Shown here: positions 1 through 64,000 of the stretch, piece by piece
Position numbering within the stretch: the stretch's first letter is position 1
Layout of the letters: every line of letters starts with the position of its first letter
Position numbers and translations under genes: made by a program
NCBI GenBank assembly: GCA_016185205.1
Contig: JACPOA010000064.1
Location: 1-64,000, forward strand
DNA: 64,000 nt
DNA from: Hyphomicrobiales bacterium
GTDB lineage: Bacteria > Pseudomonadota > Alphaproteobacteria > Rhizobiales > Xanthobacteraceae
Reading direction: 5' to 3'
Notes under the pieces: model-generated
Databases searched by the model: none
What the model was told of the DNA's origin: nothing
What the model saw: the letters and a program-made list of their open reading frames with translations, nothing else

Positions 1-168
1 CTGTCGGCCGGCCGCGAGGACATGAGCGAGGAGACGCAGGCTTTGTGTTTCCTCGCCGGCGCCAATTCGATCTTCTACGGGCCGAAACTGCTCACCACGC
101 CCAACCCCGGGCGCGACCGCGACATGGCACTGCTCGACAAGCTCGGCTTGAGGCCGATGGAGCGCTGA
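1..168 (+). CDS. bioB: Biotin synthase, C-terminal fragment (5' end outside window)
   Basis: Frame 1 is open from the first base to a TGA at 166-168 and gives 55 residues. It contains the typical BioB tail: a Gly-Arg-Glu segment, then an Ala-Gly-Ala-Asn-Ser-Ile-Phe-Tyr-Gly block and the Leu-Leu-Thr-Thr-Pro-Asn-Pro motif, followed by the last helix. BioB is the radical SAM enzyme that inserts sulfur into dethiobiotin, the last step of biotin synthesis. The radical SAM cysteines lie upstream of the window, so only the tail is seen. No other biotin gene follows in the window. The tail motifs make the identity fairly certain. Confidence 0.9.
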
Positions 169-402
169 TTGCGCCGTCAGGCGAACTGGTGCACCAGCAG
201 CTTGAGCCCGACCCAGGTGAGCCAGACTCTCCCTTAGTTCCGTCACTTCGATATCCAAAAAACTCTGACGACAGACACGTCTATTTATTACCAGGTGGCC
301 CCGCAGTCTTAACGCGCCTACTTTTCAGCTGATGGTGTAAGTATAGATCGATATTCGAGTCTGCTTAAGACCCAAAAGCCAAACATCGGCCAATTTCTCG
401 GG
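169..402. other. Gap between bioB and the MetE-like gene, nothing recognised
   Basis: These 234 bases separate two convergent genes. A perfect 12-bp palindrome (CTGGTGCACCAG, 186-197) lies shortly after the bioB stop, but no T-run follows it. The rest is AT-richer than its surroundings and holds no convincing reading frame or terminator. Confidence 0.4.
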
Positions 403-1512
403 TCAGTGCCAGATTGCCTTCGCGGCATCGACGACCAGCTTCAATTTAGCCCGCTCATTCGCTTCGGTGACGGGATTGCCCGCAACGGTAGAGGCAAAGC
501 CGCATTGCGGGCTGACCGCCAGTCGATCGAGATCGATAAATTGCGTCGCCTCGCCGACGCGTCTCTTGAGAAGTTCGATATCCTCAAGAACAGGGGTCTT
601 GCTGCTGATAAGGCCCAACACCACGCCCTTGTTTTTGACAAAGCGGAGCGGCTTGAAGTCGCCGGCTCTCTCCGTGTCATATTCAAGCAGAAAATGGTTC
701 ACCTTCGTGCGGGAGAAAAACCGCTCCGCGACGGATTCATATCCGCCGGTTCCAAGATAATGCCCCTTGAAGTTACCGCGGCACATATGCACGCCAAGCG
801 TTACGCCCGCCGGCGCGCCGGCGACGGCATCGTTGAGGCTTTCGATATAGAGATCGACAAGGCGATCCGGCTTCCGTCCGGTGTCTTCGACCTTCTTGCG
901 GATCGCGGGATCGCACAACAGCGCGATCGCCACTTCATCGAGCTGGATATATTGGCAGCCGGCCTTCGCGAGTTCGGCGATCTCCTCGCGGAAAATGCGG
1001 CCAAGATCGGCGAAGAATGCTTCCACGCTTGAATACGCGTCGCTGTCGGCAAAATCCGAGCAGCGGTAGAAATGCATCGTGGAAGGCGAAGGTAGCGTGA
1101 TCTTCGGCGTCAGCTTTGACTCGTCGCGCAGGAAGCTGAATTCGTCGAGCGCCAACGGCTGCCGCCGGCTGAGTTTGGCAGCCGCATAGGGCGCGGTGAA
1201 TTCCACTTCATGGCCGTGGTCGTCACGAAACTTGAAGGCAGCCGGTTTGATGACGAACCCGTCGATCCGCTCGACGAAGCGGCTCCAATACGAGCCGCGG
1301 CGGAATTCGCCGTCGGTCACGACCTCCAGTCCTGCGTTCTCCTGCAGCTTCACCACGTCGCGGATGCACTGGTCCTGGATTTGTGCAAAATGGGCGTCGT
1401 CGATGCGCTTGGCGAAATAGTCCTTGAAGGCTTGCCGCAGGATGGGCGGACGCAGCAGGCTCCCGACATGGTCGGCGCGAAATGGCGGACGGCCTTTGGG
1501 GCTCTTGATCAT
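403..1512 (-). CDS. MetE-like methyltransferase (cobalamin-independent methionine synthase C-terminal family)
   Basis: This 369-residue protein matches the C-terminal catalytic domain family of MetE, a zinc-dependent TIM barrel that moves a methyl group to a thiol. The zinc ligands are visible: His242 and Cys244 in a His-Met-Cys-Arg-Gly segment, and Cys337 in a Ser-Pro-Gln-Cys-Gly-Phe segment. The N-terminal half of full MetE is absent, so it belongs with short stand-alone members whose methyl donor is often unknown. The ATG at 1510-1512 has a strong GGGAGG upstream. The frame stays open to 1686, but that extension would run into the divergent TetR gene. The TetR gene starts 46 bp away and is the likely regulator. 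Confidence 0.85.
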   Translation of the reverse strand: MIKSPKGRPPFRADHVGSLLRPPILRQAFKDYFAKRIDDAHFAQIQDQCIRDVVKLQENAGLEVVTDGEFRRGSYWSRFVERIDGFVIKPAAFKFRDDHGHEVEFTAPYAAAKLSRRQPLALDEFSFLRDESKLTPKITLPSPSTMHFYRCSDFADSDAYSSVEAFFADLGRIFREEIAELAKAGCQYIQLDEVAIALLCDPAIRKKVEDTGRKPDRLVDLYIESLNDAVAGAPAGVTLGVHMCRGNFKGHYLGTGGYESVAERFFSRTKVNHFLLEYDTERAGDFKPLRFVKNKGVVLGLISSKTPVLEDIELLKRRVGEATQFIDLDRLAVSPQCGFASTVAGNPVTEANERAKLKLVVDAAKAIWH

Positions 1513-1543
1513 GGACGCCTCCCGGGTAAGCTGGCTTGCCTTG

Positions 1544-1559
1544 TCTATAGGCTTATAGA
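1544..1559. promoter_or_regulatory. Candidate TetR operator (interrupted palindrome)
   Basis: TCTATA-GGCT-TATAGA is a perfect 6+6 inverted repeat in the 46-bp gap between the divergent MetE-like and TetR genes. Its last base is the A of the proposed TetR start codon. TetR regulators commonly bind such palindromes in a shared divergent promoter. Assigning it to this regulator is inference. Confidence 0.5.
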
Positions 1560-2233
1560 TGAAATCTAGATCGGCCCCACCCGTCAAAGCAAGCAGGCGG
1601 CGGCGCAAGCCGCGCCGGCGCGCGGTTTCGGCGCGTCCGGAAACGCCTTCCAAGAGAAATACCCATCGCCGCTCGGTCGAAATCATCGAAGCGGCAGCCC
1701 AGGTCTTTGCCGAGCGCGGCTATCACGGCGCGACCACGCAGGATATCGCCGACATCCTGCATATCCGGCAAGCGAGCCTTTACTACTACGTCCCGTCCAA
1801 GGAGGCCGCCCTGGAGCTTGTCTGTATCCAGGGGGTGGCCGGTTTTTTCGAAACGGCACAGGCGATCGCCTCCGGACCGGGAAAGGCCCGGGAAAGGCTG
1901 GCAGGGCTGATCCGGGCCCATATGGTGCCCATTCTCGACCGCGGCAATTTCGTGCGGGTATTCCTCACGCAACGCCAATTCCTGCCCAATCGCAGCCGCC
2001 GCCGGGTGGGCAAATGGTCGCGCGGGCTTGAGAAAATCTTTGAAACCGTCATTCGCGACGGCATGCGCAAGGGAGAGTTTCGCGGCGACCTCGACCCGAG
2101 GCTGACAACGCTGGCGATTCTGGGTTTGGCGAACGGCGTCTCCAGCTGGTACGGCAAAGAAGACGCATCCATGGAGCGGATCGGCAGCGAATTCGTTTCC
2201 CTGGTGCTCGATGGGCTTGGTCGCCGCCGCTGA
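1559..2233 (+). CDS. TetR/AcrR family transcriptional regulator
   Basis: A 224-residue protein. An unusually basic, probably disordered N-terminus (about residues 1-38) is followed by a classical TetR DNA-binding domain. The helix-turn-helix lies around residues 58-77 (Ala-Thr-Thr-Gln-Asp-Ile-Ala, then Ser-Leu-Tyr-Tyr-Tyr-Val). The C-terminal helical domain should bind a ligand that I cannot identify. The start at 1559 has no clear ribosome-binding site and overlaps a palindrome, so either the mRNA is leaderless or the real start lies further in. The acyl-CoA ligase and Liv operon begin 86 bp downstream in the same direction, so both these and the divergent methyltransferase are possible targets. 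Confidence 0.85.
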   Translation: MKSRSAPPVKASRRRRKPRRRAVSARPETPSKRNTHRRSVEIIEAAAQVFAERGYHGATTQDIADILHIRQASLYYYVPSKEAALELVCIQGVAGFFETAQAIASGPGKARERLAGLIRAHMVPILDRGNFVRVFLTQRQFLPNRSRRRVGKWSRGLEKIFETVIRDGMRKGEFRGDLDPRLTTLAILGLANGVSSWYGKEDASMERIGSEFVSLVLDGLGRRR

Positions 2234-2319
2234 TCGGCTTCTGTTAAATTTGATAGCACTATAGAATTCGGCGTCGGTTTGGCTGTAGGATATTTGAGGA
2301 AACGCTCGAAAAGGGCAGA

Positions 2320-4206
2320 GTGATGGTCGACGAGGAAGCGATCACACGAGACGCCTTGCGCAACCGGACGGCGCCGTCGCTGCTATGCGAGCGCGCGCGC
2401 AGCAGTCCGGATCGCGTCGCGTTCCGCTCCAAGCATCTTGGCATTTATCGCGAGCGCAATTTCCGCGATTACGCTTTGCTGGTGGCGCGGGCCGCGAAGG
2501 CGCTTGCCGGCATCGGCCTGATCAAAGGCGAACGCGTCGCCATCATGGGGGACGCCTGCGAGGAGTGGATGATCTGCGATCTGGCATCGCAGTCGCTGGG
2601 CGCGATCGTCTTTGGCATCTACCCGACCGCATCGGCAGCGGAAGTCGAATATCAGTTGCGCGACGGTGGCGCGGCGATCTTCATCGCGGAAGATCAGGAA
2701 TACGTCGACAAGGTCCTGCCGATCATCGACCGCTTGCCGGATATGCGGGCCGTCATCGTCATCGACGATTCGGCGATGTTCGACTACGACCATCGCAAGC
2801 TGATGAGTTACGAAAAGCTGGTCGGCCCAGCGGAAAGCGATCTCGATTGGCTGGAGGCGCAAGTTGGCCGAGTCAACGCGTGCGATCCGGCCATCATCGT
2901 ATACACCTCCGGCACCACCGGCCATCCCAAGGGTGCGCTCATCACCCATGGCAAGCATCTCGCCGCCACCGCCAATCTCGTCGACCACTATCCGACATTG
3001 ACGGAGAAACAGCACCGCACCGTCGCCTATCTGCCGCTTTGTCATATTCTCGGCCGCGACATCGCCGTCACGCTGCCGCTGATCTCGCGGCTGGTGCCGC
3101 ATTTCGGAGAGGATCCGGAGGATCTGGCGACCACGATGTTCGAGGTTGCTCCGACCGTGCTGTTCACTGTGCCGCGTTACCTGCAGAAATTTGCCGCGCA
3201 GATCGTCGTCGGTATTTCAAATTCCTCGAAGCTCAAGCGCACGAGCTATGAATTTGCGATGCGGCTGGCCCGCCGTCATGTGCGCAGGCTTTGGGATGGC
3301 ATCGCGACCGGAGCGGATGAGGCAGCCTACCGCGCCTGTCATGCGGCGGTGTTTCGCCCGATTCTCAACAAGCTCGGTTTCGATTGCCTGGAGTTCGTCA
3401 TCTGCGGCGGCGCGCCATTGCCGCCCGAGACGATGGCGCTTTGGCAGATGTACGGCGTCAACGTTCTGGAAGTTTACGGTCAAACGGAAGAAGCGGGCGG
3501 CATCATTGCGGGACAACGCGGACAGTTTCCGCGTCCGGGCAATGTCGGTACCGCTCCGGACGGCTGGGACGTGCGCCTCGCCGACGACGGCGAAGTCCTG
3601 GTGCGCAGCCCCGATCTGTTCGAAAGTTATTGGCACAACGAGGACGCAACGCGCGCCGTCAAACACGCGGACGGCTGGCTGCGCACCGGCGACATCGGCG
3701 AATGGACGGACGGTGCCTTACGCCTGATCGACCGCGCGCGCGATTTCATCGTGACATCCGGCGGCAAGACGATATCGCCTTCGTTTATCGAGAATATTCT
3801 GCGCGCCAGCCCGTATATTTCCGAGGCGGTGGTGTTCGGTCACGGTCGCAAATACCTGACGGCGCTTGTCGAAATCGATTTTGACATGGTCTCCGACTGG
3901 GCCCGCCGCAACGATATTGCCTATACCGGTTTCACCAATCTTGCCGAAAAGCCGCAGGTGGTGCGGCTGATCAAGGGCGAATTCGACAAAGCCAATGCGG
4001 AGTTTGCCCGTGTCGAGCAGATCAAGACGTTTCGCATTCTGCCGAAAGCGCTCGACCCGGAAGAAGAAGGCGAGCCGGTGACCCCCACGCGCAAGATCAA
4101 ACGCACGCAAATGTACGAGCGGTTCAAGCCGCTGGTCGAGGCCATGTACGACGACAGCGAGGGACGTCTGCTGGCCGGCGAAGTGGGGGATGTCTTGCGG
4201 GCGTGA
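2320..4206 (+). CDS. AMP-dependent acyl-CoA synthetase (long-chain / aromatic acid type)
   Basis: A 628-residue ANL-superfamily enzyme that should activate a carboxylic acid to its acyl-AMP and then acyl-CoA. The ATP-binding loop (Tyr-Thr-Ser-Gly-Thr-Thr-Gly-His-Pro-Lys) is at residues 195-204. A Tyr-Gly-Gln-Thr-Glu motif lies mid-protein, the Thr-Gly-Asp hinge motif further on, and the C-terminal Thr-Arg-Lys-Ile-Lys segment carries the candidate catalytic lysine. Translation may start at GTG 2320 or at the adjacent ATG 2323. The gene lies between a TetR regulator and a Liv-type importer. This arrangement is typical of uptake and activation of an aromatic or fatty acid, but the exact substrate cannot be read from sequence. 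Confidence 0.88.
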   Translation: MMVDEEAITRDALRNRTAPSLLCERARSSPDRVAFRSKHLGIYRERNFRDYALLVARAAKALAGIGLIKGERVAIMGDACEEWMICDLASQSLGAIVFGIYPTASAAEVEYQLRDGGAAIFIAEDQEYVDKVLPIIDRLPDMRAVIVIDDSAMFDYDHRKLMSYEKLVGPAESDLDWLEAQVGRVNACDPAIIVYTSGTTGHPKGALITHGKHLAATANLVDHYPTLTEKQHRTVAYLPLCHILGRDIAVTLPLISRLVPHFGEDPEDLATTMFEVAPTVLFTVPRYLQKFAAQIVVGISNSSKLKRTSYEFAMRLARRHVRRLWDGIATGADEAAYRACHAAVFRPILNKLGFDCLEFVICGGAPLPPETMALWQMYGVNVLEVYGQTEEAGGIIAGQRGQFPRPGNVGTAPDGWDVRLADDGEVLVRSPDLFESYWHNEDATRAVKHADGWLRTGDIGEWTDGALRLIDRARDFIVTSGGKTISPSFIENILRASPYISEAVVFGHGRKYLTALVEIDFDMVSDWARRNDIAYTGFTNLAEKPQVVRLIKGEFDKANAEFARVEQIKTFRILPKALDPEEEGEPVTPTRKIKRTQMYERFKPLVEAMYDDSEGRLLAGEVGDVLRA

Positions 4207-4256
4207 TCGCGCGGATGAATTTCGGCCAACGATGAAATCTAACGGAGGGAAAGCTC

Positions 4257-5411
4257 ATGCGTTCACTGATCGTCGCCGCTGCCGCGTTAGCGACCGGAGC
4301 ATTCAGCCCGGCACTGGCGCAAGATGCCTATGTGGTCGGGATCACCGCCGCGCTCACTGGGCCGCCGGCCAGCACCTATGCGCCCGCTGTCGATGCGCTT
4401 CGCATCTATATCGACCGGGTCAACGCGGCGGGCGGAATCAACGGCAAGAAGGTCAACCTTATCATCCAGGATGACTCGGCGGAGCCGTCGAAAGCTGCCG
4501 CGAACGCCAAGAAGCTGCTGACGCAGGACAATGTCGTGTTGCTGCTCGACGCGAGCCTGTCCTCGACCTATGCGCCGGTCGTGGCCGAGGCCAAGGGCGC
4601 CGGCGTGCCGCTGGTGTTCGCCAGCTCGGTATGTCCGAAGGAGGTTTATCCGCCGGCGAACGAAGGACAGTTCTGTACCACGGCGTTCGCCTCGACCTAT
4701 GACAGCCGTGCCGCGCTCGCCTTCGTCAAGGAGACGGCGAAGGAGCCGGTGAAAATCGGCTTTGCCGCCATGGCGATTCCTTTGTCGCGCGGCGAGATGG
4801 AATTTGCCGCCAAACAGGCGCCGGGACTCGGAATGACGGCGCTCGCCATCGAGGTCATTCCGCCGCCGACCGCCGACTACACGCCGTTCGCCACCAAGCT
4901 GAAGGATGCCGGCGCCAACTGGGTGTTTTCCTGGGCGCCGTGGGTGACGCAGGTGCGCACCTTCGAGGCGCTCCGTCGTCTGGACTGGAAAGGCGACTAC
5001 ATCGCCTGGTCGCATCTGGAAGCCGAGGGCGAACTCAAGCGCATCAAGGATAGCCGTCTGTATGTCGTCGGCGCCAATGCGCTGTTCGAAGACAAACTGC
5101 CGATCCAGAAGGAAATCGCCGATGCGGCGCAGAAGGCCGGCGGCAAGTATCCGCCCGAGCAGATGACCGAGGGCTGGATCGCCGGCATGGTGATCGAAGC
5201 CGCGCTGAAGGGCGCCGGCTGGCCCGCGACGCCGGCCAAGATCCAGGCCTCGATGCAGAACCTGAAGGTCGATCTCAAGGGTCTGCGCGGCGGTCCGATC
5301 GAGTGGACCAAGGACAACCACTTCCGCACCAAGCAGTATTACCGGGTCTACAAATGGGACGGCTCCAAGGTCGCTCTGGTGAAGAACTGGTTTTCCTACG
5401 ACGTGAAGTAG
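4257..5411 (+). CDS. Branched-chain amino acid-type ABC transporter substrate-binding protein (Liv operon 1)
   Basis: A 384-residue periplasmic binding protein of the LivK / Peripla_BP_6 type. A signal peptide covers about residues 1-21 (hydrophobic Val-Ala-Ala-Ala-Ala core, cleavage after Ala-Leu-Ala). The mature start is the usual beta strand followed by a Leu-Thr-Gly-Pro turn. A strong GGAGGG ribosome-binding site precedes the ATG. It is the first transporter gene after the acyl-CoA ligase and is followed by a hairpin and the permease genes. Proteins of this family bind amino acids, but many alphaproteobacterial members bind aromatic or aliphatic carboxylates. The adjacent ligase favours a carboxylate here, as inference. 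Confidence 0.9.
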   Translation: MRSLIVAAAALATGAFSPALAQDAYVVGITAALTGPPASTYAPAVDALRIYIDRVNAAGGINGKKVNLIIQDDSAEPSKAAANAKKLLTQDNVVLLLDASLSSTYAPVVAEAKGAGVPLVFASSVCPKEVYPPANEGQFCTTAFASTYDSRAALAFVKETAKEPVKIGFAAMAIPLSRGEMEFAAKQAPGLGMTALAIEVIPPPTADYTPFATKLKDAGANWVFSWAPWVTQVRTFEALRRLDWKGDYIAWSHLEAEGELKRIKDSRLYVVGANALFEDKLPIQKEIADAAQKAGGKYPPEQMTEGWIAGMVIEAALKGAGWPATPAKIQASMQNLKVDLKGLRGGPIEWTKDNHFRTKQYYRVYKWDGSKVALVKNWFSYDVK

Positions 5412-5436
5412 CCGTCCACTCGCAGTCGCCGATCCA

Positions 5437-5460
5437 GCACCCGGCCTGATGGCCGGGTGC
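5437..5460 (+). other. Intercistronic RNA hairpin, Liv operon 1
   Basis: GCACCCGGCC-TGAT-GGCCGGGTGC is a perfect 10-bp stem with a 4-base loop, 25 bp after the binding-protein stop. No T-run follows, so it is more likely an RNA stabiliser or partial attenuator than a full terminator. It would leave more binding-protein mRNA than permease mRNA, as is known for several binding-protein-dependent transporters. Confidence 0.65.
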
Positions 5461-5493
5461 ACTGTCTCAATTCTCCGCGTCGCAGGACATTTC

Positions 5494-6366
5494 GTGCAGC
5501 TCGCCGTCAATATCGTTGTGCTTTCGGCGATCTATGCGTTGATCGCTTGCGGCTACGTGCTGATCTATCGGGTCAGCCGCGTGCTCAATCTTGCGCATGG
5601 CGAGTTGATGATGCTGGGGGCCTATCTGCTGCTGGCGACGGCGGCGAGTTTTGCCGGCAATCCGGTGGCGGCGATTGCAGCCGCGGTCGTTTTGAGCCTC
5701 GCGGTCGGAATCCTGGTCTATGTCTTCCTGATGCGGAAGATGACCGGCGAAATGGTGCTCGCCGCCGTCCTCACCACGGTGGCGCTCGGCACCCTGCTGC
5801 GCGGATTGATGGTGCTGATCTGGTCCGCGCAGCAACAATATCCCGGTCAGGCGCTCGGCTTCGCCAATCCGGCGATCGCGCTTCCGGGCGGCGGACGCAT
5901 CTCCACCTTCGCCGCCATCCTGGTGGTGACGACCGCGCTGGTTTACGGCGGTCTCTTTGTGTTTCTTCGCTTCGGCCGCTGGGGTGTCCGCATGCGGGCG
6001 GCCGGGCAAAATCCTTTGCTTGCAGCGCAACGCGGAATCAATCTGCATGCGGTTTACGCGCTGGCCTGGGGGCTTTCGACATTGACCGGCTCGATGGCGG
6101 GCATGTTGATTGCGCTCGACTCCGGTCTCACCAGCTCGATGACCGTCATCGGCTTGAAGGCATTTCCCGCAGCGCTCGTCGGCGGCCTCGACAGTCTGGT
6201 CGGCGCGCTGGTCGGCGCCCTGATCATCGGCGCGGCGGAGGTGCTGTCGATCCAATATATCGATCCGCTGCTGTCGGACGTGGTGCCGTTCCTGGTACTG
6301 ATCGCGATGCTGATCGTGCGCCCGTGGGGTCTGTTCGGAACGCGCGAGGAGCTCGACCGTGTCTAG
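5494..6366 (+). CDS. Branched-chain amino acid ABC transporter permease, LivH type (Liv operon 1)
   Basis: An inner-membrane permease of about 290 residues with the LivH signature: an early Leu-Asn-Leu-Ala-His-Gly-Glu segment and a late Gly-Gly-Leu-Asp-Ser-Leu-Val-Gly-Ala loop that contacts the ATPase. Multiple hydrophobic helices are obvious. I prefer GTG at 5494, which has AGGA eight bases upstream. The upstream ATG at 5449 lies in the loop and stem of a perfect hairpin and would add 15 residues unlike the family N-terminus. Its 3' end overlaps the next permease gene by 8 bp. Confidence 0.88.
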   Translation: MQLAVNIVVLSAIYALIACGYVLIYRVSRVLNLAHGELMMLGAYLLLATAASFAGNPVAAIAAAVVLSLAVGILVYVFLMRKMTGEMVLAAVLTTVALGTLLRGLMVLIWSAQQQYPGQALGFANPAIALPGGGRISTFAAILVVTTALVYGGLFVFLRFGRWGVRMRAAGQNPLLAAQRGINLHAVYALAWGLSTLTGSMAGMLIALDSGLTSSMTVIGLKAFPAALVGGLDSLVGALVGALIIGAAEVLSIQYIDPLLSDVVPFLVLIAMLIVRPWGLFGTREELDRV

Positions 6367-7441
6367 AGGCATGCCCCGGGCCAGCGGCTATTTCCGTACG
6401 GATTATGCGCAGGACCTTGCGCTGACGCAGACACGGCTGGAACGCGCGAGCCTGCTGGCATTTGCCGTTATGCTGGCCGCGTTTCCTTTCCTCGCCACCG
6501 CGTTCTATCTCGATCTCGCCTGCCAGGTGTTCCTCGCGGCGATCGGCGCACTCTCATTGATGCTGCTCACCGGTTATGCCGGGCAGATTTCGCTCGGACA
6601 TGCCGGCTTGCTCGCCGCCGGGGCGTTTACCGCCGGCATCTTGTTTCGGGAATTCAACGCGCCGTTCTGGGTGACGCTGCCGGCCGCCGCTGCCGTAGGC
6701 GCACTGCTCGGGATCGTGTTCGGACTGCCGTCGCTGCGTCTGCGCGGGTTATATCTCGCGGTATCGACGCTGGCGCTGCACTTCGTCGTCGTCTATCTCG
6801 GTGGCGAATACGAAAGCAAACGCGGCTATTCGACCGGGATCATGATCGACGCGCCGACCATCGGCGGCTATGCGATCACCAATGGCCGCGTGTGGTACTT
6901 TGTGCTGCTGGTGGCGGCGGCGGCGACATTGCTGATTTGCATCAATCTGCTGCGCAGCCGGACCGGGCGCGCCTGGCGCGCCATTCGCGCGCACGAAACC
7001 GTCGCCGAGGCGCTTGGTATCAATATCGCGGCCTACAAGCTGCTCGCCTTTGTGATCTCATCCGCCATGGCGGCCGTGGCGGGAGCCTTGTTCGCTTACT
7101 ATCGTCACTTCGTTTCGGTCGAGGCGTTCTCGCTGTTTCTGTCGATTCAATATGTCGCGATGATCATCGTCGGCGGCATGGGCTCATTGCTTGGCGCGTT
7201 GCTCGGTGCCGTGTTCGTGACGCTGTTCCCGTATCTGATCGAAGCCGCGCTGCAGCAGTTGCCAAACGCGCAGAGCTATGCCGGCGTTCTGTTCGCGGTC
7301 AATTACGCCGCCTTCGGCGTCGTGATGATCTTGTTCCTGCTGTTCGAGCCGCTCGGCCTCGTCGGTATCTGGCACCGCGTGCAGCACTATTTCCTTCTCT
7401 GGCCTTTCAAGCATCGGCCGGTCGCGGGGGCTGGCAAATGA
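6359..7441 (+). CDS. Branched-chain amino acid ABC transporter permease, LivM type (Liv operon 1)
   Basis: A 360-residue polytopic membrane protein. It shows the LivM hallmark Gly-Tyr-Ala-Gly-Gln-Ile-Ser-Leu-Gly-His-Ala near the third membrane segment and a C-terminal Gly-Gly-Met-Gly-Ser-Leu-Leu-Gly loop. Translation from GTG 6359 is supported by GAGGAG upstream; ATG 6371 is an alternative. The gene overlaps livH by 8 bp and its TGA overlaps the next ATG (ATGA), which indicates translational coupling. With LivH it would form the transmembrane channel of this importer. Confidence 0.9.
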   Translation: MSRGMPRASGYFRTDYAQDLALTQTRLERASLLAFAVMLAAFPFLATAFYLDLACQVFLAAIGALSLMLLTGYAGQISLGHAGLLAAGAFTAGILFREFNAPFWVTLPAAAAVGALLGIVFGLPSLRLRGLYLAVSTLALHFVVVYLGGEYESKRGYSTGIMIDAPTIGGYAITNGRVWYFVLLVAAAATLLICINLLRSRTGRAWRAIRAHETVAEALGINIAAYKLLAFVISSAMAAVAGALFAYYRHFVSVEAFSLFLSIQYVAMIIVGGMGSLLGALLGAVFVTLFPYLIEAALQQLPNAQSYAGVLFAVNYAAFGVVMILFLLFEPLGLVGIWHRVQHYFLLWPFKHRPVAGAGK

Positions 7442-8241
7442 GCGAGCCCGCGCTGCTGACGGTGGAAAAGCTGGAGGTCGTGTATCATCGCGCCATCACC
7501 GCGGTGCAGGGCATCAGCCTGTCAGTGCGCAAGGGTCAGATCGTCGCCATCCTCGGCACCAATGGCGCCGGCAAATCGACGACGCTGCGCGCGATTTCGG
7601 GCTTTCTTGGCATCGACGATGCCCGGGTGACGGACGGCAGCGTCACATTCAACGGCAAGCGCATCGAGAACCGTCAGCCGAACGAGATCACCCGCCTCGG
7701 CATCGCCCTGGTGCCCGAGCGCGACAAAGTGTTTCCCAATCTCACGGTGATCGAAAACCTGACGGCGCCATTTGCGCCCGCGCACTACAATCGTCGCGAC
7801 AACGAAGTTCTCGCCTACCAGTTCTTTCCTCGCCTTGCGGAGTTGCGCAGCAGAACCGCCGGGCTGCTGTCGGGAGGCGAGCGGCAAATGCTGGCACTCG
7901 CCAGCGCGCTGGTCTGCCGGCCGGAATTATTGCTGGTGGACGAGCTATCGCTCGGCCTTGCTCCGGTTGTTGTGCAGGATTTGATGGCGCGGTTGGTGCA
8001 GATCCGACACGAACTCGGCACGACAATCGTTGTCGTCGAACAGAGTGCCGCCGCCGCGTTGAACGTCGCCGATTACGGCTATGTGCTCGAAAACGGCCGG
8101 GTCGTACTCGATGGCGAGGGCGCGCGGCTGCGTGCGCACGGCGATATCCAGGAATTTTATCTCGGACAAACCTCCAGCAGCGATCGCCGCAGCTATCGGA
8201 GCGTCAAGCAGTATCGCCGCAGTCGGAGGTGGTATGGCTGA
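7438..8241 (+). CDS. ABC transporter ATP-binding protein, LivF type (Liv operon 1)
   Basis: A 267-residue cytoplasmic ATPase. Walker A is Gly-Thr-Asn-Gly-Ala-Gly-Lys-Ser-Thr, the signature is Leu-Ser-Gly-Gly-Glu-Arg, and Walker B is Leu-Leu-Leu-Val-Asp-Glu. The switch histidine position reads Val-Glu-Gln-Ser, the LivF-like form. The start is the ATG overlapping the livM stop. The frame is open further upstream, but that is chance coding inside livM. In this operon the LivF-type gene comes before the LivG-type gene, the reverse of the other three operons in the window. The basic C-terminal tail (about 20 residues) is longer than usual. Confidence 0.9.
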   Translation: MSEPALLTVEKLEVVYHRAITAVQGISLSVRKGQIVAILGTNGAGKSTTLRAISGFLGIDDARVTDGSVTFNGKRIENRQPNEITRLGIALVPERDKVFPNLTVIENLTAPFAPAHYNRRDNEVLAYQFFPRLAELRSRTAGLLSGGERQMLALASALVCRPELLLVDELSLGLAPVVVQDLMARLVQIRHELGTTIVVVEQSAAAALNVADYGYVLENGRVVLDGEGARLRAHGDIQEFYLGQTSSSDRRSYRSVKQYRRSRRWYG

Positions 8242-9022
8242 ACTCACGATTGAGTCGCTGCGACTGCGGTTCGGTGGTCTCGTGGTGCTCGACGGCATAT
8301 CGCTGGCGATCGAGGCGGGCGAATTGCTGGCGCTGATCGGCCCCAACGGCGCCGGCAAGACCAGCGTGCTGAACTGCATCAGCGGAATCTATCGCGGCGA
8401 GGGCGCCATCCGCTTCCGCGGCCAGGGTATCGGTGGTCGCCCACCGCATGATATCGCACAGCTCGGGATTGCGCGCACGTTCCAGCACGGCGAATTGTTT
8501 CCGCAAATGACGGTTTTGGAGAATCTGCTGATCGGCCGGCATTCGCACATCCGCACCAATCCATTGTCCGAAATGCTGTTCTTGCCCACCGTCCGCCGCG
8601 AGGAATTGCGCCAACGCGAGGCGGCGGAGAAAATCATCGATTTCGTGGAGCTTGAGCGTTATCGCCACACCCGTGTCGGCGGCTTGCCGTTCGGTACCCA
8701 GAAGCTTGTCGGTTTTGCGCGCGCTCTCGCGCTTGAGCCGGCATTGCTGCTGCTGGACGAGCCCTCCGCCGGACTGAACCGCGATGAGCGCGAGGACCTG
8801 GCGCGTTTCATCCTGCGCATCAAACACCAGCTCGGAATCGCGATGATCTGGATCGAGCACGATATGCAGATGGTCGCCGATCTCGCCGACCGGATATGTG
8901 TCCTGGACTACGGTCGAATACTGGCCGAAGGGCATCCCGCTGACGTGTTGAAGCACCCGGAGGTTATTCGGGCCTATCTCGGAAGCGCTAATGAAAATGA
9001 TGATAGGGAGGTCAAGCCGTGA
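8234..9022 (+). CDS. ABC transporter ATP-binding protein, LivG type (Liv operon 1)
   Basis: A 262-residue ATPase starting at ATG 8234 with a perfect GGAGGT site, overlapping the previous gene by 8 bp. Walker A is Gly-Pro-Asn-Gly-Ala-Gly-Lys-Thr-Ser, Walker B is Leu-Leu-Leu-Leu-Asp-Glu, and the switch region is Ile-Glu-His-Asp-Met, as in LivG. The ABC signature is degenerate (Leu-Pro-Phe-Gly-Thr-Gln instead of LSGGQ), a change often seen in LivG-like subunits. It ends Liv operon 1 and faces the sensor kinase gene tail to tail, with about 70 bp between. Confidence 0.9.
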   Translation: MAELTIESLRLRFGGLVVLDGISLAIEAGELLALIGPNGAGKTSVLNCISGIYRGEGAIRFRGQGIGGRPPHDIAQLGIARTFQHGELFPQMTVLENLLIGRHSHIRTNPLSEMLFLPTVRREELRQREAAEKIIDFVELERYRHTRVGGLPFGTQKLVGFARALALEPALLLLDEPSAGLNRDEREDLARFILRIKHQLGIAMIWIEHDMQMVADLADRICVLDYGRILAEGHPADVLKHPEVIRAYLGSANENDDREVKP

Positions 9023-9091
9023 ATGTCAAAGTCCCGGCATTCGCGGCACTCTCAGATGGGATACCTTTCGGTCCCAGCCCTGATCAGTCTC

Positions 9092-10480
9092 TCATCGAGG
9101 CAAAGAAATCTGGGCGCGAAGGCCTGCGGTTGGCCTGTTGCTGAGGACGAGGTCGCCGCGGTGGGCCTGCACGATCGACTGGGCGATCGCCAAGCCGAGG
9201 CCAACTCCACCTGTCTCCCGGCTTCGTGATTCCTCAAGCCGATAGAAGGGATCGAACACTCGCGAGAGTTCGTGCTCGGCAATCCCGGAACCTTCATCAT
9301 CAATAATTATTTCAATCGTTTTCGGCGTCGTTTGGATCGCCACGCTCGCTGCCTTGCCATACTTGACCGCATTATCGAGGAGATTGCGGATCGCTCGCTT
9401 CAAGGCATCAGGCCGACAGTCGTATACAACAGGTTCGGCTGGCTGCATTTTTGCCGGCACGCCGGCATCGGCCATGTCATCGACGATGCTTTGGACAAGC
9501 GCCGCGATGTCGGTGGGACGCCGTAGCTCGGTCGTCGCTTCGTCGCGGGCAAACTGCAGCGTAACGCCGATCATCGAGTCCATCTCGGCGATGGTGGCCA
9601 GCATCTTGTCGCGCTCTTGCTGATTTTCAACGTTTTCGGCGCGCAAGCGTAATAGCGTCAAAGGTGTGCGCAGATCGTGCGAGATCGCCGCCAGCATGCG
9701 CGTCCGGTTTTCGATCAGGCTGCGCAGTCGGGACTGCATGGTGTTGAAGGCGCGCGAAGCCTGACGCGTCTCGATTGTGCCAGTTTCCGGCATTGGCGGA
9801 GCGTTCAAGTCATTGCCGAGCCGTTCGGCCGCTACCGACACCGCGGCAAGCGGCGCCGTCACGCGGCGCACGGCCCAAACCGACACGGCCAAAATGACGA
9901 TCGCCATAATTGCCATCGAAAGCAGGAACTTGCGCGAAAAAGCCGAACCGCTCTCGGGCAGGGCGGTCGCGAACGAGAGCCATTGGCCATCGGGCAGCGG
10001 GACCGCGACCTGCAGATCACGGAAGCCGCCAAAACCGCGGAATCCGTGCATCATCGGGCCTGGCCCCATCATCGGGCGCCAGCCGCCAAACATGGGACCA
10101 CCGGGCGGCGATGCCGACACAAGCGGTTGCTGCTCCGATGCGAGCGAAAGCTGATCGACAAGAAATTCCTTTATCGTCTGTGCAACCGCCACATCGTCGT
10201 CGTTCGGAACGATCGCCGGGGGCTGGGCCGAGAGTGCGACGCGGAAGTTCTGATCGCTGAGACCGGCAACGATCCGCTCGCGCCATTCGTGCGGGGCCTC
10301 CTGCACCAACTTCGTCAGATTGGTAATGCGCTGCGCAGCGGCAAATCCGCCGACGGCCCGGACCGCCTGCTCGCGGTCCAGCGAGTAGATCCACGATCCC
10401 GCGAGCAGCGACACGATCAATCCAGCGACCAGAACGAGCAGGGTCTGGCCGAATAGGCTCTTGGGAAGAAGCCTGCTCAT
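9092..10480 (-). CDS. Sensor histidine kinase (OmpR-type partner, Met/Gly-rich sensor loop)
   Basis: A 462-residue membrane kinase. A first transmembrane segment (about 11-31) is followed by a periplasmic loop to about 182, a second transmembrane segment (about 185-202), a HAMP linker, a HisKA domain with His268 in Ser-His-Asp-Leu-Arg-Thr-Pro, and a HATPase domain (N box Asn-Leu-Leu-Asp-Asn, then Asp-Glu-Gly-Ser-Gly and Gly-Leu-Gly-Leu). The loop holds an unusual Gly/Met/Pro-rich stretch (about 127-150) with a Gly-Pro-Met-Met-His-Gly motif also found in the exported protein across the divergent promoter. Metal (for example copper) sensing is a reasonable inference. Its ATG overlaps the response-regulator stop (ATGA). 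Confidence 0.9.
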   Translation of the reverse strand: MSRLLPKSLFGQTLLVLVAGLIVSLLAGSWIYSLDREQAVRAVGGFAAAQRITNLTKLVQEAPHEWRERIVAGLSDQNFRVALSAQPPAIVPNDDDVAVAQTIKEFLVDQLSLASEQQPLVSASPPGGPMFGGWRPMMGPGPMMHGFRGFGGFRDLQVAVPLPDGQWLSFATALPESGSAFSRKFLLSMAIMAIVILAVSVWAVRRVTAPLAAVSVAAERLGNDLNAPPMPETGTIETRQASRAFNTMQSRLRSLIENRTRMLAAISHDLRTPLTLLRLRAENVENQQERDKMLATIAEMDSMIGVTLQFARDEATTELRRPTDIAALVQSIVDDMADAGVPAKMQPAEPVVYDCRPDALKRAIRNLLDNAVKYGKAASVAIQTTPKTIEIIIDDEGSGIAEHELSRVFDPFYRLEESRSRETGGVGLGLAIAQSIVQAHRGDLVLSNRPTAGLRAQISLPR

Positions 10481-11199
10481 TGGTGGGTCACCGTAGGCAT
10501 GAACATGTAACCGCCACCCCACACCGTCTTGATGATCTTCGGATCACTGGGGTCGAGTTCGAGTTTCTTGCGGAGGCGACTGACCTGCGTGTCGATGCTG
10601 CGGTCGATACCTGCCGCGGAACGGCCGCGCGCCAGATCGAGAAGCTGATCGCGATTGAGCACACGCTGCGGTCGCTCGACCAATGCAATCAATAGATCGT
10701 ATTCGCCTGTGCTCAGCGGCAACGTCACGCCATCCTCGCGAAGGAGAGCGCGTGAGCCGGTGTCCAAACCCCAGCGGTCGAAATGGTAAGTTTTGGGTCG
10801 TGGCTCGGATTTCCCCTTGGAAAGTTGCTCCTGGCTGCGGCGCAGAACGGCTTTGATCCGCGCGATCAGTTCGCGGCTGCCGAAGGGCTTCGGGAGGTAA
10901 TCGTCGGCTCCCATCTCCAGGCCAATGACCCGGTCGACCTCCTCGCCCTTCGCGGTCAACATGATGATCGGGACATTCGACTCGGAGCGAAGCATCCGAC
11001 AAAGCGAAAGCCCGTCCTCGCCCGGCAGCATGAGATCGAGGACGATGAGATCGATTCGGCCATCGGCCATGACCTTGCGCATGGCGTGGCCGTCCGCCGC
11101 CGTGCTGACGCGGAAGCCCTCCTTCGTCAGCGCGCGTGAGACGAGATCGCGGATCTCGCGATGGTCATCGACGATCAGGATGTGCGGCCCACTTTGCAT
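10477..11199 (-). CDS. Response regulator, OmpR/PhoB family
   Basis: A 240-residue two-domain regulator. The receiver domain has the Asp-Asp pair (11-12), phospho-acceptor Asp55 in Val-Leu-Asp-Leu-Met-Leu-Pro-Gly, and the conserved Thr-Ala-Lys. A C-terminal winged helix ends in the usual Thr-Val-Trp-Gly-Gly-Gly-Tyr. I chose ATG 11199 because the receiver domain begins immediately after it. The frame is open upstream to 11346 without homology. It is co-transcribed with the kinase gene by an ATGA overlap. The gene is divergent from the Met-rich exported protein, 181 bp away, which is its likely target. Confidence 0.9.
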   Translation of the reverse strand: MQSGPHILIVDDHREIRDLVSRALTKEGFRVSTAADGHAMRKVMADGRIDLIVLDLMLPGEDGLSLCRMLRSESNVPIIMLTAKGEEVDRVIGLEMGADDYLPKPFGSRELIARIKAVLRRSQEQLSKGKSEPRPKTYHFDRWGLDTGSRALLREDGVTLPLSTGEYDLLIALVERPQRVLNRDQLLDLARGRSAAGIDRSIDTQVSRLRKKLELDPSDPKIIKTVWGGGYMFMPTVTHQ

Positions 11200-11380
11200 T
11201 TTTGCAATATAGATCAATGCACGCTGCGTGTTTTGCGAAATATGTGTCGGATTATGGCTGCTGCGGTGCTTGACACACTTTGTCACAAAAAACCCTGTTT
11301 CTGAAAAACTTGGGTGAACTCCGACCTCTCCAATGCGCACAAGCAACGGACCCCCCGCTGCACAGACATTGGAGTTTCAA

Positions 11381-11965
11381 ATGAAGAAGAAGGTTCTGGT
11401 GATTGGCGGTATCACGGCCGCCATCTTGCTCGTCGGCGGCTGGGCTTTGGCGCAAGCAAGCGGTCCCGGTGGCTTTGGGCCCCCGTTCATGCGGGGCATG
11501 GGTCCTGGCGGTATGGGCCCGGGCATGATGCAGCACATGGGTCGTGGAATGGGTCCGGGCATGATGCATGGCGGGCCTAGCCTGACGTTTGACGACCCCG
11601 CGCAGATCGAGACGCTCAAGAAAGAACTCGGCATCACGTCGGCCCAGGAGCCAGCGTGGACTAAATACGCCAAGGCGATCCAGGACTCGGCGGCCACGAT
11701 GAAGACGACCCGCGAGGGCGTTGACCCCGAAGTCGTCAGCAAGATGAGCCCGCAGGACCGCTTTGCGTTCGTGAGCAAGATGCGCGAGCAAGGGCAGAAG
11801 CAATTCGAGGCCGTGCAGACGGCGGCGAAGGAGCTTCTTGCCACACTCAACGACACGCAGAAGGCCAAGGCGCAGGAGACCCTCCCGGGTCTCGCGTTCA
11901 GTGGTCCCGGTCCGATGCGCGGGGCGTTCATGGGCGGCCCGCGACACCAGCATTGGAACCGCTAA
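11381..11965 (+). CDS. Met/Gly-rich exported Spy/CpxP-like (LTXXQ family) protein
   Basis: A 194-residue protein with an N-terminal signal sequence (about 1-25, Lys-Lys-Lys then a hydrophobic core). A remarkable low-complexity segment at about 37-65 is built from Gly-Met-Gly-Pro and Met-Met-His-Gly units. A helical region follows that resembles the Spy/CpxP periplasmic fold (an Ala-Thr-Leu-Asn-Asp-Thr-Gln segment matches the LTxxQ motif loosely). The C-terminus is again rich in Gly, Pro, Met and His. Met/His-rich exported proteins of this kind often bind copper or silver or respond to envelope stress. Its divergence from a two-component system whose sensor carries the same motif supports this. 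Confidence 0.75.
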   Translation: MKKKVLVIGGITAAILLVGGWALAQASGPGGFGPPFMRGMGPGGMGPGMMQHMGRGMGPGMMHGGPSLTFDDPAQIETLKKELGITSAQEPAWTKYAKAIQDSAATMKTTREGVDPEVVSKMSPQDRFAFVSKMREQGQKQFEAVQTAAKELLATLNDTQKAKAQETLPGLAFSGPGPMRGAFMGGPRHQHWNR

Positions 11966-12010
11966 CGCCGCTGCTCGCGTCTTGTGACAGCGAGCCGTAT
12001 TGGCTCAAAG

Positions 12011-12040
12011 CCCTCTGGACAGATTTCAATGTCCAGGGGG
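12011..12040 (+). terminator. Hairpin downstream of the Met-rich protein gene
   Basis: An 11-bp stem (CCCTCTGGACA / TGTCCAGGGGG, one G-U pair) with an 8-base loop lies 45 bp after the stop codon. No T-run follows, so termination is likely only partial or Rho-assisted. The rest of 11966-12188 shows no convincing gene. Confidence 0.4.
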
Positions 12041-12188
12041 CAACGCAGCATGTCTGATGAAACCTTTCCGCAAAAGCCATATGATGTCCATCAAGACATC
12101 CCTGAGATGGTGCCAGGTGCTCATGCTGTCGAGCGCGGCGATAGCGGGCGTGGCACGCCCGGCTCGCCGCGTTCCAATTAAACCGCCC

Positions 12189-12419
12189 TTACGCAATTTC
12201 ATCAAGTGTTGTGAAAGTGCCGTGTCGTGAAAGTGCCGATTGGCTATTTTGGATGCCGTCAGCTAACGCTGCGAACGACAATTCATTTTTATTTGCTGCA
12301 AGGTGGTACAGAATTCGGACGCGCCGCTCGTTTGCGAACAGCTTGAGTTTCCGCGCAATGTCGGGCGCGCAGACCTCGAGCTTTTCAAGATCGGTCTTCG
12401 CCGTGGCTAAGATTACCAT
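12189..12419 (-). pseudogene. ArsR-family regulator inactivated by a 16-bp tandem duplication
   Basis: The frame encodes the start of an ArsR winged-helix protein (Ala-Arg-Lys-Leu-Lys-Leu-Phe-Ala-Asn-Glu-Arg-Arg-Val-Arg-Ile-Leu, then the first half of the recognition helix) but ends after 76 residues. Positions 12206-12221 and 12222-12237 are tandem 16-bp copies with one mismatch. Removing one copy restores Gln-Ser-Ala-Leu-Ser-Gln-His-Leu-Met-Lys-Leu-Arg-Lys-Gly-Gly-Leu-Ile-Gly-Thr-Arg-Arg, the canonical ArsR helix and wing start. The homology ends shortly after, so the 3' part seems lost too. The gene follows the DUF2892 gene in the same direction. Confidence 0.85.
12206..12237. repeat. 16-bp tandem duplication (two copies)
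   Basis: The copies are GTGTTGTGAAAGTGCC (12206-12221) and GTGTCGTGAAAGTGCC (12222-12237), 15 of 16 bases identical and directly adjacent. The insertion shifts the ArsR reading frame on the minus strand. Confidence 0.95.
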
Positions 12420-12458
12420 TCCGATTCCTGACGACGAGCAGGCGCCCGTTGCAACGGA

Positions 12459-12677
12459 TCAGCGCGGTGCTTGCGAGCAAAATGCCGGACCGGGTTTTAG
12501 GCCCAGCTTGCGGAAAATGATGGCGGCCGGGCAGAAACCGGTGAAAGCCGCCTGCAACAGATTGGCTCCGACAAAGGCGGCGAGAAGCAGCCAATAGGGG
12601 CTGACCAGCCAAGCGAGCGCAAGGCTGAGCAGCACCATGCTGCCGGCGAGGGTGAGTACTGCGCGATCGATGTTCAC
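12459..12677 (-). CDS. DUF2892 / YgaP-type small inner-membrane protein
   Basis: A 72-residue protein with two membrane helices (about 8-25 and 28-45) and the family motif Thr-Gly-Phe-Cys-Pro. It resembles the membrane part of the sulfur-transferase YgaP (DUF2892). The start is GTG 12677, preceded by a near-perfect AGGAGGTCC site. It is divergent from an ArsR regulator of BigR/SqrR/YgaV type, the same pairing as ygaV-ygaP in Escherichia coli. A role in sulfide or persulfide handling is therefore likely but inferred. No rhodanese domain is attached. Confidence 0.8.
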   Translation of the reverse strand: MNIDRAVLTLAGSMVLLSLALAWLVSPYWLLLAAFVGANLLQAAFTGFCPAAIIFRKLGLKPGPAFCSQAPR

Positions 12678-12772
12678 GGGCGGACCTCCTGATCAAAGGG
12701 TTGAAGTTTGAGTCAGTGCCCAGGCCGCGGGCGCTGGCCGCCGGCGGGCCATCCCGGTTCGGCGGCATTGAC

Positions 12773-12799
12773 TATATATGCGCTAATTCGTATATACGC
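12773..12799. promoter_or_regulatory. Candidate ArsR/BigR-type operator
   Basis: The AT-rich stretch contains TATATGCG-CTAATT-CGTATATA, an imperfect inverted repeat, and a perfect palindrome CGTATATACG (12789-12798). It ends five bases before the ArsR start codon and lies between this gene and the DUF2892 gene. ArsR proteins typically repress from such sites. No ribosome-binding site is visible before the ATG, which fits a leaderless autoregulated mRNA. Confidence 0.55.
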
Positions 12800-12803
12800 A
12801 ACT

Positions 12804-13181
12804 ATGAAAATACAAGCCAATGACATGCTCGCCGCGGCCGACCAGGCGAGCACCCTGCTGAAGGCTCTCGCCAACCGGCGCCGCCTGATCGTCATTTGTC
12901 AGTTGATTGAGAAAGAGCGCTCGGTCGGTGAATTGGCCGCCTTGCTGAAGCTCCGCAGCTCGACCGTTTCGCAGCATCTCGCCCTGCTGCGCAAGGATGG
13001 GCTGGTCACGGCGCGGCGCGACGGACAAACCATCTGGTATTCGATCGGCAGCGCCCCGGCGCGCGAGCTCGTGCATACCCTTTATCGCGTCTATTGCGCA
13101 CCCGCCCCGGCCTGCGTCCCAAACGCACAGATCAAGGCGAAGCGCGCGGCACGCCGCCAGCCTCTTGCGTCACATCAATGA
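12804..13181 (+). CDS. ArsR-family repressor with BigR/SqrR-type cysteine pair
   Basis: A 125-residue winged-helix repressor starting at ATG 12804. The recognition helix reads Ser-Ser-Thr-Val-Ser-Gln-His-Leu, followed by the wing Arg-Arg-Asp-Gly-Gln-Thr-Ile-Trp-Tyr. Cysteines lie at 32 (after Leu-Ile-Val-Ile) and 98 (Arg-Val-Tyr-Cys), 66 residues apart. This is the same position and spacing as the redox pair of the persulfide sensors SqrR (41/107) and BigR. The metal site of classical ArsR (Cys-Val-Cys) is absent. A third cysteine is at 104. It heads an operon with an RND pump and is divergent from the YgaP-like gene, so it probably derepresses both under reactive sulfur stress. Confidence 0.85.
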   Translation: MKIQANDMLAAADQASTLLKALANRRRLIVICQLIEKERSVGELAALLKLRSSTVSQHLALLRKDGLVTARRDGQTIWYSIGSAPARELVHTLYRVYCAPAPACVPNAQIKAKRAARRQPLASHQ

Positions 13182-13241
13182 CCGTGCCCCGCCTTTGGGA
13201 CACGCTGAATAAAATGTTCAGATGATCGAGGAAAAGTACCC

Positions 13242-14231
13242 ATGCGTGCCGGTATTGTCGTAGCGGCTGCGCTTGCGTTGTTCGCCCATCAGGCGCGCGC
13301 CCAGGACACTTTCGTCGTTACCTCGAAGACGGTTGCTGACGAAAAGGCCGTCTTCGCCACGGTGGAAAGCGCCAACGTCGTCCCGGCGCGTACGCGCATC
13401 GGCGGCACGGTGGTTGAGCTTGCCGTGAAAGAGGGCGATGCGGTGACGCAGGGCCAGGTGGTTGCAACAATCGGCGACGAGAAGCTGGCGCTGCAGATGA
13501 AGTCGCTCGATGCCCAGATCGCCGGCCTCGAAGCCCAGTTTGCCCAGGCGCAAGCCGATTTGACCCGCGGCGAAGACCTGTTCGCGCGCGGCACTATTCC
13601 GAAGGTTCGGCTCGACGAGACGCGCACCGCCTTCAACGTGGCATCCAACGCGCTCAAAGCGCGCACCGCCGAACGCTCGGTCATCCAGCAGCAGGTCGCC
13701 GAAGGCAGCGTGCTGGCGCCGGCCTCCGGCCGGGTTTTGAAGAAGTCGGTAACGACCGGCACCGTCGTGTTGGCGGGTGAAACCGTTGCCAGCGTGGCCG
13801 AGCAGAATTTCATATTGCGCTTACGCGTGCCGGAACGGCATGCCCGCTTTCTCAAAGCCGGCGATCCGGTGCGGATCGATGGCGAAGAGCTTGGCAAAAG
13901 CGGCGCGCTGTTCGGCGCCATCCGTCTGGTCTATCCGCAGATCGAAGATGGTCGCGTGGTCGCCGATGCGGCGGTCGCGGGTCTCGGCGATTATTTCGTC
14001 GGCGAGCGCATCCGGGTGTGGGTGTCGGCCGGCGAGCGTACCAGTTTCATGGTGCCGGGATCATTCATCAGCACTCGCTTTGGCATCGATTATGCCCGCA
14101 TCCGCAAGAACGCCAACACCGTGAACGACGTGCCAGTCCAGCGCGGACGCGAACTGCCACGCCCTGAGATGCCGGATGCCCTGGAAATTCTATCGGGACT
14201 CAATGCCGGCGACGTCTTGGTGCGGCCGTGA
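13242..14231 (+). CDS. RND efflux periplasmic adaptor (membrane fusion protein)
   Basis: A 329-residue HlyD/AcrA-type adaptor. A signal peptide (about 1-20, ending Ala-Arg-Ala) is followed by a lipoyl half-motif, a coiled-coil hairpin (about 85-155, rich in Ala/Gln/Leu), the second lipoyl half and a beta-barrel domain. It would link the inner-membrane pump to an outer-membrane channel; no channel gene is present nearby. The gene follows the ArsR repressor by 60 bp and overlaps the pump gene (GTGA), so the three probably form one operon. Confidence 0.88.
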   Translation: MRAGIVVAAALALFAHQARAQDTFVVTSKTVADEKAVFATVESANVVPARTRIGGTVVELAVKEGDAVTQGQVVATIGDEKLALQMKSLDAQIAGLEAQFAQAQADLTRGEDLFARGTIPKVRLDETRTAFNVASNALKARTAERSVIQQQVAEGSVLAPASGRVLKKSVTTGTVVLAGETVASVAEQNFILRLRVPERHARFLKAGDPVRIDGEELGKSGALFGAIRLVYPQIEDGRVVADAAVAGLGDYFVGERIRVWVSAGERTSFMVPGSFISTRFGIDYARIRKNANTVNDVPVQRGRELPRPEMPDALEILSGLNAGDVLVRP

Positions 14232-17200
14232 AGCTCGGGCTTTCGGGACGCCTCACTCAGGCAACGATTCGCTCGCCGCTGACACCGTTGTTTCTGCTGG
14301 CAGCGCTCGCGGTCGGGTTGATTGCGCTGCTCAGCATTCCCCGCGAGGAGGAACCGCAGATCAGCGTCCCGATGGTCGACATTCGCGTCAACGCCGACGG
14401 CCTCAAGGCGCCGGATGCGGTCGAATTGGTGACCAAGCCGCTGGAAGCCATTATCAAGGCCCTCGACGGGGTCGAACACGTCTACAGCCAGACGGTTGAC
14501 GATCGCGTCATGGTGACGGCGCGCTTCCTCGTCGGCACCTCGGCCGACGACGCAATCTTGCGCGTGCACGAGAAGATTCGCGCCAACCTCGATCGCATCC
14601 CGGTCGGAATTTCAGAACCGCTGATCGTCGGACGCGGCATTAACGACGTCGCCGTCGTGGTACTCACGCTGTCGCCCAAGCCAGACGCAGCGGCGCGCTG
14701 GACCGACAAAGACCTCTATGAGCTCGCCGACCAGTTACGCTCCGAACTGGTGAAAACCGACAATGTTGGACTGACCTACATTTCCGGCGGCAACCCGCAG
14801 CAAATCCGGGTCGAACCCGATCCTTCGAGGCTCGCGCTGTTTGGCGTCACGCTGCAGCAACTGGTAGCTAAAGTTCGCGACGCCAACCGCTCGTTCCAGG
14901 CGGGCAATGTGCGTGACAACGGCATCATGCGCAACGTCGCGGCCGGGCAGACCCTCGCCGGCATTCCCGATATCGGACTCTTGTTGGTCGCCACGCGCGA
15001 CAGCCGTCCAGTCTACGTGCGCGACGTCGCCGCGGTCGTCCTTGGTCCGAGCCCGCAAGAGCACCGCGTGTGGATGGACACGCCGAAACAGGATGGCCAT
15101 TGGGATCGTGTGCCGGCGCTCAGCGTCGCCTTCGCCAAGCGCGCCGGCGCCAACGCGGTCGTGGTAGCCGAGCAACTGCTCACACGGCTGCGCAGTGTGG
15201 AGGGGCGACTGATTCCCGCCGACGTCAATGTGACCGTGACGCGCGATTACGGGGAAACCGCCAACGAAAAGGCGAACGAGCTGTTGTTCCACCTTGGCCT
15301 CGCGACTGTGTCGATCGTCGTGCTCATTGCCTTCGCCATCGGCTGGCGCGAGGCGTTGGTGACCCTTGTCGTCATCCCGACCACCATTCTGCTCACTTTG
15401 TTCGCCTCGAAAATGATGGGTTACACCATCAACCGCGTCAGCCTGTTCGCGCTTATTTTTTCCATCGGCATCCTGGTCGACGATGCCATCGTGGTGGTCG
15501 AGAATATCGCCCGCCATTGGGCGATGAAGGATGGCCGCTCGCGCCTGCAGGGCGCGATCGAAGCGGTGGCGGAAGTCGGCAATCCGACCATTGTCGCCAC
15601 GCTGACCGTGGTGGCGGCGCTGCTGCCGATGCTGTTCGTCTCGGGCCTGATGGGGCCTTATATGGCGCCGATCCCGGTCAACGCATCGGCGGCGATGTTG
15701 TTCTCGTTTTTTGTCGCCATGGTGATCGCGCCTTGGCTGATGACTCGCCTGCATCCGCAGGGAAATGCGCTGCACGAACACGAAGCGGCGCACGGCGAGG
15801 GCATTCTTGGCCGGCTTTATCGCCGCATGGCCAACCCGGTCGTGCGCTCGCGCCGGTCGGCCTGGCGGTTCCTCATCGGAGTTGGTGTCGCAACAGTGGC
15901 GGTGTGCGTGTTGTTCGCGACCAAGAGCGTCACCGTGAAGCTGCTGCCGTTCGATAACAAGTCGGAATTGGCCGTGGTCGTCGACCTGCCCGAGGGCGCG
16001 ACGCTCGAAGACACCGAACGCACACTGTTCGCGATTGCCGGTGTAGCGAGGCAACTGCCGGAAATCCGCTCGATCGAAACCTATGCCGGTACGCCGGCGC
16101 CGTTCAATTTCAACGGCTTGGTTCGTCACTATTATGTGCGCGAATTACCCGAACTGGGCGAACTGCATCTCAACCTGGCGCCGAGCGCTGAACGGGCGCG
16201 CGCCAGCCACGCCATCGCGCTCGATCTGCGCGCGCGGCTGAAGACGCTTATCCTGCCGGCAGGCACGGTCGCCCGCGTGGTCGAAGTGCCGCCGGGGCCG
16301 CCGGTTTTGGCCACGTTGTTGGCCGAGGTTTATGGGTCAAGCTCGACGGAACGCCGCGCCATCATCGCCGAATTGAAAACGCTCTTCGCTTCCGTGCCTT
16401 ACATTGTCGATATCGACGATTCCATAGGACAGCCGCGGCCGCGCCTGCGCATCTCGATCGATCAGGATCGCCTTGAGTTTTTCGGCGTCGAACAGCGCGA
16501 CGTCTATGACACGATCGCGGCGTTATTCGGCGGTACCGCGGTCGGCTATTCGCACCGTGGCGAAGGCCGCAATCCCATCGAGATCGTCGTCCGGCTGCCG
16601 AAACGCGATTTGTCCTGGAGCGAGCTCTTGGCCTCGACACCGGTTCCCGCCAATAGCGTGCCCGGCAACAAGACCGTGGTCGAGCTTGGCGACGTCGTGC
16701 GCGTCACCAAGGAATTGGGCTCGCCGACGATTTTTCGTCGTGACGGACGCTTTGCCGACATGGTGATGGCGGAACTCGCGGGCGCCTTTGAGGCCCCGAT
16801 CTACGGGATTCTCGACATCAACAAGCGCATCGCGGCGCACAATTGGGGCGCACTCGCCAGCCCCACCATCCGATTCCATGGTCAGCCGGAAGACGAAAGC
16901 AAGCCGACGATCTTGTGGGACGGCGAGTGGGAGATCACCTACGTGACCTTCCGCGACATGGGCGCCGCCTTCATGGTGGCGATTGTCGGCATCTATATCC
17001 TGGTGGTGGCGCAGTTCGGCAGCTTCAAGCTGCCGCTGGTCATCCTCACGCCGATCCCGCTCACCTTGATCGGTATTGTGCTCGGACATTGGCTGTTCGG
17101 TGCGCCGTTCACCGCCACTTCGATGATCGGGTTTATCGCGCTCGCCGGCATTATCGTGCGCAACTCGATTCTTCTGGTCGATTTCATCCGACACGGCTCA

Positions 17201-17458
17201 GGCCAAGGCAAAACCCTGCGCGAGGTGCTGCTGGAAGCCGGCAGCGTGCGCTTCAAGCCTATTCTGCTGACCGCACTGGCGGCCATGATCGGCGCGGCGA
17301 CCATTCTCCTCGATCCGATTTTCCAGGGACTGGCGATCTCGCTGCTGTTCGGTCTCGCTTCGTCGACTTTGCTGACCGTCCTGGTGATTCCAGCTCTATA
17401 CGTCGTGTTGCGAGACGCGGACAAAGTTGTTTATACCGAAAACCTCATCCGGCGATAA
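14228..17458 (+). CDS. RND efflux transporter, AcrB/HAE1-like inner-membrane pump
   Basis: A 1076-residue transporter with the duplicated RND architecture: one N-terminal helix, a large periplasmic domain, then a bundle of helices, repeated. The proton-relay motif in TM4 is visible as Gly-Ile-Leu-Val-Asp-Asp-Ala-Ile-Val-Val-Val-Glu-Asn. The start is GTG 14228, overlapping the adaptor stop. Length and motifs fit the HAE1/AcrB group. The methionine triad and charged relay typical of CusA metal pumps were not recognised. Operon position under a BigR-like ArsR repressor suggests induction by sulfide/persulfide or related electrophiles rather than by classical drugs. The exported substrate is unknown. 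Confidence 0.9.
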   Translation: MKLGLSGRLTQATIRSPLTPLFLLAALAVGLIALLSIPREEEPQISVPMVDIRVNADGLKAPDAVELVTKPLEAIIKALDGVEHVYSQTVDDRVMVTARFLVGTSADDAILRVHEKIRANLDRIPVGISEPLIVGRGINDVAVVVLTLSPKPDAAARWTDKDLYELADQLRSELVKTDNVGLTYISGGNPQQIRVEPDPSRLALFGVTLQQLVAKVRDANRSFQAGNVRDNGIMRNVAAGQTLAGIPDIGLLLVATRDSRPVYVRDVAAVVLGPSPQEHRVWMDTPKQDGHWDRVPALSVAFAKRAGANAVVVAEQLLTRLRSVEGRLIPADVNVTVTRDYGETANEKANELLFHLGLATVSIVVLIAFAIGWREALVTLVVIPTTILLTLFASKMMGYTINRVSLFALIFSIGILVDDAIVVVENIARHWAMKDGRSRLQGAIEAVAEVGNPTIVATLTVVAALLPMLFVSGLMGPYMAPIPVNASAAMLFSFFVAMVIAPWLMTRLHPQGNALHEHEAAHGEGILGRLYRRMANPVVRSRRSAWRFLIGVGVATVAVCVLFATKSVTVKLLPFDNKSELAVVVDLPEGATLEDTERTLFAIAGVARQLPEIRSIETYAGTPAPFNFNGLVRHYYVRELPELGELHLNLAPSAERARASHAIALDLRARLKTLILPAGTVARVVEVPPGPPVLATLLAEVYGSSSTERRAIIAELKTLFASVPYIVDIDDSIGQPRPRLRISIDQDRLEFFGVEQRDVYDTIAALFGGTAVGYSHRGEGRNPIEIVVRLPKRDLSWSELLASTPVPANSVPGNKTVVELGDVVRVTKELGSPTIFRRDGRFADMVMAELAGAFEAPIYGILDINKRIAAHNWGALASPTIRFHGQPEDESKPTILWDGEWEITYVTFRDMGAAFMVAIVGIYILVVAQFGSFKLPLVILTPIPLTLIGIVLGHWLFGAPFTATSMIGFIALAGIIVRNSILLVDFIRHGSGQGKTLREVLLEAGSVRFKPILLTALAAMIGAATILLDPIFQGLAISLLFGLASSTLLTVLVIPALYVVLRDADKVVYTENLIRR

Positions 17459-17775
17459 TTTTATTCTTGTCGATCGAAATTCCCTGTTCCTGCGCCAAAA
17501 TTCCCTGCTCCGTCGAAATAATTCCTGTTTGGATGAGTAGGGAATTTGCGTCTAACGCCCTGCGCCGACGCCACTATTCAGCGTCTCTGGCATGCCATAA
17601 CTAGCATCTCAAGTTGTGACCGGGACGCCGGGTGGCTTGGCCAATGCAACTCTGGATGGCGCAGATGGTTGCCCAATAACGCCAACTTATACTGACTTGC
17701 TCTTGGGCCCGTGCCGCGCGACGATGGCATCAAGGCCATCATAAGGGCCGCTATGCGGACATATCGGAGGGACTA
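17459..17775. other. Intergenic region with short AAATTCCCT repeats
   Basis: This 317-bp gap holds AAATTCCCT at 17477-17485 and 17498-17506, a related AATTCCTG near 17520, and the exact inverse AGGGAATTT at 17539-17547. On the minus strand these read as a short open peptide without known domains, possibly the tail of a decayed insertion element. The right part carries the promoter and the GGAGGG ribosome-binding site of the next gene. No hairpin with a T-run was found after the pump gene. Confidence 0.45.
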
Positions 17776-18948
17776 ATGATCAGAACTAGCAAGGCGACAG
17801 CCATTGGGCTTACCGCCGCAATTCTCGTTTTCATGGCGGCAACCGCCGACGCCAAGGACAAGGTGAAGGTCGGCTTTATTGGTCCGTTGACGGGCGGCGT
17901 CTCGGTCAACGGCATCGGCGGACGCAACTCGGCCGATCTCGCCGTGAAGCTGCGTAATGCCGACGTCAAGGCAAAATACGAATACGAGCTCGTGGTGCTC
18001 GACGACGAGTGCAAGCCGAACGTCGCGGTGCAGGTCGCCACCAAGATGGCGGCCGATAAGGACATCATTGCCGCCGCCACGCATTATTGTTCGGCGACCG
18101 CCATCGCGACCGTCGACACCTATCACAAGTTTGGTTTTCCGGTGATCGTCTGGGGCGCCGTGCTGCCCGACATTACCTATCGCAACAAATATGCGGAAAT
18201 TCATCGCGTCAACGGCACGATGATCAATCAGAACGACGCGAATGCGGAACTGGTCTCCAAGCTCGGCTACAAGACCGTCGCGGTGATCCATGACACCACC
18301 GACTACGGCAAAGGGCATAACGAATATTTCAGCAAGGCCCTGGCCAAGATCGGCAAAGCGAAGATCGTCGGCACGTTCGGGGTAACCGCTGAGCAGCAGG
18401 ACTTCACCGCCGAGCTTACGCAGATCAAGGCGCTCAACCCAGAGGTCATCTATTTTGGTGGGTTGACGCCGATCGGCGTTCGCATCCGTTCCCAAATGGA
18501 CAAGCTCGGGATCAAGGCCGTGTTCGACGCCACCTCGGGCATCGTGTCCGACGCCTATATCCAAGGCCTCGGTCCGCTAGCCGAAGGCACACTTGCCTTC
18601 CGCGAAGGCGCGCCGACCGAGAAGTTGCCAGGCGGCAAATTTTTCCTGGAAAAATACAACGCCCAGAAATATGACGGCCCGCCCGAAGCCTATGGCGCCT
18701 TCGCCTATGCGGCGATGGACATGATCCTGAACACCATCGAGAAGGTCGGACCCGACCGCAAGAAAGTCATCGCCGACCTTGGCAACGTGAAGGACCGCGA
18801 TTCGATCGTCGGCAAGATCACCTTCGACGACCACGGCCAGAACACCGTGGCCTTGATCACGAAATACGTGATCCAGGACGGCAAATTCGTCGAGTGGGAC
18901 GAGAGTGAATACGCCAGCGGCAAGCGCAAGCTGCCCGGGCAGAAATAG
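17776..18948 (+). CDS. Branched-chain amino acid-type ABC transporter substrate-binding protein (Liv operon 2)
   Basis: A 390-residue periplasmic binding protein. A signal peptide (about 1-26, cleavage after Ala-Asp-Ala) is followed by the LivK-like first strand Lys-Val-Gly-Phe-Ile-Gly-Pro-Leu-Thr-Gly-Gly. A Cys appears in Asp-Asp-Glu-Cys-Lys-Pro and another in His-Tyr-Cys-Ser, probably forming a disulfide between early loops. The first is found in LivK/LivJ relatives. A strong GGAGGG site precedes the ATG. It leads a complete five-gene operon (H, M, G, F follow). Ligand: a hydrophobic amino acid is plausible, not proven. Confidence 0.9.
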   Translation: MIRTSKATAIGLTAAILVFMAATADAKDKVKVGFIGPLTGGVSVNGIGGRNSADLAVKLRNADVKAKYEYELVVLDDECKPNVAVQVATKMAADKDIIAAATHYCSATAIATVDTYHKFGFPVIVWGAVLPDITYRNKYAEIHRVNGTMINQNDANAELVSKLGYKTVAVIHDTTDYGKGHNEYFSKALAKIGKAKIVGTFGVTAEQQDFTAELTQIKALNPEVIYFGGLTPIGVRIRSQMDKLGIKAVFDATSGIVSDAYIQGLGPLAEGTLAFREGAPTEKLPGGKFFLEKYNAQKYDGPPEAYGAFAYAAMDMILNTIEKVGPDRKKVIADLGNVKDRDSIVGKITFDDHGQNTVALITKYVIQDGKFVEWDESEYASGKRKLPGQK

Positions 18949-18960
18949 CATAACGATCGG

Positions 18961-18984
18961 GGCGAGGCTCTCTGGAGTCTCGCC
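18961..18984 (+). other. Intercistronic RNA hairpin, Liv operon 2
   Basis: GGCGAGGCT-CTCTGG-AGTCTCGCC forms a 9-bp stem (one G-U pair) with a 6-base loop, 12 bp after the binding-protein stop and 37 bp before livH. No T-run follows immediately. It is equivalent in position to hairpins in the other three Liv operons. Confidence 0.6.
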
Positions 18985-19021
18985 TCACTACTTCCCTTGA
19001 TCCTGCAGTCAAGACGAAATC

Positions 19022-19942
19022 ATGGATGTGGGGCTGTTCGCTCAATATGTCATGAACGGGCTGATGCTCGGCATGATGTATGCACTTGTCGCCGTCGGCT
19101 TCACTCTGTTTTTCGGCGTGCTCGACATCATCAAGTTTTCGCACGGCGACGTGCTGACCGTCGGCGCCTTCGTAGCGCTTGCTACATTCGCCGGCCTGCA
19201 TGCGGCCGGTTTCAATTCGCAATGGCTTGATCTCGTGATTATGCTCGCCGTCGCAACGCTGGCGATGGCCGCGCTCGGCATGCTGATCGCACGCTACCTC
19301 GTGATGCCGTTGCGCTCGGCGCCGGCGCTCAATACGCTGCTGATCACGCTCATGCTCGGCACGGTGCTGCGCGAAGCGGTACGGCTGTTCTATCCGCAGG
19401 GCGCCAACCCGAAGCCGTTTCCGGCGCTGTTGCCACAAAACTCGATTGATCTCGGAAGCCTCAATTTGCGGCTCGACAATGTGCTGATGCTCGCGGCCGG
19501 CGCCGCGGTGATCGTCGGCCTGCAATTCCTGCTCAACCGCACGAAGCTCGGATTGGCTATTCGCGCGGTCGCGCAGGACGAGGAGACCGCGCGCACGATG
19601 GGCGTGAATTTCACCGCCATTGTACTCGTCACCTTTGCGATCGGCTCCGGTCTTGCAGCATTCGCGGGGGTGATGAACGGGCTCTATTATAACGAGATCA
19701 ACTTTGGCATCGGTCTTTATCTCGGCGTGATCGGCTTTTCCGCCGCGATCATTGGCGGGCTCGGCAGCATCTATGGGGCGATCCTCGGTGGCTTCCTGTT
19801 CGCCGGACTGCAGACGGTCGGCACCGTGCTATTGCCCTTCGCCAGCGCCTACAAGGACGTGTTTGCTTTCGCCGTCGTCATCGCCATCATGGCCTGGCGC
19901 CCAACCGGGCTAATCCAGGAAAAAATCAGCGAGCGGGTTTGA
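19022..19942 (+). CDS. Branched-chain amino acid ABC transporter permease, LivH type (Liv operon 2)
   Basis: A 306-residue polytopic permease beginning with the usual short N-terminus before Gly-Leu-Met-Leu-Gly-Met-Met-Tyr-Ala-Leu-Val-Ala-Val-Gly-Phe. The family segment Ile-Lys-Phe-Ser-His-Gly-Asp and the coupling loop Gly-Gly-Leu-Gly-Ser-Ile-Tyr-Gly-Ala are present. Its TGA overlaps the ATG of the next permease. It should form the membrane channel together with LivM. Confidence 0.92.
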   Translation: MDVGLFAQYVMNGLMLGMMYALVAVGFTLFFGVLDIIKFSHGDVLTVGAFVALATFAGLHAAGFNSQWLDLVIMLAVATLAMAALGMLIARYLVMPLRSAPALNTLLITLMLGTVLREAVRLFYPQGANPKPFPALLPQNSIDLGSLNLRLDNVLMLAAGAAVIVGLQFLLNRTKLGLAIRAVAQDEETARTMGVNFTAIVLVTFAIGSGLAAFAGVMNGLYYNEINFGIGLYLGVIGFSAAIIGGLGSIYGAILGGFLFAGLQTVGTVLLPFASAYKDVFAFAVVIAIMAWRPTGLIQEKISERV

Positions 19943-21105
19943 TGGCGGGGAACGCGAAGACGTCACAGGCGGCAGTATTGCCGGGGATCATCGCACTTGC
20001 GATTGCGGCCGTATACCTGATCGCGCTACTGGCGGTGGAGAAGCAATCTCTCATCATTTCTCTTTTGGCTGTCGGGATCATTGTCGTGATCGCGGCCGCA
20101 GGGTTTGGCCTTTTGGACGGCGTCAGCCGCGCGTTTTCCGATCACGAGGATGCGCTGGGCGGATTTGCCATCCTTGCGCTGCTCGCTGTCGGAGTGTTCT
20201 TTCACGAGGATCATTTCGTTCTGTTGCTGGTCACGACCGTCCTGCTCTACAGCGTGGCGACGCTGGGCTTGAACATCCAGTTCGGCTACGCCGGAGTGCT
20301 GAATTTCGCCGGCGCGTCGTTTTTCGGCATCGGTGCCTATACCTCGGCGGTGCTCAATGCGCATACAGCCTTGCCGCATCTGATCGTGCTGTTGATCGGC
20401 GGCCTGCTGGCGGCATTAATTGGCTCTTTGCTGCTGCTGCCGGTGTTGCGCACGCGCGGACACTACGCGGCCGTCGTCACCATCGCCTTTGCACTGCTGT
20501 TCAAGACTTTTCTCGAAGTCAACGACGTGCTCGGCGGGCCGCAGGGCATGCAGGTCAAAGGCATGACCATCATGGGCTGGTCATTCAATGACAATATCGA
20601 GATCGGCAAAGTCTCGCTTTCGTTCTACATAAACTATTTCGCCATTAGCGTCTTATTGCTGATCGGTGCGTTTATCGTGGTGCGGAGGCTCGAACGGTCC
20701 TGGATCGGGCTCAATCTCGATGCGTTGCGGCTCGACGAGACCGCCGCTAGCTGTTTCGGCCTTGACGTCGTGCGCTGGAAGATCACCGCATTCCTGATCG
20801 GCAATTTCCTCATCGGCGTTGCGGGCGCCATGTTCGGCATGGTCGGAAGCTTCGTCGCCCCCAACAACTACACCTTCGCCGACTCTCTCATTCTCGTTTC
20901 GATCCTGCTGCTTGGCGGCATCGGCAATCCCTGGGGACTCATCGTCGCCACGTTCATCGTCGTGGTGGTTCCGGAAAAACTGCAGACCATCCAGGAATAT
21001 CGCTTCCTGCTCTATGCCTTGCTGGTGATTGGCGTGCTGCTGTTCCGTCCCGAGGGGCTGCTGCCGCGCCCCGTGCGCCGTTATTTCCCGGGATGGCAGC
21101 CATGA
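19942..21105 (+). CDS. Branched-chain amino acid ABC transporter permease, LivM type (Liv operon 2)
   Basis: A 387-residue permease, longer than most LivM proteins because about 90 N-terminal residues with two or three extra hydrophobic segments precede the conserved core. The core carries Gly-Leu-Asn-Ile-Gln-Phe-Gly-Tyr-Ala-Gly-Val-Leu-Asn-Phe-Ala-Gly, a variant of the usual Gly-Gln-Ile-Ser-Leu-Gly-His-Ala motif in which His-Ala is replaced. The start is ATG 19942, which shares its A with the livH stop codon. The C-terminal Gly-Gly-Ile-Gly-Asn-Pro-Trp-Gly loop should contact the ATPases. Confidence 0.9.
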   Translation: MAGNAKTSQAAVLPGIIALAIAAVYLIALLAVEKQSLIISLLAVGIIVVIAAAGFGLLDGVSRAFSDHEDALGGFAILALLAVGVFFHEDHFVLLLVTTVLLYSVATLGLNIQFGYAGVLNFAGASFFGIGAYTSAVLNAHTALPHLIVLLIGGLLAALIGSLLLLPVLRTRGHYAAVVTIAFALLFKTFLEVNDVLGGPQGMQVKGMTIMGWSFNDNIEIGKVSLSFYINYFAISVLLLIGAFIVVRRLERSWIGLNLDALRLDETAASCFGLDVVRWKITAFLIGNFLIGVAGAMFGMVGSFVAPNNYTFADSLILVSILLLGGIGNPWGLIVATFIVVVVPEKLQTIQEYRFLLYALLVIGVLLFRPEGLLPRPVRRYFPGWQP

Positions 21106-21875
21106 CCGCGCTGCTGGAAGCCCGCGGCGTCGTGAAGCGATTCGGCGGCGTGGTCGCGCTCGATGGGCTCGATCTCGCCGTTACCGCCGGCGAAATCATC
21201 GGGCTCATCGGCCCCAACGGTTCCGGCAAGACGACATTCTTCAACGTCGCCACGGGAATCTACGCTGCCAACGCAGGCTGCGTGATGTTCGATGGCGCCG
21301 ACATCACAAGAGTTCCGGCCCGCGCGATCTATCGGGCGGGGGTTTCCCGTACCTTCCAACGTTCGCGCCTGTCGCTGCCCTTGTCGATCTTCGACAACAT
21401 CATGATCGGCAATCACAAGCGGCTCAATCAGGGGCTTTGGTTCAATCTCGTGAAACGTGGCGACTTCAAGCACGAATTCGAGGCGAGCTACCGCGCCGCG
21501 CGTGCGCTGGTCGAAGTCTTCGAACCGGCGCTCGCGAACCGGATGTTTGAGCCGGTCGCCGGCCTGCCGATGATCGACCGCCGCCGCATCGAGATTTGCC
21601 GCGCCCTCATCAGCGAGCCGAAACTGCTGCTGCTCGACGAGCCCTCGGCCGGCATGACGCACGACGAAACGGCCGAATTGATGAACGACATTCTGATCGT
21701 ACGCGAACGCAACAAGGATCTGACGATCATTATCGTCGAGCACGAGATGGGAGTGATCGAACGCATCACCAACCGCTGCGTGGTGCTCAATTTCGGCCGC
21801 AAGATCGCGGAGGGGCCTTACCGCGACGTGGCCGCAGATGCCCAGGTGCAAGAAGCTTATCTCGGGGTCGCCTAA
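21102..21875 (+). CDS. ABC transporter ATP-binding protein, LivG type (Liv operon 2)
   Basis: A 257-residue ATPase. Walker A is Gly-Pro-Asn-Gly-Ser-Gly-Lys-Thr-Thr, Walker B is Leu-Leu-Leu-Leu-Asp-Glu-Pro-Ser, and the switch is Val-Glu-His-Glu-Met. The signature region is degenerate (Leu-Pro-Met-Ile-Asp-Arg-Arg-Arg), lacking LSGGQ, as often in LivG. I use ATG 21102, whose last two bases start the livM TGA; an in-frame ATG at 21093 would add three residues. Its TAA overlaps the next ATG. Confidence 0.9.
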   Translation: MTALLEARGVVKRFGGVVALDGLDLAVTAGEIIGLIGPNGSGKTTFFNVATGIYAANAGCVMFDGADITRVPARAIYRAGVSRTFQRSRLSLPLSIFDNIMIGNHKRLNQGLWFNLVKRGDFKHEFEASYRAARALVEVFEPALANRMFEPVAGLPMIDRRRIEICRALISEPKLLLLDEPSAGMTHDETAELMNDILIVRERNKDLTIIIVEHEMGVIERITNRCVVLNFGRKIAEGPYRDVAADAQVQEAYLGVA

Positions 21876-22585
21876 TGTCCGGCATGCTCGAGATCGATGG
21901 TGTCTACACGGCCTACGACAAGGCCGATGTGCTGCAGGGCGTCTCGCTGTCGGTGCAACCGGGCAATATTACCTGTCTGCTCGGCTCCAACGGCTCCGGC
22001 AAGACGACGCTTGTGCGCTCGATCCTGGGGCTTACGCCGGCGCGCGCCGGACGCATCATCTTCAACGGCACCGACATCACGCGGCTTGCGACCCACAAGG
22101 TTGTCGCCGCAGGCATCGCCTGCATCCCCGAGGGGCGGAAAGTCTTTCCGAAGCTGACGGTCGAGGAGAATTTGCGCGTCGGCGCCTATCAGGAACCTTC
22201 GGACAAGATCACGCAATCGCGCATGGCCGACATCTTTCGCATCTTTCCGCGCCTCGCCGAGCGTCGTATGCAGCTTGCCGGCACCATGTCTGGCGGCGAG
22301 CAGGCGATGGTGTCGATCGGGCGCGGCCTGATGTGCGCGCCGAAGCTGCTTTTGATCGACGAACCGTCGCTCGGCCTATCGCCGCGGCTGGTGAAGGAGA
22401 ATTTCAATATTATCCGCAAAATTAACGAACGCGGCATCACCGTGCTGCTGGTCGAGCAAAACGTGCATCAGACGCTTGCCATCTCGCATTTCGGTTTTGT
22501 CATATCGAAAGGCCGTGTCGCGACCAGCGGGACGCCGTCGGAGCTTGCGGATCGCAGTGAGGTGCGTGATGCTTATTTTGGGTAG
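21875..22585 (+). CDS. ABC transporter ATP-binding protein, LivF type (Liv operon 2)
   Basis: A 236-residue ATPase. Walker A is Gly-Ser-Asn-Gly-Ser-Gly-Lys-Thr-Thr, the signature is Met-Ser-Gly-Gly-Glu-Gln, Walker B is Leu-Leu-Leu-Ile-Asp-Glu-Pro-Ser-Leu-Gly-Leu, and the switch Val-Glu-Gln-Asn-Val is the LivF form. The size is exactly typical. It overlaps livG by one base and is followed after 3 bp by an M20 peptidase gene, so the peptidase is probably part of the operon. Confidence 0.92.
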   Translation: MSGMLEIDGVYTAYDKADVLQGVSLSVQPGNITCLLGSNGSGKTTLVRSILGLTPARAGRIIFNGTDITRLATHKVVAAGIACIPEGRKVFPKLTVEENLRVGAYQEPSDKITQSRMADIFRIFPRLAERRMQLAGTMSGGEQAMVSIGRGLMCAPKLLLIDEPSLGLSPRLVKENFNIIRKINERGITVLLVEQNVHQTLAISHFGFVISKGRVATSGTPSELADRSEVRDAYFG

Positions 22586-22588
22586 ACC

Positions 22589-23710
22589 ATGCCATCATCG
22601 ATCGAACTGACGCAGGAACTGGTTCGCTTCAACACCATCAATCCGCCTGGGGCCGAACGGCCTTGCGCGGCGCGGCTGGCGGACTTGTTGGAGGGTGCCG
22701 GTTTCGCCGTCGAGCTCGTTCCGTTCGGCGAGGGACGGGCGCAGATCCTTGCGCGTCTGGGCGGTACGGAGACCAAGTTGCCGCTCGGCTTTACCGGCCA
22801 TATCGATACCGTGCCGCTCGGTGCGCAGCCCTGGTCGGTCGATCCCTTTGCGGCCGATATCGCGGATGGCAAGCTTTACGGCCGTGGATCGTCGGATATG
22901 AAAAGCGGTGTGGCGGCTTTCGTTACGGCTTGCATTGCCCACGCCGATCGGCTGGCGAATACGCCGGGCGTTCTACTGGTGATCACCGCCGGCGAAGAAA
23001 CCGGCTGCACCGGCGCCGACGCGCTGGTCAGCGAACACCGCCAACTCGGAAAGGTCGGCGCACTGGTCGTGGCGGAACCCACCGGCAACAAGCCGCTGGT
23101 CGGCCACAAGGGCGCGCTCTGGTTGGAGGCGGAAACCAAAGGCGTGACCGCGCACGGCTCCATGCCGGAGAAAGGGATTAACGCCGTCTACAAGGCGGCG
23201 CGCGCCGTCGCGGCTTTGCAGGAGTTCGACTTCAACGTGGCACGCCACGATATGCTCGGCGGCGCAACGCTCAATGTCGGCACGATCCACGGCGGAATCA
23301 ACATCAACTCGGTTCCCGACCGGGCCACGATCGGCATCGATATCCGCACCATTCCCGCACAAAGCCACGCGCAAATCCGCGAGCAGATGACCAGCTATCT
23401 GGGTCCCGACGTGGCGTTGAAAACGCTGCTGGACGCCAAAAGCATCTGGACCGATCCGCATCATCCTTGGATCGGTGAAGTGTTGCAAGTCGCACGGGAC
23501 GTTGAGGGTGTCGATAATGGTCTCGGAGCCGCACCTTATTTCACGGATGCTTCCGCGCTGACGCCAGCACTCGGATCGCCGCCTACCGTGATTATTGGAC
23601 CTGGCGAGTTGGCGCTTGCCCACCAGACGGACGAATATTGCCTGGTATCGCGCATTGAAAGAGCGACCGAAATATACTCACTGCTTATTCTGGGTTGGTG
23701 CCGCGCCTGA
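22589..23710 (+). CDS. M20 family metallopeptidase / amidohydrolase (ArgE/DapE/CPG2-like)
   Basis: A 373-residue zinc hydrolase that should cleave an N-acyl or peptide bond. Metal ligands are visible: His71 with Asp73 (Gly-His-Ile-Asp-Thr-Val-Pro), Asp103 (Gly-Ser-Ser-Asp-Met-Lys-Ser-Gly), a Glu-Glu pair (Ala-Gly-Glu-Glu-Thr-Gly-Cys) with the catalytic and bridging glutamates, and a late His in Ala-Leu-Ala-His-Gln-Thr-Asp-Glu. The dimerisation insert lies in the middle. The gene starts 3 bp after livF of operon 2. The pairing suggests import of an N-acylated amino acid or small peptide that this enzyme hydrolyses. The exact substrate cannot be called from sequence. Confidence 0.87.
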   Translation: MPSSIELTQELVRFNTINPPGAERPCAARLADLLEGAGFAVELVPFGEGRAQILARLGGTETKLPLGFTGHIDTVPLGAQPWSVDPFAADIADGKLYGRGSSDMKSGVAAFVTACIAHADRLANTPGVLLVITAGEETGCTGADALVSEHRQLGKVGALVVAEPTGNKPLVGHKGALWLEAETKGVTAHGSMPEKGINAVYKAARAVAALQEFDFNVARHDMLGGATLNVGTIHGGININSVPDRATIGIDIRTIPAQSHAQIREQMTSYLGPDVALKTLLDAKSIWTDPHHPWIGEVLQVARDVEGVDNGLGAAPYFTDASALTPALGSPPTVIIGPGELALAHQTDEYCLVSRIERATEIYSLLILGWCRA

Positions 23711-23744
23711 CTCTGATCTACAGCTTCGGCAATAACGCGATACT

Positions 23745-24824
23745 CTAGTGGATCGACTCTAACTTTTCCTTCCCTCGTTTGACAGCGGCGAGGATACGTT
23801 TGGGATTGGCGGTCCAGACGAAGGGTTTAGGATCGGCGTTGGTCTCGGCGACGAAGCGGTCGATGGCGGCCTTGAGGTCGTCGACTGATCGGAAGACGCC
23901 GCGCTTGAGGCGACGGCGCGTGAGCTTGGCGAAGAAGCCCTCGACGGCGTTAAGCCAGGACGCCGAAGTGGGCGTGAAGTGGAAGGTCCAGCGGGGATGC
24001 CGGGCGAGCCATTGGCGCACCTTCGGATGCTTGTGCGTGGCGTAGTTGTCGACGATGGCATGGATCGCTTTCCGCTTTGGGACTTGCACCTCGATGGTGT
24101 TGAGGAAGCGGAGGAACTCTTGGTGCCGGTGGCGTTTCATGTTGCGGCCGATGACGCTGCCGTCGAGCACGTTGAGGGCGGCGAACAGTGTCGTCGTGCC
24201 ATGGCGTTTGTAGTCGTGCGTCATCGTGCCGGCGCGGCCCGGCTTCATCGGCAACCCCGGCTGGGTGCGGTCGAGCGCCTGGATTTGGCTCTTCTCGTCG
24301 ACCGAGAGAACGACGGCATGGGCGGGCGGATCGACATAGAGGCCGACGACGTCCTTGAGTTTCTCGGCGAAGTTCGGATCGTTCGACAGTTTGAACGTGC
24401 GGATGCGATGCGGCGCGAGCCGGTGGGCCTCAAGGATGCGTTGCACCGAGCGCAGGCTCACCCCCGCCGCCTTGGCCAGCATCCGGCCGGTCCAGTGGGT
24501 TGCTTCTCCCGGCGGCGGTCCGAGCGCCAGATCGACAACCCGCCGCACGGTGTCGGGCGGAAGCGGCGGCTTGCCGGGCTTGCGCGTCTTGTCGCGCATA
24601 AGCCCCGCCACACCCTCCGCCATGAACCGCGCCTGCCAGGTCCATACCACGGGCTTCGACTTGCCCGACCGGCGCATGATCTCGACGGTGCCGCAGCCAT
24701 CGGCCGTGGCGAGGATGATATTGGCGCGCCACACATGCTTCTGCGGTGCGCTGCGATCCGCGACGATCGCCTCAAGCCGACGGCGGTCTGCTCGCGTGAC
24801 GTTCACGACAATTCCTGCTCTCAT
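23745..24824 (-). CDS. IS630-family transposase
   Basis: A 359-residue transposase. The N-terminal helix-turn-helix (about 45-75) is followed by a DDE catalytic domain: Asp176 (Ser-Val-Asp-Glu-Lys-Ser), Asp259 (Ile-Val-Asp-Asn-Tyr-Ala-Thr-His), Glu295 (Trp-Leu-Asn-Ala-Val-Glu-Gly-Phe-Phe). The frame is intact, so the element may be active. The TAG stop sits at the very edge of the element: its T and A belong to the target TA and its G to flanking DNA. Confidence 0.93.
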   Translation of the reverse strand: MRAGIVVNVTRADRRRLEAIVADRSAPQKHVWRANIILATADGCGTVEIMRRSGKSKPVVWTWQARFMAEGVAGLMRDKTRKPGKPPLPPDTVRRVVDLALGPPPGEATHWTGRMLAKAAGVSLRSVQRILEAHRLAPHRIRTFKLSNDPNFAEKLKDVVGLYVDPPAHAVVLSVDEKSQIQALDRTQPGLPMKPGRAGTMTHDYKRHGTTTLFAALNVLDGSVIGRNMKRHRHQEFLRFLNTIEVQVPKRKAIHAIVDNYATHKHPKVRQWLARHPRWTFHFTPTSASWLNAVEGFFAKLTRRRLKRGVFRSVDDLKAAIDRFVAETNADPKPFVWTANPKRILAAVKRGKEKLESIH

Positions 24825-24883
24825 GACGAGAGCTTGAACTGCTTCGGTCGATTTGGGAATCGTCCGAATGAATCAGACCACTA
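23746..24883. mobile_element. IS630-family insertion sequence with TA target duplication
   Basis: The element lies between TA at 23746-23747 and TA at 24882-24883. Inside these, both ends read inward as GTGG, and the first 18 bases of the two ends (counting the TA) agree at about 12 positions, an imperfect terminal inverted repeat. The length of about 1.14 kb and the single transposase gene fit IS630. It inserted between the M20 peptidase gene, which it leaves intact, and the DMT transporter gene. The ends are placed by eye. Confidence 0.85.
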
Positions 24884-24964
24884 GGACGGGCAGGAACTCG
24901 CGCGATGGTGATCCACGTCAAGGATGTTCAAACTCAATTATAGTTGTAGGTGACGCGTGTTGGC

Positions 24965-25846
24965 TCAGCGCCGCGCCACGCGCATCCGCTGTCCGATCAG
25001 CACCGTTGCCACAACGGCGGCAGCAAATAAAATGGTTTCAACATTTATTCGCTCGCCGTTCACCGGCAGCGCGAGCGCCACGATCGCAAACGGTTGCAGC
25101 AGCATAACCTGCCCGACGCGGGCAATGCCGCCGATCGCCAGCGCCGCGTTGAAAACGAAGAACGCCGTGTATTGGCTTACAAAACCGACATAGCCAAGAC
25201 CGGCCCAGGATGAAACCGGCACGCTCGCGATATTGGCCGGCCAGAGCGCAAACGTCGCCAGCGCCGCGAGCGGAAGAAAGATCACGACTTGCCAGGATAT
25301 AACCTCCCATCCAGGCATCCGCGCGGCGAGGTGGCCTGAAAACGTGTATCCGAGCGCGCCGGAGGCGACCGTCCCGAGCAGGAACAGATCACCTGCAGAA
25401 AATGTCTCAACTGCATTCCGTCGAAGCATGAAGGTCAAAACGATCATCGCGCCGATAGCGCTGGCTAGCCAAAAACCAAGACTCGGCCGTTCATGGGCAA
25501 AGATTGCAGCCGCGGCCGCCGTTGTAAGCGGCAGGATACCGAGCACGACACCGCCATGAGCGGCGGGCACCGTCATCATTGCAAGCGCTGCGAACAGTGG
25601 AAACCCAACCACCGTGCACAACGCGGCGACGAACAATTCGAGCCAGAGCGATCGCGGCGGCACACGCCGCCGTAGGACGAGGAGGACAATGAGCCCCGCC
25701 GATCCGGCAAGCGCGGCGCGCGCGACAGTCAGGAACCATGGGTCGAACCCGGATACGGCGAGCCGCGTCGCCGGCAGCGTGCCGGCGAACAGGCACATGC
25801 CGATGAAGCCGAGCAGCAATCCAAGTCTATTGCGGGGAGGGGTCAT
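24965..25846 (-). CDS. EamA/DMT-family transporter (drug/metabolite exporter type)
   Basis: A 293-residue inner-membrane protein with about ten hydrophobic helices arranged as two EamA repeats. The first repeat includes Pro-Ala-Thr-Arg-Leu-Ala and Arg-Ala-Ala-Leu-Ala-Gly; the second begins near Ser-Gly-Ala-Leu-Gly-Tyr-Thr-Phe-Ser-Gly-His. Such proteins export amino acids, purines or other metabolites. The ligand is unknown. It lies downstream of the nsrR gene on the same strand, with about 150 bp between them. Confidence 0.85.
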   Translation of the reverse strand: MTPPRNRLGLLLGFIGMCLFAGTLPATRLAVSGFDPWFLTVARAALAGSAGLIVLLVLRRRVPPRSLWLELFVAALCTVVGFPLFAALAMMTVPAAHGGVVLGILPLTTAAAAAIFAHERPSLGFWLASAIGAMIVLTFMLRRNAVETFSAGDLFLLGTVASGALGYTFSGHLAARMPGWEVISWQVVIFLPLAALATFALWPANIASVPVSSWAGLGYVGFVSQYTAFFVFNAALAIGGIARVGQVMLLQPFAIVALALPVNGERINVETILFAAAVVATVLIGQRMRVARR

Positions 25847-25996
25847 GGGTGGGGCACGTAAGGAGCGCGGCGGTATGGATTGCGGAAGATCAGTACGCTG
25901 GTGGTAATCCCATGGCCCTGATCACTTTCCAGAGTGGCTCTTCGCTCTTCCGCGCGCGAATCTCTGAGGCAAAAAACTCGGCGACGAATTTCATGA

Positions 25997-26473
25997 CTAA
26001 GCCCGTCTGGCAAGGCGTTGTCCCGCCGCCTTGCCGTCCGGTTTAAAGGACAGCAATTTCTGCAGCGGGGCACGCGGACGGACAAGGTCCGCCAAGGTGT
26101 GCCGGTCGAGCGCGGCAAGAAACGCGTCGCGCGCCCCGGAAAGCACACCGCGCAGCGCGCAACTTGGAAAAATTGTGCAGGATGCATCGTCAGGCGCAAA
26201 GCAGGGCACCAGCGCCATGTCGGGTTCGGTGTGCCGCACGACCTCGCCAAGCACGATGTCCTGCGGCCGTCGTGCAAGGCGCAGCCCGCCGCCCTTGCCG
26301 CGCACCGTCTCCACGTACCCCGCAAGGCCGAGTTGATACGCCACCTTCATCAGGTGGTTTTTCGAGATTCCATAGGCCTTGGCGACCTCTGCGATGGTGG
26401 CGAGCTCGTCGCCTTTGAGCGCGAGGAACATCAGTACGCGCAGCGAGAAGTCCGTATAGACCGTCAGTCGCAC
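25997..26473 (-). CDS. nsrR: Rrf2-family nitric oxide-sensing repressor NsrR
   Basis: A 158-residue Rrf2 protein. The winged helix is at about residues 1-70 (Thr-Asp-Phe-Ser-Leu-Arg-Val-Leu-Met-Phe-Leu, Ile-Ser-Lys-Asn-His-Leu-Met-Lys-Val). The iron-sulfur ligands are Cys91, Cys99 and Cys105, in the same region as the three cysteines of Escherichia coli NsrR. I chose GTG 26473, with GGGAGG six bases upstream, because the conserved Arg-Leu-Thr-Tyr-Thr-Asp start follows directly; the frame is open 14 codons further. NsrR holds an Fe-S cluster that NO destroys, relieving repression. The divergent operon contains an NnrS-like gene, consistent with this role. Confidence 0.87.
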   Translation of the reverse strand: MRLTVYTDFSLRVLMFLALKGDELATIAEVAKAYGISKNHLMKVAYQLGLAGYVETVRGKGGGLRLARRPQDIVLGEVVRHTEPDMALVPCFAPDDASCTIFPSCALRGVLSGARDAFLAALDRHTLADLVRPRAPLQKLLSFKPDGKAAGQRLARRA

Positions 26474-26527
26474 CCCGGCCTCCCTGCGTTGCATGGCTGC
26501 TGAGAGCCAGAACATGTATTTAGCATA

Positions 26528-26544
26528 TTGCTTTTCAGAAGCAA
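26528..26544. promoter_or_regulatory. Candidate NsrR operator
   Basis: TTGCTT-TTCAG-AAGCAA is a perfect 6+6 palindrome in the gap between nsrR (start 26473) and the divergent operon (start 26588). Its location fits an operator controlling both promoters. The sequence is not an exact copy of the published NsrR consensus as I remember it, so assignment rests mainly on position. Confidence 0.45.
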
Positions 26545-26587
26545 TCGCCTAAAGTCTCACGATCGGAATTGCTCGCGAGACCGTCCC

Positions 26588-26881
26588 ATGGACGACGACA
26601 TCCTGGCTGCGCTGAAATCGGTCATTGATCCCGAGCTCGGCATTAATATCGTCGATCTAGGGCTCGTTTATGCCGCCGTGCGTAATACGAACGGCATCGA
26701 TATCGCGCTGACCATGACCACGCCCGCCTGTCCGCTCGGTGAGATGATGAGCGAGGAAATCAAGCTGGTGCTGCGCGATCGTTTTCCCGACCTGCCGGAC
26801 GTGCGGGTCGAAATCGTCTGGGATCCGCCGTGGTCGCCCGACCTGATGAGCGAGGAATCGCGACGGCAACTCGGCATGTAA
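26588..26881 (+). CDS. MIP18/PaaD-like metal-sulfur cluster assembly factor (DUF59)
   Basis: A 97-residue protein of the MIP18 (DUF59, SufT/PaaD) family: Val-Ile-Asp-Pro-Glu-Leu-Gly-Ile-Asn-Ile-Val-Asp-Leu-Gly-Leu-Val-Tyr at the start and the Thr-Thr-Pro-Ala-Cys-Pro-Leu motif with the conserved Cys in the middle. These proteins help deliver Fe-S clusters. It starts the operon divergent from nsrR, so it probably repairs clusters damaged by nitric oxide. I use ATG 26588. Confidence 0.88.
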   Translation: MDDDILAALKSVIDPELGINIVDLGLVYAAVRNTNGIDIALTMTTPACPLGEMMSEEIKLVLRDRFPDLPDVRVEIVWDPPWSPDLMSEESRRQLGM

Positions 26882-26930
26882 TCGCGGCCGCACCTGAATA
26901 GTCTTTCGTTGTGTACAAAGAAGGCAAGCA

Positions 26931-27176
26931 ATGAGCAGCGTACAACACTCCGGCTCGGTCATCGATGTCCGCACGATCGTCCCGCGCGAACGGCATCCCC
27001 TGATCTTCAACACGTTCCACGAGCTCGCGCCGGGGCAGGACTTCGTGCTGGTCAACGATCACGACCCGAAGCCGCTCTATTATCATTTCAAGGCCGAGTA
27101 CGACGGCACCTTCACGTGGGATTATCTCGACCAAGGCCCCGATGTCTGGCGCGTCCGCATCAGCCGCACCGCCTAA
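26931..27176 (+). CDS. DUF2249 domain protein
   Basis: An 81-residue single-domain protein. The conserved DUF2249 pattern is visible: Ile-Asp-Val-Arg near the start, His-Pro-Leu-Ile-Phe, Phe-Val-Leu-Val-Asn-Asp-His-Asp-Pro-Lys-Pro-Leu, and a final Trp-Arg-Val-Arg-Ile strand. AAGAAGG lies upstream of the ATG. DUF2249 genes often stand beside nitrite/NO reductase and NnrS genes; the molecular function is not established. It overlaps the next gene by 35 bp. Confidence 0.87.
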   Translation: MSSVQHSGSVIDVRTIVPRERHPLIFNTFHELAPGQDFVLVNDHDPKPLYYHFKAEYDGTFTWDYLDQGPDVWRVRISRTA

Positions 27177-28266
27177 ACCGGGTGGTCCGATCCGTGCACC
27201 GGAGCCATCCGAAAAATGGCGCCGGCTGCGCCTGATTCCGCTCGCGGCCGGCGCGGGGTCGATGCTTGCCGGGCTATGGTTCGGCCTGGCGCGGCTTGGG
27301 CTGATGCTGCCTGGCAGCGAACTCGCGTTGGCCGAGTTCCACGGTGCCCTGATGATCAGCGGGTTTCTCGGCACCGTGATCAGTCTCGAACGCGCGGTGG
27401 CAATTGGGCGATGGTGGGCTTACGCGGCGCCGGCGTTGTCCGCCATCGGCGCGGTCGCGCTCATCGCCGGTGCGCCTGCATTCGTCGGCATTGTCTTTCT
27501 GCTCGCCGGCATCGCCCTTACTGTCAATTCGGGCGCCGTCGTCGTCCGTCAACCTGCGCTGTTCACGATCGTACTCACGGTCGCGGCGGCGTGCTGGGTG
27601 GGCGGAACGCTTGTGTGGATCAAAGGCGCACCAGCGTCCGAGGTCGCCGGATGGTGGCTGGCATTCCTCGTTCTCACCATCGCCGCCGAACGGCTGGAAC
27701 TCAGCCGCTTGCTGTCGCCGCCGCGTTCGAGCCAACTGACGTTCATACTTTCGGCTGCACTGATCATCATCGGAATGGTGCGCGGAGAACTGGCCGGCGA
27801 GGCGGCGTCTTTCAGCGGGGTAGGTCTGCTCGCCGTGACCCTGTGGCTGGTCAGGCATGACATTGCGCTGCGCACGATCCGCTTCTCCGGACAAGCACGC
27901 TTCTCGGCGGCTTGCCTGCTTGCAGGGTACTTTTGGCTCGGATCGGCCGGTCTTCTGCTCCTTGTCGCTCCACCCGGCGCCACCGCCTTTTCCTATGATG
28001 CCGCTGTGCATGCCATCGCGATCGGTTTCGTCTTGTCGATGATTTTCGGGCATGCCCCCATCATCCTGCCCGCGGTAATAGGATTACGGATCCGCTACAG
28101 CGCCGCGGTCTATGGACCGCTTGTCCTTCTACACCTTTCGGTGTTGTTACGCGTCGCAGCCGATCTCTTCGAGCGCGTTGAAATGCGCGCCATCAGCGGC
28201 CCGGTCACGATCATGGCGTTCGCAGGCTATGCGGTCACCCTGGTGATTTCGTCGCGAAAGAAGTGA
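27142..28266 (+). CDS. NnrS-like membrane protein (nitric oxide response)
   Basis: A 374-residue membrane protein with about eleven or twelve hydrophobic helices. It carries the Phe-His-Gly-Ala-Leu-Met-Ile-Ser-Gly-Phe motif early and Val-His-Ala-Ile-Ala-Ile-Gly-Phe with Phe-Gly-His-Ala-Pro-Ile-Ile-Leu-Pro-Ala late, which resemble heme-binding motifs of NnrS. NnrS protects Fe-S enzymes from NO and is a typical NsrR or NnrR target. The basic N-terminus (about 1-28) is unusual. It is the third gene of the NsrR-linked operon. Divergence from classical NnrS is notable, so the name is a family-level call. Confidence 0.75.
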   Translation: MSGASASAAPPKPGGPIRAPEPSEKWRRLRLIPLAAGAGSMLAGLWFGLARLGLMLPGSELALAEFHGALMISGFLGTVISLERAVAIGRWWAYAAPALSAIGAVALIAGAPAFVGIVFLLAGIALTVNSGAVVVRQPALFTIVLTVAAACWVGGTLVWIKGAPASEVAGWWLAFLVLTIAAERLELSRLLSPPRSSQLTFILSAALIIIGMVRGELAGEAASFSGVGLLAVTLWLVRHDIALRTIRFSGQARFSAACLLAGYFWLGSAGLLLLVAPPGATAFSYDAAVHAIAIGFVLSMIFGHAPIILPAVIGLRIRYSAAVYGPLVLLHLSVLLRVAADLFERVEMRAISGPVTIMAFAGYAVTLVISSRKK

Positions 28267-28470
28267 ATCGATCTTAAGCTGGGCCGCTCTTGCTGCGTTG
28301 GAAACAGTAAACGCGCGGAGCAAGCCCTCCGTTCCGCGATGACCGGTCAGCTTCGGGTAGCCGGGCTGCACGGTTAATGCGCTCCGCGGCCGAGGCAGGT
28401 CTGCAACTGGAAAACCGACGAGGCCCGCGAGCCCGCAGTCATTCAGCGACACTCTGTGCCGCGCCGTTCT

Positions 28471-29454
28471 TCAACTGCGGCGGTTGGCGATGAAACGCGC
28501 GGCCGCTTTCAATATGGCGGCGTCTTCGCCAAACGAAGCGATCGCCTTTTCGGCTTTGCCGACAAGCGCTTTAAGCCTTGCACGGGCACCGTCGATACCC
28601 AACAGGCTCACGAACGTCGCCTTGTGCGCCGCCGCGTCTTTGCCGGTCGCCTTGCCGACGGTCGCCGCATCGCCGTCGATATCGAGCAGGTCATCAGCGA
28701 GTTGGAAGGCTTCGCCGATCGCCGAACCGTAGCGCTCAAGCGCCGCGCGCGCATTTCGGTCGGCCTCGCCGAGCAGAGCACCACTCAGGCAGGCAAATTG
28801 CAGAAGCGCACCGGTTTTCATGGACTGCAAGGTCCTGACGTCGCTGAAATCGAGCGGCGTTCCGCCAAACCGGCCTTCGGCCGCGAGATCGAGCATTTGC
28901 CCGCCGGCCATGCCGCCGACGCCTGCGGCTTTGGCAAGCGCGGAAATAAGCTGGACCCTGATGCGAGCATCTTTGTGCACTTGCGGGCGCGACAGGATGT
29001 CGAAGGCGATAGTCAATAGACCGTCGCCCGCCAGGATCGCGGTCGCTTCGTCGAATGCCTTGTGAACCGTCGGGCGTCCGCGCCGCAAGGCATCGTTATC
29101 CATCGCCGGAAGATCGTCGTGCACGAGCGAATAGCAGTGCACGCATTCCAGCGCGGCGGCGACCATGAGGGCATGTCGCCGCGGCACGCCAAACAGCTTC
29201 GCCGTTTCAACGACCAAAAACGGGCGAATCCGCTTGCCGCCGCCGAGGCTCGAATAGCGCATGGCGTCCAGCAGCCGGGCAGGGCGTTGCCGCTCGCCCG
29301 GCGCGGGATCGGCCGCCAACAGACGGTCGAGCAGGGCCTCGGTATCGGCGGCAATCTGATCGAGGCTGCGTTTGAAGGCCTCGGACGGGTCGGTCGGGGA
29401 CACCCGGGGCTTGCCCAACGCCGGCTGGATCAGGCTTTGCGACTGCAAACTCAT
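28471..29454 (-). CDS. ispA: Polyprenyl synthetase, farnesyl diphosphate synthase type
   Basis: A 327-residue trans-prenyltransferase. The first aspartate-rich motif is Asp-Asp-Leu-Pro-Ala-Met-Asp-Asn-Asp (113-121) and the second is Asp-Asp-Leu-Leu-Asp (254-258). The Gly-Gly-Lys-Arg-Ile-Arg-Pro substrate-binding segment is at 72-78. It condenses IPP with DMAPP and GPP. The chain-length region next to the first motif fits bacterial IspA (C15), but a C20 product cannot be excluded. It is divergent from hpnB, so it probably supplies farnesyl diphosphate to the hopanoid genes. Confidence 0.88.
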   Translation of the reverse strand: MSLQSQSLIQPALGKPRVSPTDPSEAFKRSLDQIAADTEALLDRLLAADPAPGERQRPARLLDAMRYSSLGGGKRIRPFLVVETAKLFGVPRRHALMVAAALECVHCYSLVHDDLPAMDNDALRRGRPTVHKAFDEATAILAGDGLLTIAFDILSRPQVHKDARIRVQLISALAKAAGVGGMAGGQMLDLAAEGRFGGTPLDFSDVRTLQSMKTGALLQFACLSGALLGEADRNARAALERYGSAIGEAFQLADDLLDIDGDAATVGKATGKDAAAHKATFVSLLGIDGARARLKALVGKAEKAIASFGEDAAILKAAARFIANRRS

Positions 29455-29596
29455 GGATTGACCCCACGGTTATTCGGCTATTTCCCGCATTTTCAGGTGA
29501 ATTCTCCGACCCGGGAAAAAGTTCCATTGGGGTGGAACCCAATTGTCCCGTCGGATGTTGGGGGATGGGGTAACTGCGATCAGAAGACTTCATCCG

Positions 29597-30745
29597 ATGG
29601 GCAACGTCTTGGCAGCAATCGGCGTGGCGCTGTGGATCTATTTGATCTGCGCCCGCGGCCGATTCTGGCTCTGCCCCGTGCGGGACGGTGCGAGCCTGCC
29701 GCCCCCGGCAATTTGGCCTTCCGTGACCGTCGTCATTCCGGCCCGAAATGAAGCCGACGTGATCGCGGAAAGCGTTAAATCGCTGCTGCGGCAGGATTAT
29801 CCGGGCCCGCTCGCTATCATCGTGGTCGACGACGACAGCGGCGATGGGACGGCGGCGGTAGCGGCGGCTGCGGCGGTTGCGGGCGGCAATCACCAGATGA
29901 CGGTGGTGGCGAGCCATGGGCCGCCTGCCGGCTGGACCGGTAAGCTGTGGGCGCTCAAACAGGGCATTGCAGCCGCCGAGGCGTCGCGGCCCGATCTCCT
30001 AATGTTGACCGACGCCGATATCGCGCATGCGCCAGACACGGTATCCTGGCTGGTGGCGCAATCCTCGGCTGGCGGTTTCGTGCTGACCTCGCTGATGGCG
30101 AAGCTGCGGTGCCGCAGCCTCGCCGAGCGCAGCCATGTGCCGGCCTTTGTCTATTTTTTCCAGATGCTCTTCCCGTTCCCCTGGGTTTGCCGGCCCGAGT
30201 CCAGGACGGCGGCGGCTGCCGGCGGCTGCATGCTGATCCGGGCCGACGCGCTGCGCAGTGCCGGCGGCATCGACAGCATTCGTGCCGCCTTGATCGACGA
30301 TTGTTCGTTGGCTGCGAGGCTGAAGGCGGTCGGTCCAATCTGGCTTGGCCTGACGGACCGCGTTCGCAGCATCCGTCCCTACGAGACATTTGCCGATGTC
30401 AAAGCGATGATCGCGCGATCCGCCTACGCACAGCTTGGCTATTCGCCGCTGCTGCTGGCAGCGACCACCGCCGGCATGGCGATCACGTTTCTGGTGCCGC
30501 CATGGCTCGCGATCTTTGCATCCGGCCCGGCGCAATATCTCGGATTGGCCGTATGGCTGGCGATGGCGGCGTCATTGCAGCCGATGTTGCGGTTCTATCG
30601 ACTGTCGCCGCTGTGGGGCGTCGCGCTCCCCGCCATCGCTTTTCTCTATGCGCTTTATACACTCGAGTCCGCCTATCAGCATTGGCGGCGGCGCGGCGGC
30701 CAGTGGAAGGGACGCGTTCACATCAATGCGCCGAGCTTGCCATGA
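29597..30745 (+). CDS. hpnB: Hopanoid-associated glycosyltransferase HpnB
   Basis: A 382-residue family-2 glycosyltransferase-like protein. An N-terminal membrane helix (about 2-17) is followed by the catalytic domain (Val-Val-Ile-Pro-Ala-Arg-Asn-Glu-Ala, then Val-Val-Asp-Asp-Asp-Ser-Gly-Asp-Gly and Leu-Thr-Asp-Ala-Asp-Ile) and C-terminal helices. The start Met-Gly-Asn-Val at 29597 best matches the family; the frame is open to 29543. The precise HpnB reaction is not settled. It opens a chain of five overlapping genes, hpnB-C-D-E-shc. Confidence 0.88.
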   Translation: MGNVLAAIGVALWIYLICARGRFWLCPVRDGASLPPPAIWPSVTVVIPARNEADVIAESVKSLLRQDYPGPLAIIVVDDDSGDGTAAVAAAAAVAGGNHQMTVVASHGPPAGWTGKLWALKQGIAAAEASRPDLLMLTDADIAHAPDTVSWLVAQSSAGGFVLTSLMAKLRCRSLAERSHVPAFVYFFQMLFPFPWVCRPESRTAAAAGGCMLIRADALRSAGGIDSIRAALIDDCSLAARLKAVGPIWLGLTDRVRSIRPYETFADVKAMIARSAYAQLGYSPLLLAATTAGMAITFLVPPWLAIFASGPAQYLGLAVWLAMAASLQPMLRFYRLSPLWGVALPAIAFLYALYTLESAYQHWRRRGGQWKGRVHINAPSLP

Positions 30746-31620
30746 CCGGCAGCGCCCAGCTTCGGTCAGGCAAAGGCGCTCGCGACGAGAATTTTCCCGT
30801 CGCGTCCCGGCTGATCAAACGCCAACATCGGCCCGTCATCCTCGCGTTCTATGACTTCGTTCGTACCGCCGACGATATTGCCGATCATCGGACCCTTGGC
30901 AGTGACGAAAAGCTCGCCAGGCTCGATCGCCTCGAAGCGAGCCTGCTGGGCAGTGGAGGCGATGAGGCGGAAGGGCTCGCGCTACGTGCGATGCTGGAGC
31001 GCCGTGGTTTGTCGCCTCGGCATGCGCAGGATCTGCTGTACGCGTTCCGGCAGGACGTCAGCAAACGCCGCTATGCCAACTGGGATGAGCTGATCGATTA
31101 TTGCGCTTATTCGGCGATGCCGGTCGGCCGCTTCGTGCTCGATGTGCATGGTGAGCAGCGCAACACCTGGCCGGCTTCGGACGCGCTGTGTGCTGCCTTG
31201 CAGATCATCAATCATCTGCAGGACTGTGCGGCCGACTACCGGAATCTCGATCGGGTCTATATCCCGCTCGATGCGCTGGCGGCCAGGCGGCTCTCGGTCG
31301 AAGCGCTCGCCGACAAGCAGGCTGGTCCGGCATTGCGCGATTGCCTGCACACACTCGCGATCCGTACCGCCGGTTTGTTCGAACGGAGCCGGGGATTGCC
31401 GGCGAGCGTGAGCGATACGCGGCTCGCGGTCGAGATTTCCGTCATCCAGGCGCTGGCCAGCCGGCTGCTCGAGATTTTGCAGGTCCGCGATCCTTTAAGC
31501 GAACCCGTGCATCTGAGCAGAGCCACAGCTTTTGCAACCGCCGCGAATGGCGCCGCGCGCGGCCTGCTGCGCCGGCTGCTGCGAACATCGACGCCCGCAC
31601 AAAGGTATCAAACGCCATGA
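30742..31620 (+). CDS. hpnC: Squalene synthase HpnC (hydroxysqualene synthase)
   Basis: A 292-residue trans-isoprenyl synthase of the squalene/phytoene family. The first Asp-rich motif is Thr-Ala-Asp-Asp-Ile-Ala-Asp-His, and the second region reads His-Leu-Gln-Asp-Cys-Ala-Ala-Asp-Tyr. In the known HpnCDE pathway HpnD makes presqualene diphosphate and HpnC converts it to hydroxysqualene. ATG 30742 overlaps the hpnB stop, and its own TGA overlaps the hpnD start (ATGA). Confidence 0.92.
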   Translation: MTGSAQLRSGKGARDENFPVASRLIKRQHRPVILAFYDFVRTADDIADHRTLGSDEKLARLDRLEASLLGSGGDEAEGLALRAMLERRGLSPRHAQDLLYAFRQDVSKRRYANWDELIDYCAYSAMPVGRFVLDVHGEQRNTWPASDALCAALQIINHLQDCAADYRNLDRVYIPLDALAARRLSVEALADKQAGPALRDCLHTLAIRTAGLFERSRGLPASVSDTRLAVEISVIQALASRLLEILQVRDPLSEPVHLSRATAFATAANGAARGLLRRLLRTSTPAQRYQTP

Positions 31621-32465
31621 GTATTCAGATGCCCCACCTGCTGGAAAGAAATTCCGCCGCCGCCAGCCGCGCCGGCGGCAGCTCGTTCTATCTCGCCATG
31701 CGGATCCTCGGTCGCCAGCAACGGGAGGCGATGTTCGAGGTCTACTCATTCTGCCGCGCGGTCGATGACATCGCCGACAGCGATGCGCTGCGCCACTGGC
31801 GACTGGCCCGGCTTGCCGATTGGCGGGAAGATATCGACGCACTTTATTCAGGACGCATCCCGACCGGACTGGAGGGCCTTGCCCAAGCCATCGATCGTTT
31901 TTCCCTAGGCAAGGGCGATTTCCTTGACCTGATCGACGGCATGGAAATGGACGCGGCCGCGGATATCCGCGCTCCCGATTTTGCGCTGCTCGACCTCTAT
32001 TGCGACCGCGTCGCCTGCGCGGTCGGGCGCCTGTCCGTGCGCATTTTCGGAATGAACGACGACGACGGGAAAGCGCTCGCGCATCATCTCGGGCGAGCGC
32101 TGCAACTCACCAATATTCTGCGCGACATCGACGAAGACGCGGCCATTGGCCGTCTCTATCTGCCGCGGGAAGCGTTGCACCTGGCCGACATCGGCACCAG
32201 CGACCCGCAATCCGCCATATCGCTTCCGCGTGTCGGTGTGGCGTGCGCTTTCGTTGCCGATCGCGCGCGCGATCACTTCGCCAAATCCGATCAGATCATG
32301 TCCCGCTGCCCGCGCCATGTCGTGCGGGCGCCAAAAATCATGGCAGAAGTGTACCGGGAGATGCTTGAGGAAATGGTGACGCGCGGCTGGTCGTGGCCGC
32401 GCCACCGCGTTCACGTCCCGAAATCGCATTTGTTATGGATTGCGTTGCGGCATGCCTTCGTCTGA
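31617..32465 (+). CDS. hpnD: Presqualene diphosphate synthase HpnD
   Basis: A 282-residue squalene/phytoene synthase family member. Motifs are Arg-Ala-Val-Asp-Asp-Ile-Ala-Asp (first) and Gln-Leu-Thr-Asn-Ile-Leu-Arg-Asp-Ile-Asp-Glu-Asp (second), plus Tyr-Cys-Asp-Arg-Val-Ala. The enzyme joins two farnesyl diphosphates into presqualene diphosphate. The start at 31617 is coupled to hpnC by ATGA. Its 3' end overlaps hpnE by 14 bp. Confidence 0.93.
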   Translation: MSIQMPHLLERNSAAASRAGGSSFYLAMRILGRQQREAMFEVYSFCRAVDDIADSDALRHWRLARLADWREDIDALYSGRIPTGLEGLAQAIDRFSLGKGDFLDLIDGMEMDAAADIRAPDFALLDLYCDRVACAVGRLSVRIFGMNDDDGKALAHHLGRALQLTNILRDIDEDAAIGRLYLPREALHLADIGTSDPQSAISLPRVGVACAFVADRARDHFAKSDQIMSRCPRHVVRAPKIMAEVYREMLEEMVTRGWSWPRHRVHVPKSHLLWIALRHAFV

Positions 32466-33723
32466 TTCAGGGACGGTTCATATCGTCGGCGCCGGCCTGG
32501 CGGGCCTTGCCGCCGCCGTTCGATTGAGCGACACGCAGCGCTCGATCGTCATTCATGAAGCGACGACGCAACCCGGCGGACGATGCCGGTCGTATCGCGA
32601 CCAGGCCACAGGCATGCTGATCGACAACGGCACGCATTTGGTGCTTTCGGGCAATCACGCGGCGCTGTCATTTGCCAAGACGATCGGCTCCGAGCAGCAA
32701 TTGCAGGGCCCGGCCGAGGCCGAATACCCATTTGTCGATCTTGCCGCCGATGCGCGGTGGACGCTGCGGTTCAGCGAGGGCCGGATCCCCTGGTGGGTGT
32801 TCGATAAAGACCGGCGCGTGCCGCAGACCGGTGCCATCGATTATCTGCCGCTGGCGCGTCTGGCATGGACCGCCGCCGACAAACCGATCGGACAGGTGAT
32901 GAATTGTACCGGTCCGATGTACGAACGCTTCATGGGGCCGTTTCTGCGCGCGGCGCTGAACATCGCGCCGCGCGATGGATCGTCCAGACTGGCGGGAGCG
33001 CTGGTGCGCGAAACGCTTGCCCGCGGCGGCAGGGCCTGCCGGCCATTGCTGGCGGGCGACGGTATCGGCAACGTGTTCGTCGAACCTGCGGTTCGCTATC
33101 TGCAAGGCCGCGGCGTTTCGATCATGTTTGAAGACGAGTTGCTCGGCCTGCACTTTTCCGGCCGCCATATATCGCGGGCCGATTTCAAGAGCGGACCCGT
33201 CACGCTTGCTCACGATGACGCGGTCATCCTGGCGGTGCCGCCCTATGTGGCCGCGGCATTGCTGCCCGCCTTGCAGACACCAACGCTATTCCGCGGAATT
33301 GTGAACGCGCATTTTCGCGTCGACCCGCCCAGTCAATTGCCGCCGATGCTGGGCGTCATCAACGGCACCTGCGAGTGGATATTCGCGCATCCGGGCCGCA
33401 TCTCGGTCACCATCAGCGATGCCGGCCGGTTGTTCGACATGCCGCGGGCGGCGCTCGCGCAGACCATTTGGCGCGAGGTTGCCGCAGTCGCGCGCCTTCC
33501 GGAAACCTTGCCGCCTTGGCAGCTCGTGCGCGAGCGGCGTGCTACATTTGCAGCAACGCCCGAGCAGAATGCCCTGCGTCCCGCGGCCGAGACAGCCTGG
33601 AGCAATCTTATTCTGGCCGGCGATTGGACCGCGACCGGCCTGCCGGCGACGCTCGAAAGCGCCGTCCGCTCGGGCTATCGCGCGGCCGATCTGATCGGTC
33701 ATTCGCTACGAGCCGCCGCATGA
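32452..33723 (+). CDS. hpnE: Squalene-forming FAD-dependent oxidoreductase HpnE
   Basis: A 423-residue flavoprotein of the amine oxidase/phytoene desaturase group. The dinucleotide-binding fold is at the N-terminus (Val-His-Ile-Val-Gly-Ala-Gly-Leu-Ala-Gly-Leu), followed by Pro-Gly-Gly-Arg-Cys, and a C-terminal Ala-Gly-Asp-Trp-Thr-Ala-Thr-Gly-Leu-Pro-Ala-Thr-Leu-Glu-Ser FAD motif. HpnE reduces hydroxysqualene to squalene. I use ATG 32452, which overlaps hpnD; its TGA overlaps the shc ATG. Confidence 0.92.
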   Translation: MPSSDSGTVHIVGAGLAGLAAAVRLSDTQRSIVIHEATTQPGGRCRSYRDQATGMLIDNGTHLVLSGNHAALSFAKTIGSEQQLQGPAEAEYPFVDLAADARWTLRFSEGRIPWWVFDKDRRVPQTGAIDYLPLARLAWTAADKPIGQVMNCTGPMYERFMGPFLRAALNIAPRDGSSRLAGALVRETLARGGRACRPLLAGDGIGNVFVEPAVRYLQGRGVSIMFEDELLGLHFSGRHISRADFKSGPVTLAHDDAVILAVPPYVAAALLPALQTPTLFRGIVNAHFRVDPPSQLPPMLGVINGTCEWIFAHPGRISVTISDAGRLFDMPRAALAQTIWREVAAVARLPETLPPWQLVRERRATFAATPEQNALRPAAETAWSNLILAGDWTATGLPATLESAVRSGYRAADLIGHSLRAAA

Positions 33724-35681
33724 CGATCGCTTTGACCAGAGAGCAACGATTGCCGCCGCACGTGCTCGATGTCGAGCCATCGACCAAAGCCGCGATGCGC
33801 GCGTTGCTGCAATCCCAGCAGGGTGATGGGCATTGGGTGTTCGAGCTTGAGGCTGACGCGACGATCCCGTCGGAATACGTGCTGCTGCGGCACTATCGCG
33901 GAGAGCCGGTCAACGCGGCGTTGGAGCGCAAGATTGCCGCCTATCTGCGCCGCATCCAGGGCGATCATGGCGGCTGGGCGCTGTATCATCAGGGCGACTT
34001 CGATATGAGCGCGAGCGTGAAGGCGTATTTCGCGCTCAAAATGATCGGCGATGCCACCGGCGCACCGCATATGGTCCGCGCGCGCGAGGCGATTCTGGCG
34101 CGCGGCGGCGCGGTCAACTGCAATGTCTTCACGCGCGTGCTGCTGTCGCTGTTCGGCATTCTGCGCTGGCAAAGCGTGCCGGAAATGCCGGTGGAAATCA
34201 TGTTGCTGCCGCGCTGGTTCCCGTTTCACCTGTCGAAGGTCTCCTATTGGGCGCGGACCGTGCTGATTCCTCTACTCGTGCTGCAGGCATTGCGCCCACG
34301 GGCGAAGAATCCGCTCGGGGTGACCATCGATGAGCTCTTTTTAGAGCCGCCGCAAAGCGTCGGGCCCGCCGCCAAGGCCGCGCACCAGAAGTGGATCTGG
34401 TTTGCCCTGTTTCGCTGCCTCGATGCGGTGCTGCGTCCCGCCATCATATTTTTCCCCAAGCGGCCGCGGCAGCGCGCTATCGCGCAGGCGGTGGCCTTTG
34501 TCGGCGAACGGTTGAACGGTGAAGACGGGTTTGGTGCGATTTTTCCGGCGATGGCCAATTCGGTGATGATGTTCGATGCGCTGGGCCGCGACGCGCAGGC
34601 CGCGATCGCCCGCGCATCGCTCGACAAGCTGCTGGTCGTGCATGACGATGAGGCCTATTGCCAGCCTTGCGTATCGCCGGTGTGGGACACCGCGCTCGCC
34701 TGCCACGCGCTGCTGGAAATCGGCGGTAGCGAGGCGCGTGCGCATGCCGGCAAAGGCCTCGATTGGCTGTTGCCGCGCCAAGTGCTCGATCTTGCCGGCG
34801 ACTGGGCCGCAAAACGGCTGCACGTGCGGCCGGGCGGCTGGGCATTCCAATATGCCAACCCGCATTATCCGGACCTCGACGACACGGCCGTTGTCGTCAT
34901 GGCGATGGAGCGGGCGCGGCGCATGGGCGCCGGCGACCGCTACGACAGCTCGATCGAACGCGGCGCCGAATGGATCAAGGGCCTGCAAAGCGGCAATGGC
35001 GGCTGGGCGGCCTTCGACGTCGACAATATCTACGACTACCTCAACAATATTCCTTTCGCCGACCACGGTGCCTTGATCGATCCTCCGACCGATGACGTGA
35101 CGGCGCGCTGCGTCTCCATGCTGGCGCAACTCGGCGAGACACTCGACCAGAGCCAAGCGCTGTCGCGTGGGGTGGACTATTTGCTGAGCCGGCAGCTGGA
35201 AGAGGGCAGTTGGTATGGACGCTGGGGCATGAACTACATCTACGGCACATGGTCGGTGCTCTGTGCGCTCAACGCCTGTGGGATCGGCCACGGCTCTCCG
35301 GAAATCCGCAAGGCGGCGGCGTGGCTTGTTGCAATTCAAAACCCAGATGGCGGATGGGGCGAAGATGGCACGAGCTACAAGCTTGACTATTGCGGCCACG
35401 AGCCGGCAGCGAGCACGGCATCGCAGACCGCCTGGGCGCTACTCGGTCTCATGGCCTGCGGCGAAGTCGACCATCCGGCGGTGGCGCGCGGGATTCGCTA
35501 TCTCATGCGGACGCAGGACGAGAGTGGCCTGTGGGCGGAAGATCGCTTCACTGCGACCGGATTCCCGCGCGTGTTCTATCTGCGCTATCACGGCTACCGG
35601 AAATATTTTTCGCTCTGGGCGCTGGCGCGCTACCGGAACCTGAAGGAGAGCGGACGCTCGGACGTTGCGTTCGGCATGTGA
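33720..35681 (+). CDS. shc: Squalene-hopene cyclase
   Basis: A 653-residue terpene cyclase. The catalytic acid motif Asp-Leu-Asp-Asp is at 385-388 in Tyr-Pro-Asp-Leu-Asp-Asp-Thr-Ala. Several QW repeats (for example Gly-Asn-Gly-Gly-Trp-Ala-Ala-Phe, Pro-Asp-Gly-Gly-Trp-Gly-Glu-Asp) stabilise the double alpha-barrel. It cyclises squalene to hopene/diplopterol at the inner membrane. Start ATG 33720 is coupled to hpnE by ATGA. It ends the hpnB-C-D-E-shc transcription unit and is convergent with the following gene. Confidence 0.96.
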   Translation: MTIALTREQRLPPHVLDVEPSTKAAMRALLQSQQGDGHWVFELEADATIPSEYVLLRHYRGEPVNAALERKIAAYLRRIQGDHGGWALYHQGDFDMSASVKAYFALKMIGDATGAPHMVRAREAILARGGAVNCNVFTRVLLSLFGILRWQSVPEMPVEIMLLPRWFPFHLSKVSYWARTVLIPLLVLQALRPRAKNPLGVTIDELFLEPPQSVGPAAKAAHQKWIWFALFRCLDAVLRPAIIFFPKRPRQRAIAQAVAFVGERLNGEDGFGAIFPAMANSVMMFDALGRDAQAAIARASLDKLLVVHDDEAYCQPCVSPVWDTALACHALLEIGGSEARAHAGKGLDWLLPRQVLDLAGDWAAKRLHVRPGGWAFQYANPHYPDLDDTAVVVMAMERARRMGAGDRYDSSIERGAEWIKGLQSGNGGWAAFDVDNIYDYLNNIPFADHGALIDPPTDDVTARCVSMLAQLGETLDQSQALSRGVDYLLSRQLEEGSWYGRWGMNYIYGTWSVLCALNACGIGHGSPEIRKAAAWLVAIQNPDGGWGEDGTSYKLDYCGHEPAASTASQTAWALLGLMACGEVDHPAVARGIRYLMRTQDESGLWAEDRFTATGFPRVFYLRYHGYRKYFSLWALARYRNLKESGRSDVAFGM

Positions 35682-35701
35682 TCGGCGCGCTAGCGGCCGA
35701 T
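35681..35701. terminator. Hairpin between convergent shc and LTxxQ genes
   Basis: ATCGGC-GCGCTAGCG-GCCGAT has a 6-bp stem that overlaps the end of shc and the stop codon of the opposing gene. It could act in both directions, but the stem is short and no clear T-run is present. Confidence 0.35.
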
Positions 35702-36817
35702 TAAATCGAATTTGTCTTTCTGCGCCTCATCGAGCTGCGCATAGAAGCCGTCGAGCGCGATTTCGACCGATGTCGCGGCATAGCTTATGGCCGTCAGCTG
35801 GTCGTTGGCGGAATCCAGCCTTGCGACGGGATCGACGGGAATCGGCTGCGCGCAGGATGCCGTCAGCAGCTTCGCCATTTCGCCCGATGTCTTGCGTAAG
35901 GCCTCGATACTTTCGTTCTGCTCCTTGCTCGGGCGGACTTCCTGTTCGATCTGTTTGATCAAACGCTCCGACCCTCCTAGGCTCAGCGATGCGCAGGCCT
36001 GATATTGCTTGCCCATAGCGCCATTCGCGGCTCTGGCGCCTTGCCGCGAAACGTCCTGCGGCTGCTTCCATTCAAATTGGGCTTTCTGCGCGTCGGTCAG
36101 CGAGTCATAGAAATCCTTGAGCGGAGTGCGCACGTAAATTCCGGCATCCCGCAGCGCCCAAAGCTGCTGCACGGTCGCGTCAAGCCGGTTGATTGGCGGC
36201 AGCGTTGCGACGTCGCGGCATGTGGCCTTCATTGTCTTGATCGATTCAGCCAAGGCGGTTCGCAGTCTGCCGAGGGCGTCGCGTTGCGCGTCGCTCAACT
36301 GCGCCGTCTGTTCAATCTGTGAAACCGGCCAGCTTACTTGCACATCCGCGGCTGCGTTGCAGGCTTGCGTGGAGCTGACGTCGCTGTCGCTTCGAGCGGA
36401 GCCGGTGGTGGTGCTGCGAGCCGTTTCGGCGCCGCGCGGCACCGCCGTAATAGTGTCTGAAATCAAGTTAAAACCGCGGCCGCGCACCTGCGCGGCATAG
36501 GTGCTCGGCCAGAAGGTGTAGCCGAGCACGTCCTGGAAAGCATTCGGCCATGCAATCAAGCCGATATCGGCAAGCTCTTGATTGGGAGCCTGCGCAGCTT
36601 GGCTAGCCCGGGCGTCCTGCGCGGCCTGGCGGTCCTGCTGTATGGCGCGCTCATGGCGGCTATGCGATCGTCGACCGAAGTTGCCAAACATGTGGCGGAA
36701 CGGACTCGTAACCGCGCCCAATATGCCCTGCGGCGACAATTGCGCGTCCGCCAGATCAGGCTGCAGACCCAGGGCGGTAACAGGTAAAGCGATAAGAAGA
36801 ATTGTGCGCCCGCGCAT
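35690..36817 (-). CDS. Exported LTxxQ-motif (Spy/CpxP-like) protein, three LTxxQ-like repeats
   Basis: A 375-residue protein with a signal peptide (about 1-25, Ala-Asp-Ala then Gln) and an Arg/Gln/Ala-rich linker. Three related motifs follow: Leu-Ser-Asp-Ala-Gln-Arg-Asp-Ala-Leu, Leu-Thr-Asp-Ala-Gln-Lys-Ala-Gln-Phe and Leu-Asp-Glu-Ala-Gln-Lys-Asp-Lys-Phe, characteristic of the LTxxQ periplasmic family. Spaced Cys residues suggest disulfides. The role is unknown; family members act in envelope stress. It sits inside the hopanoid cluster on the opposite strand. Start Met-Arg-Gly-Arg at 36817; the frame is open to 36910. Confidence 0.75.
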   Translation of the reverse strand: MRGRTILLIALPVTALGLQPDLADAQLSPQGILGAVTSPFRHMFGNFGRRSHSRHERAIQQDRQAAQDARASQAAQAPNQELADIGLIAWPNAFQDVLGYTFWPSTYAAQVRGRGFNLISDTITAVPRGAETARSTTTGSARSDSDVSSTQACNAAADVQVSWPVSQIEQTAQLSDAQRDALGRLRTALAESIKTMKATCRDVATLPPINRLDATVQQLWALRDAGIYVRTPLKDFYDSLTDAQKAQFEWKQPQDVSRQGARAANGAMGKQYQACASLSLGGSERLIKQIEQEVRPSKEQNESIEALRKTSGEMAKLLTASCAQPIPVDPVARLDSANDQLTAISYAATSVEIALDGFYAQLDEAQKDKFDLIGR

Positions 36818-36948
36818 AGCCGACCTCCGGTCGTTGCCGCAGTCCGAATGGCAGACATCCCTGCTGCTCGATAACGAGCAATTGCGCCCGGCAGTTCCCT
36901 GCCGGGTCACGTTATGCGAGCCGGGCGTTTTTCGACCGGATTCCAGCT

Positions 36949-38094
36949 CTATTCAGCGGCGGTCATCTCGACTTCACGCCCATTCTGGCGAATTTCATGC
37001 AATTTTCGCTCGACGTGTTGCGAGAACACATATTGCGCGGGCCGTTGCCGGTCGAGCCTGATGTCGGGAACCGTGGCGCCTTCGGTGCGGACGCCGCGCA
37101 GGCTCACGGCCAATGCCTTGAGCGGATTGCGGATGGCGTCCTGGACGGCCGATGCTTCGTAGCCGCAATGCACCATGCAATCGGCACACTTCTCGTAATT
37201 GCCGGTGCCATAGGCGTCCCAATCGGTGTCCTCCATGAGTTCCCGAAAGGTCTGGGTGTAGCCCTCGCCAAGCAGGTAACAGGGCTTCTGCCAGCCGAAG
37301 ATCGTACGCGTCGGATTGCCCCAGGGCGTGCAGTGGTAACGCTGATTACCGGCAAGAAAGTCGAGGAACAGGCTGGATTGGCTGAACGACCATTGCCGCG
37401 CGCCGCGGCCGCGCTGGAATATTTCGCGGAACAGCTGCTTGGTGCGGTCGCGATGGAGGAAATGTTGCTGATCGGGCGCGCGCTCGTAGGCGTATCCGGG
37501 CGACACGGTTATCCCATCGACACCCATCGCCTTGACCGAGTCGAAGAAGCGCGCGACGCGATCGGCCTGTGCCGTGTTGAATAAAGTACAATTGATGTTG
37601 ACCCTGAAGCCGCGCTCTTTCGCCTGCCTGATCGCGGAAACCGCCCGATCGTACACTCCCGGCTGGCAAACGGATGCGTCGTGCATCTCCTTGTCGCCAT
37701 CCAGATGCACCGACCATGTGAAATAAATGTTTGGCTTATATTGCGACAGTTTCTTTTCCATCAGCAATGCATTGGTGCAGAGATAGACGAATTTTCGCCG
37801 CGCGACGATGCCTTGCACGATCTCGGGCAAATTCTTGTGCAGCAGCGGCTCGCCGCCGGCGATCGACACCACCGGCGCGCCGCACTCGTCGACCGCGTGT
37901 AGTGCATCCTCGACCGACATGTTTTGGTGCAGAATCGGGTCGGGGTAGTCGATCTTGCCGCAGCCGGCGCATGCCAGATTGCACCGGAACAGCGGCTCCA
38001 GCATGAGCACGAGCGGGTAACGCCTGCGGCCAGCGAGATGCTGGCGGACGACGTAGCTACCAACTAACAGCTTCTGTAGAAGGGGAATACCCAA
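36949..38094 (-). CDS. hpnH: Adenosyl-hopene synthase HpnH (radical SAM)
   Basis: A 381-residue radical SAM enzyme. The cluster-binding Cys-x3-Cys-x2-Cys is Cys38, Cys42, Cys45 in Arg-Cys-Asn-Leu-Ala-Cys-Ala-Gly-Cys. A C-terminal cysteine group lies in [12 protein letters not shown]. It adds the 5'-deoxyadenosyl group to diploptene, the first side-chain step. I choose TTG 38094 with AAGGA eight bases upstream because the conserved Gly-Ile-Pro-Leu-Leu-Gln start follows; ATG 38124 is an alternative. It overlaps ispH by 38 bp in another frame. Confidence 0.92.
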
Positions 38095-39052
38095 GATGAT
38101 TATCCTTGCTGATGTTCTTGGCACCGGTCACATCGAGCAGATCGACCGGAACCCGGAACTCTATGGTCTCGTCCTGACCAGGCAATGTCGCCACCTCGAC
38201 CGGGGCAAACTGACGCAACGTGTTGATCACGTCCCGAACCATGATCTCGGGAGCCGATGCGCCCGCGGTAATACCAACCACTTCCACGTCACGCAGCCAT
38301 TCCGGCCTGATCTCGTCGCCCTTGGCGATCAGATGCGTCTGGGTTCCGGCGCCGCTTCCGATCTCCCGCAGACGGTTGGAATTCGAGCTGTTCTTGGCCC
38401 CGACGACGAAGATCACGTCCACAAGCTTGGTGAGTTCGAGCAGAGCGGTCTGCCGATTTTGCGTGGCATAACAAATATCCTGCGTGCCCGGTCCGACCAC
38501 GTCGGTAAAACGGCGATATAGTGCGTCAATGATGCCGCGCGTATCGTCGACACTCAGCGTGGTCTGCGTCACGTAGGCGATCGGAGCATCGTTCGGAAGA
38601 TCGAGCATCTCGACGTCTTTTTCGGTTTCGACCAACCGGACCGGTCCCGAAATTTGACCTAACGTGCCCTCCACTTCGGGATGTCCGGCGTGGCCAACGA
38701 GAACCACGGTTCGGCCCTGACGAATGTAATGCCGGCCCTGGGCGTGGACCTTGGAAACCAACGGACAGGTCGCGTTCAGGACCTGAAGGCCGCGCTCTTT
38801 CGCCTCGGCTTCGACTGTCTTCGCCACGCCATGCGCACTGAAGATCGTGATGGCGTTCGCCGGCACTTCGGACAGATCTTCGACGAAGCGGGCGCCGCGC
38901 GCTTTCAGCGCATCGACCACCCATTTGTTGTGCACGATTTCATGCCGCACATAAACGGGCGGACCGTATTTATCGAGCGCGCGCTCGACAATTTCGATCG
39001 CGCGGACGACGCCGGCGCAGAAACCGCGTGGCTTGGCGAGGATGACCTTCAA
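38057..39052 (-). CDS. ispH: 4-hydroxy-3-methylbut-2-enyl diphosphate reductase IspH
   Basis: A 331-residue Fe-S enzyme, last step of the MEP pathway. Conserved ligand Cys12 is in Lys-Pro-Arg-Gly-Phe-Cys-Ala-Gly-Val. Further Cys lie in Asn-Ala-Thr-Cys-Pro-Leu-Val and in Ile-Cys-Tyr-Ala-Thr-Gln-Asn-Arg-Gln. A His-Pro-Glu motif and the C-terminal Val-Thr-Ala-Gly-Ala-Ser-Ala-Pro-Glu are present. The start is TTG 39052 with GGAGG eight bases upstream, overlapping the dxs TGA (TTGA). The longer open frame upstream is antisense to nothing and lacks homology. Confidence 0.93.
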
Positions 39053-41085
39053 ATCGAACCTCCATTTAATTTGCCGTTCGTTCGGCCCGGCTGGAATGAA
39101 TTGCGGCGGCGTTGGATGCGGTCCGCGAGAATGGCGATTTCGCCAGGCTGCAATTCCGGGGCGTGATATTTTGAGCCGAAGATATCGAACACCTTGGCGA
39201 CGATGCCGTTCGCATCGAGCCCGGCCTTGGCATACATGGCCGACGGCGTGTCGTGATCGATGAACACATCGGGCAGGATCATGCTGCGCACTTTGAACCC
39301 GGGCTGTTCGAGCGCGCCTCGTTCCGCGAGGAATTGCAGGACATGCGCGCCGAATCCGCCGATGGCGCCTTCTTCGATCGTCAGAACGAGCTCGTGGTGA
39401 CGGGCGAGGTTCAGGATCAGCTCGGCGTCGAGCGGCTTGGCAAACCGCGCGTCGGCGACCGTGGTCGAAATGCCCTGCATGGCCAGAAGGTCGGCCGCCT
39501 TCAGGCATTCGCCCAGGCGCGCGCCAAGCGACAAAAGCGCAACCGTGTTGCCTTGCCGGACGACGCGACCGCGCCCGATGGCGAGCGGCCTGCCGCGCTC
39601 GGGCATCTCGACTCCGGTGCCGTCTCCGCGCGGATAGCGCAATGCAGACGGACGATCGTCGATCGTTGCCGCGGTGGCCACCATATGGACGAGTTCGGCC
39701 TCGTCGGCCGCGGCCATGAGCACGAATCCAGGCAGGCAACCGAGATAGGCCAGGTCGAACGAGCCGGCATGGGTCGGGCCGTCTGCGCCAACCAGACCCG
39801 CACGATCCAATACGAAGCGCACCGGCAGGCGTTGGATCGCCACATCGTGCACGACCTGATCGTAGGCGCGCTGAAGGAAGGTCGAATAGATCGCGACGAA
39901 CGGCTTGAACTTTTGGGTGGCCAGACCGGCCGCAAAGGTGACGGCATGCTGCTCGGCAATTCCGACGTCGAACGTCCGCTGCGGAAACGACTTGCCGAAA
40001 ATGTCCACGCCGGTTCCGCCCGGCATTGCCGCCGTGATGGCGACGATCCGATCGTCTTTTTCCGCCTCCTTGACCAGGCTCTCGCCGAACACCTTCGTGT
40101 AGGATGGTGCCGTCGATTTTGCCTTGAATTGTTTGCCGGTGCTGACGTCGAACTTGACGACGCCATGGTACTTGTCCGCCGAGGCCTCAGCCGGTGCGTA
40201 GCCTTTTCCTTTTTGCGTGCGCACGTGCACAAGGATCGGTCCGACATTCGCATCGCGGACGTTCTGCAGGACAGGCAGCAGCTGATCGATATCGTGGCCG
40301 TCGATGATGCCGATGTAGTAGAAACCGAGCTCTTCGAACAAAGTCCCGCCCGTCACGAATCCGCGTGCCAATTCCTCGGCACGGGCCGCATTGTCCTTGA
40401 GGAATCGCGGTAGGTGGTCGGCAAATTGCTTTCCGATGTCACGCAGCGACAGGTACACCGGGCTCGATAAGAGCCTGGTCAGGTAGTTCGACATCGCGCC
40501 GACTGGCGGCGCGATCGACATCTCGTTGTCGTTCAGGATCACGATCAGGCGCCGGTTCATCGCGCCGGCGTTGTTCATGGCCTCATAGGCCATGCCCGCG
40601 GATATGGCGCCGTCGCCGATGACGCAGATGACGTTGTGGCTATCGCCCGCCAGATCACGGGCCACCGCCATGCCTAATCCGGCGGAAATCGAGGTCGACG
40701 AATGCGCCGCTCCAAAACAGTCGTATTCGCTTTCCGAGCGCTTGGTGAAGCCCGACAGGCCGCCGCCCGTCCGCAACGTCCTTATCCGGTCGCGTCGGCC
40801 GGTCAGAATCTTGTGTGGATAGGCCTGATGCCCGACATCCCATATCAATTTGTCGTTCGGGGTGTCGAAAACATAGTGCAGCGCCACCGTCAGCTCGATC
40901 ACCCCCAGACTGGCGCCGAGGTGGCCGCCGGTGACGGCGACCGTATTGATGGTCTCGGCGCGCAATTCGTCCGCAACCTGCTTGAGGTCCCGTGCGTTGA
41001 TACGGCGCAAGTCCGTCGGACATTGAATGGAGTCGAGAAATGATGGATTTAATTTTGGTACTGGGCTTGCACTGGGCGTCGTCAT
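39049..41085 (-). CDS. dxs: 1-deoxy-D-xylulose-5-phosphate synthase
   Basis: A 678-residue thiamine-diphosphate enzyme, first step of the MEP pathway. An early His-Gln-Ala-Tyr-Pro-His-Lys motif, the ThDP motif [17 protein letters not shown], and the transketolase-type [13 protein letters not shown] block are all seen. It begins the minus-strand unit dxs-ispH-hpnH. This ties the rate-controlling step of isoprenoid supply to hopanoid modification. Confidence 0.95.
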
Positions 41086-41327
41086 GCGTTGATACCCTTA
41101 GGCAATTAGCGTGAACGGAGCTTCCGTTAGCGGATCATCCGGTGTCCCTAACGGCGTCCCTTAATGATTCAGCCCCCGATGCGAACCTCATCCACATGCT
41201 GCGAAAGGTTCTCAATGATCGACAATAAAATTCGGCAGCAAAGGTTCCATTCGGAAAACGTTGAATTTGAAGCCGGACAGGTGGCGCCAATGACCGAAAT
41301 GAAATTGCTTTATCGGCGGGGGCCCTG

Positions 41328-43922
41328 ATGCTCGCTTCAACCGTCACGGCAATCGTCCGGTTCTGTGCCAGATTTCCTTGGTTTATCATTATCTTGGGGG
41401 TATGCGGCGGGGCAGTTTCGGTGGCCTATACGGCCAGGCATTTCGCGATCAATACCGATATCAACAAGCTCATCTCGCCGGACCTGGACTGGCGTAAGCG
41501 CGAATTGGATTTCGAAAAGCTGTTCCCCGGACACTTCGGCTCCACTTTGGTCGTCGTCGACGCCCCAACGGTAGAGCTCGCCGCCCAGGCCAGTGCCGCG
41601 CTGACAAGGCGCATGGCCGCGCAGCCGGAGCTATTTCGTTCGATCGAGGATATGGCCGGCAGGGAGTTTTTTTCTCGCAATGGATGGCTGTTTCCGCCAA
41701 CGGCCGACGTCGCGCGGCTGACCCAGGGCCTGGGACAGGCCGGTCCGCTGATCGGGACGCTGGCCGGCGATCCCAGCCTGCGCGGCCTCACCCGGACGCT
41801 GTCGCTGACGTTTATCGGCATTCAAAATCGCATGACGACACTTGATGCGCTCGAACGGCCGCTGTCGATGGCAGCCGCTACTGTAGAGGACATCCTGGCC
41901 GGGCGGCCTGCCGTATTTTCCTGGCAGGAATTGCTCACTGGCAAGCATCCCGAGCCGGGCGATTTGCGGCGGTTTATCGAGGTCCGTCCGGTACTTGACT
42001 ATTCGGCACTGGAGCCGGGACGGCGTTCCAGCACTGCCATCCGGCAGGCCGCGGCCGAGCTCGATCTCGCCTCGAAGTATCAGGCGCGCGTACGTTTGAC
42101 CGGCTCGGTGCCGATGGCCGACGAGGAATTCGCCACCGTTCAGCAGGGCGCCCTGGTCAATGCTTTAGGCACCATCATCGTCGTGCTGACCATCCTGTGG
42201 CTGGCATTGAAGTCGGCGCGCATCATTTTGGCGGTCTTCATCAATCTTTTCGTTGGACTGGCTGTCACCGCCGCACTCGGACTCATGATGGTCGGGGCGC
42301 TGAATATGATTTCGGTCGCGTTCGCCGTGCTGTTTGTCGGTCTCGGCGTCGATTTTGGAATTCAGTTTTCGGTTCGCTATCGGGCCGAACGTCACGACGT
42401 CCCCGAGCTTCGCCAGGCGCTGGAGCTGGCGGCGAAAAAGATTGGCGTGCCGTTGACGCTGGCGGCGGCAGCCGTCGCGGCCGGGTTCATGTCGTTCCTA
42501 CCCACGGATTACCGCGGTGTCTCGGAATTGGGCCAGATCGCCGGCGTCGGCATGCTGATCGCATATGCGACCAGCATCACCCTGCTGCCGGCCATGCTCT
42601 CTGTGATGAATCCTCCGGGCGAGCCTGATCGCATCGGCTATCGTGCCCTGGCGCCGGTCGATCGCTTCCTGCAAAGACGCCGCGTGCCGGTGATCGTCGG
42701 AACGGTGGCGATCGCCGTGCTGGGGCTGCCGCTGCTATATTTTCTCACCTTCGACTTTGACCCCATCCACCTGCGAAGCCCGACCACAGAATCGATCTCG
42801 ACACTGCTTGATCTGGGGAGCGATCCCAGGGTCGGCATCAATTCAATCAACGTGGTCACGCCCTCGCTTGCCGAGGCCAACGCGGCTGCCACGCGACTGG
42901 AAAAACTGCCGCAAGTCTTACGCACAACCACCCTGCAAAGCTACGTGCCGCAGGATCAGGAGAAAAAGCTGGCCTTGATCCAGGAACTCAGCCGGCGCTT
43001 CAGCCCGATGCTACAGCGGCCGGCGTCGCGCAATCCGCCAACCGACGCGGACAACGTTGCGGCCCTCAACGGCATCGCCGATCAACTCAATAAGCTCGCA
43101 GGCGATGACAAAGGGGCGGGCGCTGCGGCGGCGAAACGTCTTGCCGCGACCTCGCAAAAACTGGCGCAGGCGGACGCCTCGCTCCGTAACAAGGCGCAGG
43201 CGGTTTTCATCGTGCCGCTTGAGCGCGATCTGGCTGATTTGCGGAACTATCTGCAAGCTCAGCTGATCACCGCCGACAACCTCCCGCAAGATTTCAAGCG
43301 CCAGTGGACGACAGAGGACGGACGCGCCCGAGTCCAGATCGCGCCGAAAGGCGACACGAATGACACGGAGGTTCTGCGGACCTTCGCGCGCGCGATTCTG
43401 GCCGTCTATCCGGATGCAATCGGCGGTCCCATATCAATTCTCGAATCCGGCAACACCGTCGTAAAGGCTTTCATCGAGGCGGGCGCCTATGCCTTATTGT
43501 CGATCGCCCTCATACTCTGGATCGTGTTGCGCCGGTTCGGCGACGTGCTGCTGACATTGGTCCCGTTATTGCTCGCCGGAGTCGTGACGCTCGAAATCTG
43601 CGTCTTGATCGGCATGCCGCTGAATTTTGCCAATATCATCGCGCTGCCGCTGCTCTTGGGCGTCGGTGTCGCATTCAAGATTTATTACATCATGGCCTGG
43701 CGGACCGGGCAGACCGACCTGCTGCAATCCAGCCTCACGCGCGCGGTCATTTGGAGCGCGTTGACGACGGCAACCGCATTCGGAAGCCTTTGGCTATCGC
43801 AACATCCGGGGACGTCGAGCATGGGCAAGCTGCTGGCCCTGTCGCTGGTGTGCACTTTGGCCGCGGCGGTGCTGTTTCAGCCCGCGCTAATGGGGAAGCC
43901 GCGCGGGGCCGAAGAGCCGTAG
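41328..43922 (+). CDS. hpnN: Hopanoid transporter HpnN (RND superfamily)
   Basis: An 864-residue RND/MMPL membrane protein. An N-terminal helix (about 15-35) is followed by a periplasmic domain, a five-to-six helix bundle with sterol-sensing-like character (about 270-405), a second periplasmic domain and a second bundle. HpnN moves hopanoids to the outer membrane. The start is ATG 41328 with a purine-rich GGCGGGGG upstream. It is divergent from dxs (gap 242 bp). Its 3' end overlaps the opposing DUF2147 gene by 36 bp. Confidence 0.92.
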   Translation: MLASTVTAIVRFCARFPWFIIILGVCGGAVSVAYTARHFAINTDINKLISPDLDWRKRELDFEKLFPGHFGSTLVVVDAPTVELAAQASAALTRRMAAQPELFRSIEDMAGREFFSRNGWLFPPTADVARLTQGLGQAGPLIGTLAGDPSLRGLTRTLSLTFIGIQNRMTTLDALERPLSMAAATVEDILAGRPAVFSWQELLTGKHPEPGDLRRFIEVRPVLDYSALEPGRRSSTAIRQAAAELDLASKYQARVRLTGSVPMADEEFATVQQGALVNALGTIIVVLTILWLALKSARIILAVFINLFVGLAVTAALGLMMVGALNMISVAFAVLFVGLGVDFGIQFSVRYRAERHDVPELRQALELAAKKIGVPLTLAAAAVAAGFMSFLPTDYRGVSELGQIAGVGMLIAYATSITLLPAMLSVMNPPGEPDRIGYRALAPVDRFLQRRRVPVIVGTVAIAVLGLPLLYFLTFDFDPIHLRSPTTESISTLLDLGSDPRVGINSINVVTPSLAEANAAATRLEKLPQVLRTTTLQSYVPQDQEKKLALIQELSRRFSPMLQRPASRNPPTDADNVAALNGIADQLNKLAGDDKGAGAAAAKRLAATSQKLAQADASLRNKAQAVFIVPLERDLADLRNYLQAQLITADNLPQDFKRQWTTEDGRARVQIAPKGDTNDTEVLRTFARAILAVYPDAIGGPISILESGNTVVKAFIEAGAYALLSIALILWIVLRRFGDVLLTLVPLLLAGVVTLEICVLIGMPLNFANIIALPLLLGVGVAFKIYYIMAWRTGQTDLLQSSLTRAVIWSALTTATAFGSLWLSQHPGTSSMGKLLALSLVCTLAAAVLFQPALMGKPRGAEEP

Positions 43923-44432
43923 ACAGACGTCGTCGGGCGGGTTGGCGGCGGGAGCGGCAGGCCGCGCGTTCGTCGACCGCGAGTTTGGCGGCCCGACCGG
44001 CAGGTTGGAGGGTTGAACGCGCGTCCAGTCTTCTCCGCCGCACAAAAAGCCGAGAATGCATCCCTGCACACGCAGCGTGTCGGGATTTGCCAGGCTGATA
44101 TTGGCCGAATAGGTACGGCCATCTTCCGAATTGTAAATCTCACCGTCCCATTGATTCGCCTTGGTGCGGAGCATGCCGAGCAGGATAGGCATTCCCAAAG
44201 TCGGCCGGTTGCGCTGATTGGGATCCGGATTCTTGCTGTCGATACCCGGGCGGGCTTCCCACGCCACCACCCCCCACAGGCGGCCCTGACAGTCGGCGAT
44301 ACGGATGCGGGCCAGTGCCTTGGCGACCAGCCATTCGCCGGTCGGGTCCGTGCCGGTTGGTTCGGCTGCGGCGGCCGCCATCCCAAACAGCAGGGCTGCT
44401 AAAGCTGCGCAAATAGATCGCTTTCGAGCCAT
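43887..44432 (-). CDS. DUF2147 exported protein
   Basis: A 181-residue protein with a signal peptide (about 1-23, Leu-Leu-Phe-Gly-Met-Ala-Ala-Ala-Ala-Ala-Glu) and a DUF2147 domain: Pro-Thr-Gly-Glu-Trp-Leu-Val near the start, a Gly-Arg-Leu-Trp-Gly-Val-Val strand, Gly-Glu-Ile-Tyr-Asn-Ser-Glu-Asp-Gly-Arg-Thr-Tyr-Ser, and a Val-Gln-Gly-Cys-Ile-Leu-Gly-Phe-Leu-Cys-Gly-Gly strand with two Cys. The extra proline-rich tail (about 145-181) covers the end of hpnN on the other strand. Function unknown, probably periplasmic. Confidence 0.8.
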   Translation of the reverse strand: MARKRSICAALAALLFGMAAAAAEPTGTDPTGEWLVAKALARIRIADCQGRLWGVVAWEARPGIDSKNPDPNQRNRPTLGMPILLGMLRTKANQWDGEIYNSEDGRTYSANISLANPDTLRVQGCILGFLCGGEDWTRVQPSNLPVGPPNSRSTNARPAAPAANPPDDVCLRLFGPARLPH

Positions 44433-44679
44433 TTTAACATTCGCCGGTTCGGCCGCCGTCGTGCGGTGCCTGAATGTTCAGGTCCCAAGTCCTAACACCA
44501 CAAATGCGGATTGCGTTCCCGCGATGCAGTACGGAGTTGGCCGGGAGGGTTTTGGCTCTCGGGCGAAAGCGATGAAACGGCGGCGAAATCCGCGCTGCCA
44601 TGGAACTCGGATGCGACGAACACCGTTGTGGGTTGAGCCTTGGTTTACTCGGCAACAAAAAATTGCTCGATCGTAGCGA

Positions 44680-46077
44680 ATGGAGGCCGGCTTGCTCGAT
44701 TCGACCGCGGTGCTCAATCCGCCGGCGCCCACGCCGCGGCTGAAGCCTCTAGGTCCGGTGGCCCTGCTGCGTGTGCTCACGAGCAATCCGCTCGAAGCCT
44801 GGACCAAGGCTCATTTCGAAGATCCGATCGTGATGGGCGGATTGTCGGTCGGACGGGTCGCGGTGCTGAGCGATCCGGCGGCGATCCGCCGCGTGCTGCT
44901 TGAGAACTGCAGCAACTATCAAAAAGACTGGCTGCAGCGCCGCGTCCTGTCGGCGGGGTTGACCAATGGGTTGCTGACGGCCGAGGGCAATCAATGGCGG
45001 ACGCAGCGTCGCGCATTGGCGCCGTTGTTCGCGCGCAAGACCGTGATGAATTTTTCGGCGGCCATGATCGACGCGGCCCATGCGTTGGTCGAGCGGCTCA
45101 GCCTGCACGAAGGTCGGATCGTTGACTTGGCCGTGCAGATGACAAGCGTCACGCTTGACGTGCTGGAGCGGACCATCTTTTCCGACGGATTTGGCCGGGA
45201 TCCCGAGGACATTCGTCTGGCGATGAAAGCCTATTTCGAGGAGATCGGGCGGATCGATCCGTTTGACGTGCTGGGTGTGCCAAGTCTCATCCCGCGCCCC
45301 CGCCGTCGGCGGCTCCGCCCGATGCTCGATCTGTTCAAAGATACGATCGAGACGATCATATCGACGCGCCGGCGGCGCATCGCCAACGACCCGGACGGTG
45401 TGCCGCGCGACATTCTCACGCTGTTGCTCGAAGCCAAGGACCCGGAAACCGGCCAGGTGTTGAGCGAAGTCGAGATCAAGGCGAATATCCTGACCTTCAT
45501 CGCCGCCGGCCACGAGACCACCGCCAACTGCATTACCTGGTCGCTTTTTCTGCTGTCGCAATCGCCGTTATGGCGCGAGCAGATTCAAGCGGAGGCCGAC
45601 CGCGAGCTCACTGGCGACATCGGCGACATCGACGGCATCGCTGAGCGTCTGGTCGAAACCCGCGCCGTGATCGATGAAGCAAATCGGCTATATCCACCCA
45701 TAACCGCGATCAGCCGTGTCGCTTTGGGCCCTGACGAATTGGCGGGCCAAAGCATCAAGCGCGGCACCATGGTCGTCATCGCGCCCTATGTGTTGCACCG
45801 TCACCGCGCGCTCTGGAACAAGCCTGACAGTTTTAATCCCAACCGCTTCCTCGATGGCGCCCGCGAGACGATCGACCGCTTCGCCTATCTTCCGTTCGGG
45901 GTCGGACCACGGATTTGCATTGGCGCGACGTTTTCCCTGCAGGAAGCAACGATCGTGCTGGCCACGATCATGCGGCATTTCACATTGCATCTGGCTCCGG
46001 GTCATGCCGTCTGGCCGGTGCAAAAGGTAACCCTGCGGCCGCAGGGTGGTCTGCCGATGCTCGTGCGAAAGCGATGA
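44680..46077 (+). CDS. Cytochrome P450
   Basis: A 465-residue soluble P450. The oxygen-activating I-helix is Ala-Gly-His-Glu-Thr-Thr (276-281), the K-helix Glu-x-x-Arg is Glu333-Arg336, and the heme loop Phe-Gly-Val-Gly-Pro-Arg-Ile-Cys-Ile-Gly places the ligand at Cys413. The His before Glu in the I-helix resembles CYP4/CYP102-like fatty-acid or terpenoid hydroxylases. No ferredoxin or reductase gene is adjacent. The gene follows the hopanoid cluster by about 250 bp beyond the DUF2147 gene, so a hopanoid or isoprenoid substrate is possible but unproven. Confidence 0.92.
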   Translation: MEAGLLDSTAVLNPPAPTPRLKPLGPVALLRVLTSNPLEAWTKAHFEDPIVMGGLSVGRVAVLSDPAAIRRVLLENCSNYQKDWLQRRVLSAGLTNGLLTAEGNQWRTQRRALAPLFARKTVMNFSAAMIDAAHALVERLSLHEGRIVDLAVQMTSVTLDVLERTIFSDGFGRDPEDIRLAMKAYFEEIGRIDPFDVLGVPSLIPRPRRRRLRPMLDLFKDTIETIISTRRRRIANDPDGVPRDILTLLLEAKDPETGQVLSEVEIKANILTFIAAGHETTANCITWSLFLLSQSPLWREQIQAEADRELTGDIGDIDGIAERLVETRAVIDEANRLYPPITAISRVALGPDELAGQSIKRGTMVVIAPYVLHRHRALWNKPDSFNPNRFLDGARETIDRFAYLPFGVGPRICIGATFSLQEATIVLATIMRHFTLHLAPGHAVWPVQKVTLRPQGGLPMLVRKR

Positions 46078-46149
46078 ACCAGTCACGTTAACGAGAGGAC
46101 GCCCGTGTTGCTCCCCATTTGAACATGGTTTTTAGCGGATTGATTCGCC

Positions 46150-46818
46150 ATGCTGACAAAATTGAACCCGGTCGAAACGGATTCATTGATACGCGATACC
46201 GAGATGATGCGGCGCTGTATCCGGCTTTCGGCAATCGCAGCGGAGCAGGGAGAATTTCCATTCGCCGCGCTCATTTGCGAGGGCGATTGCGTGGTGGTCG
46301 AAACCACCAATCTGGTCGTGCAGCGCGGGGATGTGACGCGGCATGCGGAGCTGGTTGCCGTTTCCGAAGCCCAGAAAATTCTCGGGCGGAAAGACCTGTC
46401 GACATGCACGTTGTATTCGAATGTCGAACCATGCGCGATGTGTTCTTTTCCCGTTCGCGAAACACGAATTGGTCGCGTCATTTATGCCATCAGCTCGCCG
46501 ATCATGGGCGGGTACTCAAGATGGAACGTGCTGCGGGATACCGAAATCGCTGATGTCATGCCGGAGGCGTTCGGCCCTGTCCCGGAAGTCATCGCCGGCC
46601 TGTGCCGGGATGAGGCCGAGCAAGTCTGGCGGGCCTGGAATCCGGTCGTCTGGGCGGTCATCAAGCATCGTGGCTACTTAGGGCACGCAACCGTGGCCAC
46701 CCCCGAGCATCTGCAGGCCATCGCGCCGCGCACCAGTCATCTGCGCAAGCTATTGACGACGCTGTACAAACGCGGTTGGGAGTGGGTTGCCGCGGCGAAG
46801 CGGCATTCCGGTCACTGA
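46150..46818 (+). CDS. Nucleoside/nucleobase deaminase (CDA fold), extended C-terminus
   Basis: A 222-residue zinc deaminase. The zinc and catalytic residues are His65-Ala-Glu67 and Pro-Cys95-Ala-Met-Cys98. Members include guanine deaminase, tRNA adenosine deaminase and cytosine deaminase. About 70 extra C-terminal residues beyond the core are unusual and have no recognised motif. No strong ribosome-binding site is visible before the ATG. The substrate cannot be assigned. It is codirectional with the P450 and its stop overlaps the opposing small gene by 7 bp. Confidence 0.85.
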   Translation: MLTKLNPVETDSLIRDTEMMRRCIRLSAIAAEQGEFPFAALICEGDCVVVETTNLVVQRGDVTRHAELVAVSEAQKILGRKDLSTCTLYSNVEPCAMCSFPVRETRIGRVIYAISSPIMGGYSRWNVLRDTEIADVMPEAFGPVPEVIAGLCRDEAEQVWRAWNPVVWAVIKHRGYLGHATVATPEHLQAIAPRTSHLRKLLTTLYKRGWEWVAAAKRHSGH

Positions 46819-47075
46819 CCGTGGTCTTCGAGAACCTGCCGACATGCCTTCCGCAGGCGCTCGCGGTGTTCCTGTAGGCATGCGAGCACGCGAAACGCGT
46901 CGGGAATGGCATCGCTGCAGAATTTTTTCGAATCCGGTGCGCAGGCCGCCTGTTCCTCCGGCGTGCCTTTGAAGTCAAAAGGGCCCTTCGGCGGAGTTGG
47001 CTGGTCTTCGGCCGCCAGGGCCGTCCCGCTCAGGACCAAAATGACTGCCAGTACGGGGCAAAAATTGGACCGCAT
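46812..47075 (-). CDS. Small exported Cys-rich repeat protein
   Basis: An 87-residue protein with a signal peptide (about 1-21, cleavage after Ala-Leu-Ala) and a single domain with four cysteines in the order Cys-x7-Cys-x12-Cys-x11-Cys. The pattern, with Cys-Leu-Gln-Glu-His before the last turn, matches the cysteine-rich repeat known from the Golgi CFR-type domain. Disulfides in the periplasm are likely. I start at Met-Arg-Ser-Asn (47075); an in-frame ATG 47129 is possible. Function unknown. Confidence 0.7.
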   Translation of the reverse strand: MRSNFCPVLAVILVLSGTALAAEDQPTPPKGPFDFKGTPEEQAACAPDSKKFCSDAIPDAFRVLACLQEHRERLRKACRQVLEDHGQ

Positions 47076-47233
47076 CTTCTGTCCTTTTCTGTCCTTCGCG
47101 TCGGTCAGTGCTCCAATGATAAGTGCCATGACCTCGTCCACGTTCCATGGCGGGAACAACTGAGTGCCGAGGCTGTTATATCGGCGGCTCGGTGTCGCAT
47201 GCGATGATCCGGCCAAGGCCTTTGAGCAGGTTC

Positions 47234-47755
47234 ATGTTTATGCGACTGGTGTCTGCAACCAACACGATGACGATTGCGGGCCTTGCTCTTACTCTTGCGC
47301 TTTGGCCGTCAGCTTATGGCGGGGCGCACGCGCAGGGTTCCGCGCCATTCCAAAAATTGGCGGGCCAATGGTCCGGGAACGGAACCATCGATCTATCTAA
47401 CGGCGCGCATGAGCCAATCCGGTGCCGGGCGGCCTATGACGTACTGGAGCAGCAGAACAGTCTTCAGCTCAATATTCGATGCGCCGGCGCAAGTTACAAT
47501 TTCGATCTTCGTGCCAGCGCCAAACACGCTGCCGGCGCCATCAGCGGCTCATGGAGCGAATCGACGCGCGACGTTGCCGGAACGATTTCCGGCAAAGCTG
47601 ACGGCGACCGTTTCGCGGTTCTGGCCAAGGGGCCATCGTTCTCGGCCAATTTGACGTTGACCACGCGCGGCGATCGGCAGTCGGTGGTCATCCAGTCGCA
47701 GGAAGCGCAAACCGCCGTGAAGCGCGCATCGATCTCGCTGCAGCGCGCCAACTAG
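47234..47755 (+). CDS. Exported hypothetical protein
   Basis: A 173-residue protein with an N-terminal hydrophobic segment (signal peptide to about Ala-His-Ala-Gln) and a beta-rich domain containing Leu-Ala-Gly-Gln-Trp-Ser-Gly-Asn-Gly-Thr-Ile, like a lipocalin or calycin barrel start. Two Cys (Ile-Arg-Cys-Arg and Ile-Arg-Cys-Ala) could pair. I recognise no named family. Starts at 47204, 47234, 47240 or 47267 are all possible; 47234 has AGCAGG just upstream. It stands alone between two opposing transcription units. Confidence 0.6.
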   Translation: MFMRLVSATNTMTIAGLALTLALWPSAYGGAHAQGSAPFQKLAGQWSGNGTIDLSNGAHEPIRCRAAYDVLEQQNSLQLNIRCAGASYNFDLRASAKHAAGAISGSWSESTRDVAGTISGKADGDRFAVLAKGPSFSANLTLTTRGDRQSVVIQSQEAQTAVKRASISLQRAN

Positions 47756-47842
47756 CGTCAGCGGCTTGCTGGACAAAGTGGCACTTAGCGGACAAATCAG
47801 TGATGCGGTGGGATTGACTACGAGGATATTCGGGATCGAGCC

Positions 47843-47959
47843 GCGCCCGGAGCCATCGACTACGTTGCTGAACAGGAAGGCGCGGCGATCGTCCTCGCGT
47901 AAGCCCCCCTGAAACTGCCAGCGCACCAGCGGATGCAGCCCGTACAACAACTGCTTGGC
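47843..47959 (-). pseudogene. Remnant resembling a UbiD-type decarboxylase
   Basis: The minus strand encodes a short segment with His-Pro-Leu-Val-Arg-Trp-Gln-Phe-Gln-Gly-Gly and Arg-Arg-Ala-Phe-Leu-Phe-Ser-Asn-Val-Val-Asp. As I remember, this is similar to the N-terminal region of UbiD-family decarboxylases. The homology stops abruptly around 47843 and no further domain follows. The fragment starts right at the livF stop and has the same direction, as if a decarboxylase gene once followed this Liv operon. The match is from memory and weak. Confidence 0.4.
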
Positions 47960-47961
47960 GG

Positions 47962-48660
47962 TCAAACCTGTAGGAAGCGCTGGCGCACGCTCGGGTCGGC
48001 GGCAAGGTCCGCCGAACTGCCGGTCCACGCCACTTCGCCCTTTTCCAGCACGACATGGCGGTCGGCGAGTTTGACCAGCGCGTCGAGATGCTTGTCGACC
48101 AGCAGGATCGACTGGCCTTCGGCCTTGAGACGAGCCAGACACGCCCAAATCTCCGCGCGCAGGAGCGGCGCCAGGCCTTCGGTCGCCTCGTCGAGGATCA
48201 AGAGGCTCGGGTTTGTCATGAGCGCGCGGCCGATCGCCAGCATCTGCTGCTCGCCACCGGAGAGTTCGTCGCCCAGGTGACCGCGGCGCTCGGCCAGTTT
48301 CGGGAAAAACGCATAGACGCGCTCGAGCGTCCAGCGCGGGGCACCGAAGCGCGCTGCCGAGGTGGCGATCAAATTCTCCTCGACCGTCAGCGTCGCGAAG
48401 ACCTCGCGGCCTTCCGGCACGAGCCCAAGCCCGGCTTGCGCGATGCGGTAGGGCGGCAAGCCGAGTAGCGGGCAGCCGTCGAACGTCGCTGTGCCGCCGG
48501 TCGCCGGCAGCAATCCCATCAGCGTACGGATGGTCGTGGTCTTGCCCATGCCGTTGCGGCCGAGCAGCGTGACGACCTCGCCGGCCTGAATCGAGAAACT
48601 CACGCCGAACAGTACCGGCGAGGGTCCATAGGCCGCCTGCAATCGGTCGACCACCAGCAT
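47962..48660 (-). CDS. ABC transporter ATP-binding protein, LivF type (Liv operon 3)
   Basis: A 232-residue ATPase. Walker A is Gly-Arg-Asn-Gly-Met-Gly-Lys-Thr-Thr, the signature is Leu-Ser-Gly-Gly-Glu-Gln, and Walker B is Leu-Leu-Ile-Leu-Asp-Glu-Ala. The switch position is Val-Asp-Lys-His instead of the usual Val-Glu-Gln-Asn, an uncommon pair of changes near the catalytic loop. The start is ATG 48660, five bases after the LivG stop. It is the last intact gene of Liv operon 3. Confidence 0.9.
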   Translation of the reverse strand: MLVVDRLQAAYGPSPVLFGVSFSIQAGEVVTLLGRNGMGKTTTIRTLMGLLPATGGTATFDGCPLLGLPPYRIAQAGLGLVPEGREVFATLTVEENLIATSAARFGAPRWTLERVYAFFPKLAERRGHLGDELSGGEQQMLAIGRALMTNPSLLILDEATEGLAPLLRAEIWACLARLKAEGQSILLVDKHLDALVKLADRHVVLEKGEVAWTGSSADLAADPSVRQRFLQV

Positions 48661-48664
48661 CGCG

Positions 48665-49417
48665 TCACTCCATCTCTTCGCCGAGATAGGCCGCGACCAC
48701 TTGTGGATCGGCACGCACCGCGTCCGGCGTGCCGCTGGTGAGAATCTGGCCGTAGAGCAGGACCGAGATGCGATCGGCGAGCGCGAACACCGCCGTCATG
48801 TCGTGCTCGACCAGCAGAATGGGAAAGCGCCCCTTCAACCGCGACAGCACGGCAATCAGGCGGCGGCTTTCGTCGCGGCCGGCGCCGGCCATCGGCTCGT
48901 CGAGCAGCAGCAGCTTGGGCTGCATGGCCAGAGCGATGGCCAGTTCGAGCGCGCGTTTCTCGCCGTGCGAGAGATGGCCGGCGAGCGCGTCGGCGCGCTT
49001 GGTGAGGCCAACCTCGTCGAGTGCGGCCAGCGCCGGCGCATTGAGCGCCGACTCAGCCGCGGCGCATCCGAAGAAGCGGAAACTCGTGCCGATGCGCGCC
49101 TGCACGGCCAGTGCGACATTCTCGATCGCCGAAAAGCCTGGGAGAATCGAGGTGATCTGGAACGAGCGGGCCAGGCCGAGCGCGGCGCGCTCGGGCACCG
49201 ATAATGCAGTGACATCGCGGCTGGCAAACAGGACTCGGCCGGAATCGGGAGCGACCAGCCCGGAGATTTGATTGATCAGCGTGGTCTTGCCCGCGCCATT
49301 GGGGCCGATGACCGCATGCAGTTCGCCGGCCGCCACCTCGAAGTTCACGTTGCGGGTGACGGCAAGGCCGCCGAAATTCTTGTTCAGTCCTTCGAGCTGC
49401 AACACGGGCGCGGTCAT
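48665..49417 (-). CDS. ABC transporter ATP-binding protein, LivG type (Liv operon 3)
   Basis: A 250-residue ATPase. Walker A is Gly-Pro-Asn-Gly-Ala-Gly-Lys-Thr-Thr, the signature is Leu-Ser-His-Gly-Glu-Lys, Walker B is Leu-Leu-Leu-Leu-Asp-Glu-Pro-Met-Ala-Gly, and the switch is Val-Glu-His-Asp-Met. The start at 49417 overlaps the LivM stop by 4 bp (ATGA). The frame is open much further upstream only as chance coding inside livM. Confidence 0.92.
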   Translation of the reverse strand: MTAPVLQLEGLNKNFGGLAVTRNVNFEVAAGELHAVIGPNGAGKTTLINQISGLVAPDSGRVLFASRDVTALSVPERAALGLARSFQITSILPGFSAIENVALAVQARIGTSFRFFGCAAAESALNAPALAALDEVGLTKRADALAGHLSHGEKRALELAIALAMQPKLLLLDEPMAGAGRDESRRLIAVLSRLKGRFPILLVEHDMTAVFALADRISVLLYGQILTSGTPDAVRADPQVVAAYLGEEME

Positions 49418-50370
49418 GGCTGCGGCTCCGCGTGCTGCTTTCGCCACCACGCCGCCACTTGTCCCGCCAGACCGAGCAGGCCGCCGCGCGCCAGCAGCAC
49501 GACCAGCACGAGCAGGGGGCCGAAGATCATTTTCCAATTCTCGGTCAGGCCGGACAGATATTCGCCCAGCAGCGAGTAGGCCAAGGTGCCGATGATGGCG
49601 CCGTGCAGCGTGCCGAGGCCGCCCAGAATGATCATGATGATCAACTCGCCCGAGCGCTGCCACGACATGTAGGCCGGACTGACGAAATCGGTGGCATTGG
49701 CGAGCAGGAAGCCGGCCAGCCCGCCGAGTGCGCCGGAGATGGCGTAGGCGGCCAGCTGATAGCGGTAGATATCGAAGCCGAGCGTGGCCATGCGGGTCGC
49801 ATTCTCGCGCGCGCCGCGGAACACGCGGCCAAAGCGCGAGACCACCAGCGAACGGCAAAGACAATAACAACCGATCAGGCAGGCGAGCACGATGTAGTAG
49901 AACAGCCGTTCGTTTTTGAATGGCGACAGGCCAAACAGCGTGCTGCGCGCGTGCATGGTGAGGCCGTCATCTCCGCCATAGGGCGCCAGCGAACTCGCCA
50001 GGAAGAACGCCATCTGTCCGAACGCCAGCGTGATCATGATGAAATAGACGCCGCGCGTGCGCAGGCAGATCGTGCCGGTCAGATAGGCGAACGCGGTCGC
50101 CGCGATGAGCGCGACCGGTAGCGAGATCAACGCCTCGTTGATGCCGTGGCTGGCGAGGATGGCGACCGCATAGGCGCCGATGCCAATGAAGGCGGCATGG
50201 CCGAAGGAGACGAGCGCGCCATAGCCGACCAGCAGATCGAGACCGAGCGCGGCGATGGAAAAGATCATCACCCGCATGAACAGGTCGAGCAGATAGGTTT
50301 CCGTTCCGAAGGCCGCGGCCGCGGGCAGCAACGCGAATCCGAGGAAGATTGCGGTCGGCAGCCGCGTCAT
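49414..50370 (-). CDS. Branched-chain amino acid ABC transporter permease, LivM type (Liv operon 3)
   Basis: A 318-residue permease with about nine hydrophobic helices. The LivM motif is Gly-Tyr-Gly-Ala-Leu-Val-Ser-Phe-Gly-His-Ala-Ala-Phe-Ile-Gly-Ile-Gly. The coupling loop Gly-Gly-Leu-Gly-Thr-Leu-His-Gly-Ala lies near the C-terminus. It starts one base after the LivH stop codon ends, consistent with coupled translation. Confidence 0.92.
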   Translation of the reverse strand: MTRLPTAIFLGFALLPAAAAFGTETYLLDLFMRVMIFSIAALGLDLLVGYGALVSFGHAAFIGIGAYAVAILASHGINEALISLPVALIAATAFAYLTGTICLRTRGVYFIMITLAFGQMAFFLASSLAPYGGDDGLTMHARSTLFGLSPFKNERLFYYIVLACLIGCYCLCRSLVVSRFGRVFRGARENATRMATLGFDIYRYQLAAYAISGALGGLAGFLLANATDFVSPAYMSWQRSGELIIMIILGGLGTLHGAIIGTLAYSLLGEYLSGLTENWKMIFGPLLVLVVLLARGGLLGLAGQVAAWWRKQHAEPQP

Positions 50371-50371
50371 C

Positions 50372-51295
50372 TCACCGCCCCTTGGGCGGAAACAGGCCCG
50401 TCGGTCGGAAATAGAGCACCAGCGCCATCATCAGGTAGATCAGCATCGACGCGATCGCCGGTCCGACCGTGCGCGCCGGCGAGGGGGCCATGACCAGACG
50501 CAGGATATCGACCGAGAATGAGCGACCGAGCGTGTCGGCCAGCCCGATCAGCAGCGCGGCGATGAAGGCGCCGCGGATCGATCCGATGCCGCCGATCACG
50601 ATTACGACGAAGGCGAGAATGAGAATAGTGTCGCCCATGCCGGGTTCGACCGACAGGATCGGCGCGATCATGATGCCGGCAAAGCCCGCCAGCATGGTGC
50701 CGAATCCGAACACGATCATGAACAACCGGCGGATATCGACGCCGAGCGCCGAGACCATCGGCGCGTTATTGGCGCCGGCGCGCACCAGCATGCCAAGCCG
50801 CGTCCGGCTCACCAGCACATAGAGCAGCAGCGCGATAGCCAGCCCGGACGCGATGATGACAAGGCGCCAGATCGGATAAGTCAGGCCGGGCAGCAGGACG
50901 ATCGAGCCGGAAAAATATTCCGGGATCGGCAGGCTCAAGGGCGCCGCCCCCCATATATATTTCACGGCCTGGTTCAGGAACAGGATGATGCCGAAGGTCG
51001 CGATCACCTGGTCGAGGTGATCGCGCTCGTAGAGATGGCGGAAGACGACAAACTCAAGGAAGAGACCGAACGCGAGCGCGGCGAGCAGCGCGAATACCAG
51101 GGCCAGCAACGAGCTGCCGGTCATGCCGTAGAACATCACCGCGAGATAGGCGCCCAGCATGTACTGGACGCCATGCGCGAGGTTGATGAAATTCATCACC
51201 CCGAATACCAGCGTCAGCCCGGCCGCGATCAGGAACAGCAGCACGCCGAGCTGCAGCCCGTTCAGAATCTGGACGATGAGAAGCGACATCGACAT
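50372..51295 (-). CDS. Branched-chain amino acid ABC transporter permease, LivH type (Liv operon 3)
   Basis: A 307-residue permease. The LivH segment Asn-Phe-Ile-Asn-Leu-Ala-His-Gly-Val-Gln-Tyr-Met-Leu-Gly-Ala is present, with the loop Gly-Gly-Ile-Gly-Ser-Ile-Arg-Gly-Ala. The start codon is immediately downstream of a hairpin whose loop holds AAGG, so the folding state may influence initiation. Confidence 0.92.
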   Translation of the reverse strand: MSMSLLIVQILNGLQLGVLLFLIAAGLTLVFGVMNFINLAHGVQYMLGAYLAVMFYGMTGSSLLALVFALLAALAFGLFLEFVVFRHLYERDHLDQVIATFGIILFLNQAVKYIWGAAPLSLPIPEYFSGSIVLLPGLTYPIWRLVIIASGLAIALLLYVLVSRTRLGMLVRAGANNAPMVSALGVDIRRLFMIVFGFGTMLAGFAGIMIAPILSVEPGMGDTILILAFVVIVIGGIGSIRGAFIAALLIGLADTLGRSFSVDILRLVMAPSPARTVGPAIASMLIYLMMALVLYFRPTGLFPPKGR

Positions 51296-51296
51296 G

Positions 51297-51323
51297 GGCG
51301 GAAAGCCTTAGCGCATTTCCGCC
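51297..51323 (-). other. Intercistronic RNA hairpin, Liv operon 3
   Basis: GGCGGAAA-(11 bases)-TTTCCGCC is a perfect 8-bp stem located in the 40-bp gap between the binding-protein gene and livH, ending directly before the livH ATG. It is placed like the hairpins of Liv operons 1, 2 and 4. Confidence 0.6.
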
Positions 51324-51335
51324 GCCACGCAACGC

Positions 51336-52508
51336 TCACTTCATCGGGCAGTCCTTGGCATGGATATCGGCGTCGTTGCTGAAGACCTTCTTGGCGATTT
51401 CGGTCTGGAACTTGCCGTCGGCGCGCTTGGCGACCTTGACCAGATAGAAGTCCTGGATCGGATAGTGGTTGGTGTTGAACTTGAAGCCGCCGCGCAGCGA
51501 GGTGAAGTTCGCCTTCTGCAACGCGGCCTGCAAAGCCTTCTTGTCGGCGGTCGAGCCTTTGGTCAGCTTGAGGGCGCCGTCGATCAAGAGCGCTGCATCA
51601 TAGGCCTGGAAGGCGTAGGTCGCCGGCACCGCGTTGAATTCCTTTTCATAGCCGGCGACGAATTTCTTGTTCTGCGGCGTGTCGAGGTTGGGCGCCCAGT
51701 TGGCGCCGGCGAAAAAGCCGAGTGCGGCATCCTGCTGCGCCGGCAGCGTCGACTCGTCGACCGTGAAGGCCGACAGGAACACCAGCTTGTCGGCCAAGCC
51801 CGCCTGGCGGAACTGCTTGACGAAGTTGATGCCCATGCCGCCCGGCAGGAACACATAGATGGCGTCGGGTTTGGCGGTGGCGATCTTCGACAGTTCGGCC
51901 GAATAGTCGAGCTGGCCGAGCGGCACGAACACCTCGTCGGCGATCTCGCCCTTGAAGAAACTCTTGAAGCCGGCCAGCGCGTCGCGCCCGGCCTGGTAGT
52001 TGGGGGCGATCAGGAAGACCTTCTTCAGGCCTGCGTCCTGCGCGTATTTGCCGGCCACGCCGAACGCCTGGTCGTTCTGGTACGACGTGACGAAGAAGTT
52101 CGCATTGCACTCCTTGCCGGCGAAATTGGAGGTGCCGGCATTCGGGCTGATCAGGACGATACCGGCGTCGGTCACCGGCTTGAAAATCGCCTGCAGCACG
52201 TTGGAAAAGACCGGGCCGACCACGAAGTCGACCTTGTCGCGCTCGAGCAGCGCCTTGACCTTGGTGACCGCGATGTCGGGCTTGAGTTCGTCGTCCTGCA
52301 CGATGATTTCGACTTCGCGGCCGCCGAGCTTGCCGCCGAGGTCTTTCACCGCCAGCTGGAAGCCGTTGCGCAACTGCTGGCCGAGCACGGCGGGCGGGCC
52401 GGAGAGCGTGGCGATGACGCCGATCTTGAGCTTGTCCTGGGCGTTGACGGTGCTCGTTACCAGCGCCAAGGCCGCGATCGCCGCGAGCGGCGTGAATACT
52501 CGGTACAT
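51336..52508 (-). CDS. Branched-chain amino acid-type ABC transporter substrate-binding protein (Liv operon 3)
   Basis: A 390-residue binding protein. Signal peptide about 1-23 (Val-Asn-Ala then Gln-Asp). The mature part begins Lys-Leu-Lys-Ile-Gly-Val-Ile-Ala-Thr-Leu-Ser-Gly-Pro-Pro-Ala. Cys in Lys-Glu-Cys-Asn-Ala and the last Cys in Lys-Asp-Cys-Pro-Met could pair. A very strong GGGAGGGGG site precedes the ATG and a 26-bp palindrome lies next to it. Family relatives bind aromatic acids or amino acids; the ligand is unassigned. It leads operon 3 and is divergent from trpB2. Confidence 0.9.
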   Translation of the reverse strand: MYRVFTPLAAIAALALVTSTVNAQDKLKIGVIATLSGPPAVLGQQLRNGFQLAVKDLGGKLGGREVEIIVQDDELKPDIAVTKVKALLERDKVDFVVGPVFSNVLQAIFKPVTDAGIVLISPNAGTSNFAGKECNANFFVTSYQNDQAFGVAGKYAQDAGLKKVFLIAPNYQAGRDALAGFKSFFKGEIADEVFVPLGQLDYSAELSKIATAKPDAIYVFLPGGMGINFVKQFRQAGLADKLVFLSAFTVDESTLPAQQDAALGFFAGANWAPNLDTPQNKKFVAGYEKEFNAVPATYAFQAYDAALLIDGALKLTKGSTADKKALQAALQKANFTSLRGGFKFNTNHYPIQDFYLVKVAKRADGKFQTEIAKKVFSNDADIHAKDCPMK

Positions 52509-52517
52509 GTCCCCCTC

Positions 52518-52543
52518 CCAATGAAAACGCGCGTTTTAATTGG
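52518..52543. promoter_or_regulatory. 26-bp palindrome, candidate operator between Liv operon 3 and trpB2
   Basis: CCAATGAAAACGC|GCGTTTTAATTGG is symmetric at 12 of 13 positions, with a perfect 14-bp core AAAACGCGCGTTTT (52524-52537). It begins about 10 bp upstream of the binding-protein start codon and overlaps the edge of its ribosome-binding site. Bound protein would block transcription or translation of operon 3, and it may also affect the divergent trpB2 promoter. No regulator gene lies beside it, so the binding protein is unknown. Confidence 0.7.
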
Positions 52544-52673
52544 TGATGTCATAGCAATCTTGCGCGCGTGCGGCAAACAGCCCGCTGCCGGCCGCTGAGT
52601 TCACAATGCCGGGCTGCTCATGTATGTTGCCGCCCGCTCGTTTTGTGTCGGGGTTAAATCAAGGGAGAGTTGC

Positions 52674-54038
52674 GTGAGTGACCAGGTCAAATTTGTCTTG
52701 GACGAAACCCATATTCCGAAGACTTGGTACAATTTGACGGCCGACCTGCCGAAGCCGCCGCCGCCCGTCCTGCATCCGGGCACCAAGCAGCCGGTCGGCC
52801 CCGCCGACCTCGAGCCGCTGTTTCCGATGGAATTGATCATGCAGGAGGTCACGGGCGAGCGTTACATCGACATTCCGCAACCGATCCGCGACGTCTACCG
52901 GATGTGGCGGCCCTCGCCCCTGATCCGCGCGCGCCGCCTCGAACAAAAGCTCGGCACGCCGGCCAAGATCTACTTCAAGTACGAAGGCGTGTCGCCGGCC
53001 GGCTCGCACAAGCCCAACACCGCGGTGGCGCAGGCTTGGTACAACCAGCAGGCGGGGATCAAGCGGCTCAGCACGGAAACCGGAGCGGGGCAGTGGGGGT
53101 CCTCGCTCGCCTTCGCCGGCAGCCTGTTCGGCATCGACGTGACGGTGTTCCAGGTGCGCGTGTCCTACGACCAGAAGCCCTACCGGCGCGCGCTGATGGA
53201 GACCTACGGCGCGCGTTGCATCGCGTCGCCCTCGAACGAGACCGACTCGGGTCGCGCCATCCTGAAGCAGCATCCGGACAGTCCCGGCTCGCTCGGCATC
53301 GCCATTTCCGAGGCGGTGGAGGTGGCGGCCAAGGACCCGGCGGTGAAGTATTCGCTCGGCTCCGTGCTCAATCACGTGCTGCTGCACCAGACCATCGTCG
53401 GGCAGGAAACGATCGAGCAGTTCGCGATGGCGGGCGACGATCCCGACATCATCATCGCTTGCGCCGGCGGCGGCTCGAACTTCGCCGGTCTTGCCTTCCC
53501 GTTCCTCGGGTTGCAGCTGCGCGGCGGACGCAAGCGCCGCATCATTGCGGTCGAGCCGGCGGCCTGCCCGTCGCTCACGCGCGGCAAGTATGCCTATGAT
53601 TTCGGCGACACGGCGCACCTGACGCCGCTGGTCAAGATGCACACGCTGGGCTCGACCTTCATCCCGCCCGGCTTCCATGCCGGCGGCTTGCGCTATCACG
53701 GCATGTCGCCGCTGGTCTCGCACGCCAAAGAGCTCGGCCTGATCGAGGCACGCGCCTACCATCAGACGACTTGTTTCGAAGCCGGCGTCGAGTTCGCGCG
53801 TTGCGAGGGCATCGTGCCGGCGCCGGAGGCCAATCACGCGGTGCGCTGCGCCATCGACGAGGCGCTGCGCTGCAAGAAGGAAGGCAAGGCGGAGACGATC
53901 GTCTTCAACCTCTCCGGCCACGGCCATTTCGACATGCAGGCCTACATCAACTACTTCGAAGGCAAACTCGTCGACCAGAACTACGACGAGAAGGAACTGG
54001 CCATGGCGCTCGCCGGTCTGCCGAGCGTGGCGGCGTAA
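52674..54038 (+). CDS. TrpB2-type tryptophan synthase beta-like PLP enzyme
   Basis: A 454-residue PLP enzyme of the TrpB2 class. The PLP lysine is Lys113 in Gly-Ser-His-Lys-Pro-Asn-Thr-Ala, and the catalytic Glu is Glu135 in Glu-Thr-Gly-Ala-Gly-Gln-Trp-Gly. The phosphate loop Gly-Gly-Gly-Ser-Asn and the C-terminal Ser-Gly-His-Gly-His-Phe-Asp are present. The TrpB2-specific long N-terminus (about 1-75) is there. TrpB2 enzymes act without TrpA and may use free indole or other nucleophiles. Start GTG 52674 with AAGGGAGAG upstream. No trp gene is near; the neighbours are importers and a nitrilase-fold gene, so a catabolic or salvage role is suggested. Confidence 0.9.
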
Positions 54039-54048
54039 GGGGCGCATC

Positions 54049-55116
54049 ATGATCGAGCCCTACAACGCCGTCGGCCTGATCCCGAGTTTCTGGGGCATTC
54101 GCCGGCGCGAGGAGATCAAGCACAATATCGAGCATCTCAAGGGCCTGACCAAGGCGGCGTTCTGGCTGTCCAATCTCGACATTCCGGTGCGCCTGCTGGC
54201 GATCCCCGAGGGCGCGCTGATGGGCTTCAACGACGAAGTGCTGGATGTCGATCATGCCGACTATGCCCGCACCTGCTGTATCGATATTCCCGGTCCGGAG
54301 ACCGATGAGATCGGCAAGTTGGCGCGGCAATGGAACGTCTACATCATGGCGCAGGCCAAGGCGCGCCATCCCGATTGGAAGAACCGGTTTTTCAACATCG
54401 GCTTCATCGTCGATCCGGACGGCAAGATCATCCTGCAGCACTACAAGATCTCGGCGCTGCTGCCGGTCGAGCGCTCGGTGTCGCCGCATGATGTCTATGA
54501 CTGGTGGATCGAGAAATACGGCCGCACGCTGCAGGCGTTCTGGCCGGTGGTCGATACCAAGATCGGCCGGCTCGGCATCATGATGGCGATGGAGGGCAAT
54601 TATCCGGAGAACGGCCGCGGTCTGGCCATGAACGGCGCCGAAGTGGTGTACCGCGCCTCGATGCCGGCGCCGTTCACGGAAAACGACATCTTCGAGATAT
54701 CCAATCGCGCCCGCGCGCTTGAAAACAACATGTATGTCGTGGCGCCGAATATCGGCAGCTATCACCTCGATATCGATCATCCGGTCGGCATCGATGCCGG
54801 CGGCGGCCAGTCGATGATCGTCGATTATCGCGGCCAGCTGGTCGGCAAGCAGCGCGACACCAACGGCTCGACCTTCGTCGCCGGCGTCATCAATATCGAG
54901 GCCTTGCGCCATCACCGCGCGTCGTCGCAGGTCACCAACTGGATGAAGGATGTGCGGTCGGAACTGGCGCAAATCATCTACGAGAAACCGATCTATCCGA
55001 AGAACCGCTACATGAAGAAGCTGCCGCCGAAACACGCCGACTATAAGCGCGACGTGATCGACAAGCAGGTCGCCATGATGCAGAAGCGGAAGATCTGGAA
55101 GAAGCCGTCGGCCTGA
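54049..55116 (+). CDS. Nitrilase-superfamily protein lacking the catalytic cysteine
   Basis: A 355-residue carbon-nitrogen hydrolase fold most like aliphatic amidase/formamidase. Three members of the Glu-Lys-Glu-Cys site are present: Glu54 (Ile-Pro-Glu-Gly), Lys133 (His-Tyr-Lys-Ile) and Glu141 (Leu-Pro-Val-Glu). The nucleophile position, normally Cys in Ile-Cys-Asp-Asp-Gly-Asn-Tyr-Pro-Glu, is Ala180 in Met-Met-Ala-Met-Glu-Gly-Asn-Tyr-Pro-Glu. The DNA codon is GCG, so this is not a sequencing slip of one base from TGC or TGT. It is 10 bp after trpB2 and probably in the same operon. It may be a pseudoenzyme or a binding or regulatory subunit. Confidence 0.85.
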   Translation: MIEPYNAVGLIPSFWGIRRREEIKHNIEHLKGLTKAAFWLSNLDIPVRLLAIPEGALMGFNDEVLDVDHADYARTCCIDIPGPETDEIGKLARQWNVYIMAQAKARHPDWKNRFFNIGFIVDPDGKIILQHYKISALLPVERSVSPHDVYDWWIEKYGRTLQAFWPVVDTKIGRLGIMMAMEGNYPENGRGLAMNGAEVVYRASMPAPFTENDIFEISNRARALENNMYVVAPNIGSYHLDIDHPVGIDAGGGQSMIVDYRGQLVGKQRDTNGSTFVAGVINIEALRHHRASSQVTNWMKDVRSELAQIIYEKPIYPKNRYMKKLPPKHADYKRDVIDKQVAMMQKRKIWKKPSA

Positions 55117-55122
55117 CGCGCG

Positions 55123-55890
55123 TTACGCGCCGTTCTCCGCTGCCGCTCGCCGCGCATCGCGGCGGGCTTTGCGGGCATCGCCGCCCGCATTGGTGACGCC
55201 GACATAGGTTTCCAGCAGCGCCGGGTTGGCCTTGAGCTCGGCGCTGTCGCCCTCGTGCACGATGCTGCCACGTTCGAGGATGATAGCGCGGTCGGTGACG
55301 CCCAGGATCTTGTGCGCGTTCTGCTCCACCAGGATCACCGAGAGCTTTTCCTCGCGGATGATCTTGCGCAGGACGATCAGCAGTTCCTCGATGATGATCG
55401 GCGCCAGCCCTTCCAGTGGCTCGTCGAGCAACATGATGCGCGGATTGAGGATGAGCGCGCGGGCCACCGCCAGCATCTGCTGCTCGCCGCCGGACAGTTG
55501 ATGGCCGAGATTGCGGCGGCGTTCGGCCAGGCGCGGAAACACCTCATAGACCTTGTCGAGCGTCCACCTTCCCGGCCGCTCGATCGCGGTCATGTTTTCC
55601 TCGACCGTAAGTGAGCGGAAAATATTGCGTTCCTGCGGCACCCAGCCGATACCGGCATGCGCGCGCTGGTCCGGGCGCAGCCCGGTGATGTCGTGGCCGT
55701 CGAGACCGATGCTGCCGCCGATATGGGTGGTCACGCCGACAATCGTATTGACCAGCGTGGTCTTTCCCATGCCGTTGCGGCCAAGCAACGCCAGCGCCTG
55801 GCCTTCGGCGACCTTGAAGCTGACGTCCTTGAGTACGACCGCCTCGCCATAGCCGGCGGTCAAGCGTTCGACATTCAGGATGTCAGGCAT
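55123..55890 (-). CDS. ABC transporter ATP-binding protein, LivF type (Liv operon 4)
   Basis: A 255-residue ATPase. Walker A is Gly-Arg-Asn-Gly-Met-Gly-Lys-Thr-Thr, the signature is Leu-Ser-Gly-Gly-Glu-Gln, Walker B is Ile-Met-Leu-Leu-Asp-Glu-Pro, and the switch is Val-Glu-Gln-Asn. A basic alanine/arginine-rich tail of about 20 residues ends the protein. Start ATG 55890 overlaps livG by 8 bp. Convergent with the nitrilase-fold gene, 6 bp apart. Confidence 0.92.
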   Translation of the reverse strand: MPDILNVERLTAGYGEAVVLKDVSFKVAEGQALALLGRNGMGKTTLVNTIVGVTTHIGGSIGLDGHDITGLRPDQRAHAGIGWVPQERNIFRSLTVEENMTAIERPGRWTLDKVYEVFPRLAERRRNLGHQLSGGEQQMLAVARALILNPRIMLLDEPLEGLAPIIIEELLIVLRKIIREEKLSVILVEQNAHKILGVTDRAIILERGSIVHEGDSAELKANPALLETYVGVTNAGGDARKARRDARRAAAENGA

Positions 55891-56638
55891 CGACCGGCTC
55901 CTCGCCGAGATAGACGGCCTTGACTCTGGCGTCGCGGGCAACCTCTTCGGGAGTGCCCTCGACGAACAGAGCGCCATTGACCAGCACGGAAATGCGGTCG
56001 GCGAACGAGAACACGATGTCCATGTCGTGCTCGATCAGCAGCACGGTGACGTCGTCGGGCAGGGCGGCAACGGCGGACAGGATTTCGTGCCGCTCGTCTT
56101 CCGGCACGCCGGCCGCCGGCTCGTCGAGCAACAGCACGCGCGGCCGGCAGGCGATCGCGACCGCGATCTCCAGCAGCCGCTGCTTGCCATAGGGCAGCAC
56201 CGCGGTGCGTTCCTCGATGACATCGGTGAGGTGAAAACGCTCGAGGATTCCGACGGATTCGGACACCAGGTCCGGCCGGCTGCCGACGATGCGCCACCAG
56301 TCGAGGCCTTGGCCGCGCCGTTCGGAGACCGCCAGACCGATGGTCTCCAGCGGCGTCAGGTCGCCGAACAACTGGTTGATCTGGAAGGTGCGGACAATCC
56401 CGAGCCGCACCCGCTTGTGGGTGGGAACGTCGCTGATGTCCTCGCCGTCGAGCAGGATGCGTCCGCCGCTCGGCTTCATCACGCCGGTGAGCAGATTGAT
56501 CAAGGTGGTCTTGCCCGCGCCATTCGGTCCGATCAAGGCGTGGCGGGCGCCCTTTTCGATGCGCAACGAAACATCGTTGGTGGCGATGATGCCGGTGAAC
56601 CGCTTCGCCAGATTGATCGTTTCCAGCACCACGGTCAT
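55883..56638 (-). CDS. ABC transporter ATP-binding protein, LivG type (Liv operon 4)
   Basis: A 251-residue ATPase. Walker A is Gly-Pro-Asn-Gly-Ala-Gly-Lys-Thr-Thr, Walker B is Val-Leu-Leu-Leu-Asp-Glu-Pro-Ala-Ala-Gly, and the switch is Ile-Glu-His-Asp-Met. The signature region Leu-Pro-Tyr-Gly-Lys-Gln is degenerate, as in the LivG of operon 1. Start ATG 56638 overlaps the LivM stop (ATGA). Confidence 0.92.
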   Translation of the reverse strand: MTVVLETINLAKRFTGIIATNDVSLRIEKGARHALIGPNGAGKTTLINLLTGVMKPSGGRILLDGEDISDVPTHKRVRLGIVRTFQINQLFGDLTPLETIGLAVSERRGQGLDWWRIVGSRPDLVSESVGILERFHLTDVIEERTAVLPYGKQRLLEIAVAIACRPRVLLLDEPAAGVPEDERHEILSAVAALPDDVTVLLIEHDMDIVFSFADRISVLVNGALFVEGTPEEVARDARVKAVYLGEEPVDA

Positions 56639-57684
56639 GGCTTTTGACCTTCGTTCGACGCGGCCGCCGCGCGCCGCGCAGCGCGCCAATCTAGGCGCGC
56701 GGCAAGCCGGCGGAACGGCGTCGTCCACGTCGTGATGCGGTCGCGGCCGACCAGAACGATCACCACAAGCACGAGACCGATCCAGAACGGCCAATATTGC
56801 GGGGTGAGCGCCGACAGATAGTCCTGCATCACCTTGAAGATGATGGCGCCGATCATGCCGCCGTAGAGATAACCGGCGCCGCCGATGATCAGCACCAGCA
56901 GCAGGTCGGCCGAGCGATCGAACGAGAACATTTCAAGCGACGCGAACGCCGTGGTCTGCGCCAGCAGTGCGCCGGCGATACCGGCATAGCCGGCCGCGAT
57001 CGTGTAGATCGCAACCAGGCGGGCATCGACCGATATCCCGATCGCCGACGACCGCAGCGGATTGCCTTTCACCGACATCAACGACAGGCCGAAGGGCGAG
57101 TTCACCAGGCGGCGGGCAATCAGGAACAGGATGAACAGCACCGTCACGCTATAGGCATAGCCGGTGTGACCGAACATATCGAAACGGAACGTCCCGAATA
57201 GCGGCTGAATGATCGCGCCCTGCAGTCCGTCGGCGCCGCCGGTGAGCCAGCCGTAGCGGTTGGCCAATTCGCGCAGCAGCAGCGCCACCCCGAGCGTCAC
57301 CATCAGCCGCGTCAGGTCGGAGCCGCGCAGTACCAGGAAGCTGGTGACGAAACCGAGCGCCATTGCGCCGACACCGGCGATCAGCAAAGCCAGCACCGGC
57401 TCGTTGACGATTTCGTATTTGGCCAGCAGCGCGGCGATGTAGCCGCCGAAGCCGAAAAACGCGGCATGGCCAAGCGAGATGATGCCGGCGTAGCCGAGGA
57501 TCAGATCGAGCGACAGCGCGAACAGTGCGAGCCAGGCAATCTCGGTGAGGATGAGATGGCGCTCCGGCATCAGCCAGATCGCGGCAAACGCGACGATCCA
57601 GAACACGAATTCGAGCGGATGCCAGCGCGCGCGCGCGGACAGCCACTCGGTGGCGGCGAGGATGGTTGGGCGCGGGGGGATCAT
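56635..57684 (-). CDS. Branched-chain amino acid ABC transporter permease, LivM type (Liv operon 4)
   Basis: A 349-residue permease. The LivM motif is Gly-Tyr-Ala-Gly-Ile-Ile-Ser-Leu-Gly-His-Ala-Ala-Phe-Phe-Gly-Phe-Gly. The loop Gly-Gly-Ala-Gly-Tyr-Leu-Tyr-Gly-Gly-Met-Ile-Gly lies near the C-terminus, and a short Ala-rich tail follows. It starts 10 bp after livH and its stop overlaps the livG start. Confidence 0.92.
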   Translation of the reverse strand: MIPPRPTILAATEWLSARARWHPLEFVFWIVAFAAIWLMPERHLILTEIAWLALFALSLDLILGYAGIISLGHAAFFGFGGYIAALLAKYEIVNEPVLALLIAGVGAMALGFVTSFLVLRGSDLTRLMVTLGVALLLRELANRYGWLTGGADGLQGAIIQPLFGTFRFDMFGHTGYAYSVTVLFILFLIARRLVNSPFGLSLMSVKGNPLRSSAIGISVDARLVAIYTIAAGYAGIAGALLAQTTAFASLEMFSFDRSADLLLVLIIGGAGYLYGGMIGAIIFKVMQDYLSALTPQYWPFWIGLVLVVIVLVGRDRITTWTTPFRRLAARLDWRAARRAAAASNEGQKP

Positions 57685-57694
57685 GCTGGACGCC

Positions 57695-58555
57695 TCAGCG
57701 TGAAGAGGCGCGGGAGAACAGTCCCTGCGGCCGCCAGATCAGGACAACGATCATGATGGTATAGATGACGAAGGAACCGAGCGTGGGAACATAGTACTTG
57801 CCGGCGACGTCGCTGATGCCGAGCAAGAGCGAGGCAAGAAACGGGCCGGTGATGCTCGAGGTGCCGCCGACCGTCACCACGATCAGGAAGTAGATCATGA
57901 ATTTGAGCGGGAAGGTCGGGTCAAGACCCAGAATCTCGACGCCGAGCGCGCCGCCGAGGCCGGCGAGGCCCGACCCGAAGGCGAAGGTAAACGCGAATAT
58001 CCGATTAACGTTGATGCCGAGCCCGCGCGCGACGCGGCTGTCATCGACGGCGGCGCGCAGGCGGCTGCCAAAGCGCGTGCCGGCCAGGATGAATTGCAGT
58101 GCTATCGTCAGCAGCCCGCAAATGACGATGATCAGCAGCCGGTAGCGGCCGATGCCGACGCCGAAAAAGTTGAACTGGCCCTGCAAATAGTCCGGGACCT
58201 GCACGAAGACCTGGCTGGAGCCCATGACGTAGTCGAGCGCCGCCACCGACATGAAGACGAGGCCGATGGTGAACAACACCTGGTCGAGATGGGGCTTGCG
58301 GTAAACATGAACATAGAGCGTGCGCTCGAAGATAAATCCGATGACCGCGCTCGCCGCAAAGGCGAGCGGCAGGGAGGCGAAGAAGGGAAAGCCGAGCCAG
58401 TTGACCAGCACGACGGTGATGTAGCCGCCCGCCATGGCGAAGGAGCCATGCGCGAGATTGACGAAATTCATCAATCCGAGCGTCACCGCCAGTCCGGATG
58501 CGAGCACGAACAGCAGCATGCCGTAGGCAATTCCATCGAACAAAATGGTCAGCAT
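57695..58555 (-). CDS. Branched-chain amino acid ABC transporter permease, LivH type (Liv operon 4)
   Basis: A 286-residue permease. Motifs Asn-Phe-Val-Asn-Leu-Ala-His-Gly-Ser-Phe-Ala-Met-Ala-Gly-Gly and the loop Gly-Gly-Thr-Ser-Ser-Ile-Thr-Gly-Pro near the end are LivH-like. The gap to the binding-protein gene (about 130 bp) carries a strong hairpin. Confidence 0.92.
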   Translation of the reverse strand: MLTILFDGIAYGMLLFVLASGLAVTLGLMNFVNLAHGSFAMAGGYITVVLVNWLGFPFFASLPLAFAASAVIGFIFERTLYVHVYRKPHLDQVLFTIGLVFMSVAALDYVMGSSQVFVQVPDYLQGQFNFFGVGIGRYRLLIIVICGLLTIALQFILAGTRFGSRLRAAVDDSRVARGLGINVNRIFAFTFAFGSGLAGLGGALGVEILGLDPTFPLKFMIYFLIVVTVGGTSSITGPFLASLLLGISDVAGKYYVPTLGSFVIYTIMIVVLIWRPQGLFSRASSR

Positions 58556-58639
58556 GTCGGCATCGCGAAACGGCTCGTCCTCGGAGACAGGTGCTTGGGT
58601 TTAGAGTGCGGCGATCACCGACCGCCGCCGCTTAACAAA

Positions 58640-58668
58640 CGCGCGCGGCGACTCATCGCCGCCGCGCG
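58640..58668 (-). other. Intercistronic RNA hairpin, Liv operon 4
   Basis: GCGGCGA-CTCA-TCGCCGC is a perfect 7-bp stem with a 4-base loop. After one bulged C, five further G-C pairs extend it. It lies in the gap between the binding-protein gene (ends 58686) and livH (starts 58555). Same position as in the other three Liv operons. Confidence 0.65.
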
Positions 58669-58685
58669 CGGTAAGACTTATAGGT

Positions 58686-59864
58686 CTATTTCTTCGCCGC
58701 CGCCTTTACCGGATCCTTGACGGCTTCGAAGGTGGCAAACTCCACATTGTAGAGTTGGCCGTTCTTCTTCTCGACCTTACGCATGTAGATGTTCTGGATG
58801 ATATCGCGGGTCTCGGGATCGATCGAGATCGGCCCGCGCGGGCTTTCCCATGCCATCCCCTTCATCGCCGCGATCAGCGAGTCGCCGTCGGCCTTGCCGC
58901 CGGTCTTCTTGAGCGCCTCGTAGATGAGGTGCATGCCGTCATAGCCGCCAACCGACATGAAGTTCGGGCGGAAGTTGTTGGCTTTCTCGAAGGCGGCGAC
59001 ATAGGCCTTGTTCTTCGCGCTCGGGTGATCGGCCGAATGGAAGTGCGCGGTCACCGTTCCGATCGCGGCATCGCCCATGGTGGGAAGCAGATCGTCGTCG
59101 GTCACATCGCCCGGGCCGATCAGCTTGATGCCGGCCTTGTCGAGGCCGCGTTCGGCGAATTGCTTCATGAAGGTGCCGCCCTGGCCGGACGGGACGAAGA
59201 TGAAGATGGCGTCCGGCTTGGCGTCGGCGGCGCGTTGCAGGAACGGCGCGAAGTCCGGATTGGCGAGCGGAACCCTGATCGCCTCGATGACGTTACCGCC
59301 GGCTGCCTTGAAGCGTTCGGTGAACGACTTTTCCGCGTCGAAGCCCGGCGCATAGTCGGAGACGATGGTGACGACCTTCTTGATATTATTCTTCGCGGCC
59401 CAGTCGGCGACGATGACGCATGACTGCGGCACGGTGAAACTGGTGCGCACGATGTAGGGCGAACGCTCGGTGATGATCGAGGTGCCCGCCGCCATCACGA
59501 GCTGGACCACCTTGGCTTCGGTGGCGAGCGGGGCGACGACCAGCGCGGCCGGCGTGATTTCGAATCCGGCGATCACGCTGACCTTGTCGTTGACGATCAA
59601 TTCCTGCGACAGCCGCTTGGTGTTGTCGGGCACGCTGCCGGAATCGCGCAGGATGACCTGGATCTTCTTGCCGGCGACGGTGTCGCCGTGCTCCTTCATA
59701 TAAAGATCGACGGCGGCTTTGATCTGCTTGCCGGTCGAAGCCTGCTGCCCCGTCATGGCCACGACAAGGCCGATCTTGACGGTATCCTGCGCGAACGCGC
59801 CGCCCGCGGCGAACGTGCCGAGGGCGAGTGCGGCAATCGCGCCGGTCGCATATTTGAACAACAT
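58686..59864 (-). CDS. Branched-chain amino acid-type ABC transporter substrate-binding protein (Liv operon 4)
   Basis: A 392-residue binding protein. Signal peptide about 1-25 (Ala-Gly-Gly-Ala-Phe-Ala then Gln-Asp). The mature start is Thr-Val-Lys-Ile-Gly-Leu-Val-Val-Ala-Met-Thr-Gly-Gln-Gln. The ligand residues after the first strand differ from classical LivK, so the ligand may be an aromatic or aliphatic acid. It opens operon 4 and is divergent from the molybdoenzyme gene, 397 bp away. Confidence 0.9.
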   Translation of the reverse strand: MLFKYATGAIAALALGTFAAGGAFAQDTVKIGLVVAMTGQQASTGKQIKAAVDLYMKEHGDTVAGKKIQVILRDSGSVPDNTKRLSQELIVNDKVSVIAGFEITPAALVVAPLATEAKVVQLVMAAGTSIITERSPYIVRTSFTVPQSCVIVADWAAKNNIKKVVTIVSDYAPGFDAEKSFTERFKAAGGNVIEAIRVPLANPDFAPFLQRAADAKPDAIFIFVPSGQGGTFMKQFAERGLDKAGIKLIGPGDVTDDDLLPTMGDAAIGTVTAHFHSADHPSAKNKAYVAAFEKANNFRPNFMSVGGYDGMHLIYEALKKTGGKADGDSLIAAMKGMAWESPRGPISIDPETRDIIQNIYMRKVEKKNGQLYNVEFATFEAVKDPVKAAAKK

Positions 59865-60261
59865 TGGGTTTCCCTCCCGCTTAGCTGGTTTCGTTTTTTT
59901 GATTGCGCTGGCTTGTTTTAGCCGGCTGCAACCATGCGCTCATAATGGCCAGTACAATATCTTAGTAAGTCGGTTTGCTGGAGTCATCCGCGTTTATTGC
60001 AGCCGACGGCGCCGGCCTCGCGCATGCGAAGTCCGAGATGGCACTAGACCGCCTCCGGCGCAAATATTTCCTTGATCGAAGTCAAGCTAAAGTGGCGTGA
60101 AATGGGCCTATCTTGCACCGGTGGCGCTGCGGTGTCGGGCGGCCCACCGCCTGCGCCCAATAAGCGATCACGAAGCGCGAAATCTGAATAACCGTGGGCC
60201 CGCGCTATTTGTTACCATGGCTTGTAGCCTGCCCACTTCCGGCGCGACCGGGGCTTATCGC
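59865..60261. other. Divergent regulatory region between Liv operon 4 and the molybdoenzyme gene
   Basis: This 397-bp gap contains a perfect FNR/FixK-type box (60072-60085, listed separately), a T-run at 59894-59900 and a hairpin (GCTGGCT / AGCCGGC, 59907-59926) that would lie in the leader of the binding-protein mRNA. Upstream in-frame start codons for the molybdoenzyme exist (60097) but give no homology. Confidence 0.6.
60072..60085 (+). promoter_or_regulatory. FNR/FixK-type box (anaerobox)
   Basis: TTGATCGAAGTCAA has the exact TTGA-N6-TCAA arrangement bound by FNR/FixK/Dnr-type regulators. It lies 177 bp before the molybdoenzyme start and 207 bp before the binding-protein start. If the molybdoenzyme promoter is about 40 bp downstream of the box, low oxygen would activate the gene. 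Confidence 0.65.
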
Positions 60262-62430
60262 ATGAACATTCAGCAGCCTAGTTTGATATCCAACGATCTG
60301 GGCGCCACCGTGCTCAAGAGCGTCTGCCGCAGTTGCCATGGCGGATGCGGCGTATTGCTGCATGTCAAGGACGGGGTGCTGCTGAAAGTCGAGGGCGACC
60401 GCGATTCTCCGCTCAATCATGGCCGCCTGTGCCCGATTGGGACGGTGACCACCGATCTTGTATACCACCGGGACCGGCTGAAATATCCGCTGCGGCGCAA
60501 GGGCAAGCGCCAGTCCGGCGAGTGGCAGCGCATCTCCTGGGACGAGGCGCTCGACGAGATCGCCGAGCGGCTGCTGGCCATTCGCGACCAGTACGGGCCG
60601 GAGGCCATCGCGCTCGGCACCGGCACCGGCCGCCATCATATCCGCTGGGTATCGCGTTTCGGCAATGCACTCGGCACCCCCAATTGGTGCGAACCGGGTT
60701 TTGCCCAGTGCTTCCATCCGCGCGTGAACACCTCGATCCTCACCTTCGGCGACTTCCCGGTGAGCGATTACACCGGCGAGGTGCCGCCGGCTTGCATTCT
60801 GTTTTGGGGTCATAACCCGGTGCTATCGGGACCGGATGGCGAGACGCGTTTCAACGTGCACGAGGCGCTGGCGCACAATCCACGGACCATCGTGGTCGAT
60901 CCGCGCCGCACCGTGCTCGCCGAAAAAGCCGACCTCTGGCTGCAGATCAGGCCGGGCGCCGACGATGCGCTCGCGCTCGCCATGCTCAACGTCATCGTCG
61001 GCGAGAAACTGTACGACGAACCGTTCGTGACGCAGTGGACGCATGGCTTCGACGCGCTCGCCGAAAGCGTGCAGCAGCACACGCCCGAATGGGCGGAGCC
61101 GATCACCTGGGTTTCCGCCGAAAAAATTCGCGCCGCCGCGCGCCTGTTCGCTAACACCAAGCCAGCCTTGCTGGACTGGGGTTGCGCCATCGAACACACG
61201 CCGAAATGCATCCAGACTATTCGCGCCGTCTCGATGCTGCCGGCCCTCACCGGTAATATCGACGTGCCGGGCGGCTGGGTGTTCGGCATGCACGGGCTCG
61301 GCCGCTTCCCGAGCCTGATCGAAAACCTCACGCCGGAAGCCAACGCCAAGCGGCTCGGCGCCGACCGCTTCAAGCTGCTCGGCGGGGAGGGCGCCGACTT
61401 GCCGGCCGCCCATATCCCGACGCTGCTCAAGGCGATGCGCGAGGGCAAGCCCTATCCGGTCAAGGCCTTCCTGGTGTTCGGCAACAACACGCTCACGACC
61501 TATGCCAATACGTCCGATGTCTACGATGCGCTGATGAAGCTCGACTTCATGGTTTGCGCCGATTTGTTCATGACGCCGACCGCCGAGCTGGCCGACATCG
61601 TGCTGCCGGCGGCGGCCTGGCCCGAACTCGATCAACTGGTCGGCCTGCCGACGGTCGCCGCCAATGTCGTGCTCGCGCAGCAGAAGGCGGTGCAGATCGG
61701 CGAGTGCAAATCGGACGAGGAAATGTTCGTGGCGCTGGCGCGCCGCATGAAGCTTCCCTGTTGCACCGAGCCGGTCAAGGACGTGCTCGATGCAATGCTC
61801 GCCGCCGGCGGGCTCAACATAACTTTCGACGAACTCAAGCAGAAGGGATTCCACAAAGTCCCGTTCAAGTACCGTAAATATGAGAACGGCGGCTTCAAGA
61901 CGCCGACCGGCAAGATCGAGCTCTATTCGACGCGCTTCGAGCAGATGGGCTATGCGCCGTTGCCCTATTATGAAGAGCCGCCGGAAAGCCCGATCAGCAC
62001 GCCCGCGATCGCCGCCGACTATCCGCTGGTGCTGACGACCGGTGGAAGGATTTCGCACTTCTTCAATTCGGAGCACCGCCAGATCGACAGACTGCGCAAG
62101 GCGCATCGCGATCCGGTGGCGGAAATCCATCCCGAAACGGCGGCGCGCTTCGGCATCGTCAAAGGGGCCTGGATGTGGGTCGAGACCAAGCGCGGCCGCA
62201 TGCGGCAAAAGGCCAAACTCACCGACGGGATCGATGCGCGCGTCATCCATGTCGAGCACGGCTGGTGGTTTCCCGAGCAGGCGGCCCCGGACTATGGCGT
62301 CTGGACCTCGAACGCCAATCTGCTGACCGACAACCAGCCGCCCTATGACCCGGCGATGGGCACCTACCAGTTGCGGGCGCTGTTGTGTCGGGTTGGGCCG
62401 GCCGACGTGCCCACGGTCGACAAGAAATAA
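60262..62430 (+). CDS. Molybdopterin-dependent oxidoreductase, DMSO reductase family, single-subunit type
   Basis: A 722-residue enzyme. A [4Fe-4S] motif lies at the N-terminus (Cys22, Cys25, Cys29, Cys57), followed by the molybdopterin domains. Candidate Mo-ligand cysteines are Cys143 or Cys150. The cofactor-binding C-terminal domain includes Thr-Gly-Gly-Arg-Ile-Ser-His-Phe-Phe-Asn-Ser and a Trp-Trp-Phe-Pro-Glu segment. No Fe-S or membrane subunit and no twin-arginine signal are present, so it is probably cytoplasmic and may be a hydratase-like or transhydroxylase-like member. I use ATG 60262. The next gene is an amidohydrolase, 38 bp downstream. Confidence 0.9.
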   Translation: MNIQQPSLISNDLGATVLKSVCRSCHGGCGVLLHVKDGVLLKVEGDRDSPLNHGRLCPIGTVTTDLVYHRDRLKYPLRRKGKRQSGEWQRISWDEALDEIAERLLAIRDQYGPEAIALGTGTGRHHIRWVSRFGNALGTPNWCEPGFAQCFHPRVNTSILTFGDFPVSDYTGEVPPACILFWGHNPVLSGPDGETRFNVHEALAHNPRTIVVDPRRTVLAEKADLWLQIRPGADDALALAMLNVIVGEKLYDEPFVTQWTHGFDALAESVQQHTPEWAEPITWVSAEKIRAAARLFANTKPALLDWGCAIEHTPKCIQTIRAVSMLPALTGNIDVPGGWVFGMHGLGRFPSLIENLTPEANAKRLGADRFKLLGGEGADLPAAHIPTLLKAMREGKPYPVKAFLVFGNNTLTTYANTSDVYDALMKLDFMVCADLFMTPTAELADIVLPAAAWPELDQLVGLPTVAANVVLAQQKAVQIGECKSDEEMFVALARRMKLPCCTEPVKDVLDAMLAAGGLNITFDELKQKGFHKVPFKYRKYENGGFKTPTGKIELYSTRFEQMGYAPLPYYEEPPESPISTPAIAADYPLVLTTGGRISHFFNSEHRQIDRLRKAHRDPVAEIHPETAARFGIVKGAWMWVETKRGRMRQKAKLTDGIDARVIHVEHGWWFPEQAAPDYGVWTSNANLLTDNQPPYDPAMGTYQLRALLCRVGPADVPTVDKK

Positions 62431-62468
62431 GTCGGCGTGCCATAAACGCGCTCCCTGGAGGAACCCCA

Positions 62469-63488
62469 ATGCGTATCGATGCCTATACTCACTTTTTCCC
62501 GAAAAAATTCTTCGACAAGATGCTCGAGGTTGCCGGTCAATATAAGGACATGGGCAAGCGCGTGCGCTCGATCCCGCCGCTCTACGATCTCGACGCCCGC
62601 AAGAAGATCATCGATACCCATAAGGACTACGCGCAGATCATCGCCTATCCGCAGCCACCGATTGAAAAAATTGCGAAAAGCCCGCAGGAGATCGACGAGT
62701 TCCTCCGCATCATCAATGACGGTCTCGCGGAGCTGTGCGCCAAGGAAAGTGCGCACTTCCCCGGCTGGATCGCGCAGGTCTCGCTCGACGCGGCCGACGC
62801 CGGCGTCGCCGAGGCGGAGCGCGCCATCAAGATGGGTGCGCTCGGCGTGCAGATCTATACCAACGTCAACGGCAAGCCGATCGACCGGCCGCAATACCTG
62901 CCGTTCTGGAAAAAGATGAACGAGCTCGGCAAGCCGATCTGGCTGCATCCGGCGCGCGGCGCCGAGATGGCGGACTATATCGACGAGAAGAAATCGCTGT
63001 ACGAAATCTGGTGGACCTTCGGCTGGTCCTACGAGACGGCGACCGCGATGGCGCGGCTGGTGTTCTCCAAGATCATGGACAACCACCCCAACCTGAGGAT
63101 CATCACGCATCATTTCGGCGGCATCGTGCCGATGCTGGAAGGCCGCATCGGGCCGGGCTGGGACGTGCTCGGTTCGCGCACCAGCGACGAGGATTACGTG
63201 GCGCTGCGCAAGAGCTTGAAGAAGCGCCCGCTCGACTACTTCAAGCAGGATTTCTATGCCGATACCGCGGTGTTCGGAGGCAAGCCGGCGACCAAATGCG
63301 GCCTGGAGTTCTATCCGACCGAAAAGATATTGTTCGCGTCCGACTGCCCGTTCGATCCGGAAAACGGCGCCATGTATCCGCGCGAGACCTTGCGGATCCT
63401 CGAAGAGCTCAATCTCGACAAGGCGACCAGCGACAAGATCTTCTACCAGAATCTGGAAGCCGTCACCGGCCGCAAGCTGGTGAAGTAA
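62469..63488 (+). CDS. Amidohydrolase-2 family protein (ACMSD/decarboxylase-like)
   Basis: A 339-residue TIM-barrel metal enzyme. The first metal motif reads Tyr6-Thr-His8 instead of His-x-His. Further ligands are His160 (Ile-Trp-Leu-His-Pro), His214 (Ile-Thr-His-His-Phe-Gly-Gly) and Asp292 (Ala-Ser-Asp-Cys-Pro-Phe-Asp). Family members decarboxylate or hydrolyse aromatic acids and lactones (ACMSD, gamma-resorcylate decarboxylase, 4-oxalomesaconate hydratase). GGAGGA lies before the ATG. Co-transcription with the molybdoenzyme is likely, suggesting an aromatic or ring-cleavage substrate. Confidence 0.88.
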   Translation: MRIDAYTHFFPKKFFDKMLEVAGQYKDMGKRVRSIPPLYDLDARKKIIDTHKDYAQIIAYPQPPIEKIAKSPQEIDEFLRIINDGLAELCAKESAHFPGWIAQVSLDAADAGVAEAERAIKMGALGVQIYTNVNGKPIDRPQYLPFWKKMNELGKPIWLHPARGAEMADYIDEKKSLYEIWWTFGWSYETATAMARLVFSKIMDNHPNLRIITHHFGGIVPMLEGRIGPGWDVLGSRTSDEDYVALRKSLKKRPLDYFKQDFYADTAVFGGKPATKCGLEFYPTEKILFASDCPFDPENGAMYPRETLRILEELNLDKATSDKIFYQNLEAVTGRKLVK

Positions 63489-63501
63489 ACGCGCTCGGCC
63501 T

Positions 63502-64000
63502 TTAAGATTGCGGTCGGTCCAAGGTCTGGGCGACGGCTTCCGAACGGAAGTCGCCGGCCAAGCCTTGGCCGCTCATCAGGCCCGGATAGGTCTTCAGAAA
63601 CTCAGCCTTGATGGTGTCGAACGGCACGTCGGCAAACGCGCCGCGATCCTTCAGATATTCCATATGCCGGCGCCCGGCCCGATCGAACGGCTGGAACAGC
63701 GAGTCGGACTCGCCGTCGAAGTCGAGCGGCTTGATGCCGGCCCGCTCGCACAGCGCGCGATCGAATGCGGGTGTCGCCTTGACCCAGCGGCCGGACAAAT
63801 AAAGCTCGGTGTATGAATGCCAGAGAAAAATATCGGTTTTGATCTTTTCATAAAGCCGCGGCGAGGTGAGATGGTTGCGCACGTCGGCATATCCCACACG
63901 GCCCGGAACGCCGATCGCGCGCGCGCTGGCGGCCAATAGCGCCGACTTGCCGATGCAGAAGGTTCGCCCGGAGGCCAGAACCCCGCTCGCGCGGTAGTTG
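63502..64000 (-). CDS. Transglutaminase-like protein, 5' end outside window
   Basis: The minus strand is open from the window edge to a stop at 63502 and gives 165 residues. Catalytic-type residues are a Cys in Arg-Thr-Phe-Cys-Ile-Gly-Lys-Ser-Ala-Leu-Leu-Ala, a His in Leu-Trp-His-Ser-Tyr-Thr-Glu-Leu-Tyr-Leu, and an Asp in Thr-Pro-Ala-Phe-Asp, spaced as in bacterial transglutaminase-like (cysteine protease) proteins. An Arg-Ala-Ile-Gly-Val-Pro-Gly-Arg-Val-Gly-Tyr motif supports this. The function is unknown. It is convergent with the amidohydrolase gene. Confidence 0.8.
   Translation of the reverse strand, partial: NYRASGVLASGRTFCIGKSALLAASARAIGVPGRVGYADVRNHLTSPRLYEKIKTDIFLWHSYTELYLSGRWVKATPAFDRALCERAGIKPLDFDGESDSLFQPFDRAGRRHMEYLKDRGAFADVPFDTIKAEFLKTYPGLMSGQGLAGDFRSEAVAQTLDRPQS

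Follow-up and report, generated by a model that had tools for sequence, protein, structure and literature searches.

A deep and conserved branch of the nitrilase fold with alanine in place of the nucleophilic cysteine, frequently encoded near TrpB2

The window analysed here, a stretch of 64,000 nucleotides from a Hyphomicrobiales bacterium, carries on its plus strand an intact open reading frame with an ATG start (54049..55116) that encodes a Cys-less protein of the nitrilase/amidase fold, 355 amino acids in length. At the position of the superfamily's catalytic cysteine this protein has Ala180, encoded by GCG (54586..54588, plus strand) in the context GIMMAMEGNYPE. The codons of the other catalytic positions were read from the same strand as GAG for Glu54, the general-base position (54208..54210), AAG for Lys133 (54445..54447), and GAG for Glu141 (54469..54471), in agreement with the first-pass annotation, which had described these three residues as kept and the cysteine as replaced by Ala180. 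The annotation had also placed the intact gene 10 bp behind trpB2, and the trpB2 frame indeed ends at 54038, with the gene starting at 54049. The product of trpB2 (52620..54038, plus strand) is a TrpB-like PLP enzyme of 472 amino acids, identified by its family profile scores (744.8 bits for NF009057, cut-off 366, and 628.5 bits for TIGR01415, cut-off 518.85), with 6hul_B as its best solved relative (4.8e-137). It contains the motifs SHK and ETGAGQWG, which we take to be those of the Schiff-base lysine and the catalytic glutamate. An ordinary trpB (610 bits) is present in the same genome on a separate contig (C55), so that TrpB2 need not be the biosynthetic enzyme.

The gene pair is flanked by two importers. 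Divergent from trpB2 lies a gene for a substrate-binding protein of the Pfam family Peripla_BP_6 (51336..52508, minus strand), a relative of which, at 73-82% identity, was found in seven proteobacterial loci. The rest of this first LIV-type ABC importer (47962..51295, minus strand), named by resemblance, consists of permeases (50372-51295 and 49414-50370) and ATPases (between 47962 and 49870). A second LIV-type ABC importer (55123..59864, minus strand) is convergent with the pair; its binding protein (58686-59864, minus strand) also belongs to Peripla_BP_6, and its other genes were named by resemblance. Beyond it (60097-63485) a molybdopterin oxidoreductase, which is formate-dehydrogenase-like and scores under every NCBIfam cut-off shown, is followed by an Amidohydro_2 protein. 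A separate region of the window (29543-43919) encodes a glycosyltransferase 2, a squalene/phytoene synthase, a squalene-hopene cyclase, a radical SAM protein with DUF3463, and an MMPL protein, and is presumably a hopanoid-type cluster.

The window protein matched the Pfam domain CN_hydrolase (PF00795) with 86 bits at a cut-off of 23.2, and its best solved relatives by sequence are the formamidase AmiF (PDB 2dyu/2e2k) and the aliphatic amidase AmiE (2uxy). In the profile alignment with formamidase, the nucleophile, presumably numbered Cys166, falls under Ala180, and formamidase Lys133 and Glu141 fall under Lys133 and Glu141 of the window protein; the domain score and this alignment bear out the nitrilase fold that had been proposed. 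An AlphaFold2 model built from 45 aligned rows reached a mean pLDDT of 90.2 and a pTM of 0.91, and places Ala180 as the first helix residue right after the strand 173-178, i.e., at the nucleophile elbow; model confidence is lowest at residues 131-150 around Lys133 and Glu141 (block means of 70 and 66). The GNYPE motif after the nucleophile position is shared with aliphatic amidase. Likeness to the two amidases does not extend to their equivalog families, since the window protein obtained 52.8 bits against 406 for formamidase AmiF (NF009803) and 44.3 bits against 427 for aliphatic amidase AmiE (NF009802). The identity of the catalytic residues in the nitrilase family is established knowledge, and of these the glutamate, the lysine and the second glutamate are present in the window protein and in 89/89 members of the Ala clade described below, all of which have Ala at the elbow. 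Because the nucleophilic cysteine is absent, the protein counts as homologous in fold only and is classed as neither a nitrilase nor an amidase.

Fixation of the alanine was assessed among relatives. A genome scan yielded 294 stretches encoding a relative, and the best 80 of these 294 loci, at approximately 64% identity or more, all have MMA[MN]E at the site. Subsequently, 103 homologues were compared, each covering at least some 280 query residues and taken from the scan loci, plasmid records and more distant genome hits; 23 mostly redundant loci (L001, L002, L006, L007, L009-L024, and L120-L122) were left out, and those of them that reach the site also have Ala. The nucleophile column contains 89 Ala and 14 Cys; haloarchaeal proteins of 48-53% identity and a Flammeovirga protein of 40% identity likewise carry Ala. 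Glu54 and Lys133 are conserved in 103/103 homologues, and Glu141 in 89/89 members of the Ala clade and 100/103 overall. Two serines were compared as conceivable alternative nucleophiles: Ser274 is present in 88/89 of the Ala clade and in 0/14 Cys rows, and Ser143 in 89/89 and in 9/14 Cys relatives. In comparison with formamidase, the Trp137 position is Leu in 89/89 of the Ala clade (Leu137 in the window protein), and Gly replaces the Tyr that follows the base Glu in 88/89. Both formamidase residues presumably lie in the pocket, and with these two bulky side chains gone a larger ligand might fit. An insertion after Lys133 was considered as a mark of the Ala clade and discarded, as the spacing between Lys133 and Glu141 is the same in the Ala clade and in formamidase, and it is 11 of the 14 Cys rows that are without one residue there.

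A maximum-likelihood tree was calculated from 42 rows, i.e., 28 Ala proteins (thinned at 88% identity) and all 14 Cys proteins, with the trait column left out. The Ala proteins form one side of a single branch with a support of 100/97, such that one change suffices, and this side includes Proteobacteria, Rokubacteria, Acidobacteria, Chloroflexi, Actinobacteria, and haloarchaea. The tree gives no root, the long branches of L008 and L116 are of unsure placement, and a program warning points to further long branches that come together. A single change from Cys to Ala in an amidase lineage, on the formamidase/aliphatic-amidase side of the nitrilase fold, appears to have founded the Ala proteins, the direction in this unrooted tree being taken from the cysteine as the superfamily norm. 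The window gene is under purifying selection, with pN/pS values of 0.06-0.38 against seven relatives (dS up to 1.17). The first-pass annotation had asked whether the Ala is fixed in a clade, and had reckoned with the case in which close homologues have Cys and only this strain differs. The former proved correct and the latter did not occur; with 89/89 Ala and purifying selection, a strain-specific mutation, a sequencing error and a pseudogene were all ruled out. Since several bacterial phyla and haloarchaea have the loss in common, a conserved family seems a better description than a broken gene.

The gene is rare among the genomes searched. Counting those with a match at an E-value of 1e-40 or better, with the window's own genome included, 4/43 matched in the genus, 20/391 in the family, 4/297 in the order, and 6/289 in the class, which became 3, 19, 1, and 3, respectively, after Cys homologues had been taken out (the 19 in the family include the fragment of G546, which stops short of the site). 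Relatives of 64% identity or more are scattered thinly over distant phyla, a pattern suggestive of horizontal transfer. Some taxon labels of metagenome-assembled genomes (MAGs) may be wrong. Two contigs of a single MAG labelled Flavobacteriaceae (L085 and L091), for example, each carry a Cys-less gene in a gene order that matches the Porticoccaceae loci, and this MAG is probably mis-binned.

TrpB2 was encoded within the fetched locus in 40 of the 80 loci, in all 40 on the same strand as the Ala gene; of the other 40 loci, 12 lack it despite full flanks, and in 28 the flanks are short. Measured between stop-to-stop frames, the distance was about 200 bp or less in 15 loci, at most 1.6 kb in 7, and larger (up to 6.4 kb) in 18. 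The two motifs are present in 38/38 TrpB2 proteins compared from Ala loci. TrpB2 lies upstream of the Ala gene in most Xanthobacteraceae-type loci and downstream in Rhodoplanes and marine alphaproteobacteria; in the Porticoccaceae loci it stands behind an aldehyde dehydrogenase, and in several Rokubacteria before sulfonate-type (Ssu) importer genes. This occurrence on either side, with different genes in between, suggests that the link between the two genes arose more than once. In the Rokubacterial locus L097, opposite-strand URO-D and luciferase-like genes are located between TrpB2 and the Ala gene, which rules out a common operon in this locus; other Rokubacterial loci look similar in their gene calls. 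Two Rokubacterial loci (L054, 2883-4571, and L101, 62-1729) contain a single open reading frame with 2Fe-2S ferredoxin and guanylate cyclase domains, which in L054 follows TrpB2. Pairwise identities of the Ala proteins and of TrpB2 correlate with a Spearman coefficient of 0.61 (703 pairs from 38 of the 40 loci), to which shared species history contributes.

A search of 30 genomes for TrpB2 found one over the cut-off in 14, of which three have it in the locus itself (L025, L034, which is from the cultivated Rhodoplanes elegans DSM 11907, and L066). Among the 27 genomes that do not, 11 encode TrpB2 elsewhere; in the other 16, which include all ten acidobacterial genomes tested, none exceeded the cut-off, genome completeness not being given. 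In the MAG of L085, the TrpB2 gene found elsewhere adjoins the second Ala gene (L091). The first-pass annotation had asked whether the clade always stands next to trpB2, and this is not supported: the neighbourhood recurs in half of the 80 loci, and 16 of 27 genomes have no TrpB2 over the cut-off, by which an obligate TrpB2 subunit is also rejected.

The further neighbours of the Ala gene are suggestive of the catabolism of imported nitrogenous, perhaps indole-type, compounds, although the indole theme is weak and derives from few loci. Genes known from indole-to-anthranilate catabolism (indole monooxygenase, isatin hydrolase, and 2-aminobenzoyl-CoA monooxygenase) have likenesses near the Ala gene in some loci. 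A flavoprotein resembling styrene/indole monooxygenase is encoded in 11/12 acidobacterial loci and a TonB-type receptor in 12/12. The flavoprotein of L063 has as its best solved relative 7z4x (E 3.1e-175), presumably an indole monooxygenase, and a further match, 9j0h, is named styrene/indole monooxygenase. On a Tsukamurella plasmid (L110; Ala protein at 72% identity) a relative of isatin hydrolase (5nmp, E 1.4e-75) is encoded directly upstream, and nearby are subunits of an indolepyruvate oxidoreductase and a protein annotated as salicylyl-CoA 5-hydroxylase/oxidoreductase, a type which we take to be 2-aminobenzoyl-CoA monooxygenase/reductase (ABMR). An ABMR-type protein (1282.5 bits, cut-off 1078) also follows the Ala gene in L025, where a benzoate-CoA ligase (380.7 bits, cut-off 375.25) and a Rid-like protein under its cut-off are encoded farther on. 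Near the Ala gene, ABMR-type proteins occur in 3 of the 75 loci with near genes compared (L025, L066, and the Tsukamurella plasmid), six loci in which the gene caller lost the Ala gene having been dropped. The window genome has an ABMR-type gene on another contig; within the home family ABMR is not enriched with the Ala gene, as it is present in 11/19 Ala-positive genomes, a set without the Cys-bearing G313 and including the G546 fragment that ends short of the site, versus 222/372 of the rest. In haloarchaea, L111 and L113 have none of the neighbours described here, and LIV-type permeases lie approximately 6.5 kb or more upstream in L112. In the unannotated record L114 the Ala gene is directly followed by LIV-like importer genes, and a TrpB relative of only 30% identity is encoded on the opposite strand. 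An actinobacterial MAG (L062, 2551-3810) contains a gene resembling the alpha subunit of haem-dependent oxidative N-demethylase some 40 bp behind the Cys-less gene.

Cysteine-bearing relatives accompany the Ala gene in a few loci. Those of L041 (10285-11439) and L046 (2377-3501), at 49% identity to the window protein, are the nearest Cys rows on the tree, where they group with the Ala clade at a support of 92/84 (not starred); they keep the cysteine (GCLVCMEGSYPE and GCVICMEGSFPE, respectively) and differ by one residue fewer between Lys133 and Glu141. L063 has a Cys relative at 42% identity. In L041, a locus of a gammaproteobacterial MAG, the Ala gene and the Cys paralogue are separated by the gene for a haem aldoxime dehydratase (PF13816), and a molybdenum hydroxylase is encoded nearby. 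The region (3708-11442) also has a TonB receptor gene and contains three nitrilase-fold genes in all (nitrilase-like, Cys-less, and Cys-bearing).

Taken together, the Ala gene does not appear to be dead, and rather than being obligately a subunit of TrpB2 its product seems to belong to small catabolic modules, whose substrates would be imported nitrogenous compounds, possibly indole-type aromatics. The reading to which we lean, at a probability just short of even, is that it may be a Cys-independent enzyme using its Glu-Lys-Glu pocket. The nitrilase-family route runs via a thioester on the cysteine and is closed by loss of the thiol, without which this intermediate cannot form. In the mechanism envisaged for the Cys-independent enzyme, Glu54 would act as general base on water or on a substrate proton, with Lys133 polarising a carbonyl (or nitrile) and Glu141 as the proton shuttle. 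An activated substrate would thereby be hydrolysed or hydrated non-covalently, or undergo proton transfer, and the pocket for it is perhaps roomier than that of formamidase. That each of the three residues is invariant in 89/89 Ala proteins, from haloarchaea to Proteobacteria, argues that they are used. The single change, the purifying selection, the confident fold with Ala180 at the elbow, the formamidase-like spacing between Lys133 and Glu141, the metabolic neighbours (TrpB2, importers, and oxidoreductases), and the occurrence of Ala members in genomes without TrpB2 over the cut-off are also in favour of a Cys-free enzyme. On the other hand, a nitrilase fold deprived of its thiol is expected not to turn over substrate, the model is least sure around two of the three residues, the indole theme comes from few loci, ABMR is not enriched, and a ligand binder would likewise require the retained Glu-Lys-Glu set. 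The last point leads to a reading that we hold possible but less probable, in which the protein is a true pseudoenzyme. Its retained pocket would trap an amide-like or aromatic ligand, and its part in the neighbouring pathway would be that of a sensor, a carrier or a modulator. A nucleophile missing from an otherwise complete set of catalytic residues fits such a role, formamidase-type nucleophile mutants hold substrate, and the formamidase structure 2e2k, in which Ser takes the place of the cysteine, indicates that the fold can do without its thiol. However, no constant partner was found, given the 16 of 27 genomes mentioned above, and this favours a stand-alone function. Moreover, the Pfam scan of two Ala members (the window protein and that of L040) returned CN_hydrolase alone and no signalling domain, and an invariant general base seems more than simple binding needs, for which reason chemistry is favoured over mere binding.

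A role of the Ala protein as structural or allosteric partner of TrpB2, standing in for TrpA, is improbable. It would accord with the 10-bp spacing in the window, with the shared strand in all 40 loci that have TrpB2, with a link that possibly arose more than once, with the correlated identities, and with the separate trpB, given which TrpB2 need not be the biosynthetic enzyme. Against it stand the 27 genomes without TrpB2 in the locus, 11 of which have it elsewhere and 16 not at all over the cut-off, as well as the intervening opposite-strand genes of L097 and the share of species history in the correlation. We give very little credence to a hetero-oligomer in which the Ala protein would be the inactive subunit and a Cys paralogue the active one, an arrangement to which L041 and L046, with the 49% Cys relative within a few kb, and L063 would lend themselves; these are only 3 of 80 loci, too few for a general rule, and the best other hit to the protein in the window genome is 20.2 bits. 

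A more specific version of the favoured reading, also somewhat less than even in probability, is that the phylum-spanning clade could have abandoned covalent Cys chemistry and become a non-covalent Glu-Lys-Glu enzyme (a hydratase, a lactam or ester hydrolase, or a lyase) of N-heteroaromatic catabolism, perhaps indole-type, that is linked to TrpB2.

A literature search, thin on subscription papers, found no description of a Cys-less nitrilase-fold protein or pseudoenzyme, or of a link between TrpB2 and a nitrilase. The word nitrilase is absent from the main text of each of five papers that deal with the degradation of indole or indole-acetate (PMC11630574, PMC9613470, PMC13101512, PMC9871250, and PMC6221969), and a Cys-less nitrilase-fold protein is not named in the matched passages of these papers or of PMC8955678. 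Several Ala members in plasmid records are named "nitrilase-related carbon-nitrogen hydrolase", a name which suggests a hydrolysis that they cannot perform by the known route. We know of no earlier thiol-free catalyst in the nitrilase superfamily, and a Cys-free Glu-Lys-Glu enzyme, if true, would be the first as far as known.

The Ala proteins constitute a real, deep and conserved Cys-less branch of the nitrilase fold, which falls outside the nitrilases and amidases on the very residue that defines their chemistry. In this branch the nucleophile appears to have been lost cleanly, once and at great depth, and the other site residues have stayed fixed, which makes it a natural experiment on the abilities of a thiol-free nitrilase pocket. 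Finally, as TrpB2 is the most frequent labelled neighbour of the Ala gene, the branch provides a handle on TrpB2 outside tryptophan synthesis.
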